This document shows positions 1 to 41,808 of a stretch of DNA of 41,808 nucleotides, piece after piece. Position 1 is the first letter of the stretch, and every line of letters begins with the position of its first letter. Below the pieces are notes generated by a model. It had not been told where the DNA came from and did no database searches. It saw only the letters and a list, made by a program, of their open reading frames with translations. The stretch lies in the IMG/VR virus record IMGVR_UViG_3300045135_001558, positions 1-41,808 of that record; one strand, given 5' to 3'. The position numbers and the translations under genes were made by a program. The stretch comes from a virus.

Positions 1-8
1 ATGCTCAT
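1..8 (-). CDS. Start of a leftward gene cut by the window edge
   Basis: On the minus strand an ATG at 8-6 is preceded by GAGGAGATATCACA, a strong ribosome binding site (GAGGAG) about 8 bases upstream. Only ATG AGC AT is visible, so the product cannot be described. It continues the leftward operon that follows. Its leader (about 9-99) holds two short hairpins and an A/T palindrome. Confidence 0.6.
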
Positions 9-26
9 TGTGATATCTCCTCGTTT

Positions 27-93
27 GCGGCCAATGCCGCTGTGATAGGTGGGCGGATTGCCCACGGAAAAGTTTTCCAGAAAATATTTCTGG
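27..93. repeat. Leader hairpins and A/T palindrome A1
   Basis: Three inverted repeats lie in the leader of the truncated leftward gene. They are GCGGC-4-GCCGC (27-40), GTGGGC-5-GCCCAC (49-65), and a double palindrome GGAAAAGTTTTCC (66-78) that overlaps CCAGAAA-3-TTTCTGG (77-93). The last element is the first member of a family that recurs at 1057, 1321 and 2226. A terminator is possible, but no T-run follows the GC hairpins on either strand. Confidence 0.65.
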
Positions 94-99
94 AGTGTG

Positions 100-357
100 C
101 TACTTGCCGGTGTAAACCTTACGGATGATGATCTGGTCGGTGTCCAGATCCATGCAGTTTTTCAGTTCGCGCACCAACTTACGAGCCGTTTCCTGAGCCG
201 AAGCGATGCCCTTGCGTGTCGGAAACTCCTTGTCTACGGACACGCACGACTGATCTAAGGGGTCTGAACAGGTCAGGGTGATCTTGAAATGCTCAAGCTC
301 ACCCTCTTCAACTCCGTAAAGTGGGTTCTTGTACTTGACTGCGTAATCCGGGTTCAT
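100..357 (-). CDS. Small phage protein, function unknown (85 aa)
   Basis: The start ATG at 357 follows AAGGAGGAGTGAG, an almost ideal ribosome binding site, so the start is secure. The protein is small and soluble, with no membrane segment or cysteine motif. Its middle reads like a beta-rich domain (FKITLTCSDP) and its C-terminal part like a helix (AQETARKLVRELKNCMD) followed by IIIRKVYTGK. I do not recognise a family. It is the most downstream complete gene of the leftward operon; the neighbours share the same binding site style, which suggests joint early expression. Confidence 0.75.
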   Translation of the reverse strand: MNPDYAVKYKNPLYGVEEGELEHFKITLTCSDPLDQSCVSVDKEFPTRKGIASAQETARKLVRELKNCMDLDTDQIIIRKVYTGK

Positions 358-402
358 CTCACTCCTCCTTTCTGTGACAAATATTATTTGTCGGTTGATT
401 GT

Positions 403-609
403 TTACACCCCGAACGATGCCGTACCTCTTCGAGCGTACTGCTTCATGTCCCAAGCCGTCGCGAACATATTTTTGCGGAGCGTTTTGGGTATGTGCTTGC
501 CCTTTGCGAAACGCTCCAACTTGTCCGCGAGGTTTTCAAAGTCGCGTCGCTCGTAGGCGTCACGCGCCCACTCTTCGTTGGAGTGGTACCCGTCGTCTGG
601 CTTACTCAT
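403..609 (-). CDS. Nested in-frame gene, short form (68 aa)
   Basis: The ATG at 609 has the operon's standard strong ribosome binding site directly upstream, inside the coding frame of the 129-residue long form. The product begins MSKPDDGYHSNEEWARDAYE and continues with a Lys/Arg-rich helix (LADKLERFAKGKHIPKTLRK). Because this signal equals those used by the neighbouring genes, I expect the short form to be made, possibly as the main product. Function unknown. Confidence 0.65.
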   Translation of the reverse strand: MSKPDDGYHSNEEWARDAYERRDFENLADKLERFAKGKHIPKTLRKNMFATAWDMKQYARRGTASFGV

Positions 610-792
610 CTCACTCCTCCTTGGCTCCCAGAAGTGGGCACGCAAGAGTTGTACTTCTAATTCACGGAGAAGATTTGTGCGGACATGAAGATACTCTTCG
701 TGATGCTTTTTGCGCTCCTCACTCGTAAGGCTCTGATCCTCTGCGTTGGCAAAGGCAATGCACATCTTGGTGACTTCCTTCTTCCAACTCAT
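403..792 (-). CDS. Small charged helical protein, long form (129 aa)
   Basis: The ATG at 792 follows AAGGAGGAGTGAG. The reading frame runs without a stop to 403, but a second ATG at 609 in the same frame has its own identical AAGGAGGAGTGAG, read in the long form as codons for EPRRSE. The N-terminal 61 residues are helical and highly charged (SEERKKHHEEY, LLRELEVQLL). The C-terminal 68 residues would be a separate protein if translation starts at 609. The likely history is loss of a stop codon between two adjacent operon genes, or a deliberate two-product gene. No family is recognised. Confidence 0.65.
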   Translation of the reverse strand: MSWKKEVTKMCIAFANAEDQSLTSEERKKHHEEYLHVRTNLLRELEVQLLRAHFWEPRRSEMSKPDDGYHSNEEWARDAYERRDFENLADKLERFAKGKHIPKTLRKNMFATAWDMKQYARRGTASFGV

Positions 793-803
793 CTCACTCC
801 TCC

Positions 804-1031
804 TTAGATCTCTCTTGTGACGACAGCTAGTAGCGTGTCACCTTGGTCGGCGTACTTGTTCTTCCAGACACGCACGGCGGTGGCCTCTGCACCGTACCCA
901 TGCAAGGATTCGACCTCATCTTCATGCGTGTACACCTCGCCATCGTCTCGCTGTGCGACCAGAACGGCATACCAAAGTCTCACGGGTGCCATAAACTTGC
1001 GATGACTGTCACTCCAGATTGTCGTGCTCAT
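804..1031 (-). CDS. Small phage protein, function unknown (75 aa)
   Basis: The start ATG at 1031 follows GGAGGAGGAGTAAA, a strong binding site. The sequence has a central strand-like part (RLWYAVLVAQRDDGEVYTHEDEV) and a second one (AVRVWKNKYADQGDTLLAVV), which suggests a compact alpha/beta fold. There are no cysteines, signal peptide or membrane segment. It lies in the leftward operon just below A/T palindrome A2. No family is recognised. Confidence 0.75.
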   Translation of the reverse strand: MSTTIWSDSHRKFMAPVRLWYAVLVAQRDDGEVYTHEDEVESLHGYGAEATAVRVWKNKYADQGDTLLAVVTREI

Positions 1032-1056
1032 TTTACTCCTCCTCCATTCTCGTGTT

Positions 1057-1084
1057 GGAAATCTTTTCCAGAAATATTTTCTGG
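1057..1084. repeat. A/T palindrome A2
   Basis: The element is GGAAATCTTTTCC joined to CCAGAAATATTTTCTGG, with the two shared C bases in common. It matches A3 (1321) and A4 (2226) closely. It lies between the stop of the gene ending at 1086 and the ribosome binding site of the gene starting at 1031. Confidence 0.7.
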
Positions 1085-1085
1085 A

Positions 1086-1307
1086 TTAACCGGACATCCT
1101 GTTTCGTTGGACCTGCTTCTTCATCAACTCCTGTAGATGCTTGGCTTCTCCCGGAATCAATTGCAGTGTCATCCCACACTTGCCGTTGCTCGGGATCATC
1201 ACGCCTTGCGTCCTCGCGTGGTTGCCATGCGCCATGCAGGTGTATATCCCGCACTCCACCCGAACGGGGTGAACAGTCTGCCTGCACCCCGCGACCGCGC
1301 ACCTCAC
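1086..1307 (-). CDS. Cys-rich, possibly zinc-binding small protein (73 aa)
   Basis: I chose a GTG start at 1307, placed 6 bases after AAGGAGG. It overlaps the end of the upstream gene by four bases. Cysteines at residues 3, 8, 19, 24 and 45 with His27 make a metal-binding site plausible. The C-terminal part is a basic helix (LQELMKKQVQRNRM). A competing frame (1302 to 1033, 89 codons) exists, but its binding-site spacing is poorer and its composition is less protein-like. Function unknown. Confidence 0.6.
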   Translation of the reverse strand: MRCAVAGCRQTVHPVRVECGIYTCMAHGNHARTQGVMIPSNGKCGMTLQLIPGEAKHLQELMKKQVQRNRMSG

Positions 1308-1945
1308 ATCACTCCTCCTTGGAAATCTTTTCCAGAAATTTTTTCTAGATCAGCGTTTAGCGCCCCCCAAGAAATACGCTTGGGCTTCTCCCACTCATCC
1401 CAAGGGTCCTTGCCCCCGTCGATCAACTCCTCATGGTGCACAGGGTACTCCTTGAAGTAGTCATTGTCGGCTTCAATGACGGTTCGGGCCAACGCGAGGG
1501 CTTCAAACGCGGACACCCCCTCGGGTATGCCTTCAATCACATACCAGTAGCCGCCCTTGCTTTTCCAGTACTGTGGGCATTCACCGTCGCCATCCCAATC
1601 GTGTGCCCCGTAGTTCTCCTTGTACTGCGTGAGTATTGCTAGTCTCATCAACTGGTCTTGTACGGGCACACCCTCACTCATGCGAGCCAAGGTGACAGGA
1701 AGGGGAGCGCACCAATGGTTGGCTTTCTCCGATGCTTTGGTAAGCGCAACGCTCTGGTTCCCATTATACCGATACGTCACAGTGCCTGCCGTTTCGCCGC
1801 TGTCGAGATCCACGAGACTTACGGTGTAGCGGTCGTCGTGCTCGTAGACTTGTGCCTCCACCCGATCAATCAGATCGGTTACTCGGTAAACCATGCCCAA
1901 TCGCTGACTCTCGAAAACATTTCGAGGCTTCATAACTACATTCAT
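1304..1945 (-). CDS. Conserved-looking phage protein with Trp-rich core (213 aa)
   Basis: The start ATG at 1945 follows GGAGGAGTAAAAC; a second ATG four codons on is possible. It is the longest gene of this operon. It has a beta-rich N-terminal half (YTVSLVDLDSGETAGTVTYR) and a Trp/Gly core around residues 105-135 (QYKENYGAHDWDGDGECPQY, then WKSKGGYWYVI) that looks like a conserved signature. I recall similar ENYGAHDW-type proteins in phages but cannot name the family. The last residues (LEKISGKDFQGG) are translated straight through A/T palindrome A3. Function unknown. Confidence 0.75.
   Translation of the reverse strand: MNVVMKPRNVFESQRLGMVYRVTDLIDRVEAQVYEHDDRYTVSLVDLDSGETAGTVTYRYNGNQSVALTKASEKANHWCAPLPVTLARMSEGVPVQDQLMRLAILTQYKENYGAHDWDGDGECPQYWKSKGGYWYVIEGIPEGVSAFEALALARTVIEADNDYFKEYPVHHEELIDGGKDPWDEWEKPKRISWGALNADLEKISGKDFQGGVM
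1321..1348. repeat. A/T palindrome A3, inside a coding end
   Basis: GGAAATCTTTTCC is followed by a degenerate second palindrome (CCAGAAATTTTTTCTAG). Unlike its relatives it lies within a gene, encoding the last residues of the 213-residue protein, and directly before the ribosome binding site of the GTG-started gene at 1307. Confidence 0.65.
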
Positions 1946-1948
1946 GTT

Positions 1949-2212
1949 TTACTCCTCCTCCATTGCGGTTGCGATTGCGGTGCGCACTACTTCGGGGTTC
2001 TCGCTCAGAAACCTCATGCACCTGAGCGTGTCATCCGACGTTGACTCGACCTTGATGGAAACAGGGCCATCCTCGTAGTACATAGGGTGAACCTGAATAA
2101 TCACGCGCCCCCGGTAGTCGTTCGCTCTTCCGGGCTCTATGACATACGCATAGATGTGGTTGCCAAGCCTTCGAACGTGGTCGAGAATCAGCGATTCGGT
2201 ACCTTGGTACAT
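1949..2212 (-). CDS. Small phage protein, function unknown (87 aa)
   Basis: The ATG at 2212 follows AAGGAGGAGTGAG. The stop TAA lies within the next gene's binding site (GGAGGAGTAAAAC), so the C-terminal Glu-Glu-Glu is encoded by the Shine-Dalgarno sequence itself. This tight coupling suggests translational linkage to the 213-residue gene. The fold looks alpha/beta: IYAYVIEP and GRVIIQVHPM as strands, then a C-terminal helix (NPEVVRTAIATAMEEE). No family is recognised. Confidence 0.75.
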   Translation of the reverse strand: MYQGTESLILDHVRRLGNHIYAYVIEPGRANDYRGRVIIQVHPMYYEDGPVSIKVESTSDDTLRCMRFLSENPEVVRTAIATAMEEE

Positions 2213-2225
2213 CTCACTCCTCCTT

Positions 2226-2253
2226 GGAAATCTTTTCCAAAAATGTTTTTTGG
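2226..2253. repeat. A/T palindrome A4, intermediate between the two repeat types
   Basis: GGAAATCTTTTCC followed by CCAAAAATGTTTTTTGG. The second half is close to the CAAAAAA-n-TTTTTTG elements found from 2680 onward, which links the two palindrome groups into one family. It lies between the gene ending at 2255 and the binding site of the gene starting at 2212. Confidence 0.7.
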
Positions 2254-2254
2254 A

Positions 2255-2668
2255 TTAGTGGGTGCGGCACTCTGTGGTACCGCAGGACTTGCAAACCCGC
2301 TCGGGGCTCACGGTGGTGTGTAGTGCGCCCATGTACGCGGGGCGTCTGCGCGTCTTGCGTCTTGGCTTGTATGTGTCAGGCCCGAAGGACTCGACTGCAC
2401 CCGTGGGTACGGGCTCGCGACGAGCGAACGTGCGCGGGTCGCTGTTGCCCTTCGTGTACTGACTCGTGGTCCGCAGGGGCTTGTGCTGATGCTTCAGCTT
2501 GGACGCCCACGGTTCAGGGATGCGCTCGTCCGGTAGGTTGCGCTTCAGGATTCGGTACGCCGACTGTACGCTGTTGGCTCTCCTCGCTCGCAACCAGATC
2601 GGGTGGTGCTCCCGTCTGATCTTCTGGTGGGCGACTAAATAGTCACCGACATCGCTTCTCCACGCCAT
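2255..2668 (-). CDS. Basic protein with C-terminal Cys/His motif (137 aa)
   Basis: The ATG at 2668 follows GAGGAGCTTCAC. It is the first gene after the promoter at 2714-2763. The protein is strongly basic, with many Arg and Lys (WLRARRA, YKPRRKTRRRPAYM), and ends in CKSCGTTECRTH, a C-x2-C-x4-C-x2-H pattern that could hold zinc. Basic composition plus a terminal metal knuckle suggests nucleic acid binding, but no family is recognised. Confidence 0.7.
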   Translation of the reverse strand: MAWRSDVGDYLVAHQKIRREHHPIWLRARRANSVQSAYRILKRNLPDERIPEPWASKLKHQHKPLRTTSQYTKGNSDPRTFARREPVPTGAVESFGPDTYKPRRKTRRRPAYMGALHTTVSPERVCKSCGTTECRTH

Positions 2669-2679
2669 GTGAAGCTCCT

Positions 2680-2694
2680 CAAAAAAGTTTTTTG
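2680..2694. repeat. A/T palindrome B1 in the 5' leader
   Basis: CAAAAAAGTTTTTTG, an odd-centred perfect palindrome. On the minus strand it is immediately followed by GAGGAG, the ribosome binding site of the gene starting at 2668, and it lies about 30 bases below the predicted transcription start of the 2714-2763 promoter. Confidence 0.75.
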
Positions 2695-2713
2695 CGACTC
2701 GTTTGCCGCACTC

Positions 2714-2763
2714 CGATCCTACGCAATAAAGCTAATACATCAATGCAACAATGTCAACACCCC
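2714..2763 (-). promoter_or_regulatory. Leftward sigma70-like promoter, copy 1
   Basis: On the minus strand TTGACA (2757-2752) is separated by 17 bases from TAGCTT (2734-2729). The whole 50-base block matches 3344-3393 at 45 of 50 positions. Transcription would begin near 2722 and give a leader of about 54 bases containing palindrome B1. It should drive the genes from 2668 down to the left edge. Confidence 0.8.
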
Positions 2764-2766
2764 TCC

Positions 2767-3066
2767 CTACAGTTTGTAGGAGGTGCCCCTCAGTACGTTG
2801 TCATACACCCGCAGATTGAACCCGTCGCCCTCCATGTATGCGCGGAGCGCGTTCTGGTGGGTTGTTGTCGTCTGGCTGTACTTCGTGGCATTGAACAGGA
2901 ACGGGCCACCCTGAGCTACGCGCCTCTGTTCGGGCTCGCTCGGGCACACGATCCATGTAGCGTAGGAGTAGATCCCGTCGCCATCTGTCCAGATGGAGTC
3001 GCCCCACTTACCGAAGGACTTCCCTTTCCGCCATGCGTTGACGGTGCGTTGGCAATTCTTCCTCAT
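2767..3066 (-). CDS. Conserved-looking small phage protein (99 aa)
   Basis: The ATG at 3066 follows GAGGAGGAAGTGAC. The N-terminus is basic (RKNCQRTVNAWRKGKSFGKW). The second half contains LFNATKYSQTTTTHQNALRA, a signature I associate with a small widespread phage protein of unknown role, often in early regions. The predicted fold is mainly beta (IYSYATWIVC) with one helix. Palindrome B2 lies directly upstream of its binding site. It ends within a few bases of the downstream promoter copy. Confidence 0.75.
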   Translation of the reverse strand: MRKNCQRTVNAWRKGKSFGKWGDSIWTDGDGIYSYATWIVCPSEPEQRRVAQGGPFLFNATKYSQTTTTHQNALRAYMEGDGFNLRVYDNVLRGTSYKL

Positions 3067-3079
3067 GTCACTTCCTCCT

Positions 3080-3094
3080 CAAAAAAGTTTTTTG
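3080..3094. repeat. A/T palindrome B2 between two operon genes
   Basis: CAAAAAAGTTTTTTG, directly after the stop of the 67-residue gene and directly before the GAGGAGG of the 99-residue gene (minus-strand order). There is no promoter at this junction, so the element's link is with the ribosome binding site and not with a transcription start. Confidence 0.75.
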
Positions 3095-3095
3095 G

Positions 3096-3299
3096 TTATG
3101 CGTTCCACACGTCACACGCTTCGCAACGGCACACATTGAACGGTCTACCCTCTCTCACTACAACCCACCCATACCGTACATCTGTCGTGCGCCCATCCCC
3201 GCAACAAACGGGGCATCCCCACATCCCGGAACCATCTTCGTTGATCCGGTGCGGGTAGTCGGCGGCGATTCTGGTCTTGGTGATCCTTGCGTAGCTCAT
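3096..3299 (-). CDS. Zinc-ribbon-like small protein (67 aa)
   Basis: I chose the ATG at 3299 because GAGGAG lies 6 bases upstream. An in-frame ATG at 3356 would read through the promoter leader and palindrome B3, which is unlikely. Cysteines at 29, 32 and 33 and at 57, 59 and 62 form two knuckles (CPVCC and CRCEAC), as in a zinc ribbon. Such proteins bind nucleic acid or act as adaptors; the exact role is unknown. It is the first gene after promoter copy 2. Confidence 0.75.
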   Translation of the reverse strand: MSYARITKTRIAADYPHRINEDGSGMWGCPVCCGDGRTTDVRYGWVVVREGRPFNVCRCEACDVWNA

Positions 3300-3310
3300 C
3301 AGTTGCTCCT

Positions 3311-3339
3311 CAAAAAAGTTTTTTGGGGCTCTTGGCCCC
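3311..3339 (-). promoter_or_regulatory. 5' leader with GC hairpin and A/T palindrome B3
   Basis: On the minus strand the leader from promoter copy 2 contains a perfect hairpin GGGGC-5-GCCCC (3339-3325), then CAAAAAACTTTTTTG (3325-3311), then GAGGAG. The hairpin abutting an A-run/T-run palindrome right before the binding site could control translation or early termination. The arrangement parallels the B1 leader, which has only a weaker stem. Confidence 0.6.
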
Positions 3340-3343
3340 GCTT

Positions 3344-3393
3344 CGATCCTACGCATTAAATCTAATAGGTCAATGCAATAATGTCAACACCCC
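3344..3393 (-). promoter_or_regulatory. Leftward sigma70-like promoter, copy 2
   Basis: On the minus strand TTGACA (3387-3382) and TAGATT (3364-3359) are separated by 17 bases. The block is a near copy of 2714-2763. The predicted start is near 3352. It would drive the 67-residue and 99-residue genes and probably read on through copy 1. Just beyond it, TAACAAT occurs twice, 11 bases apart (3400-3406 and 3411-3417), between this promoter and rightward terS. Confidence 0.8.
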
Positions 3394-3462
3394 CCTATGT
3401 AACAATATAGTAACAATCATACTGCAACTAGCACCCCATGAAATAGGGTCTTATCGTTGGGT

Positions 3463-3891
3463 ATGAATAAGGATGACACCCTAACGCCCAAACAAGCCGC
3501 GTTTGCCGGTTTCGTTGCCAAGGGCCTGAGCTATACGGATGCCTACAGAAAGGCATATCAGAGCACCGCGAGTGACAAGTCTGTCCGGGTCGAAGGCTCG
3601 CGACTGATGAAGAAGGAGAAGGTGCGGAATGCTGTCGAAGATCTTCGTGCCGACAAGCGTGAGGCAAAGGCAACACACAAGAAATTAAGCCGCGAATGGG
3701 TGCTTCAGATGCTCAAGAAAGAAGCAATGAACGACACCAACCCACCGTCTACACGGGTCCGGGCATTGGAGCTATTGGGTAAGGCAGAAGGGGCATTCGA
3801 AGACACTACAAAGATGGTAGTGGAGCACAGAACCCCAGAGGATATTGAGAACGAATTGGAGAAGAGGTTGTCGAGATTGTTCGACTCGTGA
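3463..3891 (+). CDS. terS: Terminase small subunit
   Basis: The N-terminus (LTPKQAAFAGFVAKGLSYTD, then AYRKAYQS) is the helix-turn-helix signature of phage small terminases, which bind the packaging site and pass DNA to the large subunit. The C-terminal half is helical (EDIENELEKRLSRLF), as expected for oligomerisation and contact with TerL. The 142-residue length is usual for the family. I prefer the ATG at 3463; a TTG at 3457 is also in frame. No good ribosome binding site is seen. It is separated from terL by 2.5 kb, including an opposite-strand gene, which is unusual. Confidence 0.85.
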   Translation: MNKDDTLTPKQAAFAGFVAKGLSYTDAYRKAYQSTASDKSVRVEGSRLMKKEKVRNAVEDLRADKREAKATHKKLSREWVLQMLKKEAMNDTNPPSTRVRALELLGKAEGAFEDTTKMVVEHRTPEDIENELEKRLSRLFDS

Positions 3892-3963
3892 TAGCACTTG
3901 TGGAAAGGGGTCAGAAGTAGCGGAGGGGCTCTCTCGAACCCCTTCAAACGAAATCATAGGGTC

Positions 3964-3978
3964 CAAAAAACTTTTTTG
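3964..3978. repeat. A/T palindrome B4
   Basis: CAAAAAACTTTTTTG, placed directly before the first of the six 22-bp repeats and about 70 bases after terS. Confidence 0.75.
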
Positions 3979-3980
3979 AG

Positions 3981-4125
3981 TCGATTCCTCACCCCTGTTA
4001 CTTCGATCCCTCACCCTCATTACTTAGTCGATCCCTCACTCCTGTTACTTAGTCGATTCCCCACTCCGGTTACTTATTCATTCGATCCCTCACGCATACT
4101 ACTTCGATTCCTCACCCCGGTTACT
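3981..4125. repeat. Six 22-bp direct repeats (iteron-like array)
   Basis: Copies lie at 3981-4002, 4003-4024, 4028-4049, 4053-4074, 4082-4103 and 4104-4125. Each begins TCGATnCCnCAC and ends in nTTACT or close to it (copy 5 ends CTACT); spacers are 0, 3, 3, 7 and 0 bases, two of them TAG. Unit length and helical spacing resemble replication-origin iterons or a repressor/packaging-protein array. The region 3892-4286 holds no convincing gene. The array is bracketed by palindromes B4 and B5. Confidence 0.85.
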
Positions 4126-4136
4126 TGTAGGGGAGT

Positions 4137-4211
4137 ACAAAAAAGTTTTTTGAGACTGGGGTGGGGTGAATATTTATACACCGGATTACAAAAAAGTTTT
4201 TTGAGACTGGA
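4137..4211. repeat. Pair of 24-bp direct repeats containing palindromes B5 and B6
   Basis: Bases 4137-4160 and 4188-4211 are identical: TACAAAAAAGTTTTTTG followed by AGACTGG. The palindromes themselves are at 4138-4152 and 4189-4203. The copies start 51 bases apart and follow the 22-bp repeat array. Between them lies an AT-rich patch (AATATTTATAC). Confidence 0.8.
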
Positions 4212-4214
4212 CGC

Positions 4215-4247
4215 AAAAAACCCCCCGAACCGGGAAGGTTCGAGGGG
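4215..4247 (-). terminator. Rho-independent terminator for the leftward gene at 4287-5000
   Basis: Read on the minus strand, CCCCTCGAACC (4247-4237), a 5-base loop and GGTTCGGGGGG (4231-4221) form an 11-bp stem with one G-U pair, followed by TTTTTT (4220-4215). This is a textbook intrinsic terminator placed 40 bases after the stop of the leftward gene. Confidence 0.85.
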
Positions 4248-4286
4248 CTGTTGATTGCGGGTCTTGAGATCAGGTCAGTTGGTTAG

Positions 4287-5000
4287 TTAGGAGATCGAGA
4301 CGCCAACGTCTGCGATCGTTCTCTCGCCCTTCTTTCTGTTGTCCTGCGCGCCGCCCTTGAAGGAGAACTTCCGGGGCTCCGGCAGGCTTGGGGCTCGCAG
4401 CAGGTGGACCAGCCCACCCGCTCCCGACAACAGCTCCTGCAGTCCGGCCTGATACTCGGAAACCTTCTGGAGCGCGTCCGTCGCGTCCATCTCAGTATTC
4501 AGGGCTTCGAGCGCGGAGATCTTGAGCTTCCGGATCTCGCGCGCCTTCTCGACGGCTTCCTTCGAAACCTTCGCCTCTTCGACGAGTCGGCTCTTCGCCT
4601 TCTCCATCGCCTGAACAATCTCCGAACCCTTCGGCCAAGATCCGGCACCTTCTGCCATCACAGCGCCCTTGTCGGCGTCGATCGTCACCTTTGCCAGTTC
4701 GGCATCGTATGCGTCTCGCACCTCAGGCTCATCCCGGTAGTTCAGCAGGGCCTCGAAGAGAGGCCTAGCGTTCCTGAACGTCTGGGCTGTTGTGAACTGT
4801 TGGCAGGGTACTCCGTACTCCTTCTCCGCCTTCATGCCCGACTGGACCACCAAGTAGAGCCCTTCGATGTCTTCAGGAGTGGGCTCCTTCGGGAGACTCA
4901 GCACGATCAGGGCCGGAGCCGCGATCTGCCGGAGTTCCTTCACTTCCCTGCGGATTGTCTTCTGGAGTTGCTTCAGCACTACTTCGTTGTTTTGTGACAT
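4287..5000 (-). CDS. Isolated coiled-coil protein of unknown function (237 aa)
   Basis: I chose the ATG at 5000 (MSQNNEVVLKQLQ), which follows AAAGGAAACGACCT; an in-frame ATG at 5066 lacks a binding site. The protein is largely helical: residues 8-30 form a charged helix, and residues about 125-200 a long coiled coil (VQAMEKAKSRLVEEAKVSKE onward). The C-terminus is basic (FKGGAQDNRKKGERT). It is a single leftward gene between terS and terL with its own terminator, next to the 22-bp repeats downstream and an A/T palindrome upstream. That setting suits an autonomous regulatory or replication gene, but no family is recognised. Confidence 0.75.
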   Translation of the reverse strand: MSQNNEVVLKQLQKTIRREVKELRQIAAPALIVLSLPKEPTPEDIEGLYLVVQSGMKAEKEYGVPCQQFTTAQTFRNARPLFEALLNYRDEPEVRDAYDAELAKVTIDADKGAVMAEGAGSWPKGSEIVQAMEKAKSRLVEEAKVSKEAVEKAREIRKLKISALEALNTEMDATDALQKVSEYQAGLQELLSGAGGLVHLLRAPSLPEPRKFSFKGGAQDNRKKGERTIADVGVSIS

Positions 5001-5150
5001 AGGTCGTTTCCTTTGGGCGCAGCTTGCGCCCGGATGGCGACCCGATCTCAAGACCCGTGTTTTCAATCAACGAATAAGGTATACAACAAGTGCAACAGGT
5101 ACGCAAGACCCCTAACCTATTGTGCTACAACGAGTTACAAGGCCGACAAT

Positions 5151-5169
5151 CTCAAAAAACTTTTTTGAG
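5151..5169. repeat. A/T palindrome B7 (19 bp)
   Basis: CTCAAAAAACTTTTTTGAG, a perfect odd-centred palindrome and the longest core match of the B family. It lies about 150 bases upstream of the leftward 237-residue gene. No T-run asymmetry or GC stem is present, so a plain terminator is unlikely. Confidence 0.75.
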
Positions 5170-5380
5170 CCTGTTTCGGATAAGCTGCGCATCTATGTGA
5201 TACAGGAGATATGCAGGCATGGTGTATAAATATGCAATCCCTGAACCCCAGTACCCCCCACCCACCCGAACGCGCGCGTGACGTAGCCGCCCAAATAAGT
5301 AAGCTTTTGCACGTTTGATCGCACTTATCAGGGCTCGACAGGGTTCATTTTTGGACACGAGGTATTTCTAAGTCTCACCC

Positions 5381-5438
5381 CGTTTTGTTTTTTCTTTTGC
5401 TTGCTTTTTTTCGCTGAAAAAAATTTCCCAACAAAACG
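5381..5438. promoter_or_regulatory. Nested stem-loop in the 5001-5587 non-coding region
   Basis: CGTTTTGTT (5381-5389) pairs with AACAAAACG (5430-5438), perfect over 9 bp, and inside it TTTTTTT (5405-5411) pairs with AAAAAAA (5417-5423) around CGCTG. The surrounding non-coding stretch (5001-5587) shows no convincing gene; its left part has a GC-rich patch and its right part is very AT-rich. The structure could be an unwinding element or a leader RNA. Confidence 0.55.
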
Positions 5439-5457
5439 AAAAAGTTAGGTGTCGTAC

Positions 5458-5577
5458 AGTATATACTTAGTAAATTTACTAAGTAAAATTTACTAAGTAT
5501 TTTTTTTGTTTTTACTAAGGTATTTTTAAAGGACTTTCTAAAAAGTAATTACTTAGTAACTTTACTTAGTATATACT
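5458..5577. repeat. TTTACTAAGT operator-like array between two AGTATATACT decamers
   Basis: AGTATATACT occurs at 5458-5467 and 5568-5577, exactly 110 bases apart. Between and overlapping them are six half-sites: ACTTAGTAA (5465), TTTACTAAGT (5475 and 5489), TTTACTAAGG (5511), ACTTAGTAA (5551) and ACTTAGTAT (5565). The first two form the perfect 20-bp palindrome ACTTAGTAAATTTACTAAGT (5465-5484). The array ends 10 bases before the HNH gene, so it likely controls the rightward packaging and head operon, or is an origin. Confidence 0.8.
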
Positions 5578-5587
5578 GGGGGGTCTG

Positions 5588-5899
5588 ATGAGCAGAAAGT
5601 TTGCCAAGCGTGTTCGTCTCTACGAGAAGCAGTTTGGAAAGAAGGCGGATTGGATTCGTTCCCTGCCCTGCTCTGCTTGTGGTGCTGGTGCGCCCAGTGA
5701 TCCTGCCCATATGAGGTCTAGAGGGGCTGGGGGTACAAGTGAGCATCTTGTGCCATTATGCAGGATGTGCCATATAGATCAGCACAACCGGGGCATTAAG
5801 ACGTTTTTTGCCGAGCATGGCCACTCAGACCCGCTTGAGCTTGCACAACACTACCACAAACTCTACGTCGAAGGGGGTGACAAGGATCTCGCCTTCTGA
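5588..5899 (+). CDS. HNH-type nuclease-like protein (103 aa)
   Basis: CxxC pairs at residues 28-31 and 58-61 frame His41, followed by His62 and His66 (HLVPLCRMCHIDQHN). This is the layout of a zinc-stabilised beta-beta-alpha metal nuclease. HNH proteins next to terminase genes are known to aid DNA packaging and end cleavage in several phages, so that role is inferred here. The ATG at 5588 follows GGGGGG with suitable spacing and is the first gene after the TTTACTAAGT array. Whether all catalytic residues are present cannot be judged without a structure alignment. Confidence 0.8.
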   Translation: MSRKFAKRVRLYEKQFGKKADWIRSLPCSACGAGAPSDPAHMRSRGAGGTSEHLVPLCRMCHIDQHNRGIKTFFAEHGHSDPLELAQHYHKLYVEGGDKDLAF

Positions 5900-5900
5900 G

Positions 5901-6248
5901 GTGGTAGAGGGCTCTCTAAAGCCCGTCATTATCTCAGAGGTGTTGGAGGTCATCTGGGTTGCCGTTGAGGCTTACATCGCCTCTACAGCGTCTCAGAGAG
6001 GGACTAGATCACCACTCCGGCATCTGTATGTGCCCCATGGTCCCGGTAAGGTGCGTTACACAGGCCCCACTGCTGAAGACATCCTTGAAGACTACTTGGG
6101 TGGACTGGGGTATGAGCGCGGCAGTCAGATGTGGTTTGATTTATCAAGGATTGTGATTGAGTATGCCGAGAAACGATGTGAACCCAATACAGACCCGCCT
6201 GAAGTGGTATTCTGGTGCAGACTTAACAAAATACCTTTCGAGCCATAG
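5901..6248 (+). CDS. Phage protein of unknown function (115 aa)
   Basis: The frame is open from 5808, but the protein-like part starts after the HNH stop. I suggest GTG at 5901 (AAGGAT lies upstream, spacing loose); GTG at 5877 or 5940 are alternatives. The sequence VAVEAYIASTASQRGTRSPL, then a GPTAEDILEDYLGGLGY segment, looks like a soluble alpha/beta protein. It sits between the HNH gene and terL, a common place for small packaging accessories. No family is recognised. Confidence 0.55.
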   Translation: MVEGSLKPVIISEVLEVIWVAVEAYIASTASQRGTRSPLRHLYVPHGPGKVRYTGPTAEDILEDYLGGLGYERGSQMWFDLSRIVIEYAEKRCEPNTDPPEVVFWCRLNKIPFEP

Positions 6249-6405
6249 TGCTGCAGATCTTTTAAAGAAGCATGCAATGTTGCTTATGAAGGCTCAATTG
6301 CTTTCATTAGAAGAGATGTACGAAGAGTCTGATAAATACAGGCATGCCGCTGACGACATCTTGAAATGGTTTGAGACTGGTAATGCAACAAAATCTTCTA
6401 GATAA
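6163..6405 (+). CDS. Small helical protein overlapping terL (about 80 aa)
   Basis: The start is uncertain: ATG 6163 has AAGGA about 11 bases upstream, and ATG 6277 has AAAGAAG close by and would give 43 residues. The C-terminal part is clearly protein-like and helical (SAADLLKKHAMLLMKAQLLS, then EEMYEESDKYRHAADDIL). It overlaps the end of the preceding gene in another frame and the first 23 bases of terL, which suggests translational coupling. Function unknown. Confidence 0.5.
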   Translation: MPRNDVNPIQTRLKWYSGADLTKYLSSHSAADLLKKHAMLLMKAQLLSLEEMYEESDKYRHAADDILKWFETGNATKSSR

Positions 6406-7867
6406 GATTAAATCTCTGCCCGAGGACGAGAAGGCAGAGATTTTGCGTTTGCTTGAAGAACTGAACGATGCGAAAGGTAGGGTGGATGCCCAGAAGGATT
6501 TTCTTTCGTTCGTAAAAACCGTCTGGCCTGCGTTCATTGAAGGTGATCATCACAAGGTGATGTCGGATGCCTTCAATAGAATTGCTGACGGGTCTTTGAA
6601 AAGACTCATCATCAACATGCCACCCCGGCACACCAAGTCTGAGTTCGCCTCCCACCTGTTCCCGGCATGGTATCTGGGTAAGTATCCAGACAAAAAGGTG
6701 ATTCAGACTGCCCATACAGCCGAACTAGCTGTTGGGTTTGGCCGTAAAGTCAGAAACTTGGTCGGGTCTGAAGATTATCAGGCTGTTTTTGATGCCGTAT
6801 CTCTTGCATCAGACTCCAAAGCTGCAGGACGGTGGAGTACAAACAAGAACGGAGAGTACTTCGCGATTGGTGTGGGTGGTGCGGTTACGGGTAAAGGTGC
6901 CGATATTCTGATTATTGACGATCCGCACTCAGAGCAGGAAGCCGCTCTCAACGATCCTGCCATCTACGATAAGACCTACGAGTGGTACACATCTGGACCA
7001 AGGCAGAGGTTGCAGCCCGGAGGGGCCATTTGTGTCGTAATGACGCGGTGGTCAAAAAAAGACCTGACAGGGCAGATACTTAAATCATCCATCCAGAGGG
7101 GTGGATCGGACGAATGGGAGGTTATTGAGCTTCCTGCGATCCTGCCAAGCGGCAACCCGCTCTGGCCGGGGTTCTGGCCCATAGAACAGCTTGAGGCTTT
7201 GAAGTCAGAGCTTCCGATTTCAAAGTGGTCTGCCCAGTACCAGCAAGATCCAACATCCGAAGAAGGTGCGCTGATCAAGCGCGAGTGGTGGAAAGAGTGG
7301 AAGGCGAAATCACCACCACCTTGTGAGTTTGTTATTCAGTCTTGGGACACTGCGTTTCTTGCAAAAGAAACAGCAGACTACAGTGCCTGCACAACATGGG
7401 GTGTGTTTTACGACGAAGACAAAAACTCCAACATAATTTTGCTGGATGCGTTTCAAGAAAGGCTAGAGTTTCCTGACTTGAAGGTTAGAGCATATGACAT
7501 GTATAAGGAGTTTGAGCCTGATGCGTTTGTTGTTGAAGCAAAGGCATCTGGTTCTCCTTTGATATTTGAACTCCGAAGGATGGGCATTCCTGTTAGCGAA
7601 TACACACCTAGCAGGGGTAGAGATAAAATTGCTCGCGTAAATGCAATATCTGACTTATTTTCATCAGGACTCGTCTGGGCACCTAAGACACGATGGGCGG
7701 AAGAAGTAGTTGAGCAGTTTGCCGCCTTTCCTGCCGGGGACCACGACGACCTTGTTGATGCAAGCACTCAGGCCCTGCTGAGATTTAGGCAGGGTGGATT
7801 CGTTTCTTTGGACAGTGATGAGCGAGAAGAAGAATTCTTCCGTCATCGAAGAGCAGCGTATTACTGA
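6383..7867 (+). CDS. terL: Terminase large subunit (ATPase and nuclease)
   Basis: This is the DNA-packaging motor. The ATPase half shows a Walker A-like loop MPPRHTKSE (79-87), Walker B ILIIDDP (175-181) with the following acidic residues, and the coupling motif TRW (221-223). The RNase H-like nuclease half shows SWDTAF (Asp322), VVEAKASG (Glu385) and GDHDDLVD (Asp453-456). It is 494 residues, a normal length, and matches the terminase type with the PPRHxKSE loop. I prefer ATG 6383; the annotated frame also contains an upstream TTG at 6371. It is expected to pair with TerS and dock on the portal. Confidence 0.95.
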   Translation: MQQNLLDKIKSLPEDEKAEILRLLEELNDAKGRVDAQKDFLSFVKTVWPAFIEGDHHKVMSDAFNRIADGSLKRLIINMPPRHTKSEFASHLFPAWYLGKYPDKKVIQTAHTAELAVGFGRKVRNLVGSEDYQAVFDAVSLASDSKAAGRWSTNKNGEYFAIGVGGAVTGKGADILIIDDPHSEQEAALNDPAIYDKTYEWYTSGPRQRLQPGGAICVVMTRWSKKDLTGQILKSSIQRGGSDEWEVIELPAILPSGNPLWPGFWPIEQLEALKSELPISKWSAQYQQDPTSEEGALIKREWWKEWKAKSPPPCEFVIQSWDTAFLAKETADYSACTTWGVFYDEDKNSNIILLDAFQERLEFPDLKVRAYDMYKEFEPDAFVVEAKASGSPLIFELRRMGIPVSEYTPSRGRDKIARVNAISDLFSSGLVWAPKTRWAEEVVEQFAAFPAGDHDDLVDASTQALLRFRQGGFVSLDSDEREEEFFRHRRAAYY

Positions 7868-8277
7868 TGGATGAACTACTAGAAAAACTCAGAGCTATTG
7901 GAATCCTTGCAGCCGAAAGTGCCCCGTACACAGGTCAGGCTATTTCTGGTGCCAGAACACTAGAAGCAATCAGGGATAGAGATCTGGGTGGCACTGCGCT
8001 GGGCATTCTTGGTCTTGTGCCCGGAATGGGTGGAACGCTTCGTAGGGTTGCTACAAAAAGTGGAAACTTGCGAAGGGTTGGGTCTTCATACCGACCGGGG
8101 ATGACCCAGAAACAGGCTCAACAAGCTGCGAGAGAGAGGGGGTATGAGATCAGGAAAAATGAGTTTGATGAGTTTGTTTTGACTGATTCAGAAAATCCAA
8201 ACTTTGAGTATTTTGCAGGAGACTTAGAAGACGCCGTTACAACAATGGACTTTGAAGCAAATCTGGCTGGCAGATAG
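7867..8277 (+). CDS. Small protein with Gly-rich hydrophobic segment, paralogue 1 (136 aa)
   Basis: The ATG shares a base with the terL stop (TGATG). Residues about 15-57 (GQAISGARTLEAIRDRDLGG, TALGILGLVPGMGG) form a Gly/Ala/Leu-rich helix pair that is repeated in the next gene. The rest is soluble, with a MTQKQAQQAARERGYEIRKN segment that looks like a small peptide-fold domain. This hydrophobic type is common in phage internal or host-interaction proteins. No precise function can be given. Confidence 0.65.
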   Translation: MDELLEKLRAIGILAAESAPYTGQAISGARTLEAIRDRDLGGTALGILGLVPGMGGTLRRVATKSGNLRRVGSSYRPGMTQKQAQQAARERGYEIRKNEFDEFVLTDSENPNFEYFAGDLEDAVTTMDFEANLAGR

Positions 8278-8279
8278 TA

Positions 8280-8954
8280 ATGGCAACCACCGAAAGAGAT
8301 TTGCTTGATCGCCTTGTAAACCCAGAAGATATGGGTGGTACAGCGGCTCTTTTGGGTGCCAGCTTAACTCCCGGTGTTAGTACTGCCGTTGATGCAGCAT
8401 CTGCCTTAAATGCCATTAGGAACAGGGATGCGCTTGGTTTAGGAATTTCTGCTCTTGGTTTGTTACCCTTTGTTTCAGGCACGACGATCCGAACTGGCGG
8501 TAAAGCTGCTGGAAAAGGAATTAGGTCACTTCTAGATATTCAAGATGTACATAGGGCAACAGTTAGAGATAAACCCTATAGAACGTTTGCTGATGAATAT
8601 TTTAGTGTAATTGCAGATTCAGAGGCTGGTCGGGTTGATTTTCCTTTTATGGTAAGAAGGGTTCCAAGGGGGTATCATCCACATTACGGATACGCAATTG
8701 TTCCAAAAGAAAAACAGTTTGATCTTTTTCCCTTGGTTGATTTAGAGGTTACGATACCCCCTTGGACAGGCTTAGAGGATTCGGTAGGAAGGGGAGGCAT
8801 TAGAAGTATTGGCAGGGCAGTAATAGAAGATTTTGATAAAGCAACAGGCGGGGCCTATAGGGTTGGAGACCTTATTGGGGATAGGATTACTGGCGTTCAC
8901 AGGGGCCGTGAGCATGTAATGAAATTGCCCCGAAGTTTCTTTTTTAAGCAATAA
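8280..8954 (+). CDS. Paralogue 2 with longer C-terminal domain (224 aa)
   Basis: The N-terminus (TPGVSTAVDAASALNAIRNR, DALGLGISALGLLPFVSG) aligns with the hydrophobic segment of the preceding protein, so the two arose by duplication or share a module. The C-terminal 130 residues differ, with an aromatic-rich part (MVRRVPRGYHPHYGYAIVPK) of unknown fold. It starts two bases after the upstream stop and has no obvious binding site, so coupling is likely. Function unknown; a toxin-like C-terminal domain on a shared N-terminal module is one possibility, unproven. Confidence 0.65.
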   Translation: MATTERDLLDRLVNPEDMGGTAALLGASLTPGVSTAVDAASALNAIRNRDALGLGISALGLLPFVSGTTIRTGGKAAGKGIRSLLDIQDVHRATVRDKPYRTFADEYFSVIADSEAGRVDFPFMVRRVPRGYHPHYGYAIVPKEKQFDLFPLVDLEVTIPPWTGLEDSVGRGGIRSIGRAVIEDFDKATGGAYRVGDLIGDRITGVHRGREHVMKLPRSFFFKQ

Positions 8955-8991
8955 ATTAAATTGGTCGCCATTTGGAGACAGGTAGTTTGTT

Positions 8992-11475
8992 ATGGCCGTA
9001 GATAAAAGTTTAACCGACAACGTTTTCGATCTTATCTCTTCGTTAGGTCAGCCTGAAAATGAAATTATCCTCGACCCTGTTGAGGAACAGTTTTCAGATG
9101 AGATGCTGATTATCGAAGACGATGATGGCGGCGTAACAATAGACTTCGGTGGCATTGATGTTATGGCGGGTCTCCAAGAGGCTCCATTCGATGCCAACTT
9201 GTCTGAGTACATGGAGGAAACCGATTTGATGCGGTGTGCGTCAAAGCTTGTTTCTATGTACGAAGATGACAAATCCAGCCGAAAAGACTGGGAGCAGTCC
9301 TACAAAGAGGGACTAGATCTGCTTGGCCTTGAGATGGAAGACCGCACCACTCCGTGGCCGGGAGCCTGCGGCGTTTTCCATCCACTGCTTTCTGAGTCTG
9401 TAGTTCGTTTCCAAGCCCAGACGATTCAGGAAATTTTTCCTGCTCGCGGGCCTGTTAAAACGAGGATCTGGGGCAAAACTACTCCAGAAACAATTTCTCA
9501 GGCACAGCGCGTTAAGGAGTACATGAACTATCAGCTTCTTGAGGTTATGACTGAGTATCGGTCAGAAACCGAGAAGCTGCTTTTTAGCTTGCCTCTGTCG
9601 GGTGCAGCCTTTAGAAAGATCTATTACGACCCAACCATGGGCCGTCCATGCTCAATGTTTGTTCCTGCAGAAGACTTTGTGATTTCATATGACGAGTCTT
9701 CACTGGATACTGCAGAGCGGTACACCCATGTAATGAGCAGGAGTACCAACCACATCAGAAAGCTTCAGGTAAGTGGCTTTTATCGGGATGTGGATCTTGG
9801 TCCCGCCGAAAACTCGGTTGACGTAATCAAAGACAAGTATGATGAAATTTCTGGTGTATCGTTCTCCGGGCAGGATGATGATCGCCACCAACTCCTTGAG
9901 ATGCACGTTGATTACGATCTGCCGGGATTTGAGGACCCGGATGGCATCGCGCTTCCGTATGTAATTACAATTGATAAATCGACAAGTACGATTCTTTCTA
10001 TCTACCGTAACTGGGAAGAATCTGACCCGATGCGGAAAAAGATTCATCACTTTGTTGATTATGGATATGTGCCCGGAATCGGTTTTTACAACCTTGGGCT
10101 GATCCACATGATCGGTGGGCTGGCAAAGTCTGCCACAAGCCTGCTGCGTCAGCTTGTTGATGCAGGTACGCTTTCGAACCTTCCGGGTGGACTCAAAACT
10201 CGTGGCCTTCGTATTAAGGGCGACGACACGCCGATTATGCCCGGAGAGTTCCGGGATGTGGACGTTCCGGGTGGAGTGATTAGAGACAACATTACCTTCT
10301 TGCCGTACAAAGAGCCGTCTGGTGTTTTGTACAGCCTGCTTGGAAATATTGTCGAAGAGGGCAGGCGCTTTGCTTCCATGGCTGATGTCAAGATTGATGA
10401 CATGCGCCAAGACGCTCCAGTCGGGACAACGCTTGCGATTCTAGAGCGTGCCATGAAGGTGCAGTCTGCTATTCAGGCACGAATTCACGCGAGTCTCAAA
10501 AAAGAATTTAAGATTCTTACTAGGATTATCAGAGACTACACCTCTCCGTCTTATCCGTATGAGACTGAAGAGGGTGAAGAAATCAAGCAGTCTGACTTTG
10601 ATGACCGTGTAGATATTATTCCCGTTTCCGACCCGAACGCCTCTACACTTTCTCAGCGCATTATGCAGTACCAAGCTGCGCTACAGCTTGCGGCTCAGTC
10701 ACCGAATCTTTACGACTTGCCGTTGCTCCATAGGCAGATGATGGAATTGATCGGCATTCCTAATGCAGAAGAGATTGTTCCGAACCCTGACGATATTAAG
10801 TCAGAAGATCCGGTTACAGAAAACCAGAATATGCTGCTCATTAAGCCCGTTAAGGCGTTTGAGTATCAGGACCATGAGGCTCACATTAGAGTTCACATGG
10901 TGCTCAAGAATGATCCGCAAATCGCTCAGGATGCCCAGAACACGCCAATGGGAGGAACGATTATGTCTTCCATTGATGCCCATATCCGTGAGCACCTTGG
11001 CTTTGTCTTCAGGCAGCAGGTCGAGCAGGAGCTTGGCTTCATGCTTCCGCCTGTTGGTGAGCCGCTCCCGGCTGACATTGAGAAGCGCCTAAGTGGTCTT
11101 ATTGCTGACGCGGCAGATCAGCTTCTTGGTAAAAAGCAACAGCAAGCGCAGGCACAGGCCGCCGCACAACAACAGCAAGATCCGATTGTTCAACAGCGCG
11201 AACGCGAGATTGCTATTCGGGAAATGGACGTTCAGCGTAAAGCCCAGTCCGACGCCGCCAAGATTCAGCTTGAGCAGCAGAAACTTATGGCGAAACAGCA
11301 AAAAGATGCTGTTGATGCTCAGATTAAAATTGAGCAGATGGAAAACGAAAAAATGGTTGATGTTGCAGAGCTTTCCTTGGAGCAAGCCGAGCTTGAGGCC
11401 AAGATGGGCTTAGAGCAGGAAAAGATGGAAGCAGATGGTGTTAAGTATGCCTTGGAAAAAATGATGGAGGAGTAA
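8992..11475 (+). CDS. Portal protein, P22-like
   Basis: At 827 residues it has the size of P22-type portals. The core (residues about 70-600) contains DRTTPWPGACGVFHPLLSES, the VMTEYRSETEKLLFSLPLSG segment and a late IMQYQAALQLA region, as in marine podoviral portals. The tail after residue 700 is a Gln/Ala-rich coiled coil (QAQAAAQQQQDPIVQQREREI), corresponding to the barrel of P22 portal. Twelve copies form the DNA channel at one vertex, the docking site for TerL during packaging and for the neck adaptors later. GGAG lies 15 bases upstream, somewhat far. Confidence 0.93.
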   Translation: MAVDKSLTDNVFDLISSLGQPENEIILDPVEEQFSDEMLIIEDDDGGVTIDFGGIDVMAGLQEAPFDANLSEYMEETDLMRCASKLVSMYEDDKSSRKDWEQSYKEGLDLLGLEMEDRTTPWPGACGVFHPLLSESVVRFQAQTIQEIFPARGPVKTRIWGKTTPETISQAQRVKEYMNYQLLEVMTEYRSETEKLLFSLPLSGAAFRKIYYDPTMGRPCSMFVPAEDFVISYDESSLDTAERYTHVMSRSTNHIRKLQVSGFYRDVDLGPAENSVDVIKDKYDEISGVSFSGQDDDRHQLLEMHVDYDLPGFEDPDGIALPYVITIDKSTSTILSIYRNWEESDPMRKKIHHFVDYGYVPGIGFYNLGLIHMIGGLAKSATSLLRQLVDAGTLSNLPGGLKTRGLRIKGDDTPIMPGEFRDVDVPGGVIRDNITFLPYKEPSGVLYSLLGNIVEEGRRFASMADVKIDDMRQDAPVGTTLAILERAMKVQSAIQARIHASLKKEFKILTRIIRDYTSPSYPYETEEGEEIKQSDFDDRVDIIPVSDPNASTLSQRIMQYQAALQLAAQSPNLYDLPLLHRQMMELIGIPNAEEIVPNPDDIKSEDPVTENQNMLLIKPVKAFEYQDHEAHIRVHMVLKNDPQIAQDAQNTPMGGTIMSSIDAHIREHLGFVFRQQVEQELGFMLPPVGEPLPADIEKRLSGLIADAADQLLGKKQQQAQAQAAAQQQQDPIVQQREREIAIREMDVQRKAQSDAAKIQLEQQKLMAKQQKDAVDAQIKIEQMENEKMVDVAELSLEQAELEAKMGLEQEKMEADGVKYALEKMMEE

Positions 11476-11478
11476 TGA

Positions 11479-11667
11479 ATGCCTGATACAGTTCTTGGGT
11501 CACTCAGGAAAAAGATCAGGGCTCAAATGAATGACATTGCAGATGCAATGGCTGTCGGCACCTGTGCTGATATTGAGCAATACCGAAAGATGGTTGGTAT
11601 GATTGAGGGGCTGGCTTGGGCCGAAAGAGAAATCTTGGACGCAGAAGAAAAATTAAACATGTCTTGA
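11479..11667 (+). CDS. Small helical protein after portal (62 aa)
   Basis: The ATG follows GGAGGAGTAATGA, so its binding site lies in the last codons of the portal gene and the two are coupled. It is a single helical hairpin-like protein (LRKKIRAQMNDIADAMAVGT, MIEGLAWAEREILDAEEKL). Small proteins of this type follow portal genes in many phages; their role is unknown. No metal motif or membrane segment is present. Confidence 0.75.
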   Translation: MPDTVLGSLRKKIRAQMNDIADAMAVGTCADIEQYRKMVGMIEGLAWAEREILDAEEKLNMS

Positions 11668-11675
11668 GTGTTTTT

Positions 11676-11888
11676 ATGCCTGCAAAGAAAAAGAGTGGTT
11701 CACGTTCACGAAAAACAAAATCTCGCGTTAATGAGGCTGGCAACTACACTAAGCCAGCTATGAGAAAGCGTTTGTTTAACAAAATCAAAGCGGGAACAAA
11801 GGGCGGAAAAGCAGGACAGTGGTCTGCTCGCAAGGCACAGATGCTTGCGAAAGAGTACAAAGCAAAAGGCGGAGGCTACAGAAATTAA
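11676..11888 (+). CDS. Basic GGGYR-type phage protein (70 aa)
   Basis: I chose ATG 11676 (MPAKKKSGSRSRK). The pattern NYTKPAMRKRLFNKIKAGTK, then GQWSARKAQMLAKEYKAKGG and GYR at the end, is a conserved signature I recall from many marine phages and some giant viruses. The net charge is very high and positive, which suggests nucleic acid binding or charge neutralisation inside the head. That role is inference. It stands first in a run of three small basic proteins. Confidence 0.8.
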   Translation: MPAKKKSGSRSRKTKSRVNEAGNYTKPAMRKRLFNKIKAGTKGGKAGQWSARKAQMLAKEYKAKGGGYRN

Positions 11889-12128
11889 ATGCCGAAGAAA
11901 AAAAGTCAGCAAAGCCTAGACCGCTGGACAAAACAGAAATGGCGCACAAAAAGTGGCAAACCTAGCTCGGAAACAGGGGAGCGTTATTTGCCCGAAGGCG
12001 CGATTATGGCATTGTCTGCCGAAGAGTACAACAGGACTACCGCTAAAAAACGCGAAGACACAAAGAAGGGTAAGCAGTTTTCAAGACAACCCAGAAGTAT
12101 TGCTAAAAAAACTAAGAGGCACAGGTAA
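11889..12128 (+). CDS. Basic small phage protein (79 aa)
   Basis: It begins right after the previous stop. The segment SLDRWTKQKWRTKSGKPSSE, then TGERYLPEGAI, is a recurring signature of small marine-phage proteins and is Lys/Arg-rich throughout, ending in KKTKRHR. It is probably expressed with the portal genes. DNA binding is plausible from charge only. No binding site is obvious upstream. Confidence 0.75.
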   Translation: MPKKKSQQSLDRWTKQKWRTKSGKPSSETGERYLPEGAIMALSAEEYNRTTAKKREDTKKGKQFSRQPRSIAKKTKRHR

Positions 12129-12130
12129 AA

Positions 12131-12319
12131 ATGGCGAAGGGTGTAAACCACTACCTAAAAGATGGTACCGTGTGGCGCAAAGGCATGCACAAAATGCCGA
12201 ATGGAGAGCTGCACACCAACAAAACTCACACCAAGACGAGCCAAAGGTTGTTTCATTTTGCTGAGTTGAATGATAAAGCAAAAATTAAAGCTAGGTCTTC
12301 AAGTAGAAAAAAATCTTAG
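12131..12319 (+). CDS. Basic small phage protein with THKMPNG motif (62 aa)
   Basis: AGG followed by TAAAA precedes the ATG. The segment GTVWRKGMHKMPNGELHTNK, then THTKTSQRLFHF, is a conserved short signature recalled from marine phages near the portal gene. The C-terminus is Lys/Ser/Arg-rich. Its function is unknown. The His-rich central part might bind metal, but no Cys is present. Confidence 0.75.
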   Translation: MAKGVNHYLKDGTVWRKGMHKMPNGELHTNKTHTKTSQRLFHFAELNDKAKIKARSSSRKKS

Positions 12320-12405
12320 GTATTGATTTTATTTTTTAAAGTATTATTTGTTGTTTAGCAGGACGCATCGCTAGTTCGTAGCGCACTTAAAATATGGAGG
12401 TCTTA

Positions 12406-12834
12406 ATGACCACGGCACTTGAGGCCGAAGAAGTAGTTGAATCTACTGGCGTCGAAAATGACGCTACAGAGAAAGCTTTTGATGCGATTGAACCTCGCAC
12501 AGCATCACAGCTACCAGAGCCATCTGGTTACAAGATCCTGATCGCACTCCCTGAAATTGACGAAAAAACCGAAGGCGGAATTATTAAGTCCGCTAAATAT
12601 CAACACGAAGAGGCTATTGCCACGGTTGTTGGTTGGGTTATGTCAATGGGTCCAGACGCCTATGCAAGTGCTGACCGCTTTCCCAGTGGTCCGTACTGCT
12701 CCGTGGGCGACTGGGTTGTTTTTCGTGCATTTAGCGGAACACGCATCAAGATCCACGGAAAAGAGTTTCGCTTGATCAATGACGATACAGTAGAAGCCGT
12801 TGTAGAGGACCCACGCGGAATTGAGAGGGCATAG
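12406..12834 (+). CDS. GroES-like co-chaperonin
   Basis: Residues about 33-130 follow the Cpn10 layout: an N-terminal SGYKILIALPE strand, then TEGGIIKSAKYQHEEA as the mobile-loop equivalent, ATVVGWVMSMGPDAY, VGDWVVFRAFSGTRIKIHG and a C-terminal EFRLINDDTVEAVV strand. Host GroEL would supply the ring; no groEL is visible. It lies between portal and capsid genes, so it probably helps fold the capsid protein. I chose ATG 12406 because GGAGG is 6 bases upstream; ATG 12394 would place that site inside the gene. An acidic N-terminal extension of about 30 residues precedes the domain. Confidence 0.9.
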   Translation: MTTALEAEEVVESTGVENDATEKAFDAIEPRTASQLPEPSGYKILIALPEIDEKTEGGIIKSAKYQHEEAIATVVGWVMSMGPDAYASADRFPSGPYCSVGDWVVFRAFSGTRIKIHGKEFRLINDDTVEAVVEDPRGIERA

Positions 12835-12836
12835 TG

Positions 12837-13850
12837 ATGAGCACTAAAGAAGAGGCCTTTTTTGGCGTAAAGAACACCGTGGACACCGAGGCCCCGGAAC
12901 AAGAAGATGTAAATATTGAGGTTGTTGATGATACGCCTGAAGAAGATCGGCCATATGTCAATAACTCCAATGCGTCATCTGACGAAGATGGTGGCGACGA
13001 TGAGATTGGTCGCGTTGGAAAACGCGCTCAGGATCGAATCAAAAAGCTAAAGTGGGAATACCACGAAGAGCGTCGGGCCAAGGAGCTTGCGGAAAGAACA
13101 TCTGAAGAAGCTCTTCGTGCCACAGAGCAACTTCATATTGAGAATCAAAGACTACTTGAGCTTGTAAAAAGATCTCAATCTGCACTTGATACTCAGGCGG
13201 ACGGCAGGGCTAAGGCTGCTGTAGCTATGGCAGAAAGTGCCCTTCATCGTGCTAATGAAATTGGCGATCCCGATGAAATCTCAAAAGCACAAAAGCATTT
13301 AATTGAAGCAAAACTGATTGAGTCTAATCGTGGTCAAGTTTCAAGTGCTGTTATTGATGACTGGAAGGCAGCGGTTCTTGAGCATCAAAGACAGTACGAT
13401 GCTCATGTTGCTGAACAATATGAACAGTATGAAGACGAATACGATTACGAAGACTCTATCCCTGATCCTGACCCCAAAGCTTTAGAGTGGCAGAGCAATA
13501 ACCCTTGGTTTGGCTCTGACTATGAAATGACAAGTTTTGCTTATGGGGTACATGATAAAATTGTTAGTGAGGGCGTTGACCCTGATACAGATGAGTATTA
13601 TCAATTAATTGATTCGAGGGTAAGAGAAGTTTTTCCCTCGCATTTCGATATCGACCAAGATGTTTCACATGAAACTGAAGTTGATATTGCACCACGCCAA
13701 AAGGCAAAATCCGTAGTTGCTCCTGCCAAGAGAGGTTCAGGCGGGGGTAGGCCACGCACAATTAAACTTACGCAGACTCAAGTCCGCATCGCGAAGCGTT
13801 TGGGTCTGACGCCCCAACAGTATGCGGCCCAACTTGTAAAGGAAGGCTGA
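12837..13850 (+). CDS. Capsid scaffold/assembly protein candidate (337 aa)
   Basis: The position, directly before the capsid block, and the composition fit a scaffold. The N-terminus is acidic and disordered (DTPEEDRPYV, DEDGGDDEIG). A central coiled coil (KRAQDRIKKLKWEYHEERRA to about residue 120) follows, then an Ala-rich helical part, an acidic Tyr-rich stretch (YEQYEDEYDYEDS) and a basic C-terminus (KLTQTQVRIAKRLGLTPQQY) that could bind the capsid protein. No protease domain is seen. GAGAGG precedes the ATG. Function is inferred from order and architecture. Confidence 0.75.
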   Translation: MSTKEEAFFGVKNTVDTEAPEQEDVNIEVVDDTPEEDRPYVNNSNASSDEDGGDDEIGRVGKRAQDRIKKLKWEYHEERRAKELAERTSEEALRATEQLHIENQRLLELVKRSQSALDTQADGRAKAAVAMAESALHRANEIGDPDEISKAQKHLIEAKLIESNRGQVSSAVIDDWKAAVLEHQRQYDAHVAEQYEQYEDEYDYEDSIPDPDPKALEWQSNNPWFGSDYEMTSFAYGVHDKIVSEGVDPDTDEYYQLIDSRVREVFPSHFDIDQDVSHETEVDIAPRQKAKSVVAPAKRGSGGGRPRTIKLTQTQVRIAKRLGLTPQQYAAQLVKEG

Positions 13851-13852
13851 GT

Positions 13853-14323
13853 ATGACTGAAGATCGCGCACCAAGAGAGAAGAGTGGCTTCGAGACTCGT
13901 GAAAAAAGCGAGCGGCCTAAAAACTGGGAGCCTGCTTCGATCTTACCTGACCCCGAACCGCAAGATGGTTGGGTTTTTCGTTGGATCAGAACGTCCATGG
14001 TTGGACAGGCTGACAACACCAACGCATCAAAACGGTTTCGTGAGGGTTGGGAACCTGTTAGAGCTGAAGACCATCCAGAACTTGAGATTATGAGCGATTA
14101 CGGCTCAGAGTGGGCATCGAAGGGAGGCATCGAAGTTGGTGGCCTTCTTCTGTGCAAGGCACCTGAGGAGTTCGTTCAGCAGCGTCAAGATTATTACAAC
14201 AAACGCGCTCAAGATCAGATGGCCGCAGTCGATAACAACTTTATGCGCGAAAATGATCCTCGGATGCCTCTTTTCGCGCCTGACAGAAAAACTTCGGTTA
14301 CGTTTGGGGGCGGTGGCTCCTGA
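13853..14323 (+). CDS. Conserved head-region protein, unknown function (156 aa)
   Basis: AAGGAAGGCTGAGT is a strong binding site. The core reads WVFRWIRTSMVGQADNTNAS, KRFREGWEPVRAEDHPELE, followed by a GGIEVGGLLLCKAPEEFVQQ segment and a charged helix (QQRQDYYNKRAQDQM). I associate this with a protein found between scaffold and decoration genes in marine podoviruses. It may be a minor head or assembly factor. The C-terminus is Gly-rich (FGGGGS). Confidence 0.7.
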   Translation: MTEDRAPREKSGFETREKSERPKNWEPASILPDPEPQDGWVFRWIRTSMVGQADNTNASKRFREGWEPVRAEDHPELEIMSDYGSEWASKGGIEVGGLLLCKAPEEFVQQRQDYYNKRAQDQMAAVDNNFMRENDPRMPLFAPDRKTSVTFGGGGS

Positions 14324-14349
14324 CTAGCCACAATTAATAGGATACAATT

Positions 14350-14949
14350 ATGGCAGCTACGGCAGCGCCGTATGGTGCTCGCCCAGTTGGCACTCTCAGT
14401 GCGTCAGGCTCGTTTTCGAGCAAGACGCGCCAGCTTGAGATTGCTAGTGGGTATGGCACCGCAATCTTTAACGGCGATTTCGTTAAACTGGTTGCCGATG
14501 GAACCATTGAGAAGGATACGGGAACTTCAACCCTGACTACTTGTGGTATTTTCCTCGGTTGCCAGTACACGGACCCGAGCAGCAAACAGCTTACGTTCAA
14601 CACTCAGTGGCCCGCCTCGACGGTTGCTTCTGATGCGAAGGCTTATGTGCTCGACGATCCGAGTGTTCTTATTCAGATGCAAGCAGATGGTACGATGGCT
14701 CTGACGACTCGGGGCCTGAATATTGGTGTTGTCCAGACGGCTGGAAGCACGGACATCGGTAAGTCGAAAAACGCAGCAGACCAAAGCACTGCGGCTACGA
14801 CTGTTACCCTTCCGCTTCGGGTTATCGACTTTGTTGATGGTCCCGATTCTGAGATTGGTGATGCGTTTACCGATATTATCGTGAAGTTCAATGCCGCTTC
14901 AAGCAACTCTGCTTCTCCGCATCAGTACCTTAACGCCACTGGTGCATAG
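14350..14949 (+). CDS. Capsid decoration protein candidate (199 aa)
   Basis: It is beta-rich with low charge, beginning YGARPVGTLSASGSFSSKTR and IASGYGTAIFNGDFVKLVAD, a repeated theme in decoration-like proteins placed just before the capsid gene. The later TLPLRVIDFVDGPDSEIGDA and Pro-poor Ser/Ala-rich C-terminus suit an exposed beta fold. It is co-transcribed with the capsid gene, 14 bases away. I infer head decoration; a scaffold or minor head protein is less likely. Confidence 0.75.
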   Translation: MAATAAPYGARPVGTLSASGSFSSKTRQLEIASGYGTAIFNGDFVKLVADGTIEKDTGTSTLTTCGIFLGCQYTDPSSKQLTFNTQWPASTVASDAKAYVLDDPSVLIQMQADGTMALTTRGLNIGVVQTAGSTDIGKSKNAADQSTAATTVTLPLRVIDFVDGPDSEIGDAFTDIIVKFNAASSNSASPHQYLNATGA

Positions 14950-14963
14950 GGAGATATTGAAGA

Positions 14964-15899
14964 ATGGCTATTTCACGCGCACAGCTCCTTAAAGAGCTTC
15001 TTCCGGGGCTCAACGCTCTGTTTGGTCTTGAGTATGGTCGTTATGACGACGAGCATGCCGAGGTCTACGAGACGGAAAGCTCGGATCGCTCCTTTGAGGA
15101 GGAAGTAAAGCTTTCGGGTTTCGGGTCTGCCCCGGTTAAGCCTGAAGGCAGCGGCATCTCTTACGATGCAGCACAGGAATCGTTCACGGCGCGGTACAAC
15201 CACGAAACGATTGCTATGGGCTTCTCTATTACCGAAGAAGCTATGGAAGACAACCTCTACGACTCTCTGTCTGCTCGTTACACGAAGGCGCTTGCTCGCG
15301 CCATGGCGTACACGAAGCAGGTTAAGGCGATGGTTCCGCTTAACAACGGATTTACCAATGCCTACCAGAGTGGCGATGGTGTCAACCTGTTTACCGCAGT
15401 TGGCGATGGTGTTACTGGAGGTGACGGTCACCCGCTCGTCAGCGGTGGCAAGAACTCCAACCGTCCCGTTACGGCGGTTGACCTCAACGAAACTTCGCTT
15501 GAGGCGGCGGTTATTCAGATTGCTAAGTGGACGGATGAGCGTGGTCTGTTGATCGCCTCGCGTCCCCGCAAGCTGGTCATTCCGCCCGACTTGCAGTTTG
15601 TCGCTACGCGCATTCTGCAAAGCCAGCTTCGTCCGGGTACGGCAGATAACGACATTAATGCGCTTCGCACGAATGGCGTTGTGCCGGAAGGTCATTGTAT
15701 AAACCACTATCTGACGGATACGGATGCGTGGTTCCTGATGACCGACGTACCGAACGGCATGAAGCACTTCACTCGTGTTGCAATGGAAACGAGCATGGAC
15801 GGTGACTTTGACACCGGAAACGTTCGCTACAAGGCTCGCGAGCGTTATAGCTTCGGCGTTTCGGACCCGCTTGGAATCTGGGGATCACCCGGAGCCTAA
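14964..15899 (+). CDS. Major capsid protein, HK97-type fold inferred
   Basis: At 311 residues it is the typical size, and it lies in the expected place after scaffold and decoration. Features include a helical N-arm (LLKELLPGLNALFGLEYGRY), an E-loop-like part with YNHETIAMGFSITEEAMEDN, the spine helix region LSARYTKALARAMAYTKQVK and a P-domain/A-domain segment ending ERYSFGVSDPLGIWGSPGA. This resembles Mu-like head subunit relatives. A strong terminator follows, consistent with very high, gene-limited expression. There is no protease or delta domain, so scaffold-guided assembly is likely. Confidence 0.88.
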   Translation: MAISRAQLLKELLPGLNALFGLEYGRYDDEHAEVYETESSDRSFEEEVKLSGFGSAPVKPEGSGISYDAAQESFTARYNHETIAMGFSITEEAMEDNLYDSLSARYTKALARAMAYTKQVKAMVPLNNGFTNAYQSGDGVNLFTAVGDGVTGGDGHPLVSGGKNSNRPVTAVDLNETSLEAAVIQIAKWTDERGLLIASRPRKLVIPPDLQFVATRILQSQLRPGTADNDINALRTNGVVPEGHCINHYLTDTDAWFLMTDVPNGMKHFTRVAMETSMDGDFDTGNVRYKARERYSFGVSDPLGIWGSPGA

Positions 15900-15916
15900 G
15901 TGGTAGTAGTTAGAAT

Positions 15917-15959
15917 GGGGCGAGGGTGGCGCTAATGCTGCTCTCGCCCCATTTTGTTG
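15917..15959 (+). terminator. Rho-independent terminator after the capsid gene
   Basis: GGGGCGAG (15917-15924) pairs perfectly with CTCGCCCC (15943-15950) around an 18-base loop, and ATTTTGTTG follows. The remaining gap to 16057 holds a TATAAT (about 15960) without a good partner at the -35 position, and a weak CGGGG/CCCCG pairing. Confidence 0.8.
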
Positions 15960-16057
15960 TATAATTATTTTCGGGGTAAAATTTTAGTTTTGGGTGACTG
16001 TCCCCGCAGACGCTTACGAAGAATCCAAAACCAATCCTTTCGTGAGAAGGTATTCTT

Positions 16058-16489
16058 ATGGCTACAACTACTTTTTCAGGTCCAGTTCAGGCAGGAACGG
16101 TTCGTGACGGATCTAGTGCCAATGTTGGAGGCGCTGTTCTTACTCAGACGGCAACCTTTGCCTATACCGACACTGGTGCCTTTGCGACGACCATCATCCT
16201 TCCGGCAAGCGCTCAGATTATTAGCCAATACGTTGATGTCACAACTCTTTGGGACTCGGGAACATCTGATGCGCTCGAAATTGGCACATCTGCCGACCCT
16301 GACGCATACGGCGATGTTGCCGACCTCCAGTCCGGTGGACGGACCACGGTTGACCCCAATACGCCTCAGTCTTCCGCTATTGCTGATATCGGCACTTCCG
16401 ATGTGACGGTTTACCTGAAGATCAATTCTGCGGGTTCTGCTGCGTCACAGGGTGCGGCACGAATTACGATTACCTATCGCCAGAACTGA
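16058..16489 (+). CDS. Virion structural protein candidate (143 aa)
   Basis: GAGAAGG precedes the ATG. The protein is Thr/Ala/Gly-rich and beta-type (TATFAYTDTGAFATTIILPA, VYLKINSAGSAASQGAARIT), with almost no helix, as in small virion decoration or fibre proteins. It is isolated between two terminators, which suggests independent tuning of its amount. No family is named with confidence. Confidence 0.7.
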   Translation: MATTTFSGPVQAGTVRDGSSANVGGAVLTQTATFAYTDTGAFATTIILPASAQIISQYVDVTTLWDSGTSDALEIGTSADPDAYGDVADLQSGGRTTVDPNTPQSSAIADIGTSDVTVYLKINSAGSAASQGAARITITYRQN

Positions 16490-16498
16490 TAATGATAT

Positions 16499-16538
16499 GG
16501 TGGGCCACATATAACGTGTGGCTCACCAGTCATTTTTT
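16499..16538 (+). terminator. Rho-independent terminator
   Basis: GGTGGGCCACA (16499-16509) pairs with TGTGGCTCACC (16517-16527), 11 bp with one G-U, around TATAACG, and a T-run at 16533-16538 follows. It closes the 143-residue structural gene. Confidence 0.85.
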
Positions 16539-16557
16539 AAAATAGAGGTAATTTGCT

Positions 16558-16965
16558 ATGGCAGATGCAGTAACCACACAAACACTTGCCGATGGTGATC
16601 GTATTGCCATTATGAAGTTTACCAACATTTCTGATGGCACCGGTGAATCGGCGGTTACTAAAGTAGATGTATCAACCCTAAATGCAGAGTCCAGAACAGA
16701 AAGAGCGTGTTCTGAAGTAAATATTCAACAAATATTTTATTCCCTAGAGGGCATGTCTGTTGATATTCTTTGGAATGCAAGCTCCAACCTTCTTTGTTTT
16801 ACTGTTTCTGACTCCAGCTCTGGTCATTACGACTTCAGTAATATGCAGTCGCTTACCAATAATGCTGGTAGCGGTAAGAACGGAGACGTTCTTTTTACTA
16901 CAGTCGGTGCAGGTGCTGGTGACAGGTACACAATTATTCTCGTCTTGGAAAAAAAGTACAGTTAA
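16558..16965 (+). CDS. Virion structural protein candidate (135 aa)
   Basis: AGAGG lies upstream of the ATG. The sequence (TQTLADGDRIAIMKFTNISD, SVDILWNASSNLLCFTVSD, then DVLFTTVGAGAGDRYTIILV) is beta-rich and is of a type I recall from marine phage heads or necks. It is the first gene after a terminator, so it must be read through or have its own promoter. Function is inferred from position only. Confidence 0.65.
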   Translation: MADAVTTQTLADGDRIAIMKFTNISDGTGESAVTKVDVSTLNAESRTERACSEVNIQQIFYSLEGMSVDILWNASSNLLCFTVSDSSSGHYDFSNMQSLTNNAGSGKNGDVLFTTVGAGAGDRYTIILVLEKKYS

Positions 16966-16979
16966 CCAAGGGGAAATAA

Positions 16980-17663
16980 ATGGCTACCTCTGGAACCACA
17001 GCCTTTGATTTAGACATTACAGAGATTGCAGAAGAAGCTTTTGAGCGTTGTGGCCTACAGCTTCGTACCGGCTATGACCTGAAGACTGCTACGCGATCCT
17101 TAAACTTGCTTACGATTGAGTGGGCAAACCGAGGGCTTAACTTCTGGACAGTTGAGGAAGTTTCTGTATCGCTCCCAGCCGATACAGCTTCGCTGACTCT
17201 CCCAACTGATACAATCGACATTATTGAGCACTGGATCAGGACGGGATCTGGGGACACACAAAACGATCTGCAATTAGACAGGTTTAGTGTTTCTCAGTAT
17301 TCAAGTGTGCCCAATAAAAATACATCAGGTCGGCCCGTTAACATTTACGTTGACAAACAAAAAGCCGCCCCTGTTGCTTATTTTTGGCCTGTGCCTGACA
17401 AGGTGTACACTTTTGTGTATCAAAAACTTCGCCGCATTCAAGATGCGGGCGGTGAAGGAAAGAACACGATGGATGCACCCTTCAGGTTTCTCCCTTGCAT
17501 GGTTGCGGGCCTTGCCTACCAATTGTCAATGAAGTATCCACAGGCAAATGGTAGGATGGCTGCCCTGAAGGCCGAGTATGAGTTTCAGTGGGACCTTGCC
17601 CAATCCGAAGACCGCGACAGGTCGTCCGTTCGGTTTGTTCCGGGCGGCTACGGACATGTCTAA
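16980..17663 (+). CDS. Head-tail adaptor, P22 gp4-like
   Basis: A helical N-terminus (ITEIAEEAFERCGLQLRTGY, LKTATRSLNLLTIEWANRGL) precedes NFWTVEEVSVSLPADTASLT and a beta part with FRFLPCMVAGLAYQLSMKYP. These are landmarks of the neck adaptor that rings the portal after packaging and seals DNA. The 227 residues are longer than P22 gp4 (166) but fit marine relatives. CCAAGGGGAAATAA is the binding site. Order with the next genes supports a neck role. Confidence 0.82.
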   Translation: MATSGTTAFDLDITEIAEEAFERCGLQLRTGYDLKTATRSLNLLTIEWANRGLNFWTVEEVSVSLPADTASLTLPTDTIDIIEHWIRTGSGDTQNDLQLDRFSVSQYSSVPNKNTSGRPVNIYVDKQKAAPVAYFWPVPDKVYTFVYQKLRRIQDAGGEGKNTMDAPFRFLPCMVAGLAYQLSMKYPQANGRMAALKAEYEFQWDLAQSEDRDRSSVRFVPGGYGHV

Positions 17664-18001
17664 TGGGTAGGTTTGCTAACGGTAAGCACGCCTTCGGTTT
17701 CTGCGACCGAACAGGTTTTCGCTACAAGCTTTCTGACTTGAAACCAGAGTTTCGTGCGGGCATTAAAACCGGCTTACTGGTTGGCAAGGATGTGTGGGAC
17801 CCGGATCAACCTCAGAATTTTTTAGGAAAGCTGGGTGATTACACAGATCCGCAATCACTAAGAAATCCACGCCCAGATATATCTTTGACAGAAAGCCGTG
17901 GAATGTTTGCATTTGATCCTGTAGGAAATGGAAACTCAGGAGCAGACGGAGATGTAACGGTTCAGTCAAGTGTGGGCACTGTAACTATTAATATCACATG
18001 A
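17663..18001 (+). CDS. Conserved neck-region protein (112 aa)
   Basis: I chose ATG 17663, which overlaps the adaptor stop (TAATG); the upstream part of the open frame is a shadow of the adaptor gene. The segment FCDRTGFRYKLSDLKPEFRA, then GLLVGKDVWDPDQPQNFLGK, is a conserved signature I recall from many marine phages. A single Cys makes metal binding unlikely. The role is unknown, but position implies neck or head completion. Confidence 0.75.
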   Translation: MGRFANGKHAFGFCDRTGFRYKLSDLKPEFRAGIKTGLLVGKDVWDPDQPQNFLGKLGDYTDPQSLRNPRPDISLTESRGMFAFDPVGNGNSGADGDVTVQSSVGTVTINIT

Positions 18002-18633
18002 ACTATTCAGAGCTTAATTCGGCAATACAAAATTATTGCCAAAACACTGAAACCAGTTTTGTGAGCAATATTCCTGTTTTTGTAAAACAGGCCGAAGATC
18101 GCATTTACAGGTCAGTGAACCTTCCGGTCAGCCGCAAGGTTTCCACAGGAACTCTTACATCGTCCAATCAATATCTGACTTATCCAACAGACATGCTTGT
18201 GCCGCTTTCGTTAGCGGTTACGGATTCTTCTGGCGATGAACAGTATTTGATTTTTAAAGACCAAAACTTTATTGCTCAGTCGTATCCAGATACTGCTGAC
18301 ACTGCGTTTCCCAAGCATTACGCAATTTATGACAGTGTAAAGTTTATTTTGGGCCAAACCCCAAACTCTAACTACGCATATCAGCTTAATTATTTTTACA
18401 AGCCTGAAAGCATTGTTACTGCTTCGACCACTTGGCTGGGCAACAATGCGGACAGTGTACTGTTGTACGGATCACTGATTGAAGCCTACACATACATGAA
18501 AGGCGATCCTGATATAATGGGTCTTTATAACAGTCGGTACCAAGAAGCTCTTGGCCTTCTGAAGGTTCAAGCTGAAGGGCGTATGACTGTAGACGAGTAC
18601 AGGGATGGTACGATCAGGGTGCCGAGGGTCTAG
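17998..18633 (+). CDS. Second phage adaptor/neck protein (211 aa)
   Basis: The ATG overlaps the previous stop (ATGA). It opens with MNYSELNSAIQNYCQNTETS, FVSNIPVFVKQAEDRIYRSV, a familiar start for adaptor-like neck proteins, then a beta domain (YLTYPTDMLVPLSLAVTDSS) and a C-terminal helical part with SLIEAYTYMKGDPDIMGLYN. Together with the preceding adaptor it probably joins the portal to the tail hub. Confidence 0.78.
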   Translation: MNYSELNSAIQNYCQNTETSFVSNIPVFVKQAEDRIYRSVNLPVSRKVSTGTLTSSNQYLTYPTDMLVPLSLAVTDSSGDEQYLIFKDQNFIAQSYPDTADTAFPKHYAIYDSVKFILGQTPNSNYAYQLNYFYKPESIVTASTTWLGNNADSVLLYGSLIEAYTYMKGDPDIMGLYNSRYQEALGLLKVQAEGRMTVDEYRDGTIRVPRV

Positions 18634-18635
18634 TT

Positions 18636-19070
18636 ATGGCAATCACTCAGTCAGTATGTAACTCTTTTAAAAGTGAAGTTTTAAAAGCACTCCATAACTT
18701 TAGTTCATCTAGTGGAGACACTTTTAAAATTGCCTTGTATACAAGTGATGCGTCACTTGGGCCGTCCACCACTGTTTATACTACTACTGGGGAAGTTAGC
18801 TCTAGCGGAACAAACTACACGGCAGGTGGCAAGACACTAACAAATGTAGAACCTACAGAATCTGGCGGTGTCGGGTTTGCAGATTTTAGTGATGTGTCAT
18901 GGTCATCTGCTTCGTTTACCGCAAGAGGTGCATTGATTTATAATAGTACAAATTCAAATAAAGCTGTTGCGGTTTTAGATTTTGGAATTGACAGAGTGGC
19001 AAGTAGCTCAACGTTCACGGTTCAGTTCCCTACCGCTGACTCAGATAATGCAATAGTAAGGGTTAAATAA
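18636..19070 (+). CDS. Virion structural protein candidate (144 aa)
   Basis: The protein is short, beta-rich and Ser/Thr-rich: FKIALYTSDASLGPSTTVYT, GTNYTAGGKTLTNVEPTESG, then SWSSASFTARGALIYNSTNS. This is a well-known pattern in small phage virion proteins beside fibres. Its stop overlaps the fibre start (TAATG), so it is coupled to it. It may be a tail or fibre-base protein. Confidence 0.75.
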   Translation: MAITQSVCNSFKSEVLKALHNFSSSSGDTFKIALYTSDASLGPSTTVYTTTGEVSSSGTNYTAGGKTLTNVEPTESGGVGFADFSDVSWSSASFTARGALIYNSTNSNKAVAVLDFGIDRVASSSTFTVQFPTADSDNAIVRVK

Positions 19071-22000
19071 TGGCAACATATGTAAACGATCTTCGCCTAA
19101 AAGAGATTGCTACGGGTGATGAAGAGGGCACATGGGGTGCTTCAACAAACACAAACCTTGAGCTTATCGGTGAGGCGTTTTCGTATGGCACTTTGGCCAT
19201 TAGCGGGTCACAAAACCTGACAATAACAGATGGTGGAAGTGCTGTTGCCAGATCGCTTTTTATTAAGATCACAGGCACGTTGAGTGGCAATGCAACTCTA
19301 ACAATTGATCCGAACACCGTCAGTAAGGTTTGGGCAATTCAGAATGCCACAAGTGGTGGCTATAGCCTGATCATATCTCAAGGCAGTGGCACCAATGTTA
19401 CGATTCCTGCATCTCGTACAAAGATTTTGTACTCAGATGGTGGGGGCTCCTCGGCAAACATTGTTGAGGTTACATCCGCCCTCGACCTTGCATCGTTTAC
19501 GGCGGGCAGTACAACGCTTATCTCCAGCATTCTTGACGAAGACAACATGGCCTCAAACTCTGCTACGGCACTTGCCACACAGCAGAGCATTAAGGCTTAT
19601 GTAGATACCCAGCTCACAGCAGAGGATCTGGACTTTGCAGGGGACTCTGGTTCAGGCTCCGTTGACCTTGACTCCCAGACATTCACAATCGCAGGTACAT
19701 CAAATGAGATAGAGACATCGGCTTCCGGGCAAACACTTACAATTGGTCTGCCAGACGATGTAACGATTGGTGACGACTTAACGCTTGGCTCAGATGGTGC
19801 TGTTCTTGGTTTTGGCGCAGGCACTGATGTAACCCTGACGCACGTTCACGACACAGGGCTGCTACTAAACGGCACGATGCAGTTGCAGTTTAATGACGCC
19901 TCTCAGAATATTACCGCTCCGTCCGCAACCGTGTTGGACATTAATGCTACTGATGAAATTGAGCTTAATGCCACCGCCGTAGATTTAAATGGCACGTTGG
20001 ATGTGTCTGGCGCGGCTACGCTTGCAACGAGTCTTAACATTGCTAGTGATGGTGCGACGGTAACAGGCATTAAAGACGAGGACGATATGGCCTCGAACTC
20101 TGCCGTTAAGCTCGCCACGCAACAGTCCATCAAAGCATATGTGGACGCTCAAATAACAGCCGAAGATTTAGATTTTGCAGGAGACTCTGGTTCAGGTTCT
20201 GTAGACCTCGACTCCCAGACATTCACAATTGCAGGTACCTCTAACGAAGTAGAGACATCTGGCTCTGGTCAGACTCTTACCGTGGGTCTGCCTAGCAATG
20301 TGACGATTGGTAACAACCTGACCGTTACAAACGATCTAGATGTCGATGGCACCACCAACCTAGACGCGGTTGATGTAGACGGTGCGGTCCAGATTGACTC
20401 TACGGTTACAGTTGGAGTCAATGACACCGGATACGATGTAAAGTTCTTCGGTGCTACATCTGGAGCCTATATGCTCTGGGACGAGTCTGCCGACGATCTC
20501 GTGCTGGCCGGTGCCGCAAAACTCGGTGTTGGTACTACAAGTCCCGAAGAACTGCTAGATGTAGCCAGCACTAGTACCGACAAGGGTATTCAGGTCAGTT
20601 GTTATAGCACCACGCAAGGCAGTGCGGGTACTATTAGGCTGGCACATTCACTTAGTGGCACAATAGGAAGTCATACCGCAGTTACAGTAAATGACCAGCT
20701 AGGAAGAATTTTTTTTGCTGGGTCTGATGGAACTGATTTTTATAGCGGTGCTGCCATCATTGCAGATTCAACACAAAACTTTACAGCCAGCAACGGTGGA
20801 ACACGGCTAGAGTTTTGGACCACGCCTACCAACACCCAAAGTATTGCTCGGGCGATGACGATCGAACAAGATGGTAGTGTCGGCATCGGTATTGCGAGCC
20901 CTGAAGCTCTGCTTCATGTATATAGTGGCACCGACATCCCAATGAGCAGTACTGGTGATGGTCAAATCAAAATTGGTGGGAATGCTTACAAGGGTGCTAT
21001 CGCATTAGACGGTAGCAACATGAACATCTACCACAACTCCTCATCACGGGGACTTGTTTTAGGCACCAATGAGACTGCCCGACTGACGATTGCAGGTGGT
21101 GGAGATGTCACTATCGCAGAAGACCTGTTTTGTAGCAGTAACGTCGGTATCGGGACTACTTCACCCGGTAGAATGCTTGAGCTAAAAGAGTCAAGCACTG
21201 CAGCCGGGGATGCCGTTATTCGGCTACGAGGCAACGGTAACAATGCCGACAACACGGTCCTTGGCGCACTAGAGTGGTATAACGCAGACTCTTCTGGCGA
21301 TCAGCCCGGAGTCGTATGCCGAATAGAAGGTGTAAGCGGCAACGCCAACGGACACATGGGCGAAATCGTATTCCAGACCCATGACGGTACTGAAGGCGGG
21401 GAGGGTTCTAACCCTGTTGAGCGGATGCGTATCGACAACAGCGGAGATGTCGGTATCGGTACTGCAAGCCCCGCCGTGAAGCTCCATGTAGAAGATAGTG
21501 TGACTGAGATCGTCCGCGTCAAAGGCTCAGGTAATACCGGGGCTGTGTACATCGACGCTGATGGAGGAGGCTCTGCTGGCCGTGGCGGTATGCTTGTAGC
21601 ACAACAAAACAGTTCAACCTGTGGTATTTTTGGAGTTACAGGCGCATATAGAGGCAACACCAACGCTGACATTGGCATTTTCGCTGAATCTGGTAGGCGA
21701 ATTGAGTTTGCCGTCAACGGAACCGTGACCCCTGTGATGGTCGTCCACAGCGGCGGCAACATCGGAATGGGAACAATAAGCCCTTCTGAAAAGCTGGATG
21801 TAGTCGGCAACGTTACTATTTCAGGTTCTCTTTCTAAGGGTTCTGGCTCATTCAAGATTGACCACCCACTACCTGCAATGAGCGATACGCACCACTTGGT
21901 GCACTCGTTTGTTGAGGGTCCGAAAGCAGACCTTATCTACCGTGGCTCTGTGTCTCTCGTTGGTGGTGCGGCCACCGTGGATTTGGATGCTGCCGCAACG

Positions 22001-22252
22001 ATGACCAGCGGCACTTGGGAGGTACTGTGCCGTGACCCGCAGGTCTGGGTCCAGAACGAAGACGGCTGGACTCAAGTGCGTGGCTCTATCTCAGGATCGA
22101 CTCTGAGCATTGAAGCTCAAGATGCAGCTTGCACGGACACCGTGTCGTGGCTTGTAGTTGCAGAACGCAAAGACCCGAACATTGTAAGCGCAAATTGGAC
22201 CGACGCAGAAGGTCGCGTAATTGTAGAACCTCTTAAAAATATTGAGACATAA
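19070..22252 (+). CDS. Tail fibre with internal duplication and IGTxSP repeats (1060 aa)
   Basis: The N-terminus (VNDLRLKEIATGDEEGTWGA) is a fibre base type common in marine phages. A module of about 85 residues (DEDNMASNSATALATQQSIK onward) occurs at residue 156 and again at 336, offset by exactly 180 residues. Five IGTxSP-like motifs follow (VGVGTTSPEE, VGIGIASPEA, VGIGTTSPGR, VGIGTASPAV, IGMGTISPSE), typical of trimeric fibre shafts. The C-terminus (GSGSFKIDHPLPAMSDTHH, FVEGPKADLIYRGSV) is a fibre domain of known phage type; I see no S74 chaperone. It likely binds the host surface. Confidence 0.88.
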   Translation: MATYVNDLRLKEIATGDEEGTWGASTNTNLELIGEAFSYGTLAISGSQNLTITDGGSAVARSLFIKITGTLSGNATLTIDPNTVSKVWAIQNATSGGYSLIISQGSGTNVTIPASRTKILYSDGGGSSANIVEVTSALDLASFTAGSTTLISSILDEDNMASNSATALATQQSIKAYVDTQLTAEDLDFAGDSGSGSVDLDSQTFTIAGTSNEIETSASGQTLTIGLPDDVTIGDDLTLGSDGAVLGFGAGTDVTLTHVHDTGLLLNGTMQLQFNDASQNITAPSATVLDINATDEIELNATAVDLNGTLDVSGAATLATSLNIASDGATVTGIKDEDDMASNSAVKLATQQSIKAYVDAQITAEDLDFAGDSGSGSVDLDSQTFTIAGTSNEVETSGSGQTLTVGLPSNVTIGNNLTVTNDLDVDGTTNLDAVDVDGAVQIDSTVTVGVNDTGYDVKFFGATSGAYMLWDESADDLVLAGAAKLGVGTTSPEELLDVASTSTDKGIQVSCYSTTQGSAGTIRLAHSLSGTIGSHTAVTVNDQLGRIFFAGSDGTDFYSGAAIIADSTQNFTASNGGTRLEFWTTPTNTQSIARAMTIEQDGSVGIGIASPEALLHVYSGTDIPMSSTGDGQIKIGGNAYKGAIALDGSNMNIYHNSSSRGLVLGTNETARLTIAGGGDVTIAEDLFCSSNVGIGTTSPGRMLELKESSTAAGDAVIRLRGNGNNADNTVLGALEWYNADSSGDQPGVVCRIEGVSGNANGHMGEIVFQTHDGTEGGEGSNPVERMRIDNSGDVGIGTASPAVKLHVEDSVTEIVRVKGSGNTGAVYIDADGGGSAGRGGMLVAQQNSSTCGIFGVTGAYRGNTNADIGIFAESGRRIEFAVNGTVTPVMVVHSGGNIGMGTISPSEKLDVVGNVTISGSLSKGSGSFKIDHPLPAMSDTHHLVHSFVEGPKADLIYRGSVSLVGGAATVDLDAAATMTSGTWEVLCRDPQVWVQNEDGWTQVRGSISGSTLSIEAQDAACTDTVSWLVVAERKDPNIVSANWTDAEGRVIVEPLKNIET

Positions 22253-22255
22253 CCG

Positions 22256-22582
22256 ATGGCTACGACGTGGGTAATCACTAACATGGTACATGATATCGCA
22301 GACGGCGGTGTCACTAGCGCGGACTGGAGCGCAACAGCACAGTCTGACGACGGACAATACTCTGCACGAAGATATGGTAAGTGTGGCTTTACATACGATG
22401 CGTCTAGCCCTGACTTCGTGCCCTACGCCGATCTTACGCAGGACGAAGTTCTAGGATGGGCGTGGAGCGTAGGTGGTGTGGATAAGGACGCTACAGAGTC
22501 TGCACTTGCGGCTAGTATTTATGCTCAGGAAAACCCCACAGAGGCAGGCGGGCTTCCGTGGAGCGAGGATAATGGAGAGTGA
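22256..22582 (+). CDS. Fibre-accessory phage protein (108 aa)
   Basis: It starts three bases after the fibre stop. The layout (TWVITNMVHDIADGGVTSAD, WSATAQSDDGQYSARRYGKC, a VLGWAWSVGGVDKDATESAL part, then GLPWSED) matches a small protein common downstream of phage fibre genes, whose function is unknown. It may be a chaperone or a fibre cap. No motif identifies it further. Confidence 0.7.
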   Translation: MATTWVITNMVHDIADGGVTSADWSATAQSDDGQYSARRYGKCGFTYDASSPDFVPYADLTQDEVLGWAWSVGGVDKDATESALAASIYAQENPTEAGGLPWSEDNGE

Positions 22583-22802
22583 TGTGACCACTCTAATGTC
22601 CCTACTTGCAATTCCAGCCGCAGCAGGGGCCGCTTATGGTGGCGTAAAAGCAGGACTAAATGGGGCTAAACAGTCCCTCGCTCAAATTGAGCGCACCGTA
22701 AACCGTATCGGAACAAAGGTAGATACGCATGGGGAAAGGCTCGCATCAGTCGAAGCAGAAACAGCAAACCTCAAAGAGCGACTCGCAAACAGAGGCAACT
22801 GA
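22572..22802 (+). CDS. Small membrane/coiled-coil protein, holin or spanin candidate (76 aa)
   Basis: ATG 22572 overlaps the previous gene's end by 11 bases and follows GGAGCGAGGATA. One hydrophobic segment (LMSLLAIPAAAGAAYGGVKA, residues about 8-28) is followed by a coiled coil (LAQIERTVNRIGTKVDTHGE, RLASVEAETANLKERL). This topology is seen in holin-associated and spanin-like phage proteins. The identification is by architecture only. Confidence 0.65.
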   Translation: MESDVTTLMSLLAIPAAAGAAYGGVKAGLNGAKQSLAQIERTVNRIGTKVDTHGERLASVEAETANLKERLANRGN

Positions 22803-22992
22803 TACTCGACAGGTTTTTTTGACCTTGGAGCAAGCAAGCATTTTTAAACAGTTGATTCAGGGAGTAAATGAAGCGCAGGCTCAATTAAACTTTGCGATCA
22901 CTTCTGCTGGCTTATCAAACGAGTCAATTGTTGGCGGACAACTAGAGGGAGAGAAACCTTTTTTTCTTGTTGAACAACAACCAGATGACTAA
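22729..22992 (+). CDS. Small phage protein, overlapping start (87 aa)
   Basis: ATG 22729 has AAAGG upstream but overlaps the preceding gene by 74 bases in another frame. The first 30 residues are Gln/Ser/Lys-rich and disordered. The last part (LTLEQASIFKQLIQGVNEAQ, AQLNFAITSAGL) is a conserved-looking helix. A later start is possible, but no other binding site is seen. Function unknown. Confidence 0.6.
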   Translation: MGKGSHQSKQKQQTSKSDSQTEATDTRQVFLTLEQASIFKQLIQGVNEAQAQLNFAITSAGLSNESIVGGQLEGEKPFFLVEQQPDD

Positions 22993-23270
22993 TGGCTATA
23001 ACCTACCGTGGTGAAAGGTTTTCAGGGTACAACAAACCCAAAAGAACACCGAAGCACCCTAAAAAGTCCCATGTTGTCTTGGCTAAAGAAGGCAGCAAGG
23101 TAAAAATGATTCGCTTTGGGGAGCAGGGTGCCAAGACTGCAGGCAAGCCCAAAAAAGGTGAATCACAAAAAATGAAAAAGAAGAGGGCTTCTTTTAAGGC
23201 TCGTCACGCTAAAAACATCAAAAAGGGTAAAATGTCTGCTGCGTACTGGGCTAATAAGGAAAAATGGTAA
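22992..23270 (+). CDS. Basic phage protein with AAYW ending (92 aa)
   Basis: The start overlaps the upstream stop (TAATG). The pattern YNKPKRTPKHPKKSHVVLAK, KVKMIRFGEQG, RASFKARHAKNIKKGKMSAA, YWANKEKW is a recognisable family of small basic phage proteins. Their role is unknown; the charge (about a third Lys/Arg) suggests nucleic acid contact. It lies directly before the tail hub gene. Confidence 0.78.
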   Translation: MAITYRGERFSGYNKPKRTPKHPKKSHVVLAKEGSKVKMIRFGEQGAKTAGKPKKGESQKMKKKRASFKARHAKNIKKGKMSAAYWANKEKW

Positions 23271-23271
23271 G

Positions 23272-25629
23272 ATGCCTCTTTTAAAGATTGCCCCACGCCC
23301 CGGAATTTTTACTGACGGAACAAGGTATTCCGCAGAGGGGACATGGTTTGATTCAGATAAGATCAGGTTCCGCAAAGGATTTGTGGAAAAGATCGGTGGC
23401 TGGATCAATTATACCACAGGAAAAATATTTGGTATTGGGCGCAAAATCTTTAACTGGTCCACTGGAACCGGCGAAATTTATGTCTCGGTGGGCACCAACA
23501 ATAAGCTGTATGTTAATAATACTATTGAATATTATGACATTACACCTATAAGAAAAACATCCTCTGTTGGTAGCAGTAAGATTACTACGGTATCAGGAAG
23601 CGGCCTTCTTGTTATTGAGGATACCGGCCACGGCGCGATTCCGGGCGACTTCGTTACGTTTTCAAGTATCTCAGGGGCCGTAAACGGCATTCCTGCCGCA
23701 ACTCTAAATACCCAACACTATATTGCGTACTTGGGGGACGCCTCTGGTACCGACGAAGACAATAAATATGTAATCTTGGTAGACGACTTTGCGACCGGAT
23801 CGGGCGCAGCGGGGTCCGCGTTTACTGCAAAGTATGAAATTAATTCAGGCCCCGTTGATTCTTCTACAATTACTGCTTGGGGCACCGGCACATGGGGCTC
23901 CGGTCCTTGGGGTTCGTTTGTTACAAACCCTGAAGAAAAGCTTAGGCTTTGGGCCATGGACTCTTTCGGTGACGACCTTCTAGCGAATACTAGGGCAGGA
24001 AAGGTCTACTACTGGGATGAAAGTGCCGGTACATCAGAACGCGCAGTTCCCATATCGGATCTAACGCGAAGATCCGTAACACTTAGCACGGACCCGATTA
24101 CAACAACTTCAGGCTCTCCAACAATTGAAATATTTGATGATACTGGGCATGGGGCTGCAGTTGGTGATTCTGTAACAATAGCGGGGTCTTCCACTGTTGG
24201 TGGGCTAACCATTAACGGTACATATACTGTTGCATCTGTAACCTCTCTTTCTGTTTTTACGGTTACAGCAGGGTCCAACGCTTCGTCTAGCGCAACGGGC
24301 GGTGGCTCAAGTGTCACGGCAACGTACAAGGCCGGAGAGCACTACCCTCCAATAAAGACGCTTCAAGTAATGACTAGCGAAATTGCTCGTCATGTTATTT
24401 GTATTGGTTGTAACCCAATCGGGTCGTCTGATATTGATCTAAACTTGATCAGGTGGTCTTCATCTGAAGATGCTACTGATTGGCAACCACTCTCCACAAA
24501 TAGTGCGGGTGGACAAGAGTTGTCATTGGGCTCGACGGTTATTGGGGCCTTAAAGGCTAGGGGTGAGGTGTTAATCTGGACCGATGCCGGTCTTGTCAGC
24601 ATGAGGTACACCGGGGACCCATTTTACTTTGCGTTCAGCACCGTTGGTGTCGGTATGTCCATGATTTCGCCAAATGCTGCAGCAAACGCAAATGGCGTAA
24701 CATTCTTTATGGATCGTGGGGCGTTCTACCGATACACAGGAAGTGTCCAAAGACTTGTTTGTCCGGTACTCGGAACAGTTTTTGACGACTTCAACTTTAC
24801 GGAAGATTATAAGGTTGTTGCGGGCACAAACGTAGATAAGTCTGAGGTCTTCTGGTTTTACCCATCACTTTCCTCAACGGGCAAAAACGACAGGTATGTA
24901 GTCTATAACTACGATGAGGACATTTGGTACTTCGGGTCCCTTGCTCGTGGCGATTGGGATAACGCCTTCTTGATCAACAACCCACTAGCAACATCAATTA
25001 ATACATACGATTTGAGTGGAAACCCATTTGCCTCCTCAAGCGGCTCTCCAACAATTACGGTGACCCACACAAATCACAAGCTATCTACTGGTGATCAGGT
25101 CATCTTTCAGTCTTTTTCTCAGTTTGCAGGATTAGAAGAAAAAGCAATTAACAACATGCACGCAGTCACGGTTTTGACTGAAAACACATACACTGTTGAA
25201 ATGGGCAAGAATGCCAGTTCAACGGTATCTGCAGGTGGCGGATCTGGGATTGTTGTTTATCCTAATGTTGTATACAGGCAGGAATCCGGGTGGAACGATG
25301 TGGACACTGCGTTTACTTCGTATGTAGAAACCGGCGACATAGACTTAGGTGAGGGCGACCAGTTTATGTTTTTAAACAGAATTATACCTGATATTAAATT
25401 TTTGGACTCAGGTAGCAGTGATGAGGTGACGGTATCCATCAATGGACATGATTATCCCATGCAGTCACAGTCAGAAATTGCTTCGTCTGCATTCACCCCA
25501 AGCTCTACTCAGTCCAATATTCGCGGGCGCTCCAGACAGGCATCCGTAAAAGTTTCTAGCTCAGGAGCGGGCTACGGCTGGAGACTTGGGTACGTCAGGG
25601 TAGGCGTAAGAACGGATGGGCAAAGATGA
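23272..25629 (+). CDS. Tail hub/DNA-stabilisation protein with three inserted domains (785 aa)
   Basis: The core (LKIAPRPGIFTDGTRYSAEG, TWFDSDKIRFRKGFVEKIGG, later GEVLIWTDAGLVSMRYTGDP and VFWFYPSLSSTGKNDRYVVY) has the repeated aromatic beta-blade style of P22 gp10-like hubs. Three copies of a related insert appear: GHGAIPGDFVTFSS (about residue 119), GHGAAVGDSVTIAG (about 289) and NHKLSTGDQVIFQS (about 600), the last two each followed by a TVxMG/TVTAG and gly-ser block. They look like surface domains added to the propeller. The hub closes the neck and bears the fibres. Confidence 0.75.
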   Translation: MPLLKIAPRPGIFTDGTRYSAEGTWFDSDKIRFRKGFVEKIGGWINYTTGKIFGIGRKIFNWSTGTGEIYVSVGTNNKLYVNNTIEYYDITPIRKTSSVGSSKITTVSGSGLLVIEDTGHGAIPGDFVTFSSISGAVNGIPAATLNTQHYIAYLGDASGTDEDNKYVILVDDFATGSGAAGSAFTAKYEINSGPVDSSTITAWGTGTWGSGPWGSFVTNPEEKLRLWAMDSFGDDLLANTRAGKVYYWDESAGTSERAVPISDLTRRSVTLSTDPITTTSGSPTIEIFDDTGHGAAVGDSVTIAGSSTVGGLTINGTYTVASVTSLSVFTVTAGSNASSSATGGGSSVTATYKAGEHYPPIKTLQVMTSEIARHVICIGCNPIGSSDIDLNLIRWSSSEDATDWQPLSTNSAGGQELSLGSTVIGALKARGEVLIWTDAGLVSMRYTGDPFYFAFSTVGVGMSMISPNAAANANGVTFFMDRGAFYRYTGSVQRLVCPVLGTVFDDFNFTEDYKVVAGTNVDKSEVFWFYPSLSSTGKNDRYVVYNYDEDIWYFGSLARGDWDNAFLINNPLATSINTYDLSGNPFASSSGSPTITVTHTNHKLSTGDQVIFQSFSQFAGLEEKAINNMHAVTVLTENTYTVEMGKNASSTVSAGGGSGIVVYPNVVYRQESGWNDVDTAFTSYVETGDIDLGEGDQFMFLNRIIPDIKFLDSGSSDEVTVSINGHDYPMQSQSEIASSAFTPSSTQSNIRGRSRQASVKVSSSGAGYGWRLGYVRVGVRTDGQR

Positions 25630-25835
25630 GTGAGTCAGGAAATAAATATTTTAACATTGAGGTTCCACCCGATCAGTATGATCCGGTAGAGGCTCAATCA
25701 TTTCGGTACACAGTTCAACAGAATTTTAGAACCGTGGGAGAAGAAACAAGGCGAGCGATGGACCACACCGAATCGACCGCATCACTGTCGCTTCGGAAGT
25801 ATCAGTTTATGACAATGGGTGGAACCAGTGTCTGA
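25626..25835 (+). CDS. Small phage protein, unknown (69 aa)
   Basis: The ATG overlaps the hub stop (ATGA), implying coupling. The sequence (YFNIEVPPDQYDPVEAQSFR, YTVQQNFRTVGEETRRAMDH) is compact with an amphipathic C-terminal helix. It may be a hub-fibre linker. No family is recognised. Confidence 0.65.
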   Translation: MSESGNKYFNIEVPPDQYDPVEAQSFRYTVQQNFRTVGEETRRAMDHTESTASLSLRKYQFMTMGGTSV

Positions 25836-26169
25836 TGCTCTCAAGGTCTTGGGGCAACTAACTGACACAAACACTAGTGTCCCTGCAAACCTGTTTACGC
25901 TCTACACTGTTCCAAGTGGAACTCAAACAACTGTAAGCTCTTTGGTGATTTGTAACACTGGTAGCGGCTCAAAAACATATGATGTAGCTGTTCGCGTTAA
26001 GGGTGCCCCGTTGGCAACTCAGCAGTACATTTGCAAGGGGCGCAGCATTGATGCAAATACAACAGCAGCACTAGTAATTGGTATTACACTGAGCGATGGG
26101 GACATCGTGTCAGTGACAGCAAGTCACGATCAAGTAGCGTTTAATCTTTTTGGTGTAGAAACTTCATAG
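25828..26169 (+). CDS. Fibre-associated structural protein candidate (113 aa)
   Basis: I suggest GTG 25828; GTG 25819 is also in frame. Either overlaps the preceding gene. The body is a beta fold: ALKVLGQLTDTNTSVPANLF, TLYTVPSGTQTTVSSLVICN, TYDVAVRVKGAPLATQQYIC and DIVSVTASHDQVAFNLFGVE. Proteins with LTLYTVPSGTxxxVSSLVIC cores are widespread beside phage fibres, and an adhesin-tip role is proposed from their place. Binding site unclear. Confidence 0.7.
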   Translation: MSDALKVLGQLTDTNTSVPANLFTLYTVPSGTQTTVSSLVICNTGSGSKTYDVAVRVKGAPLATQQYICKGRSIDANTTAALVIGITLSDGDIVSVTASHDQVAFNLFGVETS

Positions 26170-26176
26170 GTTTATT

Positions 26177-27412
26177 ATGGATGCTGAAGAATTTCTTGAC
26201 TTATTGAACCGCATTGCAGTAAATATTGCCGAGGGTCCCGACCTCCCTGATGACGTAAGGATGGGTTCGCCCCCTACTGTTCTTGGTATTGGGTCTCTTC
26301 CTGCAAGGGCGGCTACTATTCGCTCAATTGCAAGACGTTCACCAGAACTAGTTCGATGGCTTGCTTCGGGTAAGGTCTTGAAGGAAGGCAGTGCGCGTTG
26401 GAATCAACTCACTCAAGGCTTGACTGCCGCACAAAAAAGAATGGTAGCGGCAAGCCCCCAAAGCTTTAGAAACTTCTTCCGAAGAGTCAGGATGCCCAAC
26501 GAAGCGGTGAGAGTTGGTCAGGGCTCCGGCCCCGGAACTGCGGTTGTGGTGCGACAGTCAATGCCTGTTGGTGGTCCAACTGGGACTGCGGTTGCTACTA
26601 GGGCACAAGCCCCTGTAACTCTTTTGGGTGGCCCATCAACAAGTGGTGCAGCAAGTGGAGCAGCTACATCTTCCTCTGGAAAAAACCTGCTCCCCTTCCT
26701 ACTTGCAGGCGGTGGTGCAGCAGCGGGTTTGGCTTTGGATAAAATTTTTGGTGGAGCAAGAACTCCTGATATAGAAAACCTAGAAAGTTTAATTGGGGAC
26801 ACGCGTGGGCGCAGCCGTCGAGAAAGAGGAACAATAAGAGACCCAAGAAGCGGGCTTTCGGTTTTTCAAAGCAATATGGCAGCAGACCTTCTTCAGCGCA
26901 TGGAAGAAGATTCGCAAAGCATGAGGGATGAGGAAGCTGCAATCCGTGCCTCTGCCCCAAGGCCACCCCTACCAGCTAGTGATGAGCCAGCTAGTGATGA
27001 GCCTGAGTCATCAAGCGTCGAGGATGTTGCTTCTGTATTAGAAGCTATGGTTCAGGATATTCGAGGTCGTGATGTAAGTGTGCGACCGCTTCCTGCTTCT
27101 GGGTTTAGGTACACCATGATTGGTGGAGACAGGGATCAGTTTTTAGATGCGCTTCCACCAGAAGCTCGTCAAACTGCCCAAGGTCTTTATGATCTGTCTA
27201 ATAGAGCACGAGCTGCCTCGCGACTTGCTGATGCTGGTGGAGGTGCTGCCCTGCCGCGAGCAGTAATGAGGGACATGATTAAACCTCGTCGCAGGTTGCA
27301 ACCAACCAGTCCGGGAACATTTGGCGAATTGCTAGATGAGTCTATTACGGACTTTCAAGGCGCTCCAATGATGTCAGAGCGTGAAATTTTAAGAATGCTT
27401 CGTGGCGAGTAA
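26177..27412 (+). CDS. Internal virion protein candidate (411 aa)
   Basis: An N-terminal helical part (ELVRWLASGKVLKEGSARWN, LTQGLTAAQKRMVAASPQSF) is followed by a hydrophobic Gly/Ala segment (LLPFLLAGGGAAAGLALDKI, residues about 170-190) that could cross a membrane. A disordered acidic stretch with the repeat ASDEPASDEP comes next, then a C-terminal helical region. It begins a run of five large proteins that I take for internal or ejection proteins. The order supports this; the sequence alone does not prove it. Confidence 0.6.
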   Translation: MDAEEFLDLLNRIAVNIAEGPDLPDDVRMGSPPTVLGIGSLPARAATIRSIARRSPELVRWLASGKVLKEGSARWNQLTQGLTAAQKRMVAASPQSFRNFFRRVRMPNEAVRVGQGSGPGTAVVVRQSMPVGGPTGTAVATRAQAPVTLLGGPSTSGAASGAATSSSGKNLLPFLLAGGGAAAGLALDKIFGGARTPDIENLESLIGDTRGRSRRERGTIRDPRSGLSVFQSNMAADLLQRMEEDSQSMRDEEAAIRASAPRPPLPASDEPASDEPESSSVEDVASVLEAMVQDIRGRDVSVRPLPASGFRYTMIGGDRDQFLDALPPEARQTAQGLYDLSNRARAASRLADAGGGAALPRAVMRDMIKPRRRLQPTSPGTFGELLDESITDFQGAPMMSEREILRMLRGE

Positions 27413-27415
27413 AAT

Positions 27416-30400
27416 ATGAATCGGTCCAACTTCCCGAAAGAAATGAGCTACGCCGAAGGTGGCATGTACGGCTACGCAGGTGGTGGCATGTACGGCACAC
27501 CTTATATGGCCGGAGGTGGCCTGTACACTATCCCACAGATGAATGGTGGCGGTATGTATGGTATGCCCGAGATGGCTGGCGGCGGCATGTACACCATGCC
27601 CTACATGGCTGGCGGTGGTATGTACGGCATGCCTTACATGGCGGGAGGGGGAATTACTACACTTCCGGGCTATGGATTTGGTGGCTTTTTGCGCGGCCTC
27701 AGTAAAGTTGCGGCTGTAGCTTCATTTTTTCCCGGCCCCCACCAAGCTGTCACGGTTCCATTGGCAGCTGCTTCTGGTGCAATTGGCGGGGCAATGGATG
27801 ACGGCGGTATCGAGGGTGCAATAAAAGGTGGGGCTGAAGGATTTATTGGGGCCAAGGCGGGAAAATCTGTAGCGGGTTCTGCAGGAAAGGGCGGTTTTGA
27901 TTTTGGTAAAGTTTTAGATGTCGCCACTGATCCTAGATTTCTTTCACTTGCAGGACCGCTTCTTGGTGAAGCTCTTAGTGGTGTAGGGTCCGGTGAAATA
28001 GGTGATGTGACGCTAGACATGAGCACCCCTCAAAGGGTCATGCCAAGCTATGCCCAAGATCGCATGGGCACATCGACAGGCCCCTCTAGGCAGGCTCAGG
28101 GTTACGCAACACTGCCTTCACGCCAAGAAGGCGGGATGATGCCTGACGGACGCCTATTTGATATGGCCCCAGAAGGATTTCCTTCTGTGCGACCCGAAAT
28201 GCCTGCGCCGGGACCTGCTCGTGCCCCTGTGATGGCTCCCCTTTACGACCTTCCCAGTCCGGACAGGCGGGTACCCGTACGGCGTTCCGACCTTCCCGAT
28301 CCGGACACCGTGTACCGAACGGATGGAGGAGGGCGTCGTGCTATGCGGCGTGATGTCCCAACCCTGCGACCCGATATGCCTGCGCCGGGGCCTGTTCGCG
28401 GTCCTGTAAGAGAGAGTCGCCCATCTCGTATCCCATCTCGGCCTAGCAGTCAAACGGCTCGGCGCGAAGAAGAAATGGGCGAACTAGAGTCACGGGTTGC
28501 GCCTCGCCCAGCCACAATCACTCCTCAAAGGATTCCCGAAGGCGAAGATCGTTATCGGTTTGGAGACCGCCCGACCGCAGAAGAAGAAAGGATGTCTCAA
28601 CGGTTCGGTACGCGGGACGAGTTTGGTGACCCCGATGAGTCTGAAAGAATAGAAAACATTCGGGCTATACAAAGAAATGTTCCCAAAGACGACATTACCA
28701 GTATTGATAATACTGTAGTTGAGTCTGTAAGCCCCTATGACCCAAGCCCTCCTGCGTTCGACTTTCGTCAGCAGCGGCCTCCGGCTCCAACTTCAACAAC
28801 CGTAGCTCCGGTAACAAGTACATTTACTCCGCAGCCCTATGAAATAACTGACATTCCTGATTGGTATCGGGCGGGCCTGATGCCTGAGACGGCTCTGACC
28901 GGCCCGCAGCCTGCTCCTGTTCAGGGCGACCCCTTTTCAGTATTTGAAGGTGTAGAGGCTCAACCGACTCAGCCAATACCTGAGCCGGATATGTCATTCC
29001 TGCAAGGCCCTCAACAAGGCCCTCAACGGGTCATGCCGAGGTACGCTCAGTCCATTACGCCTCCCCCTGCGCCAATGGCTCCGCGGCCACGCCCAGTTGC
29101 GCCCCCGAGTGCTGTGCCTCAACCAAGGCCGATTCGACCACCCGCAATTACAGATCGACCCCGCCCAAGGCCAATCCAGCCACCGGGAGGCCCAGATCAA
29201 CCTCGTCCAAGACCGATTAGGCCACAACCAATTCGAGAAAAGCCTAAGCCAATTAGGACGCAACCGATTGTAGAGCCCCCTAGAAAGAAAAAAAGAACTC
29301 CAAAAAAGAAAAAAGATTCTGTAATTCGTACTCCGGGTACACGGGACCCTGTTGTACAGCCGCCTAGAAAGAAGAAGAAAAAGCGTGACGCGGTGATCAG
29401 GACTCCGGGTACGAGAGATCCTGTCGCACAACCGCCCAAAAAGCGGGCACCCAGAATCTCGACCCCGGATCGTATTGCACGACCACCCAAGAAAAAGAAA
29501 AAGAAACGCGATGCGGTAATCAGAACTCCGGGAACTAGAGATCCCGTTGTACAGCCGCCTAGAAAGCGAGCACCCAAGAAGCGAACACCTCCTAAGCGAG
29601 CACCCAAAAAGCGAACACCTCCTAAGCGAGAACCCCGAATTGGGACTCCGGGCACCAGAGATCGTGAAGCTGATCGGCCTCGTTCACCCAGAGTTTCAAC
29701 CCCGGATCGTGTTGCACGACCGCCCAAGAAGGAGCCGCCTAAGGCTTCAAGGCCGGATCGTCCCGCACAACCGCCTAAAAAACGAGCGCCCGCCAAGCGA
29801 GCGCCTCGAATCGGAACTCCCGGAACCCGAGATCGTCCTGCACGACCTCCTAAAGAGCGTTCACCGTACATCCACCGGGGGAGATCCGACAGAGTTTCGA
29901 GACCGGATCGTCCTGCACGACCACCCAAAAAGAAAAAGCGTATTACCACACCGAGGCCAACGCGCCGTACTCCGCCCAAGCGTACTCCGCCAAAGCGCAC
30001 ACCACCAAGGCGTACTCCACCAAGGCGTACTCCGCCAAGGCGTACTCCGCCCAAGCCTCGTAGCCCTTCACCTACTCCTCCTCCACGGAAGCGTACACCA
30101 CCCAAACGCACACCACCCAAACGCACACCACCAAGGCGTACACCACCCAAACGCACACCACCCAAACGCACACCACCAAGGCGTACTCCACCTAAACGTA
30201 CTCCACCAACACCCCGTACCCCGCCAAAGCGTACCCCGCCGAAGCCAAGACGGACTGACATAGGTAGTTTGCCTAAGAGGCGTACTACTACGCCTAAGAA
30301 GCGTACTGCTACGCCCAAGAAGCGTACTACTACGCCCAAGAAGCGTACTGCTACGCCGAAGAAGCGTACTGCTACGCCGAAGAAGCGTACTACTGCGCCG

Positions 30401-31054
30401 AAGCGCCGTACCGCGCCCAAGCCGAAGCGGCGTACTCCACCAAGACCAAGGAGGCGTACCCCACCAAGGCCAAGGCCGCGTACCCGATCAAGGCGTTCTC
30501 GTTCGGGAATCGGTCTGGCAGAGGGAGGAATTGTAGATATTTCTTATGATGGATTTATTGAACCGTTTGAGGACGGTACCTTGGAAAGCAGCGGCGCAGT
30601 AGATGATCGGGTTGCCTTGATAAAGCCTGAAATTTCAGATGTTTCCCCAGAGAACCTAGAGTTTCTTGAGCAGATCAAGGCTGCCTTGAGAAACCCTGAA
30701 AGTGCCGTATCTCAAAAAATTATTGATGCAGCAAGGCGTCTTTTTGGCGAAGACTTCTTACGTGACATGGTTATGGAAATGTCTACCTCGGGTATGGACC
30801 CAGAGGTAGAAGAGGGCGACGACATGGATCGCCTTGTAGAAATGCAGTTTCGCCAGAACCTAGCAGAAGGTGGCCCCGTAAAGATTGGGGCTGCAGTCGC
30901 GCCCAAAGAGTATGTGCTCACCGCACGACAAGTGAAGAATATCGGCGGAGGGAGTGCCGACGAGGGCGCACGGCGACTCAAGGAATTTGCACGGACTGTA
31001 GATGTTGTGGGCAGTAAAACAGATAGCCCTCTAAATATTAATATCGGTAAATAA
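27416..31054 (+). CDS. Giant low-complexity basic protein, internal virion candidate (1212 aa)
   Basis: Residues 22-76 are five tandem 11-residue repeats (GGGMYGMPYMA type). A Gly/Ala-rich segment (residues about 100-190) with hydrophobic stretches follows, then a Pro/Arg-rich disordered part. Residues about 622-1031 are Lys/Arg/Pro-rich: repeated TPGTRDPVVQPP modules, about 18 RTPPKR-type units, six RTATPKK-type units and a final RSRRSRSG. The C-terminus is acidic and globular (ENLEFLEQIKAALRNPESAV) and carries a GGIVDI motif. TPKK-type repeats bind AT-rich DNA grooves in histone tails, so DNA binding in the head is inferred. No homologue is recalled for the whole. Confidence 0.72.
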   Translation: MNRSNFPKEMSYAEGGMYGYAGGGMYGTPYMAGGGLYTIPQMNGGGMYGMPEMAGGGMYTMPYMAGGGMYGMPYMAGGGITTLPGYGFGGFLRGLSKVAAVASFFPGPHQAVTVPLAAASGAIGGAMDDGGIEGAIKGGAEGFIGAKAGKSVAGSAGKGGFDFGKVLDVATDPRFLSLAGPLLGEALSGVGSGEIGDVTLDMSTPQRVMPSYAQDRMGTSTGPSRQAQGYATLPSRQEGGMMPDGRLFDMAPEGFPSVRPEMPAPGPARAPVMAPLYDLPSPDRRVPVRRSDLPDPDTVYRTDGGGRRAMRRDVPTLRPDMPAPGPVRGPVRESRPSRIPSRPSSQTARREEEMGELESRVAPRPATITPQRIPEGEDRYRFGDRPTAEEERMSQRFGTRDEFGDPDESERIENIRAIQRNVPKDDITSIDNTVVESVSPYDPSPPAFDFRQQRPPAPTSTTVAPVTSTFTPQPYEITDIPDWYRAGLMPETALTGPQPAPVQGDPFSVFEGVEAQPTQPIPEPDMSFLQGPQQGPQRVMPRYAQSITPPPAPMAPRPRPVAPPSAVPQPRPIRPPAITDRPRPRPIQPPGGPDQPRPRPIRPQPIREKPKPIRTQPIVEPPRKKKRTPKKKKDSVIRTPGTRDPVVQPPRKKKKKRDAVIRTPGTRDPVAQPPKKRAPRISTPDRIARPPKKKKKKRDAVIRTPGTRDPVVQPPRKRAPKKRTPPKRAPKKRTPPKREPRIGTPGTRDREADRPRSPRVSTPDRVARPPKKEPPKASRPDRPAQPPKKRAPAKRAPRIGTPGTRDRPARPPKERSPYIHRGRSDRVSRPDRPARPPKKKKRITTPRPTRRTPPKRTPPKRTPPRRTPPRRTPPRRTPPKPRSPSPTPPPRKRTPPKRTPPKRTPPRRTPPKRTPPKRTPPRRTPPKRTPPTPRTPPKRTPPKPRRTDIGSLPKRRTTTPKKRTATPKKRTTTPKKRTATPKKRTATPKKRTTAPKRRTAPKPKRRTPPRPRRRTPPRPRPRTRSRRSRSGIGLAEGGIVDISYDGFIEPFEDGTLESSGAVDDRVALIKPEISDVSPENLEFLEQIKAALRNPESAVSQKIIDAARRLFGEDFLRDMVMEMSTSGMDPEVEEGDDMDRLVEMQFRQNLAEGGPVKIGAAVAPKEYVLTARQVKNIGGGSADEGARRLKEFARTVDVVGSKTDSPLNINIGK
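27479..27643 (+). repeat. Five tandem 33-bp repeats in the coding region
   Basis: Five exact-length copies encode GGGMYGTPYMA, GGGLYTIPQMN, GGGMYGMPEMA, GGGMYTMPYMA and GGGMYGMPYMA. Bases vary more than residues, so the protein sequence is under selection. Confidence 0.85.
29966..30248 (+). repeat. 18-bp coding minisatellite (RTPPKR units)
   Basis: Tandem and near-tandem units encode RTPPKR, RTPPRR or close variants, interrupted once by a Ser/Pro-rich spacer (PRSPSPTPPPRK). Neighbouring DNA copies differ at synonymous sites, although several adjacent ones are identical, suggesting recent slippage or recombination. Confidence 0.8.
30281..30406 (+). repeat. Six 21-bp coding repeats (RTATPKK units)
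   Basis: Six consecutive units encode RTTTPKK, RTATPKK, RTTTPKK, RTATPKK, RTATPKK and RTTAPKR. Each carries a TPKK-like motif known from histone H1 tails. Confidence 0.85.
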
Positions 31055-31056
31055 TT

Positions 31057-32685
31057 ATGGACCCGGAACAACAAGCAATTGGTGATGCGGCAGTTGCTGA
31101 AATAGTTAGGTCTGTTGTTCAGCAGGCTGACCGTCGCCCACGCACACTGGATGTAGATGTTGAGCCGCCGCCCAAGAGGGGGCTTCGGGCACTCATGGCC
31201 TACCTCAGTACAGTAATGGACCCAAGCTACATGAGTCCGGGCGACAGGCAGGTTCTGGAAAACCAACAACTTCGCAGGGCTCGGGATGAGTTTGCTCGTC
31301 GCCAAGCCATGAAAAGGCCCTTGCCGCCTCTTTACACCTCCGAAACAGCAGAGATGTTGACCCCGGAGGAGATTGAAGAGTTTGGTATTGAAGTTGGGAT
31401 GAATGACGGTGGCATGATTCCGTCCTATCAGCAGGGTGGGGCTACCTTCCCTCTCGACACGGCACAATTTGAAAGACAAGAAACTTTTCTTTCTCCCGAG
31501 GTTGCCCCGTTTTATGCCCAGTTGACGGATCGCATTTACAATGAAGCAATGCGTCCGTACCAGCCATATGGCGGTCAGCGTCTTGCAGGCTTTACTGCTC
31601 CAGAGCAGGCGGCTATGCGCGGCGTGTACTCATATGGGATGGGTGGAGGCCCTGCTGAGATGGGCATGGCCCAAAGATCCCTGATGGGTGCGATGTCAGG
31701 GTATGGTGGGATCGGATACGAAGGTACTGCCGGTGCACTCGACCCGTATATGTCGAGCTACATGCAAGCAACCATTGATCCTGCCATTCGGGATATCCGT
31801 CGTGAGTCTCAGCGACAGATGCAGTCCCTTGGTAGTCAGGCAGGAAGAGCGGGAGCCTTTGGTGGCTACCGACATGGGCTTGGCGAACAGGCACTTCGGT
31901 TGGGCACAATGGAGCAGATTGGCGATGTCACCGCTCGTGGCAGGCAGCAGGCGTTCCAGAATGCACAACAGGCTTTCGCTCGTGACAGAGCGGCCCGTAT
32001 GGCCGCAGCACAGGGCCTCTATGGAGTTGGTGGTGGGCTTGCAAGCCTTGGCCAACAGCAACAGCGCATGACCTTTGATCGCTTTGGTCAGATGCAAAAT
32101 GTTGGTCAACAGGCCCGCAACCTACAACAACAGTCTCTGGATATTGGGTACCAAGATTTCCAGAACAGACTGAATCAGGAGCGGGGTAACATTGGGTTTG
32201 CCCTTAATGCCTTGGGTCAGCTTCCGTACCGTAGCACTACGATGACCACCGGAGGCGCGGGTGCTTCTGGTCCGTCTGCGGGACAGAGGTATATGGGCGC
32301 GCTGTTGTCTGGGGCTGGAGTTTATAACCAGTTCCGTAACCAACAGCAGCCCGCCGGTACAGATTTTAAAAAAACTCCTACGACCTACCCCGCACCTAGC
32401 GGCTCTATTCCAAAGGGCACGTCGGCAGGGCGTCCACTACCAAACGCACTTAACACTGCCAATCCGGGCTTCCTGAACCAAAACCCAGCCACTAGATCTC
32501 CTCTTTCAATGGTCCCTAGCCAAGATACCGGCGTCTTTAACCCTCAAGCGGCCATGCTTTACCAAGGGCCATCTTCAACGGGGCCGGTAGGGTTCTCCGA
32601 CAACCCACAAATTCGCGCTAGGCAGAATGCACAAATGAAAGCCCAATCGGGGGGCATGCCATCCGGTCAGTATAAGGGGGTCTAA
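31057..32685 (+). CDS. Internal virion/ejection protein candidate (542 aa)
   Basis: An N-terminal helical region (LRRARDEFARRQAMKRPLPP) and a GGMIPSYQQGG motif lead to a long Gln/Ala/Gly-rich helical part with repeated GxxG turns (MAQRSLMGAMSGYGGIGYEG, GSQAGRAGAFGGYRHGLGEQ, NVGQQARNLQQQSLDIGYQD). This composition resembles P22-type ejection proteins, which are Ala/Gln-rich and leave the head with DNA. The C-terminus is Pro/Ser-rich and disordered. No enzymatic motif is seen. Confidence 0.65.
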   Translation: MDPEQQAIGDAAVAEIVRSVVQQADRRPRTLDVDVEPPPKRGLRALMAYLSTVMDPSYMSPGDRQVLENQQLRRARDEFARRQAMKRPLPPLYTSETAEMLTPEEIEEFGIEVGMNDGGMIPSYQQGGATFPLDTAQFERQETFLSPEVAPFYAQLTDRIYNEAMRPYQPYGGQRLAGFTAPEQAAMRGVYSYGMGGGPAEMGMAQRSLMGAMSGYGGIGYEGTAGALDPYMSSYMQATIDPAIRDIRRESQRQMQSLGSQAGRAGAFGGYRHGLGEQALRLGTMEQIGDVTARGRQQAFQNAQQAFARDRAARMAAAQGLYGVGGGLASLGQQQQRMTFDRFGQMQNVGQQARNLQQQSLDIGYQDFQNRLNQERGNIGFALNALGQLPYRSTTMTTGGAGASGPSAGQRYMGALLSGAGVYNQFRNQQQPAGTDFKKTPTTYPAPSGSIPKGTSAGRPLPNALNTANPGFLNQNPATRSPLSMVPSQDTGVFNPQAAMLYQGPSSTGPVGFSDNPQIRARQNAQMKAQSGGMPSGQYKGV

Positions 32686-32690
32686 TTAAT

Positions 32691-34586
32691 ATGCCAAATC
32701 TTATTCAGTTACAGAGAGAAATAGAGGGCCTCTCCGACAGAAGGCTTATTGACGAGCTTTCGTCTCCAACAATTTATGCTGGCCACGAGGCTACACTTGC
32801 CACTGAACTAAAAAAGCGTCAGAAGTATCGCGAAGACTATGAGGCCCGCATGGCTCAGGTTCCGCAAGACACAATTAAAGACCAGTTAATTAATAAAGCC
32901 TTGCAAGGTATTGGCTCTATTCCGCAGACGGCACCAACACAGCCGATGCCTGCGGCTATGGCCATGGCACAACAGCCTATGCAGGGCGGCATGCCTATGC
33001 AGGGTGGGATGCAACTCCCCATGGGAGCTATGGCTCAGGGTGGGATTGTTGGGTATCAGAATGGTGGCCTTACAGACCCTGAAGATGAGGAAGAGGGTTT
33101 TAAGCCCGGACCCATTTTGCGTGGTGCGTATGATGTTTATGAATTCGGAAGGGAGAATCCGGCAATCGGCATCCCTGCTGCCGCTCTTGCAACAAGGTTT
33201 GGTCTCCGGAGAGCTAGGAAAGCTTACGGCGCGGGTCAGGGAATCTTGGCTCAGGCTCCGAGGGTGGCTCAGACACTCAGAGATGCAGTAAAAGGTGGAA
33301 GTGGTTTTATAGCAGGTCCACGCGGTGTTGCCCCTCGAACCCGCGGTAGAGCTATCGGTGAACTTGCAGACATGGTTGAAAGCGGTCTTGGGAAACTTGG
33401 ACTTTGGACCCTTCTCCCCGGACTCCTTTACGGTGTTGACCAAGGATTTGCTGACTCCGACGAGGATGAAGAAGTCGGAGATGTCGAAGGTGGAATGATT
33501 TTGCCAGACAGTATATTTGGTTCATTCGGCGGCAGCGGTGCTGATATGCCTAGCGACATGCCCGTGGGTGTGTCCCCAGACATTCAAAATATGATCTTGC
33601 AGCGAATTCAACAGCAAGGTCAACCAACCGCACAAAGCAGGGCTCTCAGAGAATTTCTTGAGCAGAGGGCTCAAGAAATCGGGGGTCGCTCTTCTCGGTT
33701 TGAAGACATTACCAGCCAAATGACAGACCTTGAGATGCAACAGGCTCAACTTGCGGCTGACTCTATGAGGGCTATGCGCGAGCTATACCAAACTGACCCT
33801 GAAGCAAGGCGGCGCGATGAACAGACGCGACTTCTCCTTGGCTTGGGTGACGTTGTTGCACAGGGGCGTTTTCAGGAAGGTGGTATTGCAGGAGGTGTTT
33901 CTAGGCTTGGTACAGGGCTTATGGACATGCGGCGAGAAGAGGCGGATCGGGAGCGGGAGTTTGCCATTCGGATGGCAGAGCTTGATACCGGAGCCCAAGG
34001 CGCTCTCCTAGAGGGCCGTCGTCGCATTCTTGAAATTGAAAACCAACGCATCCGGGGCGAGATCAGTGATCAAGACGCGGCTGATGCGGTAAGCCTTGAG
34101 ATCCTGAAGATGGAGGCAGATCAAGCCGTTCAGGGACAAGACGTTCAAAATCTTATTGCCCTGCTTGGGTTGCAAATACAAGCGTCTGCTGCACAGGCGT
34201 CAGCCCAACGGCAACTACGCGGAATACCCGACGAGCTGGCTGCATACTTGCTCGATAGCACCAACGCTGAAGGTACTATTGGCGGCATTCCCGACCTTAA
34301 CACATCAGATGGTCGTGATGCCCTAGAAGACAAAGGGCTTGAGAGAATCCTCGGGGAGATCAATAGAGTTCGGGATACAATACGGGTGCTTTCTGGAGGA
34401 AACCAATCAGCCCTTAATGACGCGATGAGGCTTTTTGGACGGGAGCTTGCAAGAAGGGGATACACTACAGGAACTGGGCTTAGGGAAGAAGGATTGGACC
34501 GCGGAAACCCAGATATTGATTTAAATGGAAACGCAGACGGTGGCTCTATAGACCTGTCTTTTAATAAGCTTGTCCCACAACCCTGA
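32691..34586 (+). CDS. Internal virion protein candidate with GGIVGYQNGG motif (631 aa)
   Basis: A helical N-terminus (LIQLQREIEGLSDRRLIDEL) precedes a Met/Gln/Gly-rich stretch and the motif MAQGGIVGYQNGG (about residue 115). A hydrophobic segment (IGIPAAALATRFGLRRARKA) and another (LGLWTLLPGLLYGVDQGF) may insert in membranes. The second half is a long charged coiled coil (residues about 320-500). It is probably ejected or internal; GGIV-type motifs also occur in both flanking genes to the left. The function of that motif is unknown. Confidence 0.65.
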   Translation: MPNLIQLQREIEGLSDRRLIDELSSPTIYAGHEATLATELKKRQKYREDYEARMAQVPQDTIKDQLINKALQGIGSIPQTAPTQPMPAAMAMAQQPMQGGMPMQGGMQLPMGAMAQGGIVGYQNGGLTDPEDEEEGFKPGPILRGAYDVYEFGRENPAIGIPAAALATRFGLRRARKAYGAGQGILAQAPRVAQTLRDAVKGGSGFIAGPRGVAPRTRGRAIGELADMVESGLGKLGLWTLLPGLLYGVDQGFADSDEDEEVGDVEGGMILPDSIFGSFGGSGADMPSDMPVGVSPDIQNMILQRIQQQGQPTAQSRALREFLEQRAQEIGGRSSRFEDITSQMTDLEMQQAQLAADSMRAMRELYQTDPEARRRDEQTRLLLGLGDVVAQGRFQEGGIAGGVSRLGTGLMDMRREEADREREFAIRMAELDTGAQGALLEGRRRILEIENQRIRGEISDQDAADAVSLEILKMEADQAVQGQDVQNLIALLGLQIQASAAQASAQRQLRGIPDELAAYLLDSTNAEGTIGGIPDLNTSDGRDALEDKGLERILGEINRVRDTIRVLSGGNQSALNDAMRLFGRELARRGYTTGTGLREEGLDRGNPDIDLNGNADGGSIDLSFNKLVPQP

Positions 34587-34591
34587 CGCAT

Positions 34592-37500
34592 ATGTCTGTA
34601 CAGGAGAGATACAGAGAGCTTCGTCAACAAGGCTTGTCACACGAGGAGGCTATTGATCGAATCAACAGCCTTTTTGCAGGGTCTCGTAGTAGGTCGGAAG
34701 ACGGAGCGCTTTCGTCTATTGGCGAGTTCTCACAAGGTCTAGCCTTGGGTGGAACAAGGGCTCTGACAAGTCTAGGTGAAGGCTTTGGACAGATACTAGA
34801 CATTGTGGGTGCCGATGTAATCGGAGAGGGGCTTAAAGATGTCTCGCGAGACGTAGAATCTGAGGCTGAAGAATTTTTTACACCTGAAGGCACCGCTGGT
34901 GCAGCCGGTGAGCTTGTTGGAAGAATCGGGGGTGAGGCCGCAACGACTCTAGGAACGTTGGGGTTGAGCAGGGCCGCTTCACTACGGTATGCCCCACAAG
35001 CCCTTAAAACCCTTCAGGACATGACAAGGGGTTCTAGGGTTCGCTCCGCGATTGCTGCATCGGTGCTTGAGTCCCCCCTCTCTTTAGCTAGAGCTAGTTC
35101 TTATGCTGAAAGACAGGGCACTGACTTTGGTAGAGAACTGGGCATTGAGCTTCTTGGATCTGCTTTTGGTGGCGCGTTTTCTAGCACCGCTAAAGCTGCT
35201 CGACCGCAAGTGTCTGACAGTCTTTTTGGTTCTGTCAGATTGGGCACCTATGAAGAAGCTGGAACACGGCCCGGAAGGCTATTAAACCCCAGAGAGAGGG
35301 CTGCTGCACAGATATTTGATCAGTATCTTCCTATAAGAAAGTTTGCTAGGGCGGCAACTCCCGGAGACATAAGCGCCGAACGAAGAATTTCTGGACTTAT
35401 TAGTCAGATGCTTGGTTCGACACAAGCCGGATACGAGTACCTGAAGAGGGGTGGGCCTGCTCTTAAGCTTTCTCAGGCTTTTGCCCCGTGGCTTCGAGCA
35501 AATCGAAATAACTTGCAGGCCATTAACAAAGCTGCATTGATCCGTCGCGAAATGGTGCTTCGCGCAAACGGTCTTGGCTCAAGAATGGCTAACATTGGCA
35601 ACAAAGAACTTCAGGAAATGCACCGAACAGTTTTAAACAACCCTGAACTCAAAAAAGCCACCGACGAACTACAAGAATTTTTTAGGGAAAATTTAAGACT
35701 CCAGAGAGACGAGGGCATCGTCCGCTTGGATGAGTACGATGCAATTGTAAAATCGTCTATTGCTGACGGGGTTGACGACTACTACACACCAATGATCCGG
35801 GCACGGTCCAGAGAAGACGTAACCTCCCCGGCATTCGTGAGAAGGACTGGAAGTGCATTTCAGACAAGAAGCACTGTTCGGCCAATAGATCAAGACGTTG
35901 TGTCGAGGGACCCCTTAGTTTCTCCGGTAGACATTTTGCCCATAGAAACCATGAGGGTGTTCGATAATGTCGCCACAAAGAGGGTGGGTGATGGGATTGC
36001 AACTCTGATTGAGCAGACTCCGAACAAAGAACTAGACGGAATTATTCGTTTGGCCACAAGAGATGATCTGTCTGAAGCTTCTGGGAGGATCTGGAGGCAC
36101 AAGTCATACAATAAGGAGTTTGAAAATCTTGTAGACGAAGATGGCTTCATAAACTATGTGGTCGAAGACCCCGATTTGTTTGAGGCGCTGACCCGACAGT
36201 CTCCCGAGGCTGCGGGGATAATGACCGACATTTTAAAAAAGGTGGCGAATCTCAAAAGGCAAAGCATTACACTCTTGCCGGACTTTGCGGTCCTGTCTGT
36301 TCTTCGCGACTTGCCGCTTTATGCGGTACAAAGGGCTGTTCAGAGGGGGCCAGAGGCTGTGGGCGAGTCTCTTGTCGGGGGCACGACTGGTTTTGCCGTA
36401 GGACTTTCAGGAGAGGGCACTGAAGAAGAAAAGCTAACGCGGGCGCTGCAATTGGGGGCCGCAGGACTAGGCGTTGGGGTATTAGCCAGACCCACCGTAG
36501 AGGTTGCCCGTGCCGGAAAAGCTATTGCTGGCGCACGCTTGGCCAATAGAGACATAAATACTCTAGCAAATACTTCTCGCACATCTTCTGAGATTCTTTC
36601 TGGTTTAGGGAGAAGCCTTGGTATTGATCCGGGCGAATGGAATGAGTTTGTCAGGCAGGGTGGGCTAACTGTAGGTCTTTCATACGGCAAAAAAGACGCA
36701 GAGAAACTTGTTGCTGGCCTTATGAACAAGGACGAAAGGAACACTCTCCGCTCTACCTTGGGTGGCGTCAAAGAAGCCCTAGAAACCATCGGAATGGTGG
36801 CTGAGAATGCCCCCAGACTAGCGATGTACAGGGCTATGCGTTCTGGTGCAGCGTCGAAACTCCCCGGATCTAGTGTTCAGGAAGCAATCTGGTCTGCTCA
36901 GGATGTTACGTTGCCCTTTGCACTTAGGGGATCAAATAAAACCGTTCAGACCATTGCCCAGATAACGCCATTTTTTAATGCAACACTTCAGGGGTACTCA
37001 AAACTGTTCAGGCTCTTTAGGGGGGACCCTTCTGAGCCTGCACTGAAGGGTGCCTCACAGAGCATGTTGGCTATGGGCACGGCAATGACTGCACCAACCG
37101 TTGCCCTGTGGTCTGTCAATAAAGACAATCCAGAATATTGGGACCGTCCTCTTTGGGAGAGAAATCTTTTCTGGCTTATACCCAAGCCGGAAGGTGGCTT
37201 TTTCCGCGTACCCAAGCCGTTTGAGCTTGGCTACGCCTTTGCCTCTCTGCCCGAAAGGGCGCTCGACGCTTGGGCGCAAAGCGGAAAGATCGAATCCGCA
37301 GTTCCTCCGGGCACTGACGCTGCCAGTGAGATTACAAAGAGCCTTGTTGATTTTGCAAAAAATCCACTAACAGGGACGCTTCCTATACCCGCAGCCCTTC
37401 AGCCTTTAATGGAGCAGGCCGTCAACAGGGACCTGTTCAGGTGGAAGCCAATCGTTCCAGAGTATCTTGGTGTACGTCCTTCGGCTCGTCAGACAACGCC

Positions 37501-38053
37501 AACAACTCCAGTTTTGGCAAACAAGATTGGTGAACTGACAAACATTTCACCTCTCCGGGTAGAAGCATTGATACAGAGCCTTGGCGGTACTGTGGGTCGT
37601 AGGGCTATGCAGCTTGTGGACATTGCAGGTACAGCCACCGACTCACCAACACCGGCATCAAAGCTCACCCCCGCAGAGCGGCTTGCTCAGGTTACGGGTG
37701 CAACAAGATTTAATACACAACAATACGACATTGGTAATATTGAGTACTCTGCGTGGAACATTCTCAATAATGCTAAAACTGTTGAAGATGAGTACAATCG
37801 CATGGTGCGTAGCGGAGTAGCCGCTCAAGCCCTCGAAAACTATAAAGAACAGTACGAGGATGAGCTAAACATTGCCAAAGCCAGCAAGGGCCTGCTTCGC
37901 GAAATGAGAAATATTAGACAGAGAAGAAATTCTCTTTTGCGCAACCAGAACATCCCAGAAAGAAGGCTCCAGACACAACTCAATCTGGCCTCGACACAGG
38001 GCAGAAAGGCCGGAGAACGAGCCTTCAAACTTATCGACAGGGTTGCCCGATGA
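34592..38053 (+). CDS. Large ejection/polyvalent protein with LPD38-like region (1153 aa)
   Basis: The start is an amphipathic helix (QERYRELRQQGLSHEEAIDR). The middle (residues about 560-1000) shows landmarks of the large polyvalent protein-associated LPD38 family: LLPDFAVLSVLRDLPLYAVQ, VAENAPRLAMYRAMRSGA, IAQITPFFNATLQGYSKLFR and YWDRPLWERNLFWLIPKPEG. Several amphipathic helices and Ala/Gly-rich segments suggest membrane or pore roles, as expected for proteins injected with phage DNA. LPD38 function is unknown to me beyond its occurrence in phage polyvalent proteins. Binding site weak. Confidence 0.72.
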   Translation: MSVQERYRELRQQGLSHEEAIDRINSLFAGSRSRSEDGALSSIGEFSQGLALGGTRALTSLGEGFGQILDIVGADVIGEGLKDVSRDVESEAEEFFTPEGTAGAAGELVGRIGGEAATTLGTLGLSRAASLRYAPQALKTLQDMTRGSRVRSAIAASVLESPLSLARASSYAERQGTDFGRELGIELLGSAFGGAFSSTAKAARPQVSDSLFGSVRLGTYEEAGTRPGRLLNPRERAAAQIFDQYLPIRKFARAATPGDISAERRISGLISQMLGSTQAGYEYLKRGGPALKLSQAFAPWLRANRNNLQAINKAALIRREMVLRANGLGSRMANIGNKELQEMHRTVLNNPELKKATDELQEFFRENLRLQRDEGIVRLDEYDAIVKSSIADGVDDYYTPMIRARSREDVTSPAFVRRTGSAFQTRSTVRPIDQDVVSRDPLVSPVDILPIETMRVFDNVATKRVGDGIATLIEQTPNKELDGIIRLATRDDLSEASGRIWRHKSYNKEFENLVDEDGFINYVVEDPDLFEALTRQSPEAAGIMTDILKKVANLKRQSITLLPDFAVLSVLRDLPLYAVQRAVQRGPEAVGESLVGGTTGFAVGLSGEGTEEEKLTRALQLGAAGLGVGVLARPTVEVARAGKAIAGARLANRDINTLANTSRTSSEILSGLGRSLGIDPGEWNEFVRQGGLTVGLSYGKKDAEKLVAGLMNKDERNTLRSTLGGVKEALETIGMVAENAPRLAMYRAMRSGAASKLPGSSVQEAIWSAQDVTLPFALRGSNKTVQTIAQITPFFNATLQGYSKLFRLFRGDPSEPALKGASQSMLAMGTAMTAPTVALWSVNKDNPEYWDRPLWERNLFWLIPKPEGGFFRVPKPFELGYAFASLPERALDAWAQSGKIESAVPPGTDAASEITKSLVDFAKNPLTGTLPIPAALQPLMEQAVNRDLFRWKPIVPEYLGVRPSARQTTPTTPVLANKIGELTNISPLRVEALIQSLGGTVGRRAMQLVDIAGTATDSPTPASKLTPAERLAQVTGATRFNTQQYDIGNIEYSAWNILNNAKTVEDEYNRMVRSGVAAQALENYKEQYEDELNIAKASKGLLREMRNIRQRRNSLLRNQNIPERRLQTQLNLASTQGRKAGERAFKLIDRVAR

Positions 38054-38472
38054 CGCAGGACGACAAAGAAGAAGCCCACCAAGTTTGGCACCTGAGAAGG
38101 GAACTAAAGAAAGGTGACGCTGTTTGGGGCGAACTGTATAACAAGAAAGACGGTCACTCGTTTCACAGCATAGAGAACTCAGAAACGTTGATTCCAGAAG
38201 GGCTGCATCCCTGCATTAAAGATTACTACCATCGTGGCGACTACCCGACGTTTGAGATCATCGTTGAGGGCAGGGACCGCTTGCTCTTCCATGCGGCCAA
38301 CTATGCGAACGAGCTTGAGGGTTGCATTGCTCCGGGCAAAGACCGAGGCGAAACAGAAGACGGACGGCTTGCGGTGTGGAATAGCAAGAAGGCGTTCAAC
38401 GAATTTTGGGATATCGTAAAAGACGAAGAGTCATTTCTGCTTTTAATTAAAAACGAAACAGAGTCAGGGTAA
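38050..38472 (+). CDS. DUF5675-like phage protein (140 aa)
   Basis: The ATG overlaps the previous stop (ATGA). The pattern VWGELYNKKDGHSFHSIENS, LIPEGLHPCIKDYYHR, FEIIVEGRDRLLFHAANYAN and LEGCIAPGKDRGE follows DUF5675, a small domain of unknown biochemical role found in phages and type VI-like contexts. Its His/Cys pattern (LFHAANYA, GCIAPG) is suggestive of an L,D-transpeptidase-like fold, but this is speculation. It opens the small-gene cluster next to lysis candidates. Confidence 0.72.
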   Translation: MTQDDKEEAHQVWHLRRELKKGDAVWGELYNKKDGHSFHSIENSETLIPEGLHPCIKDYYHRGDYPTFEIIVEGRDRLLFHAANYANELEGCIAPGKDRGETEDGRLAVWNSKKAFNEFWDIVKDEESFLLLIKNETESG

Positions 38473-38476
38473 CATC

Positions 38477-39277
38477 ATGGCAGAAGTGTCATCCATCTCT
38501 AGAGTAGGGACAACCGAACCCTTCTACCTACAGATTGCCAGAGGCCAGATCGGGTACCATAAATCCATATTTAAATTTGGTTTCAACAACGATATTGATG
38601 ACCAGTTGGAAACCATATGGGCACAGGGTGGTCTATATAGTTATCTGACCAATCCGAGCACTTTATATATTTCTAGCTCATCTGCGGCAGACGACGTTGC
38701 TGGAACAGGAGCTAGGACTGTTACCGTAAACGGCTTGGATACTAACTATGACGAGATTTCTGTCACGGTAGACATGGATGGCCAAAACGGAGTCCAGCTT
38801 GGAGATGCCTCAAACTGGACAAGAGTCTTTCGTGTCATTGTTGATACAGCAGGTAGCGGTGGAGAGAACGCAGGCATCCTCTATGTGGGGACCGAATCCT
38901 CCCCGACATCGGGCGTCCCTACAAATAAGTACGCTACAGTTCTGGTCGGTGATAACCAGACAACAATGGCCCTCTGGACTGTCCCTCGTGGATACACGGC
39001 CTACCTGCTACAGACAGATGTCACTGTCGCGACCACACAGAGTAACAAATACGCAACTGTTTCGCTTGCTGCCCGACCGCCCGGAGGAGTCTTTAATCTT
39101 AAAGACAGGTTTGTAAAAAGTCAGTCTTCGGTTCACCAAGAATACTTGGTGCCGATAGAGTTTTTAGAAAAAACAGATATTGAATACAGGGCGATCGGTG
39201 ACAGCGCGACTGCCAACATCGCGATCGCTGCCGGGATGGATATCGTTTACATCCAGAACAGGCCGTATCCAGAATAG
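38477..39277 (+). CDS. Virion structural protein candidate, beta-rich (266 aa)
   Basis: The N-terminus (FYLQIARGQIGYHKSIFKFG, NNDIDDQLETIWAQGGLYSY) leads to a beta domain with LYISSSSAADDVAGTGARTV and, later, KYATVSLAARPPGGVFNLKD. I recall this type in marine phages, usually as a structural or baseplate-associated protein. It sits apart from the main structural block, between DUF5675-like and holin-like genes. The reason for that place is unclear. Confidence 0.7.
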   Translation: MAEVSSISRVGTTEPFYLQIARGQIGYHKSIFKFGFNNDIDDQLETIWAQGGLYSYLTNPSTLYISSSSAADDVAGTGARTVTVNGLDTNYDEISVTVDMDGQNGVQLGDASNWTRVFRVIVDTAGSGGENAGILYVGTESSPTSGVPTNKYATVLVGDNQTTMALWTVPRGYTAYLLQTDVTVATTQSNKYATVSLAARPPGGVFNLKDRFVKSQSSVHQEYLVPIEFLEKTDIEYRAIGDSATANIAIAAGMDIVYIQNRPYPE

Positions 39278-39288
39278 GAATAAAACTG

Positions 39289-39522
39289 ATGAGTAGATTT
39301 TTAAGTGTTTTTAAGGACAACAATGACTGGAACGAAAAGAGCATTGTGGGTGGCCTTTCGTTCGCAATGATGGTTGTTACTGCCGTGGTGGATGTCGCTA
39401 CGGGTGTGTGGGGCATTGAGTTGTCGATCCAAGAATTTATTTACAACTCATTTTTGATCATCACCCTTGGGTGTTTCTCAATAAGCGGTGTCGAAAAGTG
39501 GGCACCGAAGCGAGATGAGTAA
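39289..39522 (+). CDS. Holin candidate with two membrane segments (77 aa)
   Basis: Residues about 20-44 (IVGGLSFAMMVVTAVVDVAT) and 50-68 (FIYNSFLIITLGCFSISGVE) are hydrophobic, separated by a short loop, with charged ends (NNDWNEKS and KWAPKRDE). This is the topology of a class II holin, which makes lesions for endolysin release. A similar type is found in other marine phages as I recall. No endolysin lies next to it in this window, so the call rests on topology and size. Confidence 0.68.
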   Translation: MSRFLSVFKDNNDWNEKSIVGGLSFAMMVVTAVVDVATGVWGIELSIQEFIYNSFLIITLGCFSISGVEKWAPKRDE

Positions 39523-39917
39523 TGCCTGCGAGACTGAACGACAACACGGAGATTGCAATGCCGCTTCGCAATCTTCTTTCTATTGTGGCGGGTGTTGCGA
39601 TTGGTGTCTGGGCTTATTTCGGGATTGTCGAGCGGCTGAACACCATCGAAACATCATTGATGATCATGGAGCAAGATGTCAGCCTGAACTCCGAGTTCCG
39701 GGTGAGGTGGCCACGGGGTGAACTAGGCTCGCTACCCGCAGACGCAGAGCAGTTTCTTTTGCTAGGCCACCTTGAGACACAGCTTGAGAAGATCGTGGAC
39801 GAGGTTGAGTCTGGGAGCGCACCCTTCGATCAGCAGCAAGAACTCACACTTGAGTGGCATGCGGAACGCTTAGACGCAATCGAAGACCAGATAGAAGAAC
39901 TCAAGGCTCGACGATAG
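39522..39917 (+). CDS. Membrane-anchored coiled-coil protein (131 aa)
   Basis: The start overlaps the holin candidate's stop (TAATG). An internal signal-anchor (LLSIVAGVAIGVWAYFGIVE, about residues 18-38) is followed by a conserved-looking part (FRVRWPRGELGSLPADAEQF) and a C-terminal coiled coil (WHAERLDAIEDQIEELKARR). It is probably an inner-membrane protein with a periplasmic domain, perhaps an inner spanin. The FRVRWPRGELG motif is one I associate with marine phage proteins of unknown role. Confidence 0.68.
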   Translation: MPARLNDNTEIAMPLRNLLSIVAGVAIGVWAYFGIVERLNTIETSLMIMEQDVSLNSEFRVRWPRGELGSLPADAEQFLLLGHLETQLEKIVDEVESGSAPFDQQQELTLEWHAERLDAIEDQIEELKARR

Positions 39918-40207
39918 TGGCTAACGGCATCTCCAAGGCGACATCTTTACCCGCGATAAGCGTGGGTTTTGCCGTATCTATACTGGTCGCTACATGGGTA
40001 GCCGGTGGACGCTTCGAGGCGATGGAGCGAGCGGACGCGCAAGCCACGGTAGAAATTGAAGACTTGGCAAGCCGCCAGAGCAAGTACATCGGTACAACTG
40101 GACTATTGACTGAGCAGATTGACGAACTGACAGACAGGGTGATTGAGTTGGAACAAGAAATAGCGGTTCTAAAAGTCAAGTTTGAGCTTGGCAATAGCAG
40201 TCGTTAG
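39917..40207 (+). CDS. Small TM/coiled-coil protein, inner spanin candidate (96 aa)
   Basis: The GTG start overlaps the preceding stop (TAGTG), with AAGG 10 bases upstream; the frame's earlier part is a shadow. One hydrophobic segment (LPAISVGFAVSILVATWVAG) is followed by a long heptad coiled coil (ATVEIEDLASRQSKYIGTTG, EQIDELTDRVIELEQEIAVL). This is the architecture of i-spanins, but the absence of a lipoprotein partner leaves the call open. Confidence 0.62.
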   Translation: MANGISKATSLPAISVGFAVSILVATWVAGGRFEAMERADAQATVEIEDLASRQSKYIGTTGLLTEQIDELTDRVIELEQEIAVLKVKFELGNSSR

Positions 40208-40405
40208 ATGTTTAAAGGACCAAGAGATTGTCCCCGATGCGCTTCAGAGGTTCATGGTTCCCGGTTTTGTTGGATGTGTGGCTGGGACATGGAGGACTTA
40301 TATTCAGAGTGTGACAGATGTGGCAGTGACGCTGGCGATGATGGTTACTGCGTGATCTGCGGTGCTCTTGTTTTTTCAAAAAAAAATAATGAAGAAAAAC
40401 CATGA
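40208..40405 (+). CDS. Double zinc-ribbon protein (65 aa)
   Basis: Eight cysteines in four CxxC pairs (8/11, 21/24, 35/38, 48/51) form two tandem zinc ribbons (CPRCASEVHGSRFCWMCG and CDRCGSDAGDDGYCVICG). It starts directly after the upstream stop and ends inside the following gene's start. Such proteins usually bind nucleic acid or act as protein adaptors. A link with the phosphoesterase gene that overlaps it is suggested by coupling only. Confidence 0.78.
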   Translation: MFKGPRDCPRCASEVHGSRFCWMCGWDMEDLYSECDRCGSDAGDDGYCVICGALVFSKKNNEEKP

Positions 40406-41237
40406 ACATCTGGTAGTATTCTTAGGGGACACGCACTGCGGCTCCACAGTGGGGCTTTGTCCAGAGGAGGGCTTAGAGCTAGACGACGGGGGCTGGTACC
40501 AACCAAACAAGTCTCAGCTCTGGCTTTGGAGTAACTGGATTGATGCGTGGAAGCGCGTTAAAAAAATGCGTGGCCGAAAAAAGAAACTACACATCGTAGT
40601 TAACGGCGATGCCATCGACGGTGATCACCATCGGACATCCCAGATCGCGAGCAGACTCACGGGCATTCACATCACATGCTTCCTTGAGTCCATGCGTATC
40701 CCCCTCGCACTGAAGCCTGACTCCATCCACATCATTCGCGGTACTGCCGCACATGTGGGAGAGTCCGGTAACACAGAAGAGGGCATAGCTCGCGCCCTGA
40801 AGTCTCAGGGGTGGCCTGTTGTGGGCGACCCCGACACAGGGCAGATGTCCTCATACTGGCGCAAGATGACCATCGGAGGCGTGGACTTTGATGTGAAACA
40901 CCACGGTCGCATGGGGCGCAGAGCCCACACGAAGGGTCCGTACATGCGATGGTATGCTCAGGACATCTGTTTTAACTACATGATGGATGGTCTTGCTCCA
41001 CCCGACCTCGCCATCCGCAGCCACTTTCATCAGTTCGCTGACAGTGGCAAGATCCATAAAATAAAAACTCGGGCCGTAGCTTTGCCCGCATGGCAGTTAG
41101 CAACAGAGTATGTGCATCGGGTGGCCGAAAGCATGGCTGACGTTGGTCTTGTATGCGTTCCCGTTACGGATGGCGAGTACTCAATAGAACCAATCTTATT
41201 CTCACCAGAACGTCCCACACAAATGGAAATTGAATGA
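40389..41237 (+). CDS. Calcineurin-like metallophosphoesterase (282 aa)
   Basis: The metal ligands follow the family order: GDTHCG (13-18), NGDAIDGDHH (72-81), an RGTAAHVG (117-124) in place of the usual GNHD/E, HHG (171-173) and SHFH (211-214). The variant third motif lacks the canonical Asn, so activity may differ or use another ligand. It could act on nucleic acid ends, cyclic nucleotides or host signals. I chose ATG 40389, which overlaps the zinc-ribbon gene by 17 bases; the earlier frame start at 40362 lies inside that gene. Confidence 0.8.
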   Translation: MKKNHEHLVVFLGDTHCGSTVGLCPEEGLELDDGGWYQPNKSQLWLWSNWIDAWKRVKKMRGRKKKLHIVVNGDAIDGDHHRTSQIASRLTGIHITCFLESMRIPLALKPDSIHIIRGTAAHVGESGNTEEGIARALKSQGWPVVGDPDTGQMSSYWRKMTIGGVDFDVKHHGRMGRRAHTKGPYMRWYAQDICFNYMMDGLAPPDLAIRSHFHQFADSGKIHKIKTRAVALPAWQLATEYVHRVAESMADVGLVCVPVTDGEYSIEPILFSPERPTQMEIE

Positions 41238-41488
41238 TTACCGAATCAGAGATTCTTGAACAGATCTCAAAGTCTATTGAAGAGCGAAAAGAGGCGATGC
41301 CGGACGACGATCCGTATTCGTTTACAACAAGGGAGCTTGTTGATCTTGTCGGCATCTCAATACGAAAGCTCCGGTCCCTGCTCCGGGTTATGGTTGAGTC
41401 AGGTGACGTAGAAAGCACAAGGGTTCACAGGAAAACAATCAGTGGGACAATTGCCCCCACCCCGGCCTACAGATTTAAAATTAATTAA
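41234..41488 (+). CDS. Small helix-turn-helix-like protein (84 aa)
   Basis: The ATG overlaps the phosphoesterase stop (ATGA). After an acidic helix (ITESEILEQISKSIEERKEA), the segment FTTRELVDLVGISIRKLRSL, LRVMVESGDVESTRVHRK looks like a winged helix-turn-helix followed by a wing. It may regulate the phage's own genes, or be a DNA-end adaptor for the phosphoesterase. No specific family is known to me. Confidence 0.7.
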   Translation: MITESEILEQISKSIEERKEAMPDDDPYSFTTRELVDLVGISIRKLRSLLRVMVESGDVESTRVHRKTISGTIAPTPAYRFKIN

Positions 41489-41492
41489 ATTT

Positions 41493-41560
41493 CAAAAAAT
41501 ATTTTTATACACGATTTTGGTATTTTTATCACCAAAATAACAATTCAAAATATTTTTTTG
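41493..41560. promoter_or_regulatory. AT-rich intergenic element with perfect hairpin
   Basis: ATTTTGGT (41514-41521) and ACCAAAAT (41531-41538) form a perfect 8-bp stem around 9 bases. On both sides lie CAAAAAATATTTTT (41493-41506) and CAAAATATTTTTTTG (41546-41560), which echo the A/T palindromes of the left end. It could be a weak terminator followed by the next gene's leader, or an operator. Confidence 0.6.
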
Positions 41561-41591
41561 TAACCAGCACTAAAACGAGTTGACCATCCAG

Positions 41592-41808
41592 ATGAGCAAG
41601 AATGCGCTTTCGATTGTTGGGCTCGCAGTTCTCGTTGTAGTCCTTTCTTCTTTCAACTTGAACTCTGACGTTAGGATCGCTGAAGCTGAACAAGCCTTAT
41701 CCTTGGCCCAAGAAAAAGTTTCTGAGACGGAAAGCCGACTGAAGGAGCAGGAGTCTGCGTATTCGCAGTTGGTAGACAGCCTCCAAGAGAGGCAGGACTC
41801 GTTAAAAC
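41592..41808 (+). CDS. Membrane-anchored coiled-coil protein, cut by the window edge
   Basis: ATG 41592 opens a frame of at least 72 codons that runs off the right edge. An N-terminal signal-anchor (ALSIVGLAVLVVVLSSFNLN) is followed by a charged coiled coil (SLAQEKVSETESRLKEQESA). This is again spanin-like, the fourth small membrane protein in this end of the window. No clear ribosome binding site is seen. Confidence 0.6.
   Translation, partial: MSKNALSIVGLAVLVVVLSSFNLNSDVRIAEAEQALSLAQEKVSETESRLKEQESAYSQLVDSLQERQDSLK

Follow-up and report, generated by a model that had tools for sequence, protein, structure and literature searches.

We know of no histone-like tail in the ejection proteins of the short-tailed phages T7 (gp14-gp15-gp16) and P22 (gp7-gp20-gp16), and to our knowledge no protamine-like anchoring function has been described for tailed phages. 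Some of these ejection proteins bind DNA, among them gp15 and gp16-C of T7, the latter without sequence specificity, and few virion genes vary as much as those for ejection proteins (PMC8954989). The SPKK proteins, which share the lysine-, proline- and threonine-rich composition of linker histone H1 tails, include the sperm H2B of sea urchins and hydrozoans (PMC9903204). Terminase relatives of the phage analysed here with named genomes are the Pelagibacter phages HTVC027P and HTVC023P and phage DSL-LC04. Two of their proteins, HTVC027P gp82 (339 aa) and DSL-LC04 WJZ48115.1 (759 aa, 'tail tape measure protein'), are encoded directly before a phrog_4287 DNA ejection protein.

The window, a stretch of 41,808 nucleotides from a marine short-tailed phage (IMG/VR record IMGVR_UViG_3300045135_001558), has the genes of a large terminase, an SU10-type portal, a GroES-like protein, a phrog_371 major head protein and tail fibres. 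The gene studied here, P0001, is an open frame that starts with ATG and encodes 1212 aa (Table 1). It follows the tail nozzle gene and several small genes, and like those of gp82 and WJZ48115.1 it stands directly before the phrog_4287 gene, which is followed by the genes of a 631-aa protein and an LPD38 protein; the block thus contains recognised DNA ejection and transfer proteins. We are about evenly divided between belief and doubt in the combined reading that P0001 heads a podoviral cassette of ejection (internal virion) proteins and that one of its variable linkers has been turned into a polybasic arm gripping the entering genome end. Its place at the head of the block makes a location in the virion, or ejection from it, plausible, and we infer from synteny that the protein is present in the virion. 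It likely shares the job and the cassette logic of the T7 and P22 ejection proteins but has no sequence match to them; searches of PHROGs and Pfam with P0001 itself linked it to no named ejection protein, and the connection to T7 and P22 is one of synteny and a single PHROG. The xGG-hydrophobic motif is present in 10 copies in P0001 (0.22 expected) and in 3 and 5 copies in the next two genes; no further gene tested has more than one (two have a single copy each). Copies of this motif (AEGGM, AGGGMY, QNGGL) cluster in 27416-34586 and are also found in the counterpart genes of three other contigs (L012, L015 and L008).

Table 1. Coordinates of P0001, its domains, its neighbours and the basic proteins of cousin phages (window positions unless a contig is named)
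Feature	Position	Strand	Basis or remark
P0001, whole gene	27416..31054	+	putative first ejection-cassette gene; flanking genes shared with six orthologues
YxAGGGMYxxP-type repeats (xGG-hydrophobic motif), aa 1-80	27416..27655	+	motif count
Gly-rich, moderately hydrophobic segment GFLRGLSKVAAVASFFPGPHQAVTVPLAAASGAIGGAM, aa 84-160	27665..27895	+	kept in most orthologues; analogous hydrophobic segments in syntenic proteins
Conserved middle (RYRFGDRxT..DEFGD.DES..DIPDWYRAGLM..GDPFSVF), aa 377-510	28544..28945	+	invariant alignment columns
Proline-rich linker with PRPRPI units, aa 511-606	28946..29233	+	in orthologues rich in P, Q and M, with almost no net charge
Polybasic repeat segment (TPGTRDP, RPPKKK, RTPPKR, RTATPKK), aa 607-1030, net +140	29234..30505	+	without counterpart in all orthologues
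Conserved acidic C-terminal domain with tape-measure-type end motif EYVLTARQVKNIGGGSADEGA, aa 1031-1212	30506..31051	+	alignments, hhalign
Nozzle/stabilisation-type virion protein, 785 aa, phrog_3287	23272..25629	+	upstream of P0001; PHROG/Pfam
DNA ejection protein, 542 aa, phrog_4287	31057..32685	+	E=6.8e-20
Third cassette protein, 631 aa, xGG motifs	32691..34586	+	synteny, motif count
LPD38 protein, 1153 aa, fourth cassette gene	34592..38053	+	position taken in DSL-LC04 by a 'DNA transfer protein'
Portal-GroES variable basic protein	L148:2113-3804, L156:2240-3796, L135:2170-3813, L150:2748-3815, L019 end		

Elsewhere in the window, the approximately 6.3 kb upstream of the terminase (1-6370) contain no clear long gene, and the ORFs tried there gave no PHROG or Pfam match; two stretches of this region, 3481-3854 and 5624-5809, show 69-71% DNA identity to the record of the orthologue-bearing contig L003. 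At 40362-41237 a 291-aa protein is encoded which looks like a calcineurin-type phosphoesterase; its relatives begin with VVFLGDTHCGS, and it has a weak match to the phage exonuclease family phrog_284 (E=0.004).

The earlier note on this DNA had described a 1212-residue frame with about 400 residues of RTPPKR, RTATPKK and TPGTRDP modules, Gly/Met/Tyr repeats at the N-terminus and an acidic end with a GG-motif, and all of these are present, the acidic end having a net charge of -15. Searches of Pfam and PHROG with the whole protein, of Rfam, of 50,697 phage records by tblastn and of genome contigs with the C-terminal alignment returned zero matches, and the profile search with the C-terminal domain alone that the earlier note had proposed gave no PHROG match. 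The AlphaFold model of this domain is poor (pLDDT 57), and Foldseek found no significant match to it. The proteins gp82 and WJZ48115.1 carry the same end motif as P0001 (hhalign; for gp82, a match of 31 columns with P=1.4e-5), and this stretch in both of them matches the tape measure PHROGs phrog_5448, 23013 and 6090, to which P0001 has no direct match. The GG end of P0001 is therefore assigned to a tape-measure-type C-terminal motif, and the EFV.TA..V..G.GS end motif of tape measure profiles is present in it. Besides the end motif (EFVFTADAV..GGGS..GA), all three proteins have a Gly-rich hydrophobic segment and xGG motifs, and WJZ48115.1, like P0001, has internal repeats. Unlike P0001, gp82 and WJZ48115.1 lack a basic segment, their net charge reaching at most +10 per 100 aa. 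A role of P0001 as a long helical tape-measure ruler was considered and rejected, given the podovirus-type nozzle and ejection block, the SU10-type portal and the Gly/Pro-rich composition of the protein.

The polybasic segment comprises 424 residues, of which 26% are P, 23% R, 15% K and 13% T, with 161 K+R against 21 D+E, and we infer that it is disordered. Unit counts were compared with those in 2000 composition-preserving shuffles of the segment. RTPP[KR]R is found 15 times (shuffle mean 0.08, maximum 2), TPP[KR] 19 times (mean 1.4, maximum 6), TPKK 6 times (mean 0.4, maximum 4) and TPGTRD 5 times (mean 0, maximum 0). The earlier note had argued from the S/TPKK motifs of histone H1 tails, which bind the AT-rich minor groove. 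This argument covers only the six TPKK units; the dominant unit, TPPKR, falls outside S/TP[KR][KR], the [ST]P[KR][KR] class as a whole is unexceptional (6 copies; shuffle mean 2.6, maximum 9) and the GC content of the phage is 50%. The arm thus resembles histone tails more in charge and composition than in exact motif. In common with H1 tails and SPKK proteins the arm is a K/P/T-rich, presumably disordered polycation; unlike them it is arginine-rich and belongs to a phage protein, in which no Pfam match to a winged-helix or histone-fold domain was found. A literature search for a phage protein with a comparable tail, which covered few subscription journals, found none.

Orthologues of P0001 are encoded on six viral contigs (L002/L007, L003, L004, L005, L006 and L026) in the same gene order. 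They share the N-terminus, the middle (DIPDWYRAGLM) and the C-terminal domain, the last being 61-66% identical to that of P0001 in alignments. A frame disrupted in close relatives, which the earlier note had regarded as evidence against its proposal, was not observed: the frame is intact in the relatives, and it is the basic segment that is missing from all six, with both ends and the middle kept. The second linker, 524 residues with a net charge of +146 in P0001, measures 11-136 residues in the relatives, with a net charge of -2 to +12; at the junction where the basic segment of P0001 lies, L004 contains a short patch of basic residues. The orthologue at L026:1421-4585 contains about ten QRLAELEARQQSSLDPF units in the first linker and several FQPDYSPIxxExxxDIGRLExEIGSL units, both coiled-coil-like. 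Among 40 distinct syntenic proteins, collected as end-motif matches in loci of the same module (one entry, L047 with 361 aa, may be a false positive), the peak net charge per 100 aa is +41 in P0001 and +16 in the next, and no basic member came to light in a separate survey starting from the nozzle gene. In the records of nine relatives, most of them fragments, no stand-alone version of the basic segment could be identified with confidence. Two weak DSL-LC04 matches to the segment contain internal stop codons and were judged to be due to chance. By these comparisons the basic arm is a lineage-specific gain in the linker, and since the orthologues do without it, the tail is not essential to the function of the family.

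A degenerate RTPP-repeat DNA pattern had 8 matches in viral contigs, mostly in short or unrelated frames. One of them, the contig L019, found through its KTPPKRTPPKRTPPKR tail, encodes a major head protein 61% identical to that of the window and a phrog_28737 protein 30% identical, and by these identities it is a member of the same phage group. Its TPPKR tail belongs to a gene upstream of GroES, not to the leader of the ejection cassette. The relatives of L019, cousin phages whose major head proteins are 59-63% identical to that of the window phage, encode a variable protein behind the portal that frequently bears H1-like tracts, and its net charge per 100 aa reaches +32 in L148, +31 in L156, +25 in L135, +23 in L142 and +20 in L150. 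These proteins contain H1/AlgP-like basic repeats (KPVARRKPTPPK, KKTVAKKKPVPPK and KPKPKPKPKPKPKTP), several share a conserved C-terminus FGGYGQPMPMAPLAPYAGL, and four that were searched against PHROGs gave zero matches. Like P0001, they combine an H1-like K/R/P-rich low-complexity tract with a place in a virion gene module; unlike it, they are products of another gene, and they resemble P0001 nowhere but in the basic tract. In G007 (the source of L140), a cousin genome with both regions, the cassette leader reaches +3 and the portal-adjacent protein +23, and the window has only small genes at the portal-adjacent position. This one genome pair, too little for proof, is suggestive of a complementary use of the basic tract, in the cassette leader or in the portal-adjacent gene, and the parallel gain of H1-like tracts in the cousins suggests a recurrent need. 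Two of the small proteins between portal and GroES in the window are very basic, one of 79 aa (11889-12128, phrog_14910) and one of 62 aa (12131-12319, no match).

In the proposed mechanism, the second linker would have expanded to its present length in the P0001 lineage and become a disordered polycation, which most likely would bind nucleic acid electrostatically and with no sequence preference. The arm would then hold or guide the leading genome end at the portal or in the ejection channel, assisting the usual DNA-binding ejection proteins rather than condensing the whole genome. From its composition the arm probably binds nucleic acid; against a reading specific to DNA it counts that a polycation binds LPS, RNA and other polyanions equally well. 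The amount of charge can be set against the size of the genome. The record of L003 is circularly shifted relative to the window (L003 484 = window 23272, L003 37161 = window 3481), and assuming equal gene order and no large indels the genome is estimated at about 56 kb, or about 113,000 phosphates. With 10-20 copies of P0001, a number assumed after known ejection proteins, an arm of +140 would neutralise about 1-3% of these phosphates, which makes condensation of the whole genome unlikely and leaves room for a local grip on the DNA end. Of the virion-DNA role put forward in the earlier note, the location and the suitability of the composition for binding nucleic acid remain plausible; a general condensing function is not supported, in view of this estimate, the tail-less orthologues and the lack of a convincing separate copy.

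The nearest rival to DNA binding is that the arm binds the cell envelope, through acidic lipids or the phosphates of lipid A/LPS, and eases the passage of the ejected protein across the outer membrane. Polycations bind LPS well, and the Gly-rich hydrophobic segment of P0001 could be membrane-active; for the positive charge of the ejection protein gp73 of phage DEV, such a role is proposed by the authors of its structure (PMC10925440). The similar tracts in the portal-adjacent gene of the cousins may point instead to the capsid side. We regard envelope binding as possible but unlikely.

The other main rival, also unlikely in our estimate, is that the arm serves as a flexible spacer, grown by low-complexity expansion in a linker that accepts any hydrophilic filling, and has no specific partner. 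The linkers of the family do differ in every orthologue, from the QRLAELEARQQSSLDPF units of L026 to the P/Q/M-rich linkers of L003-L006, and DSL-LC04 has GMDLSSAQG repeats; tandem growth is visible in the P0001 repeats (TRF). However, in the 14 tandem TPP[KR] units all five third-codon-position columns vary, as against one of the ten first- and second-position columns (Fisher p=0.002), and this single variable column is a K/R exchange except for one unit with Thr. Most synonymous sites differ between the three longest TPGTRDP units, with the peptide unchanged. Their pN/pS of 0.13 is biased downward by the choice of units by motif; for this reason the contiguous arrays are used instead, in which pN/pS is 0.12-0.15 for TPPKR and 0.75, from few changes, for the TATPKK array, which is younger. 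The four-fold-site composition of the repeat region resembles that of the neighbouring genes and the rest of the phage. Variation at third positions with first and second positions nearly fixed indicates that the arm is kept as a basic protein rather than being a product of recent slippage; on this codon pattern, the repeat is selected as protein. A charge of +41 per 100 aa would moreover rarely be reached by chance filling.

Two further explanations are weaker. The arm could be delivered into the host and target the nucleoid, RNA or ribosomes, for example by silencing host genes, which we consider very improbable. The PRPRPI/PRPIRP units are reminiscent of proline-rich antimicrobial peptides, and cassette proteins of this kind in T7 and P22 enter the cell (PMC8954989); against this, Pfam and PHROGs revealed no enzymatic or known effector domain in P0001, and a polycation would first bind the phage's own DNA. 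An assembly or frame artefact is scarcely credible, since the frame is open across all its codons with conserved ends on both sides and the repeat units differ at synonymous sites, so that they are not simple duplicated copies, even though the repeat lies on a single metagenomic contig and assemblers can miscount copies.

The reading of P0001 as an ejection-cassette protein with a DNA-gripping arm could be extended to the group, whose podoviruses would then repeatedly evolve a histone-tail-like polybasic arm in a virion protein, be it the cassette leader as here or the portal-adjacent protein as in the cousins, as a portable DNA anchor for the packaged or entering genome end; this generalisation is doubtful. 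The occurrence of tailed and tail-less close orthologues in one conserved cassette provides a natural comparison with and without the +140 arm, by which the handling of the DNA end by ejection proteins becomes directly testable, and it means that the linkers of ejection-cassette proteins can be wholly refitted.
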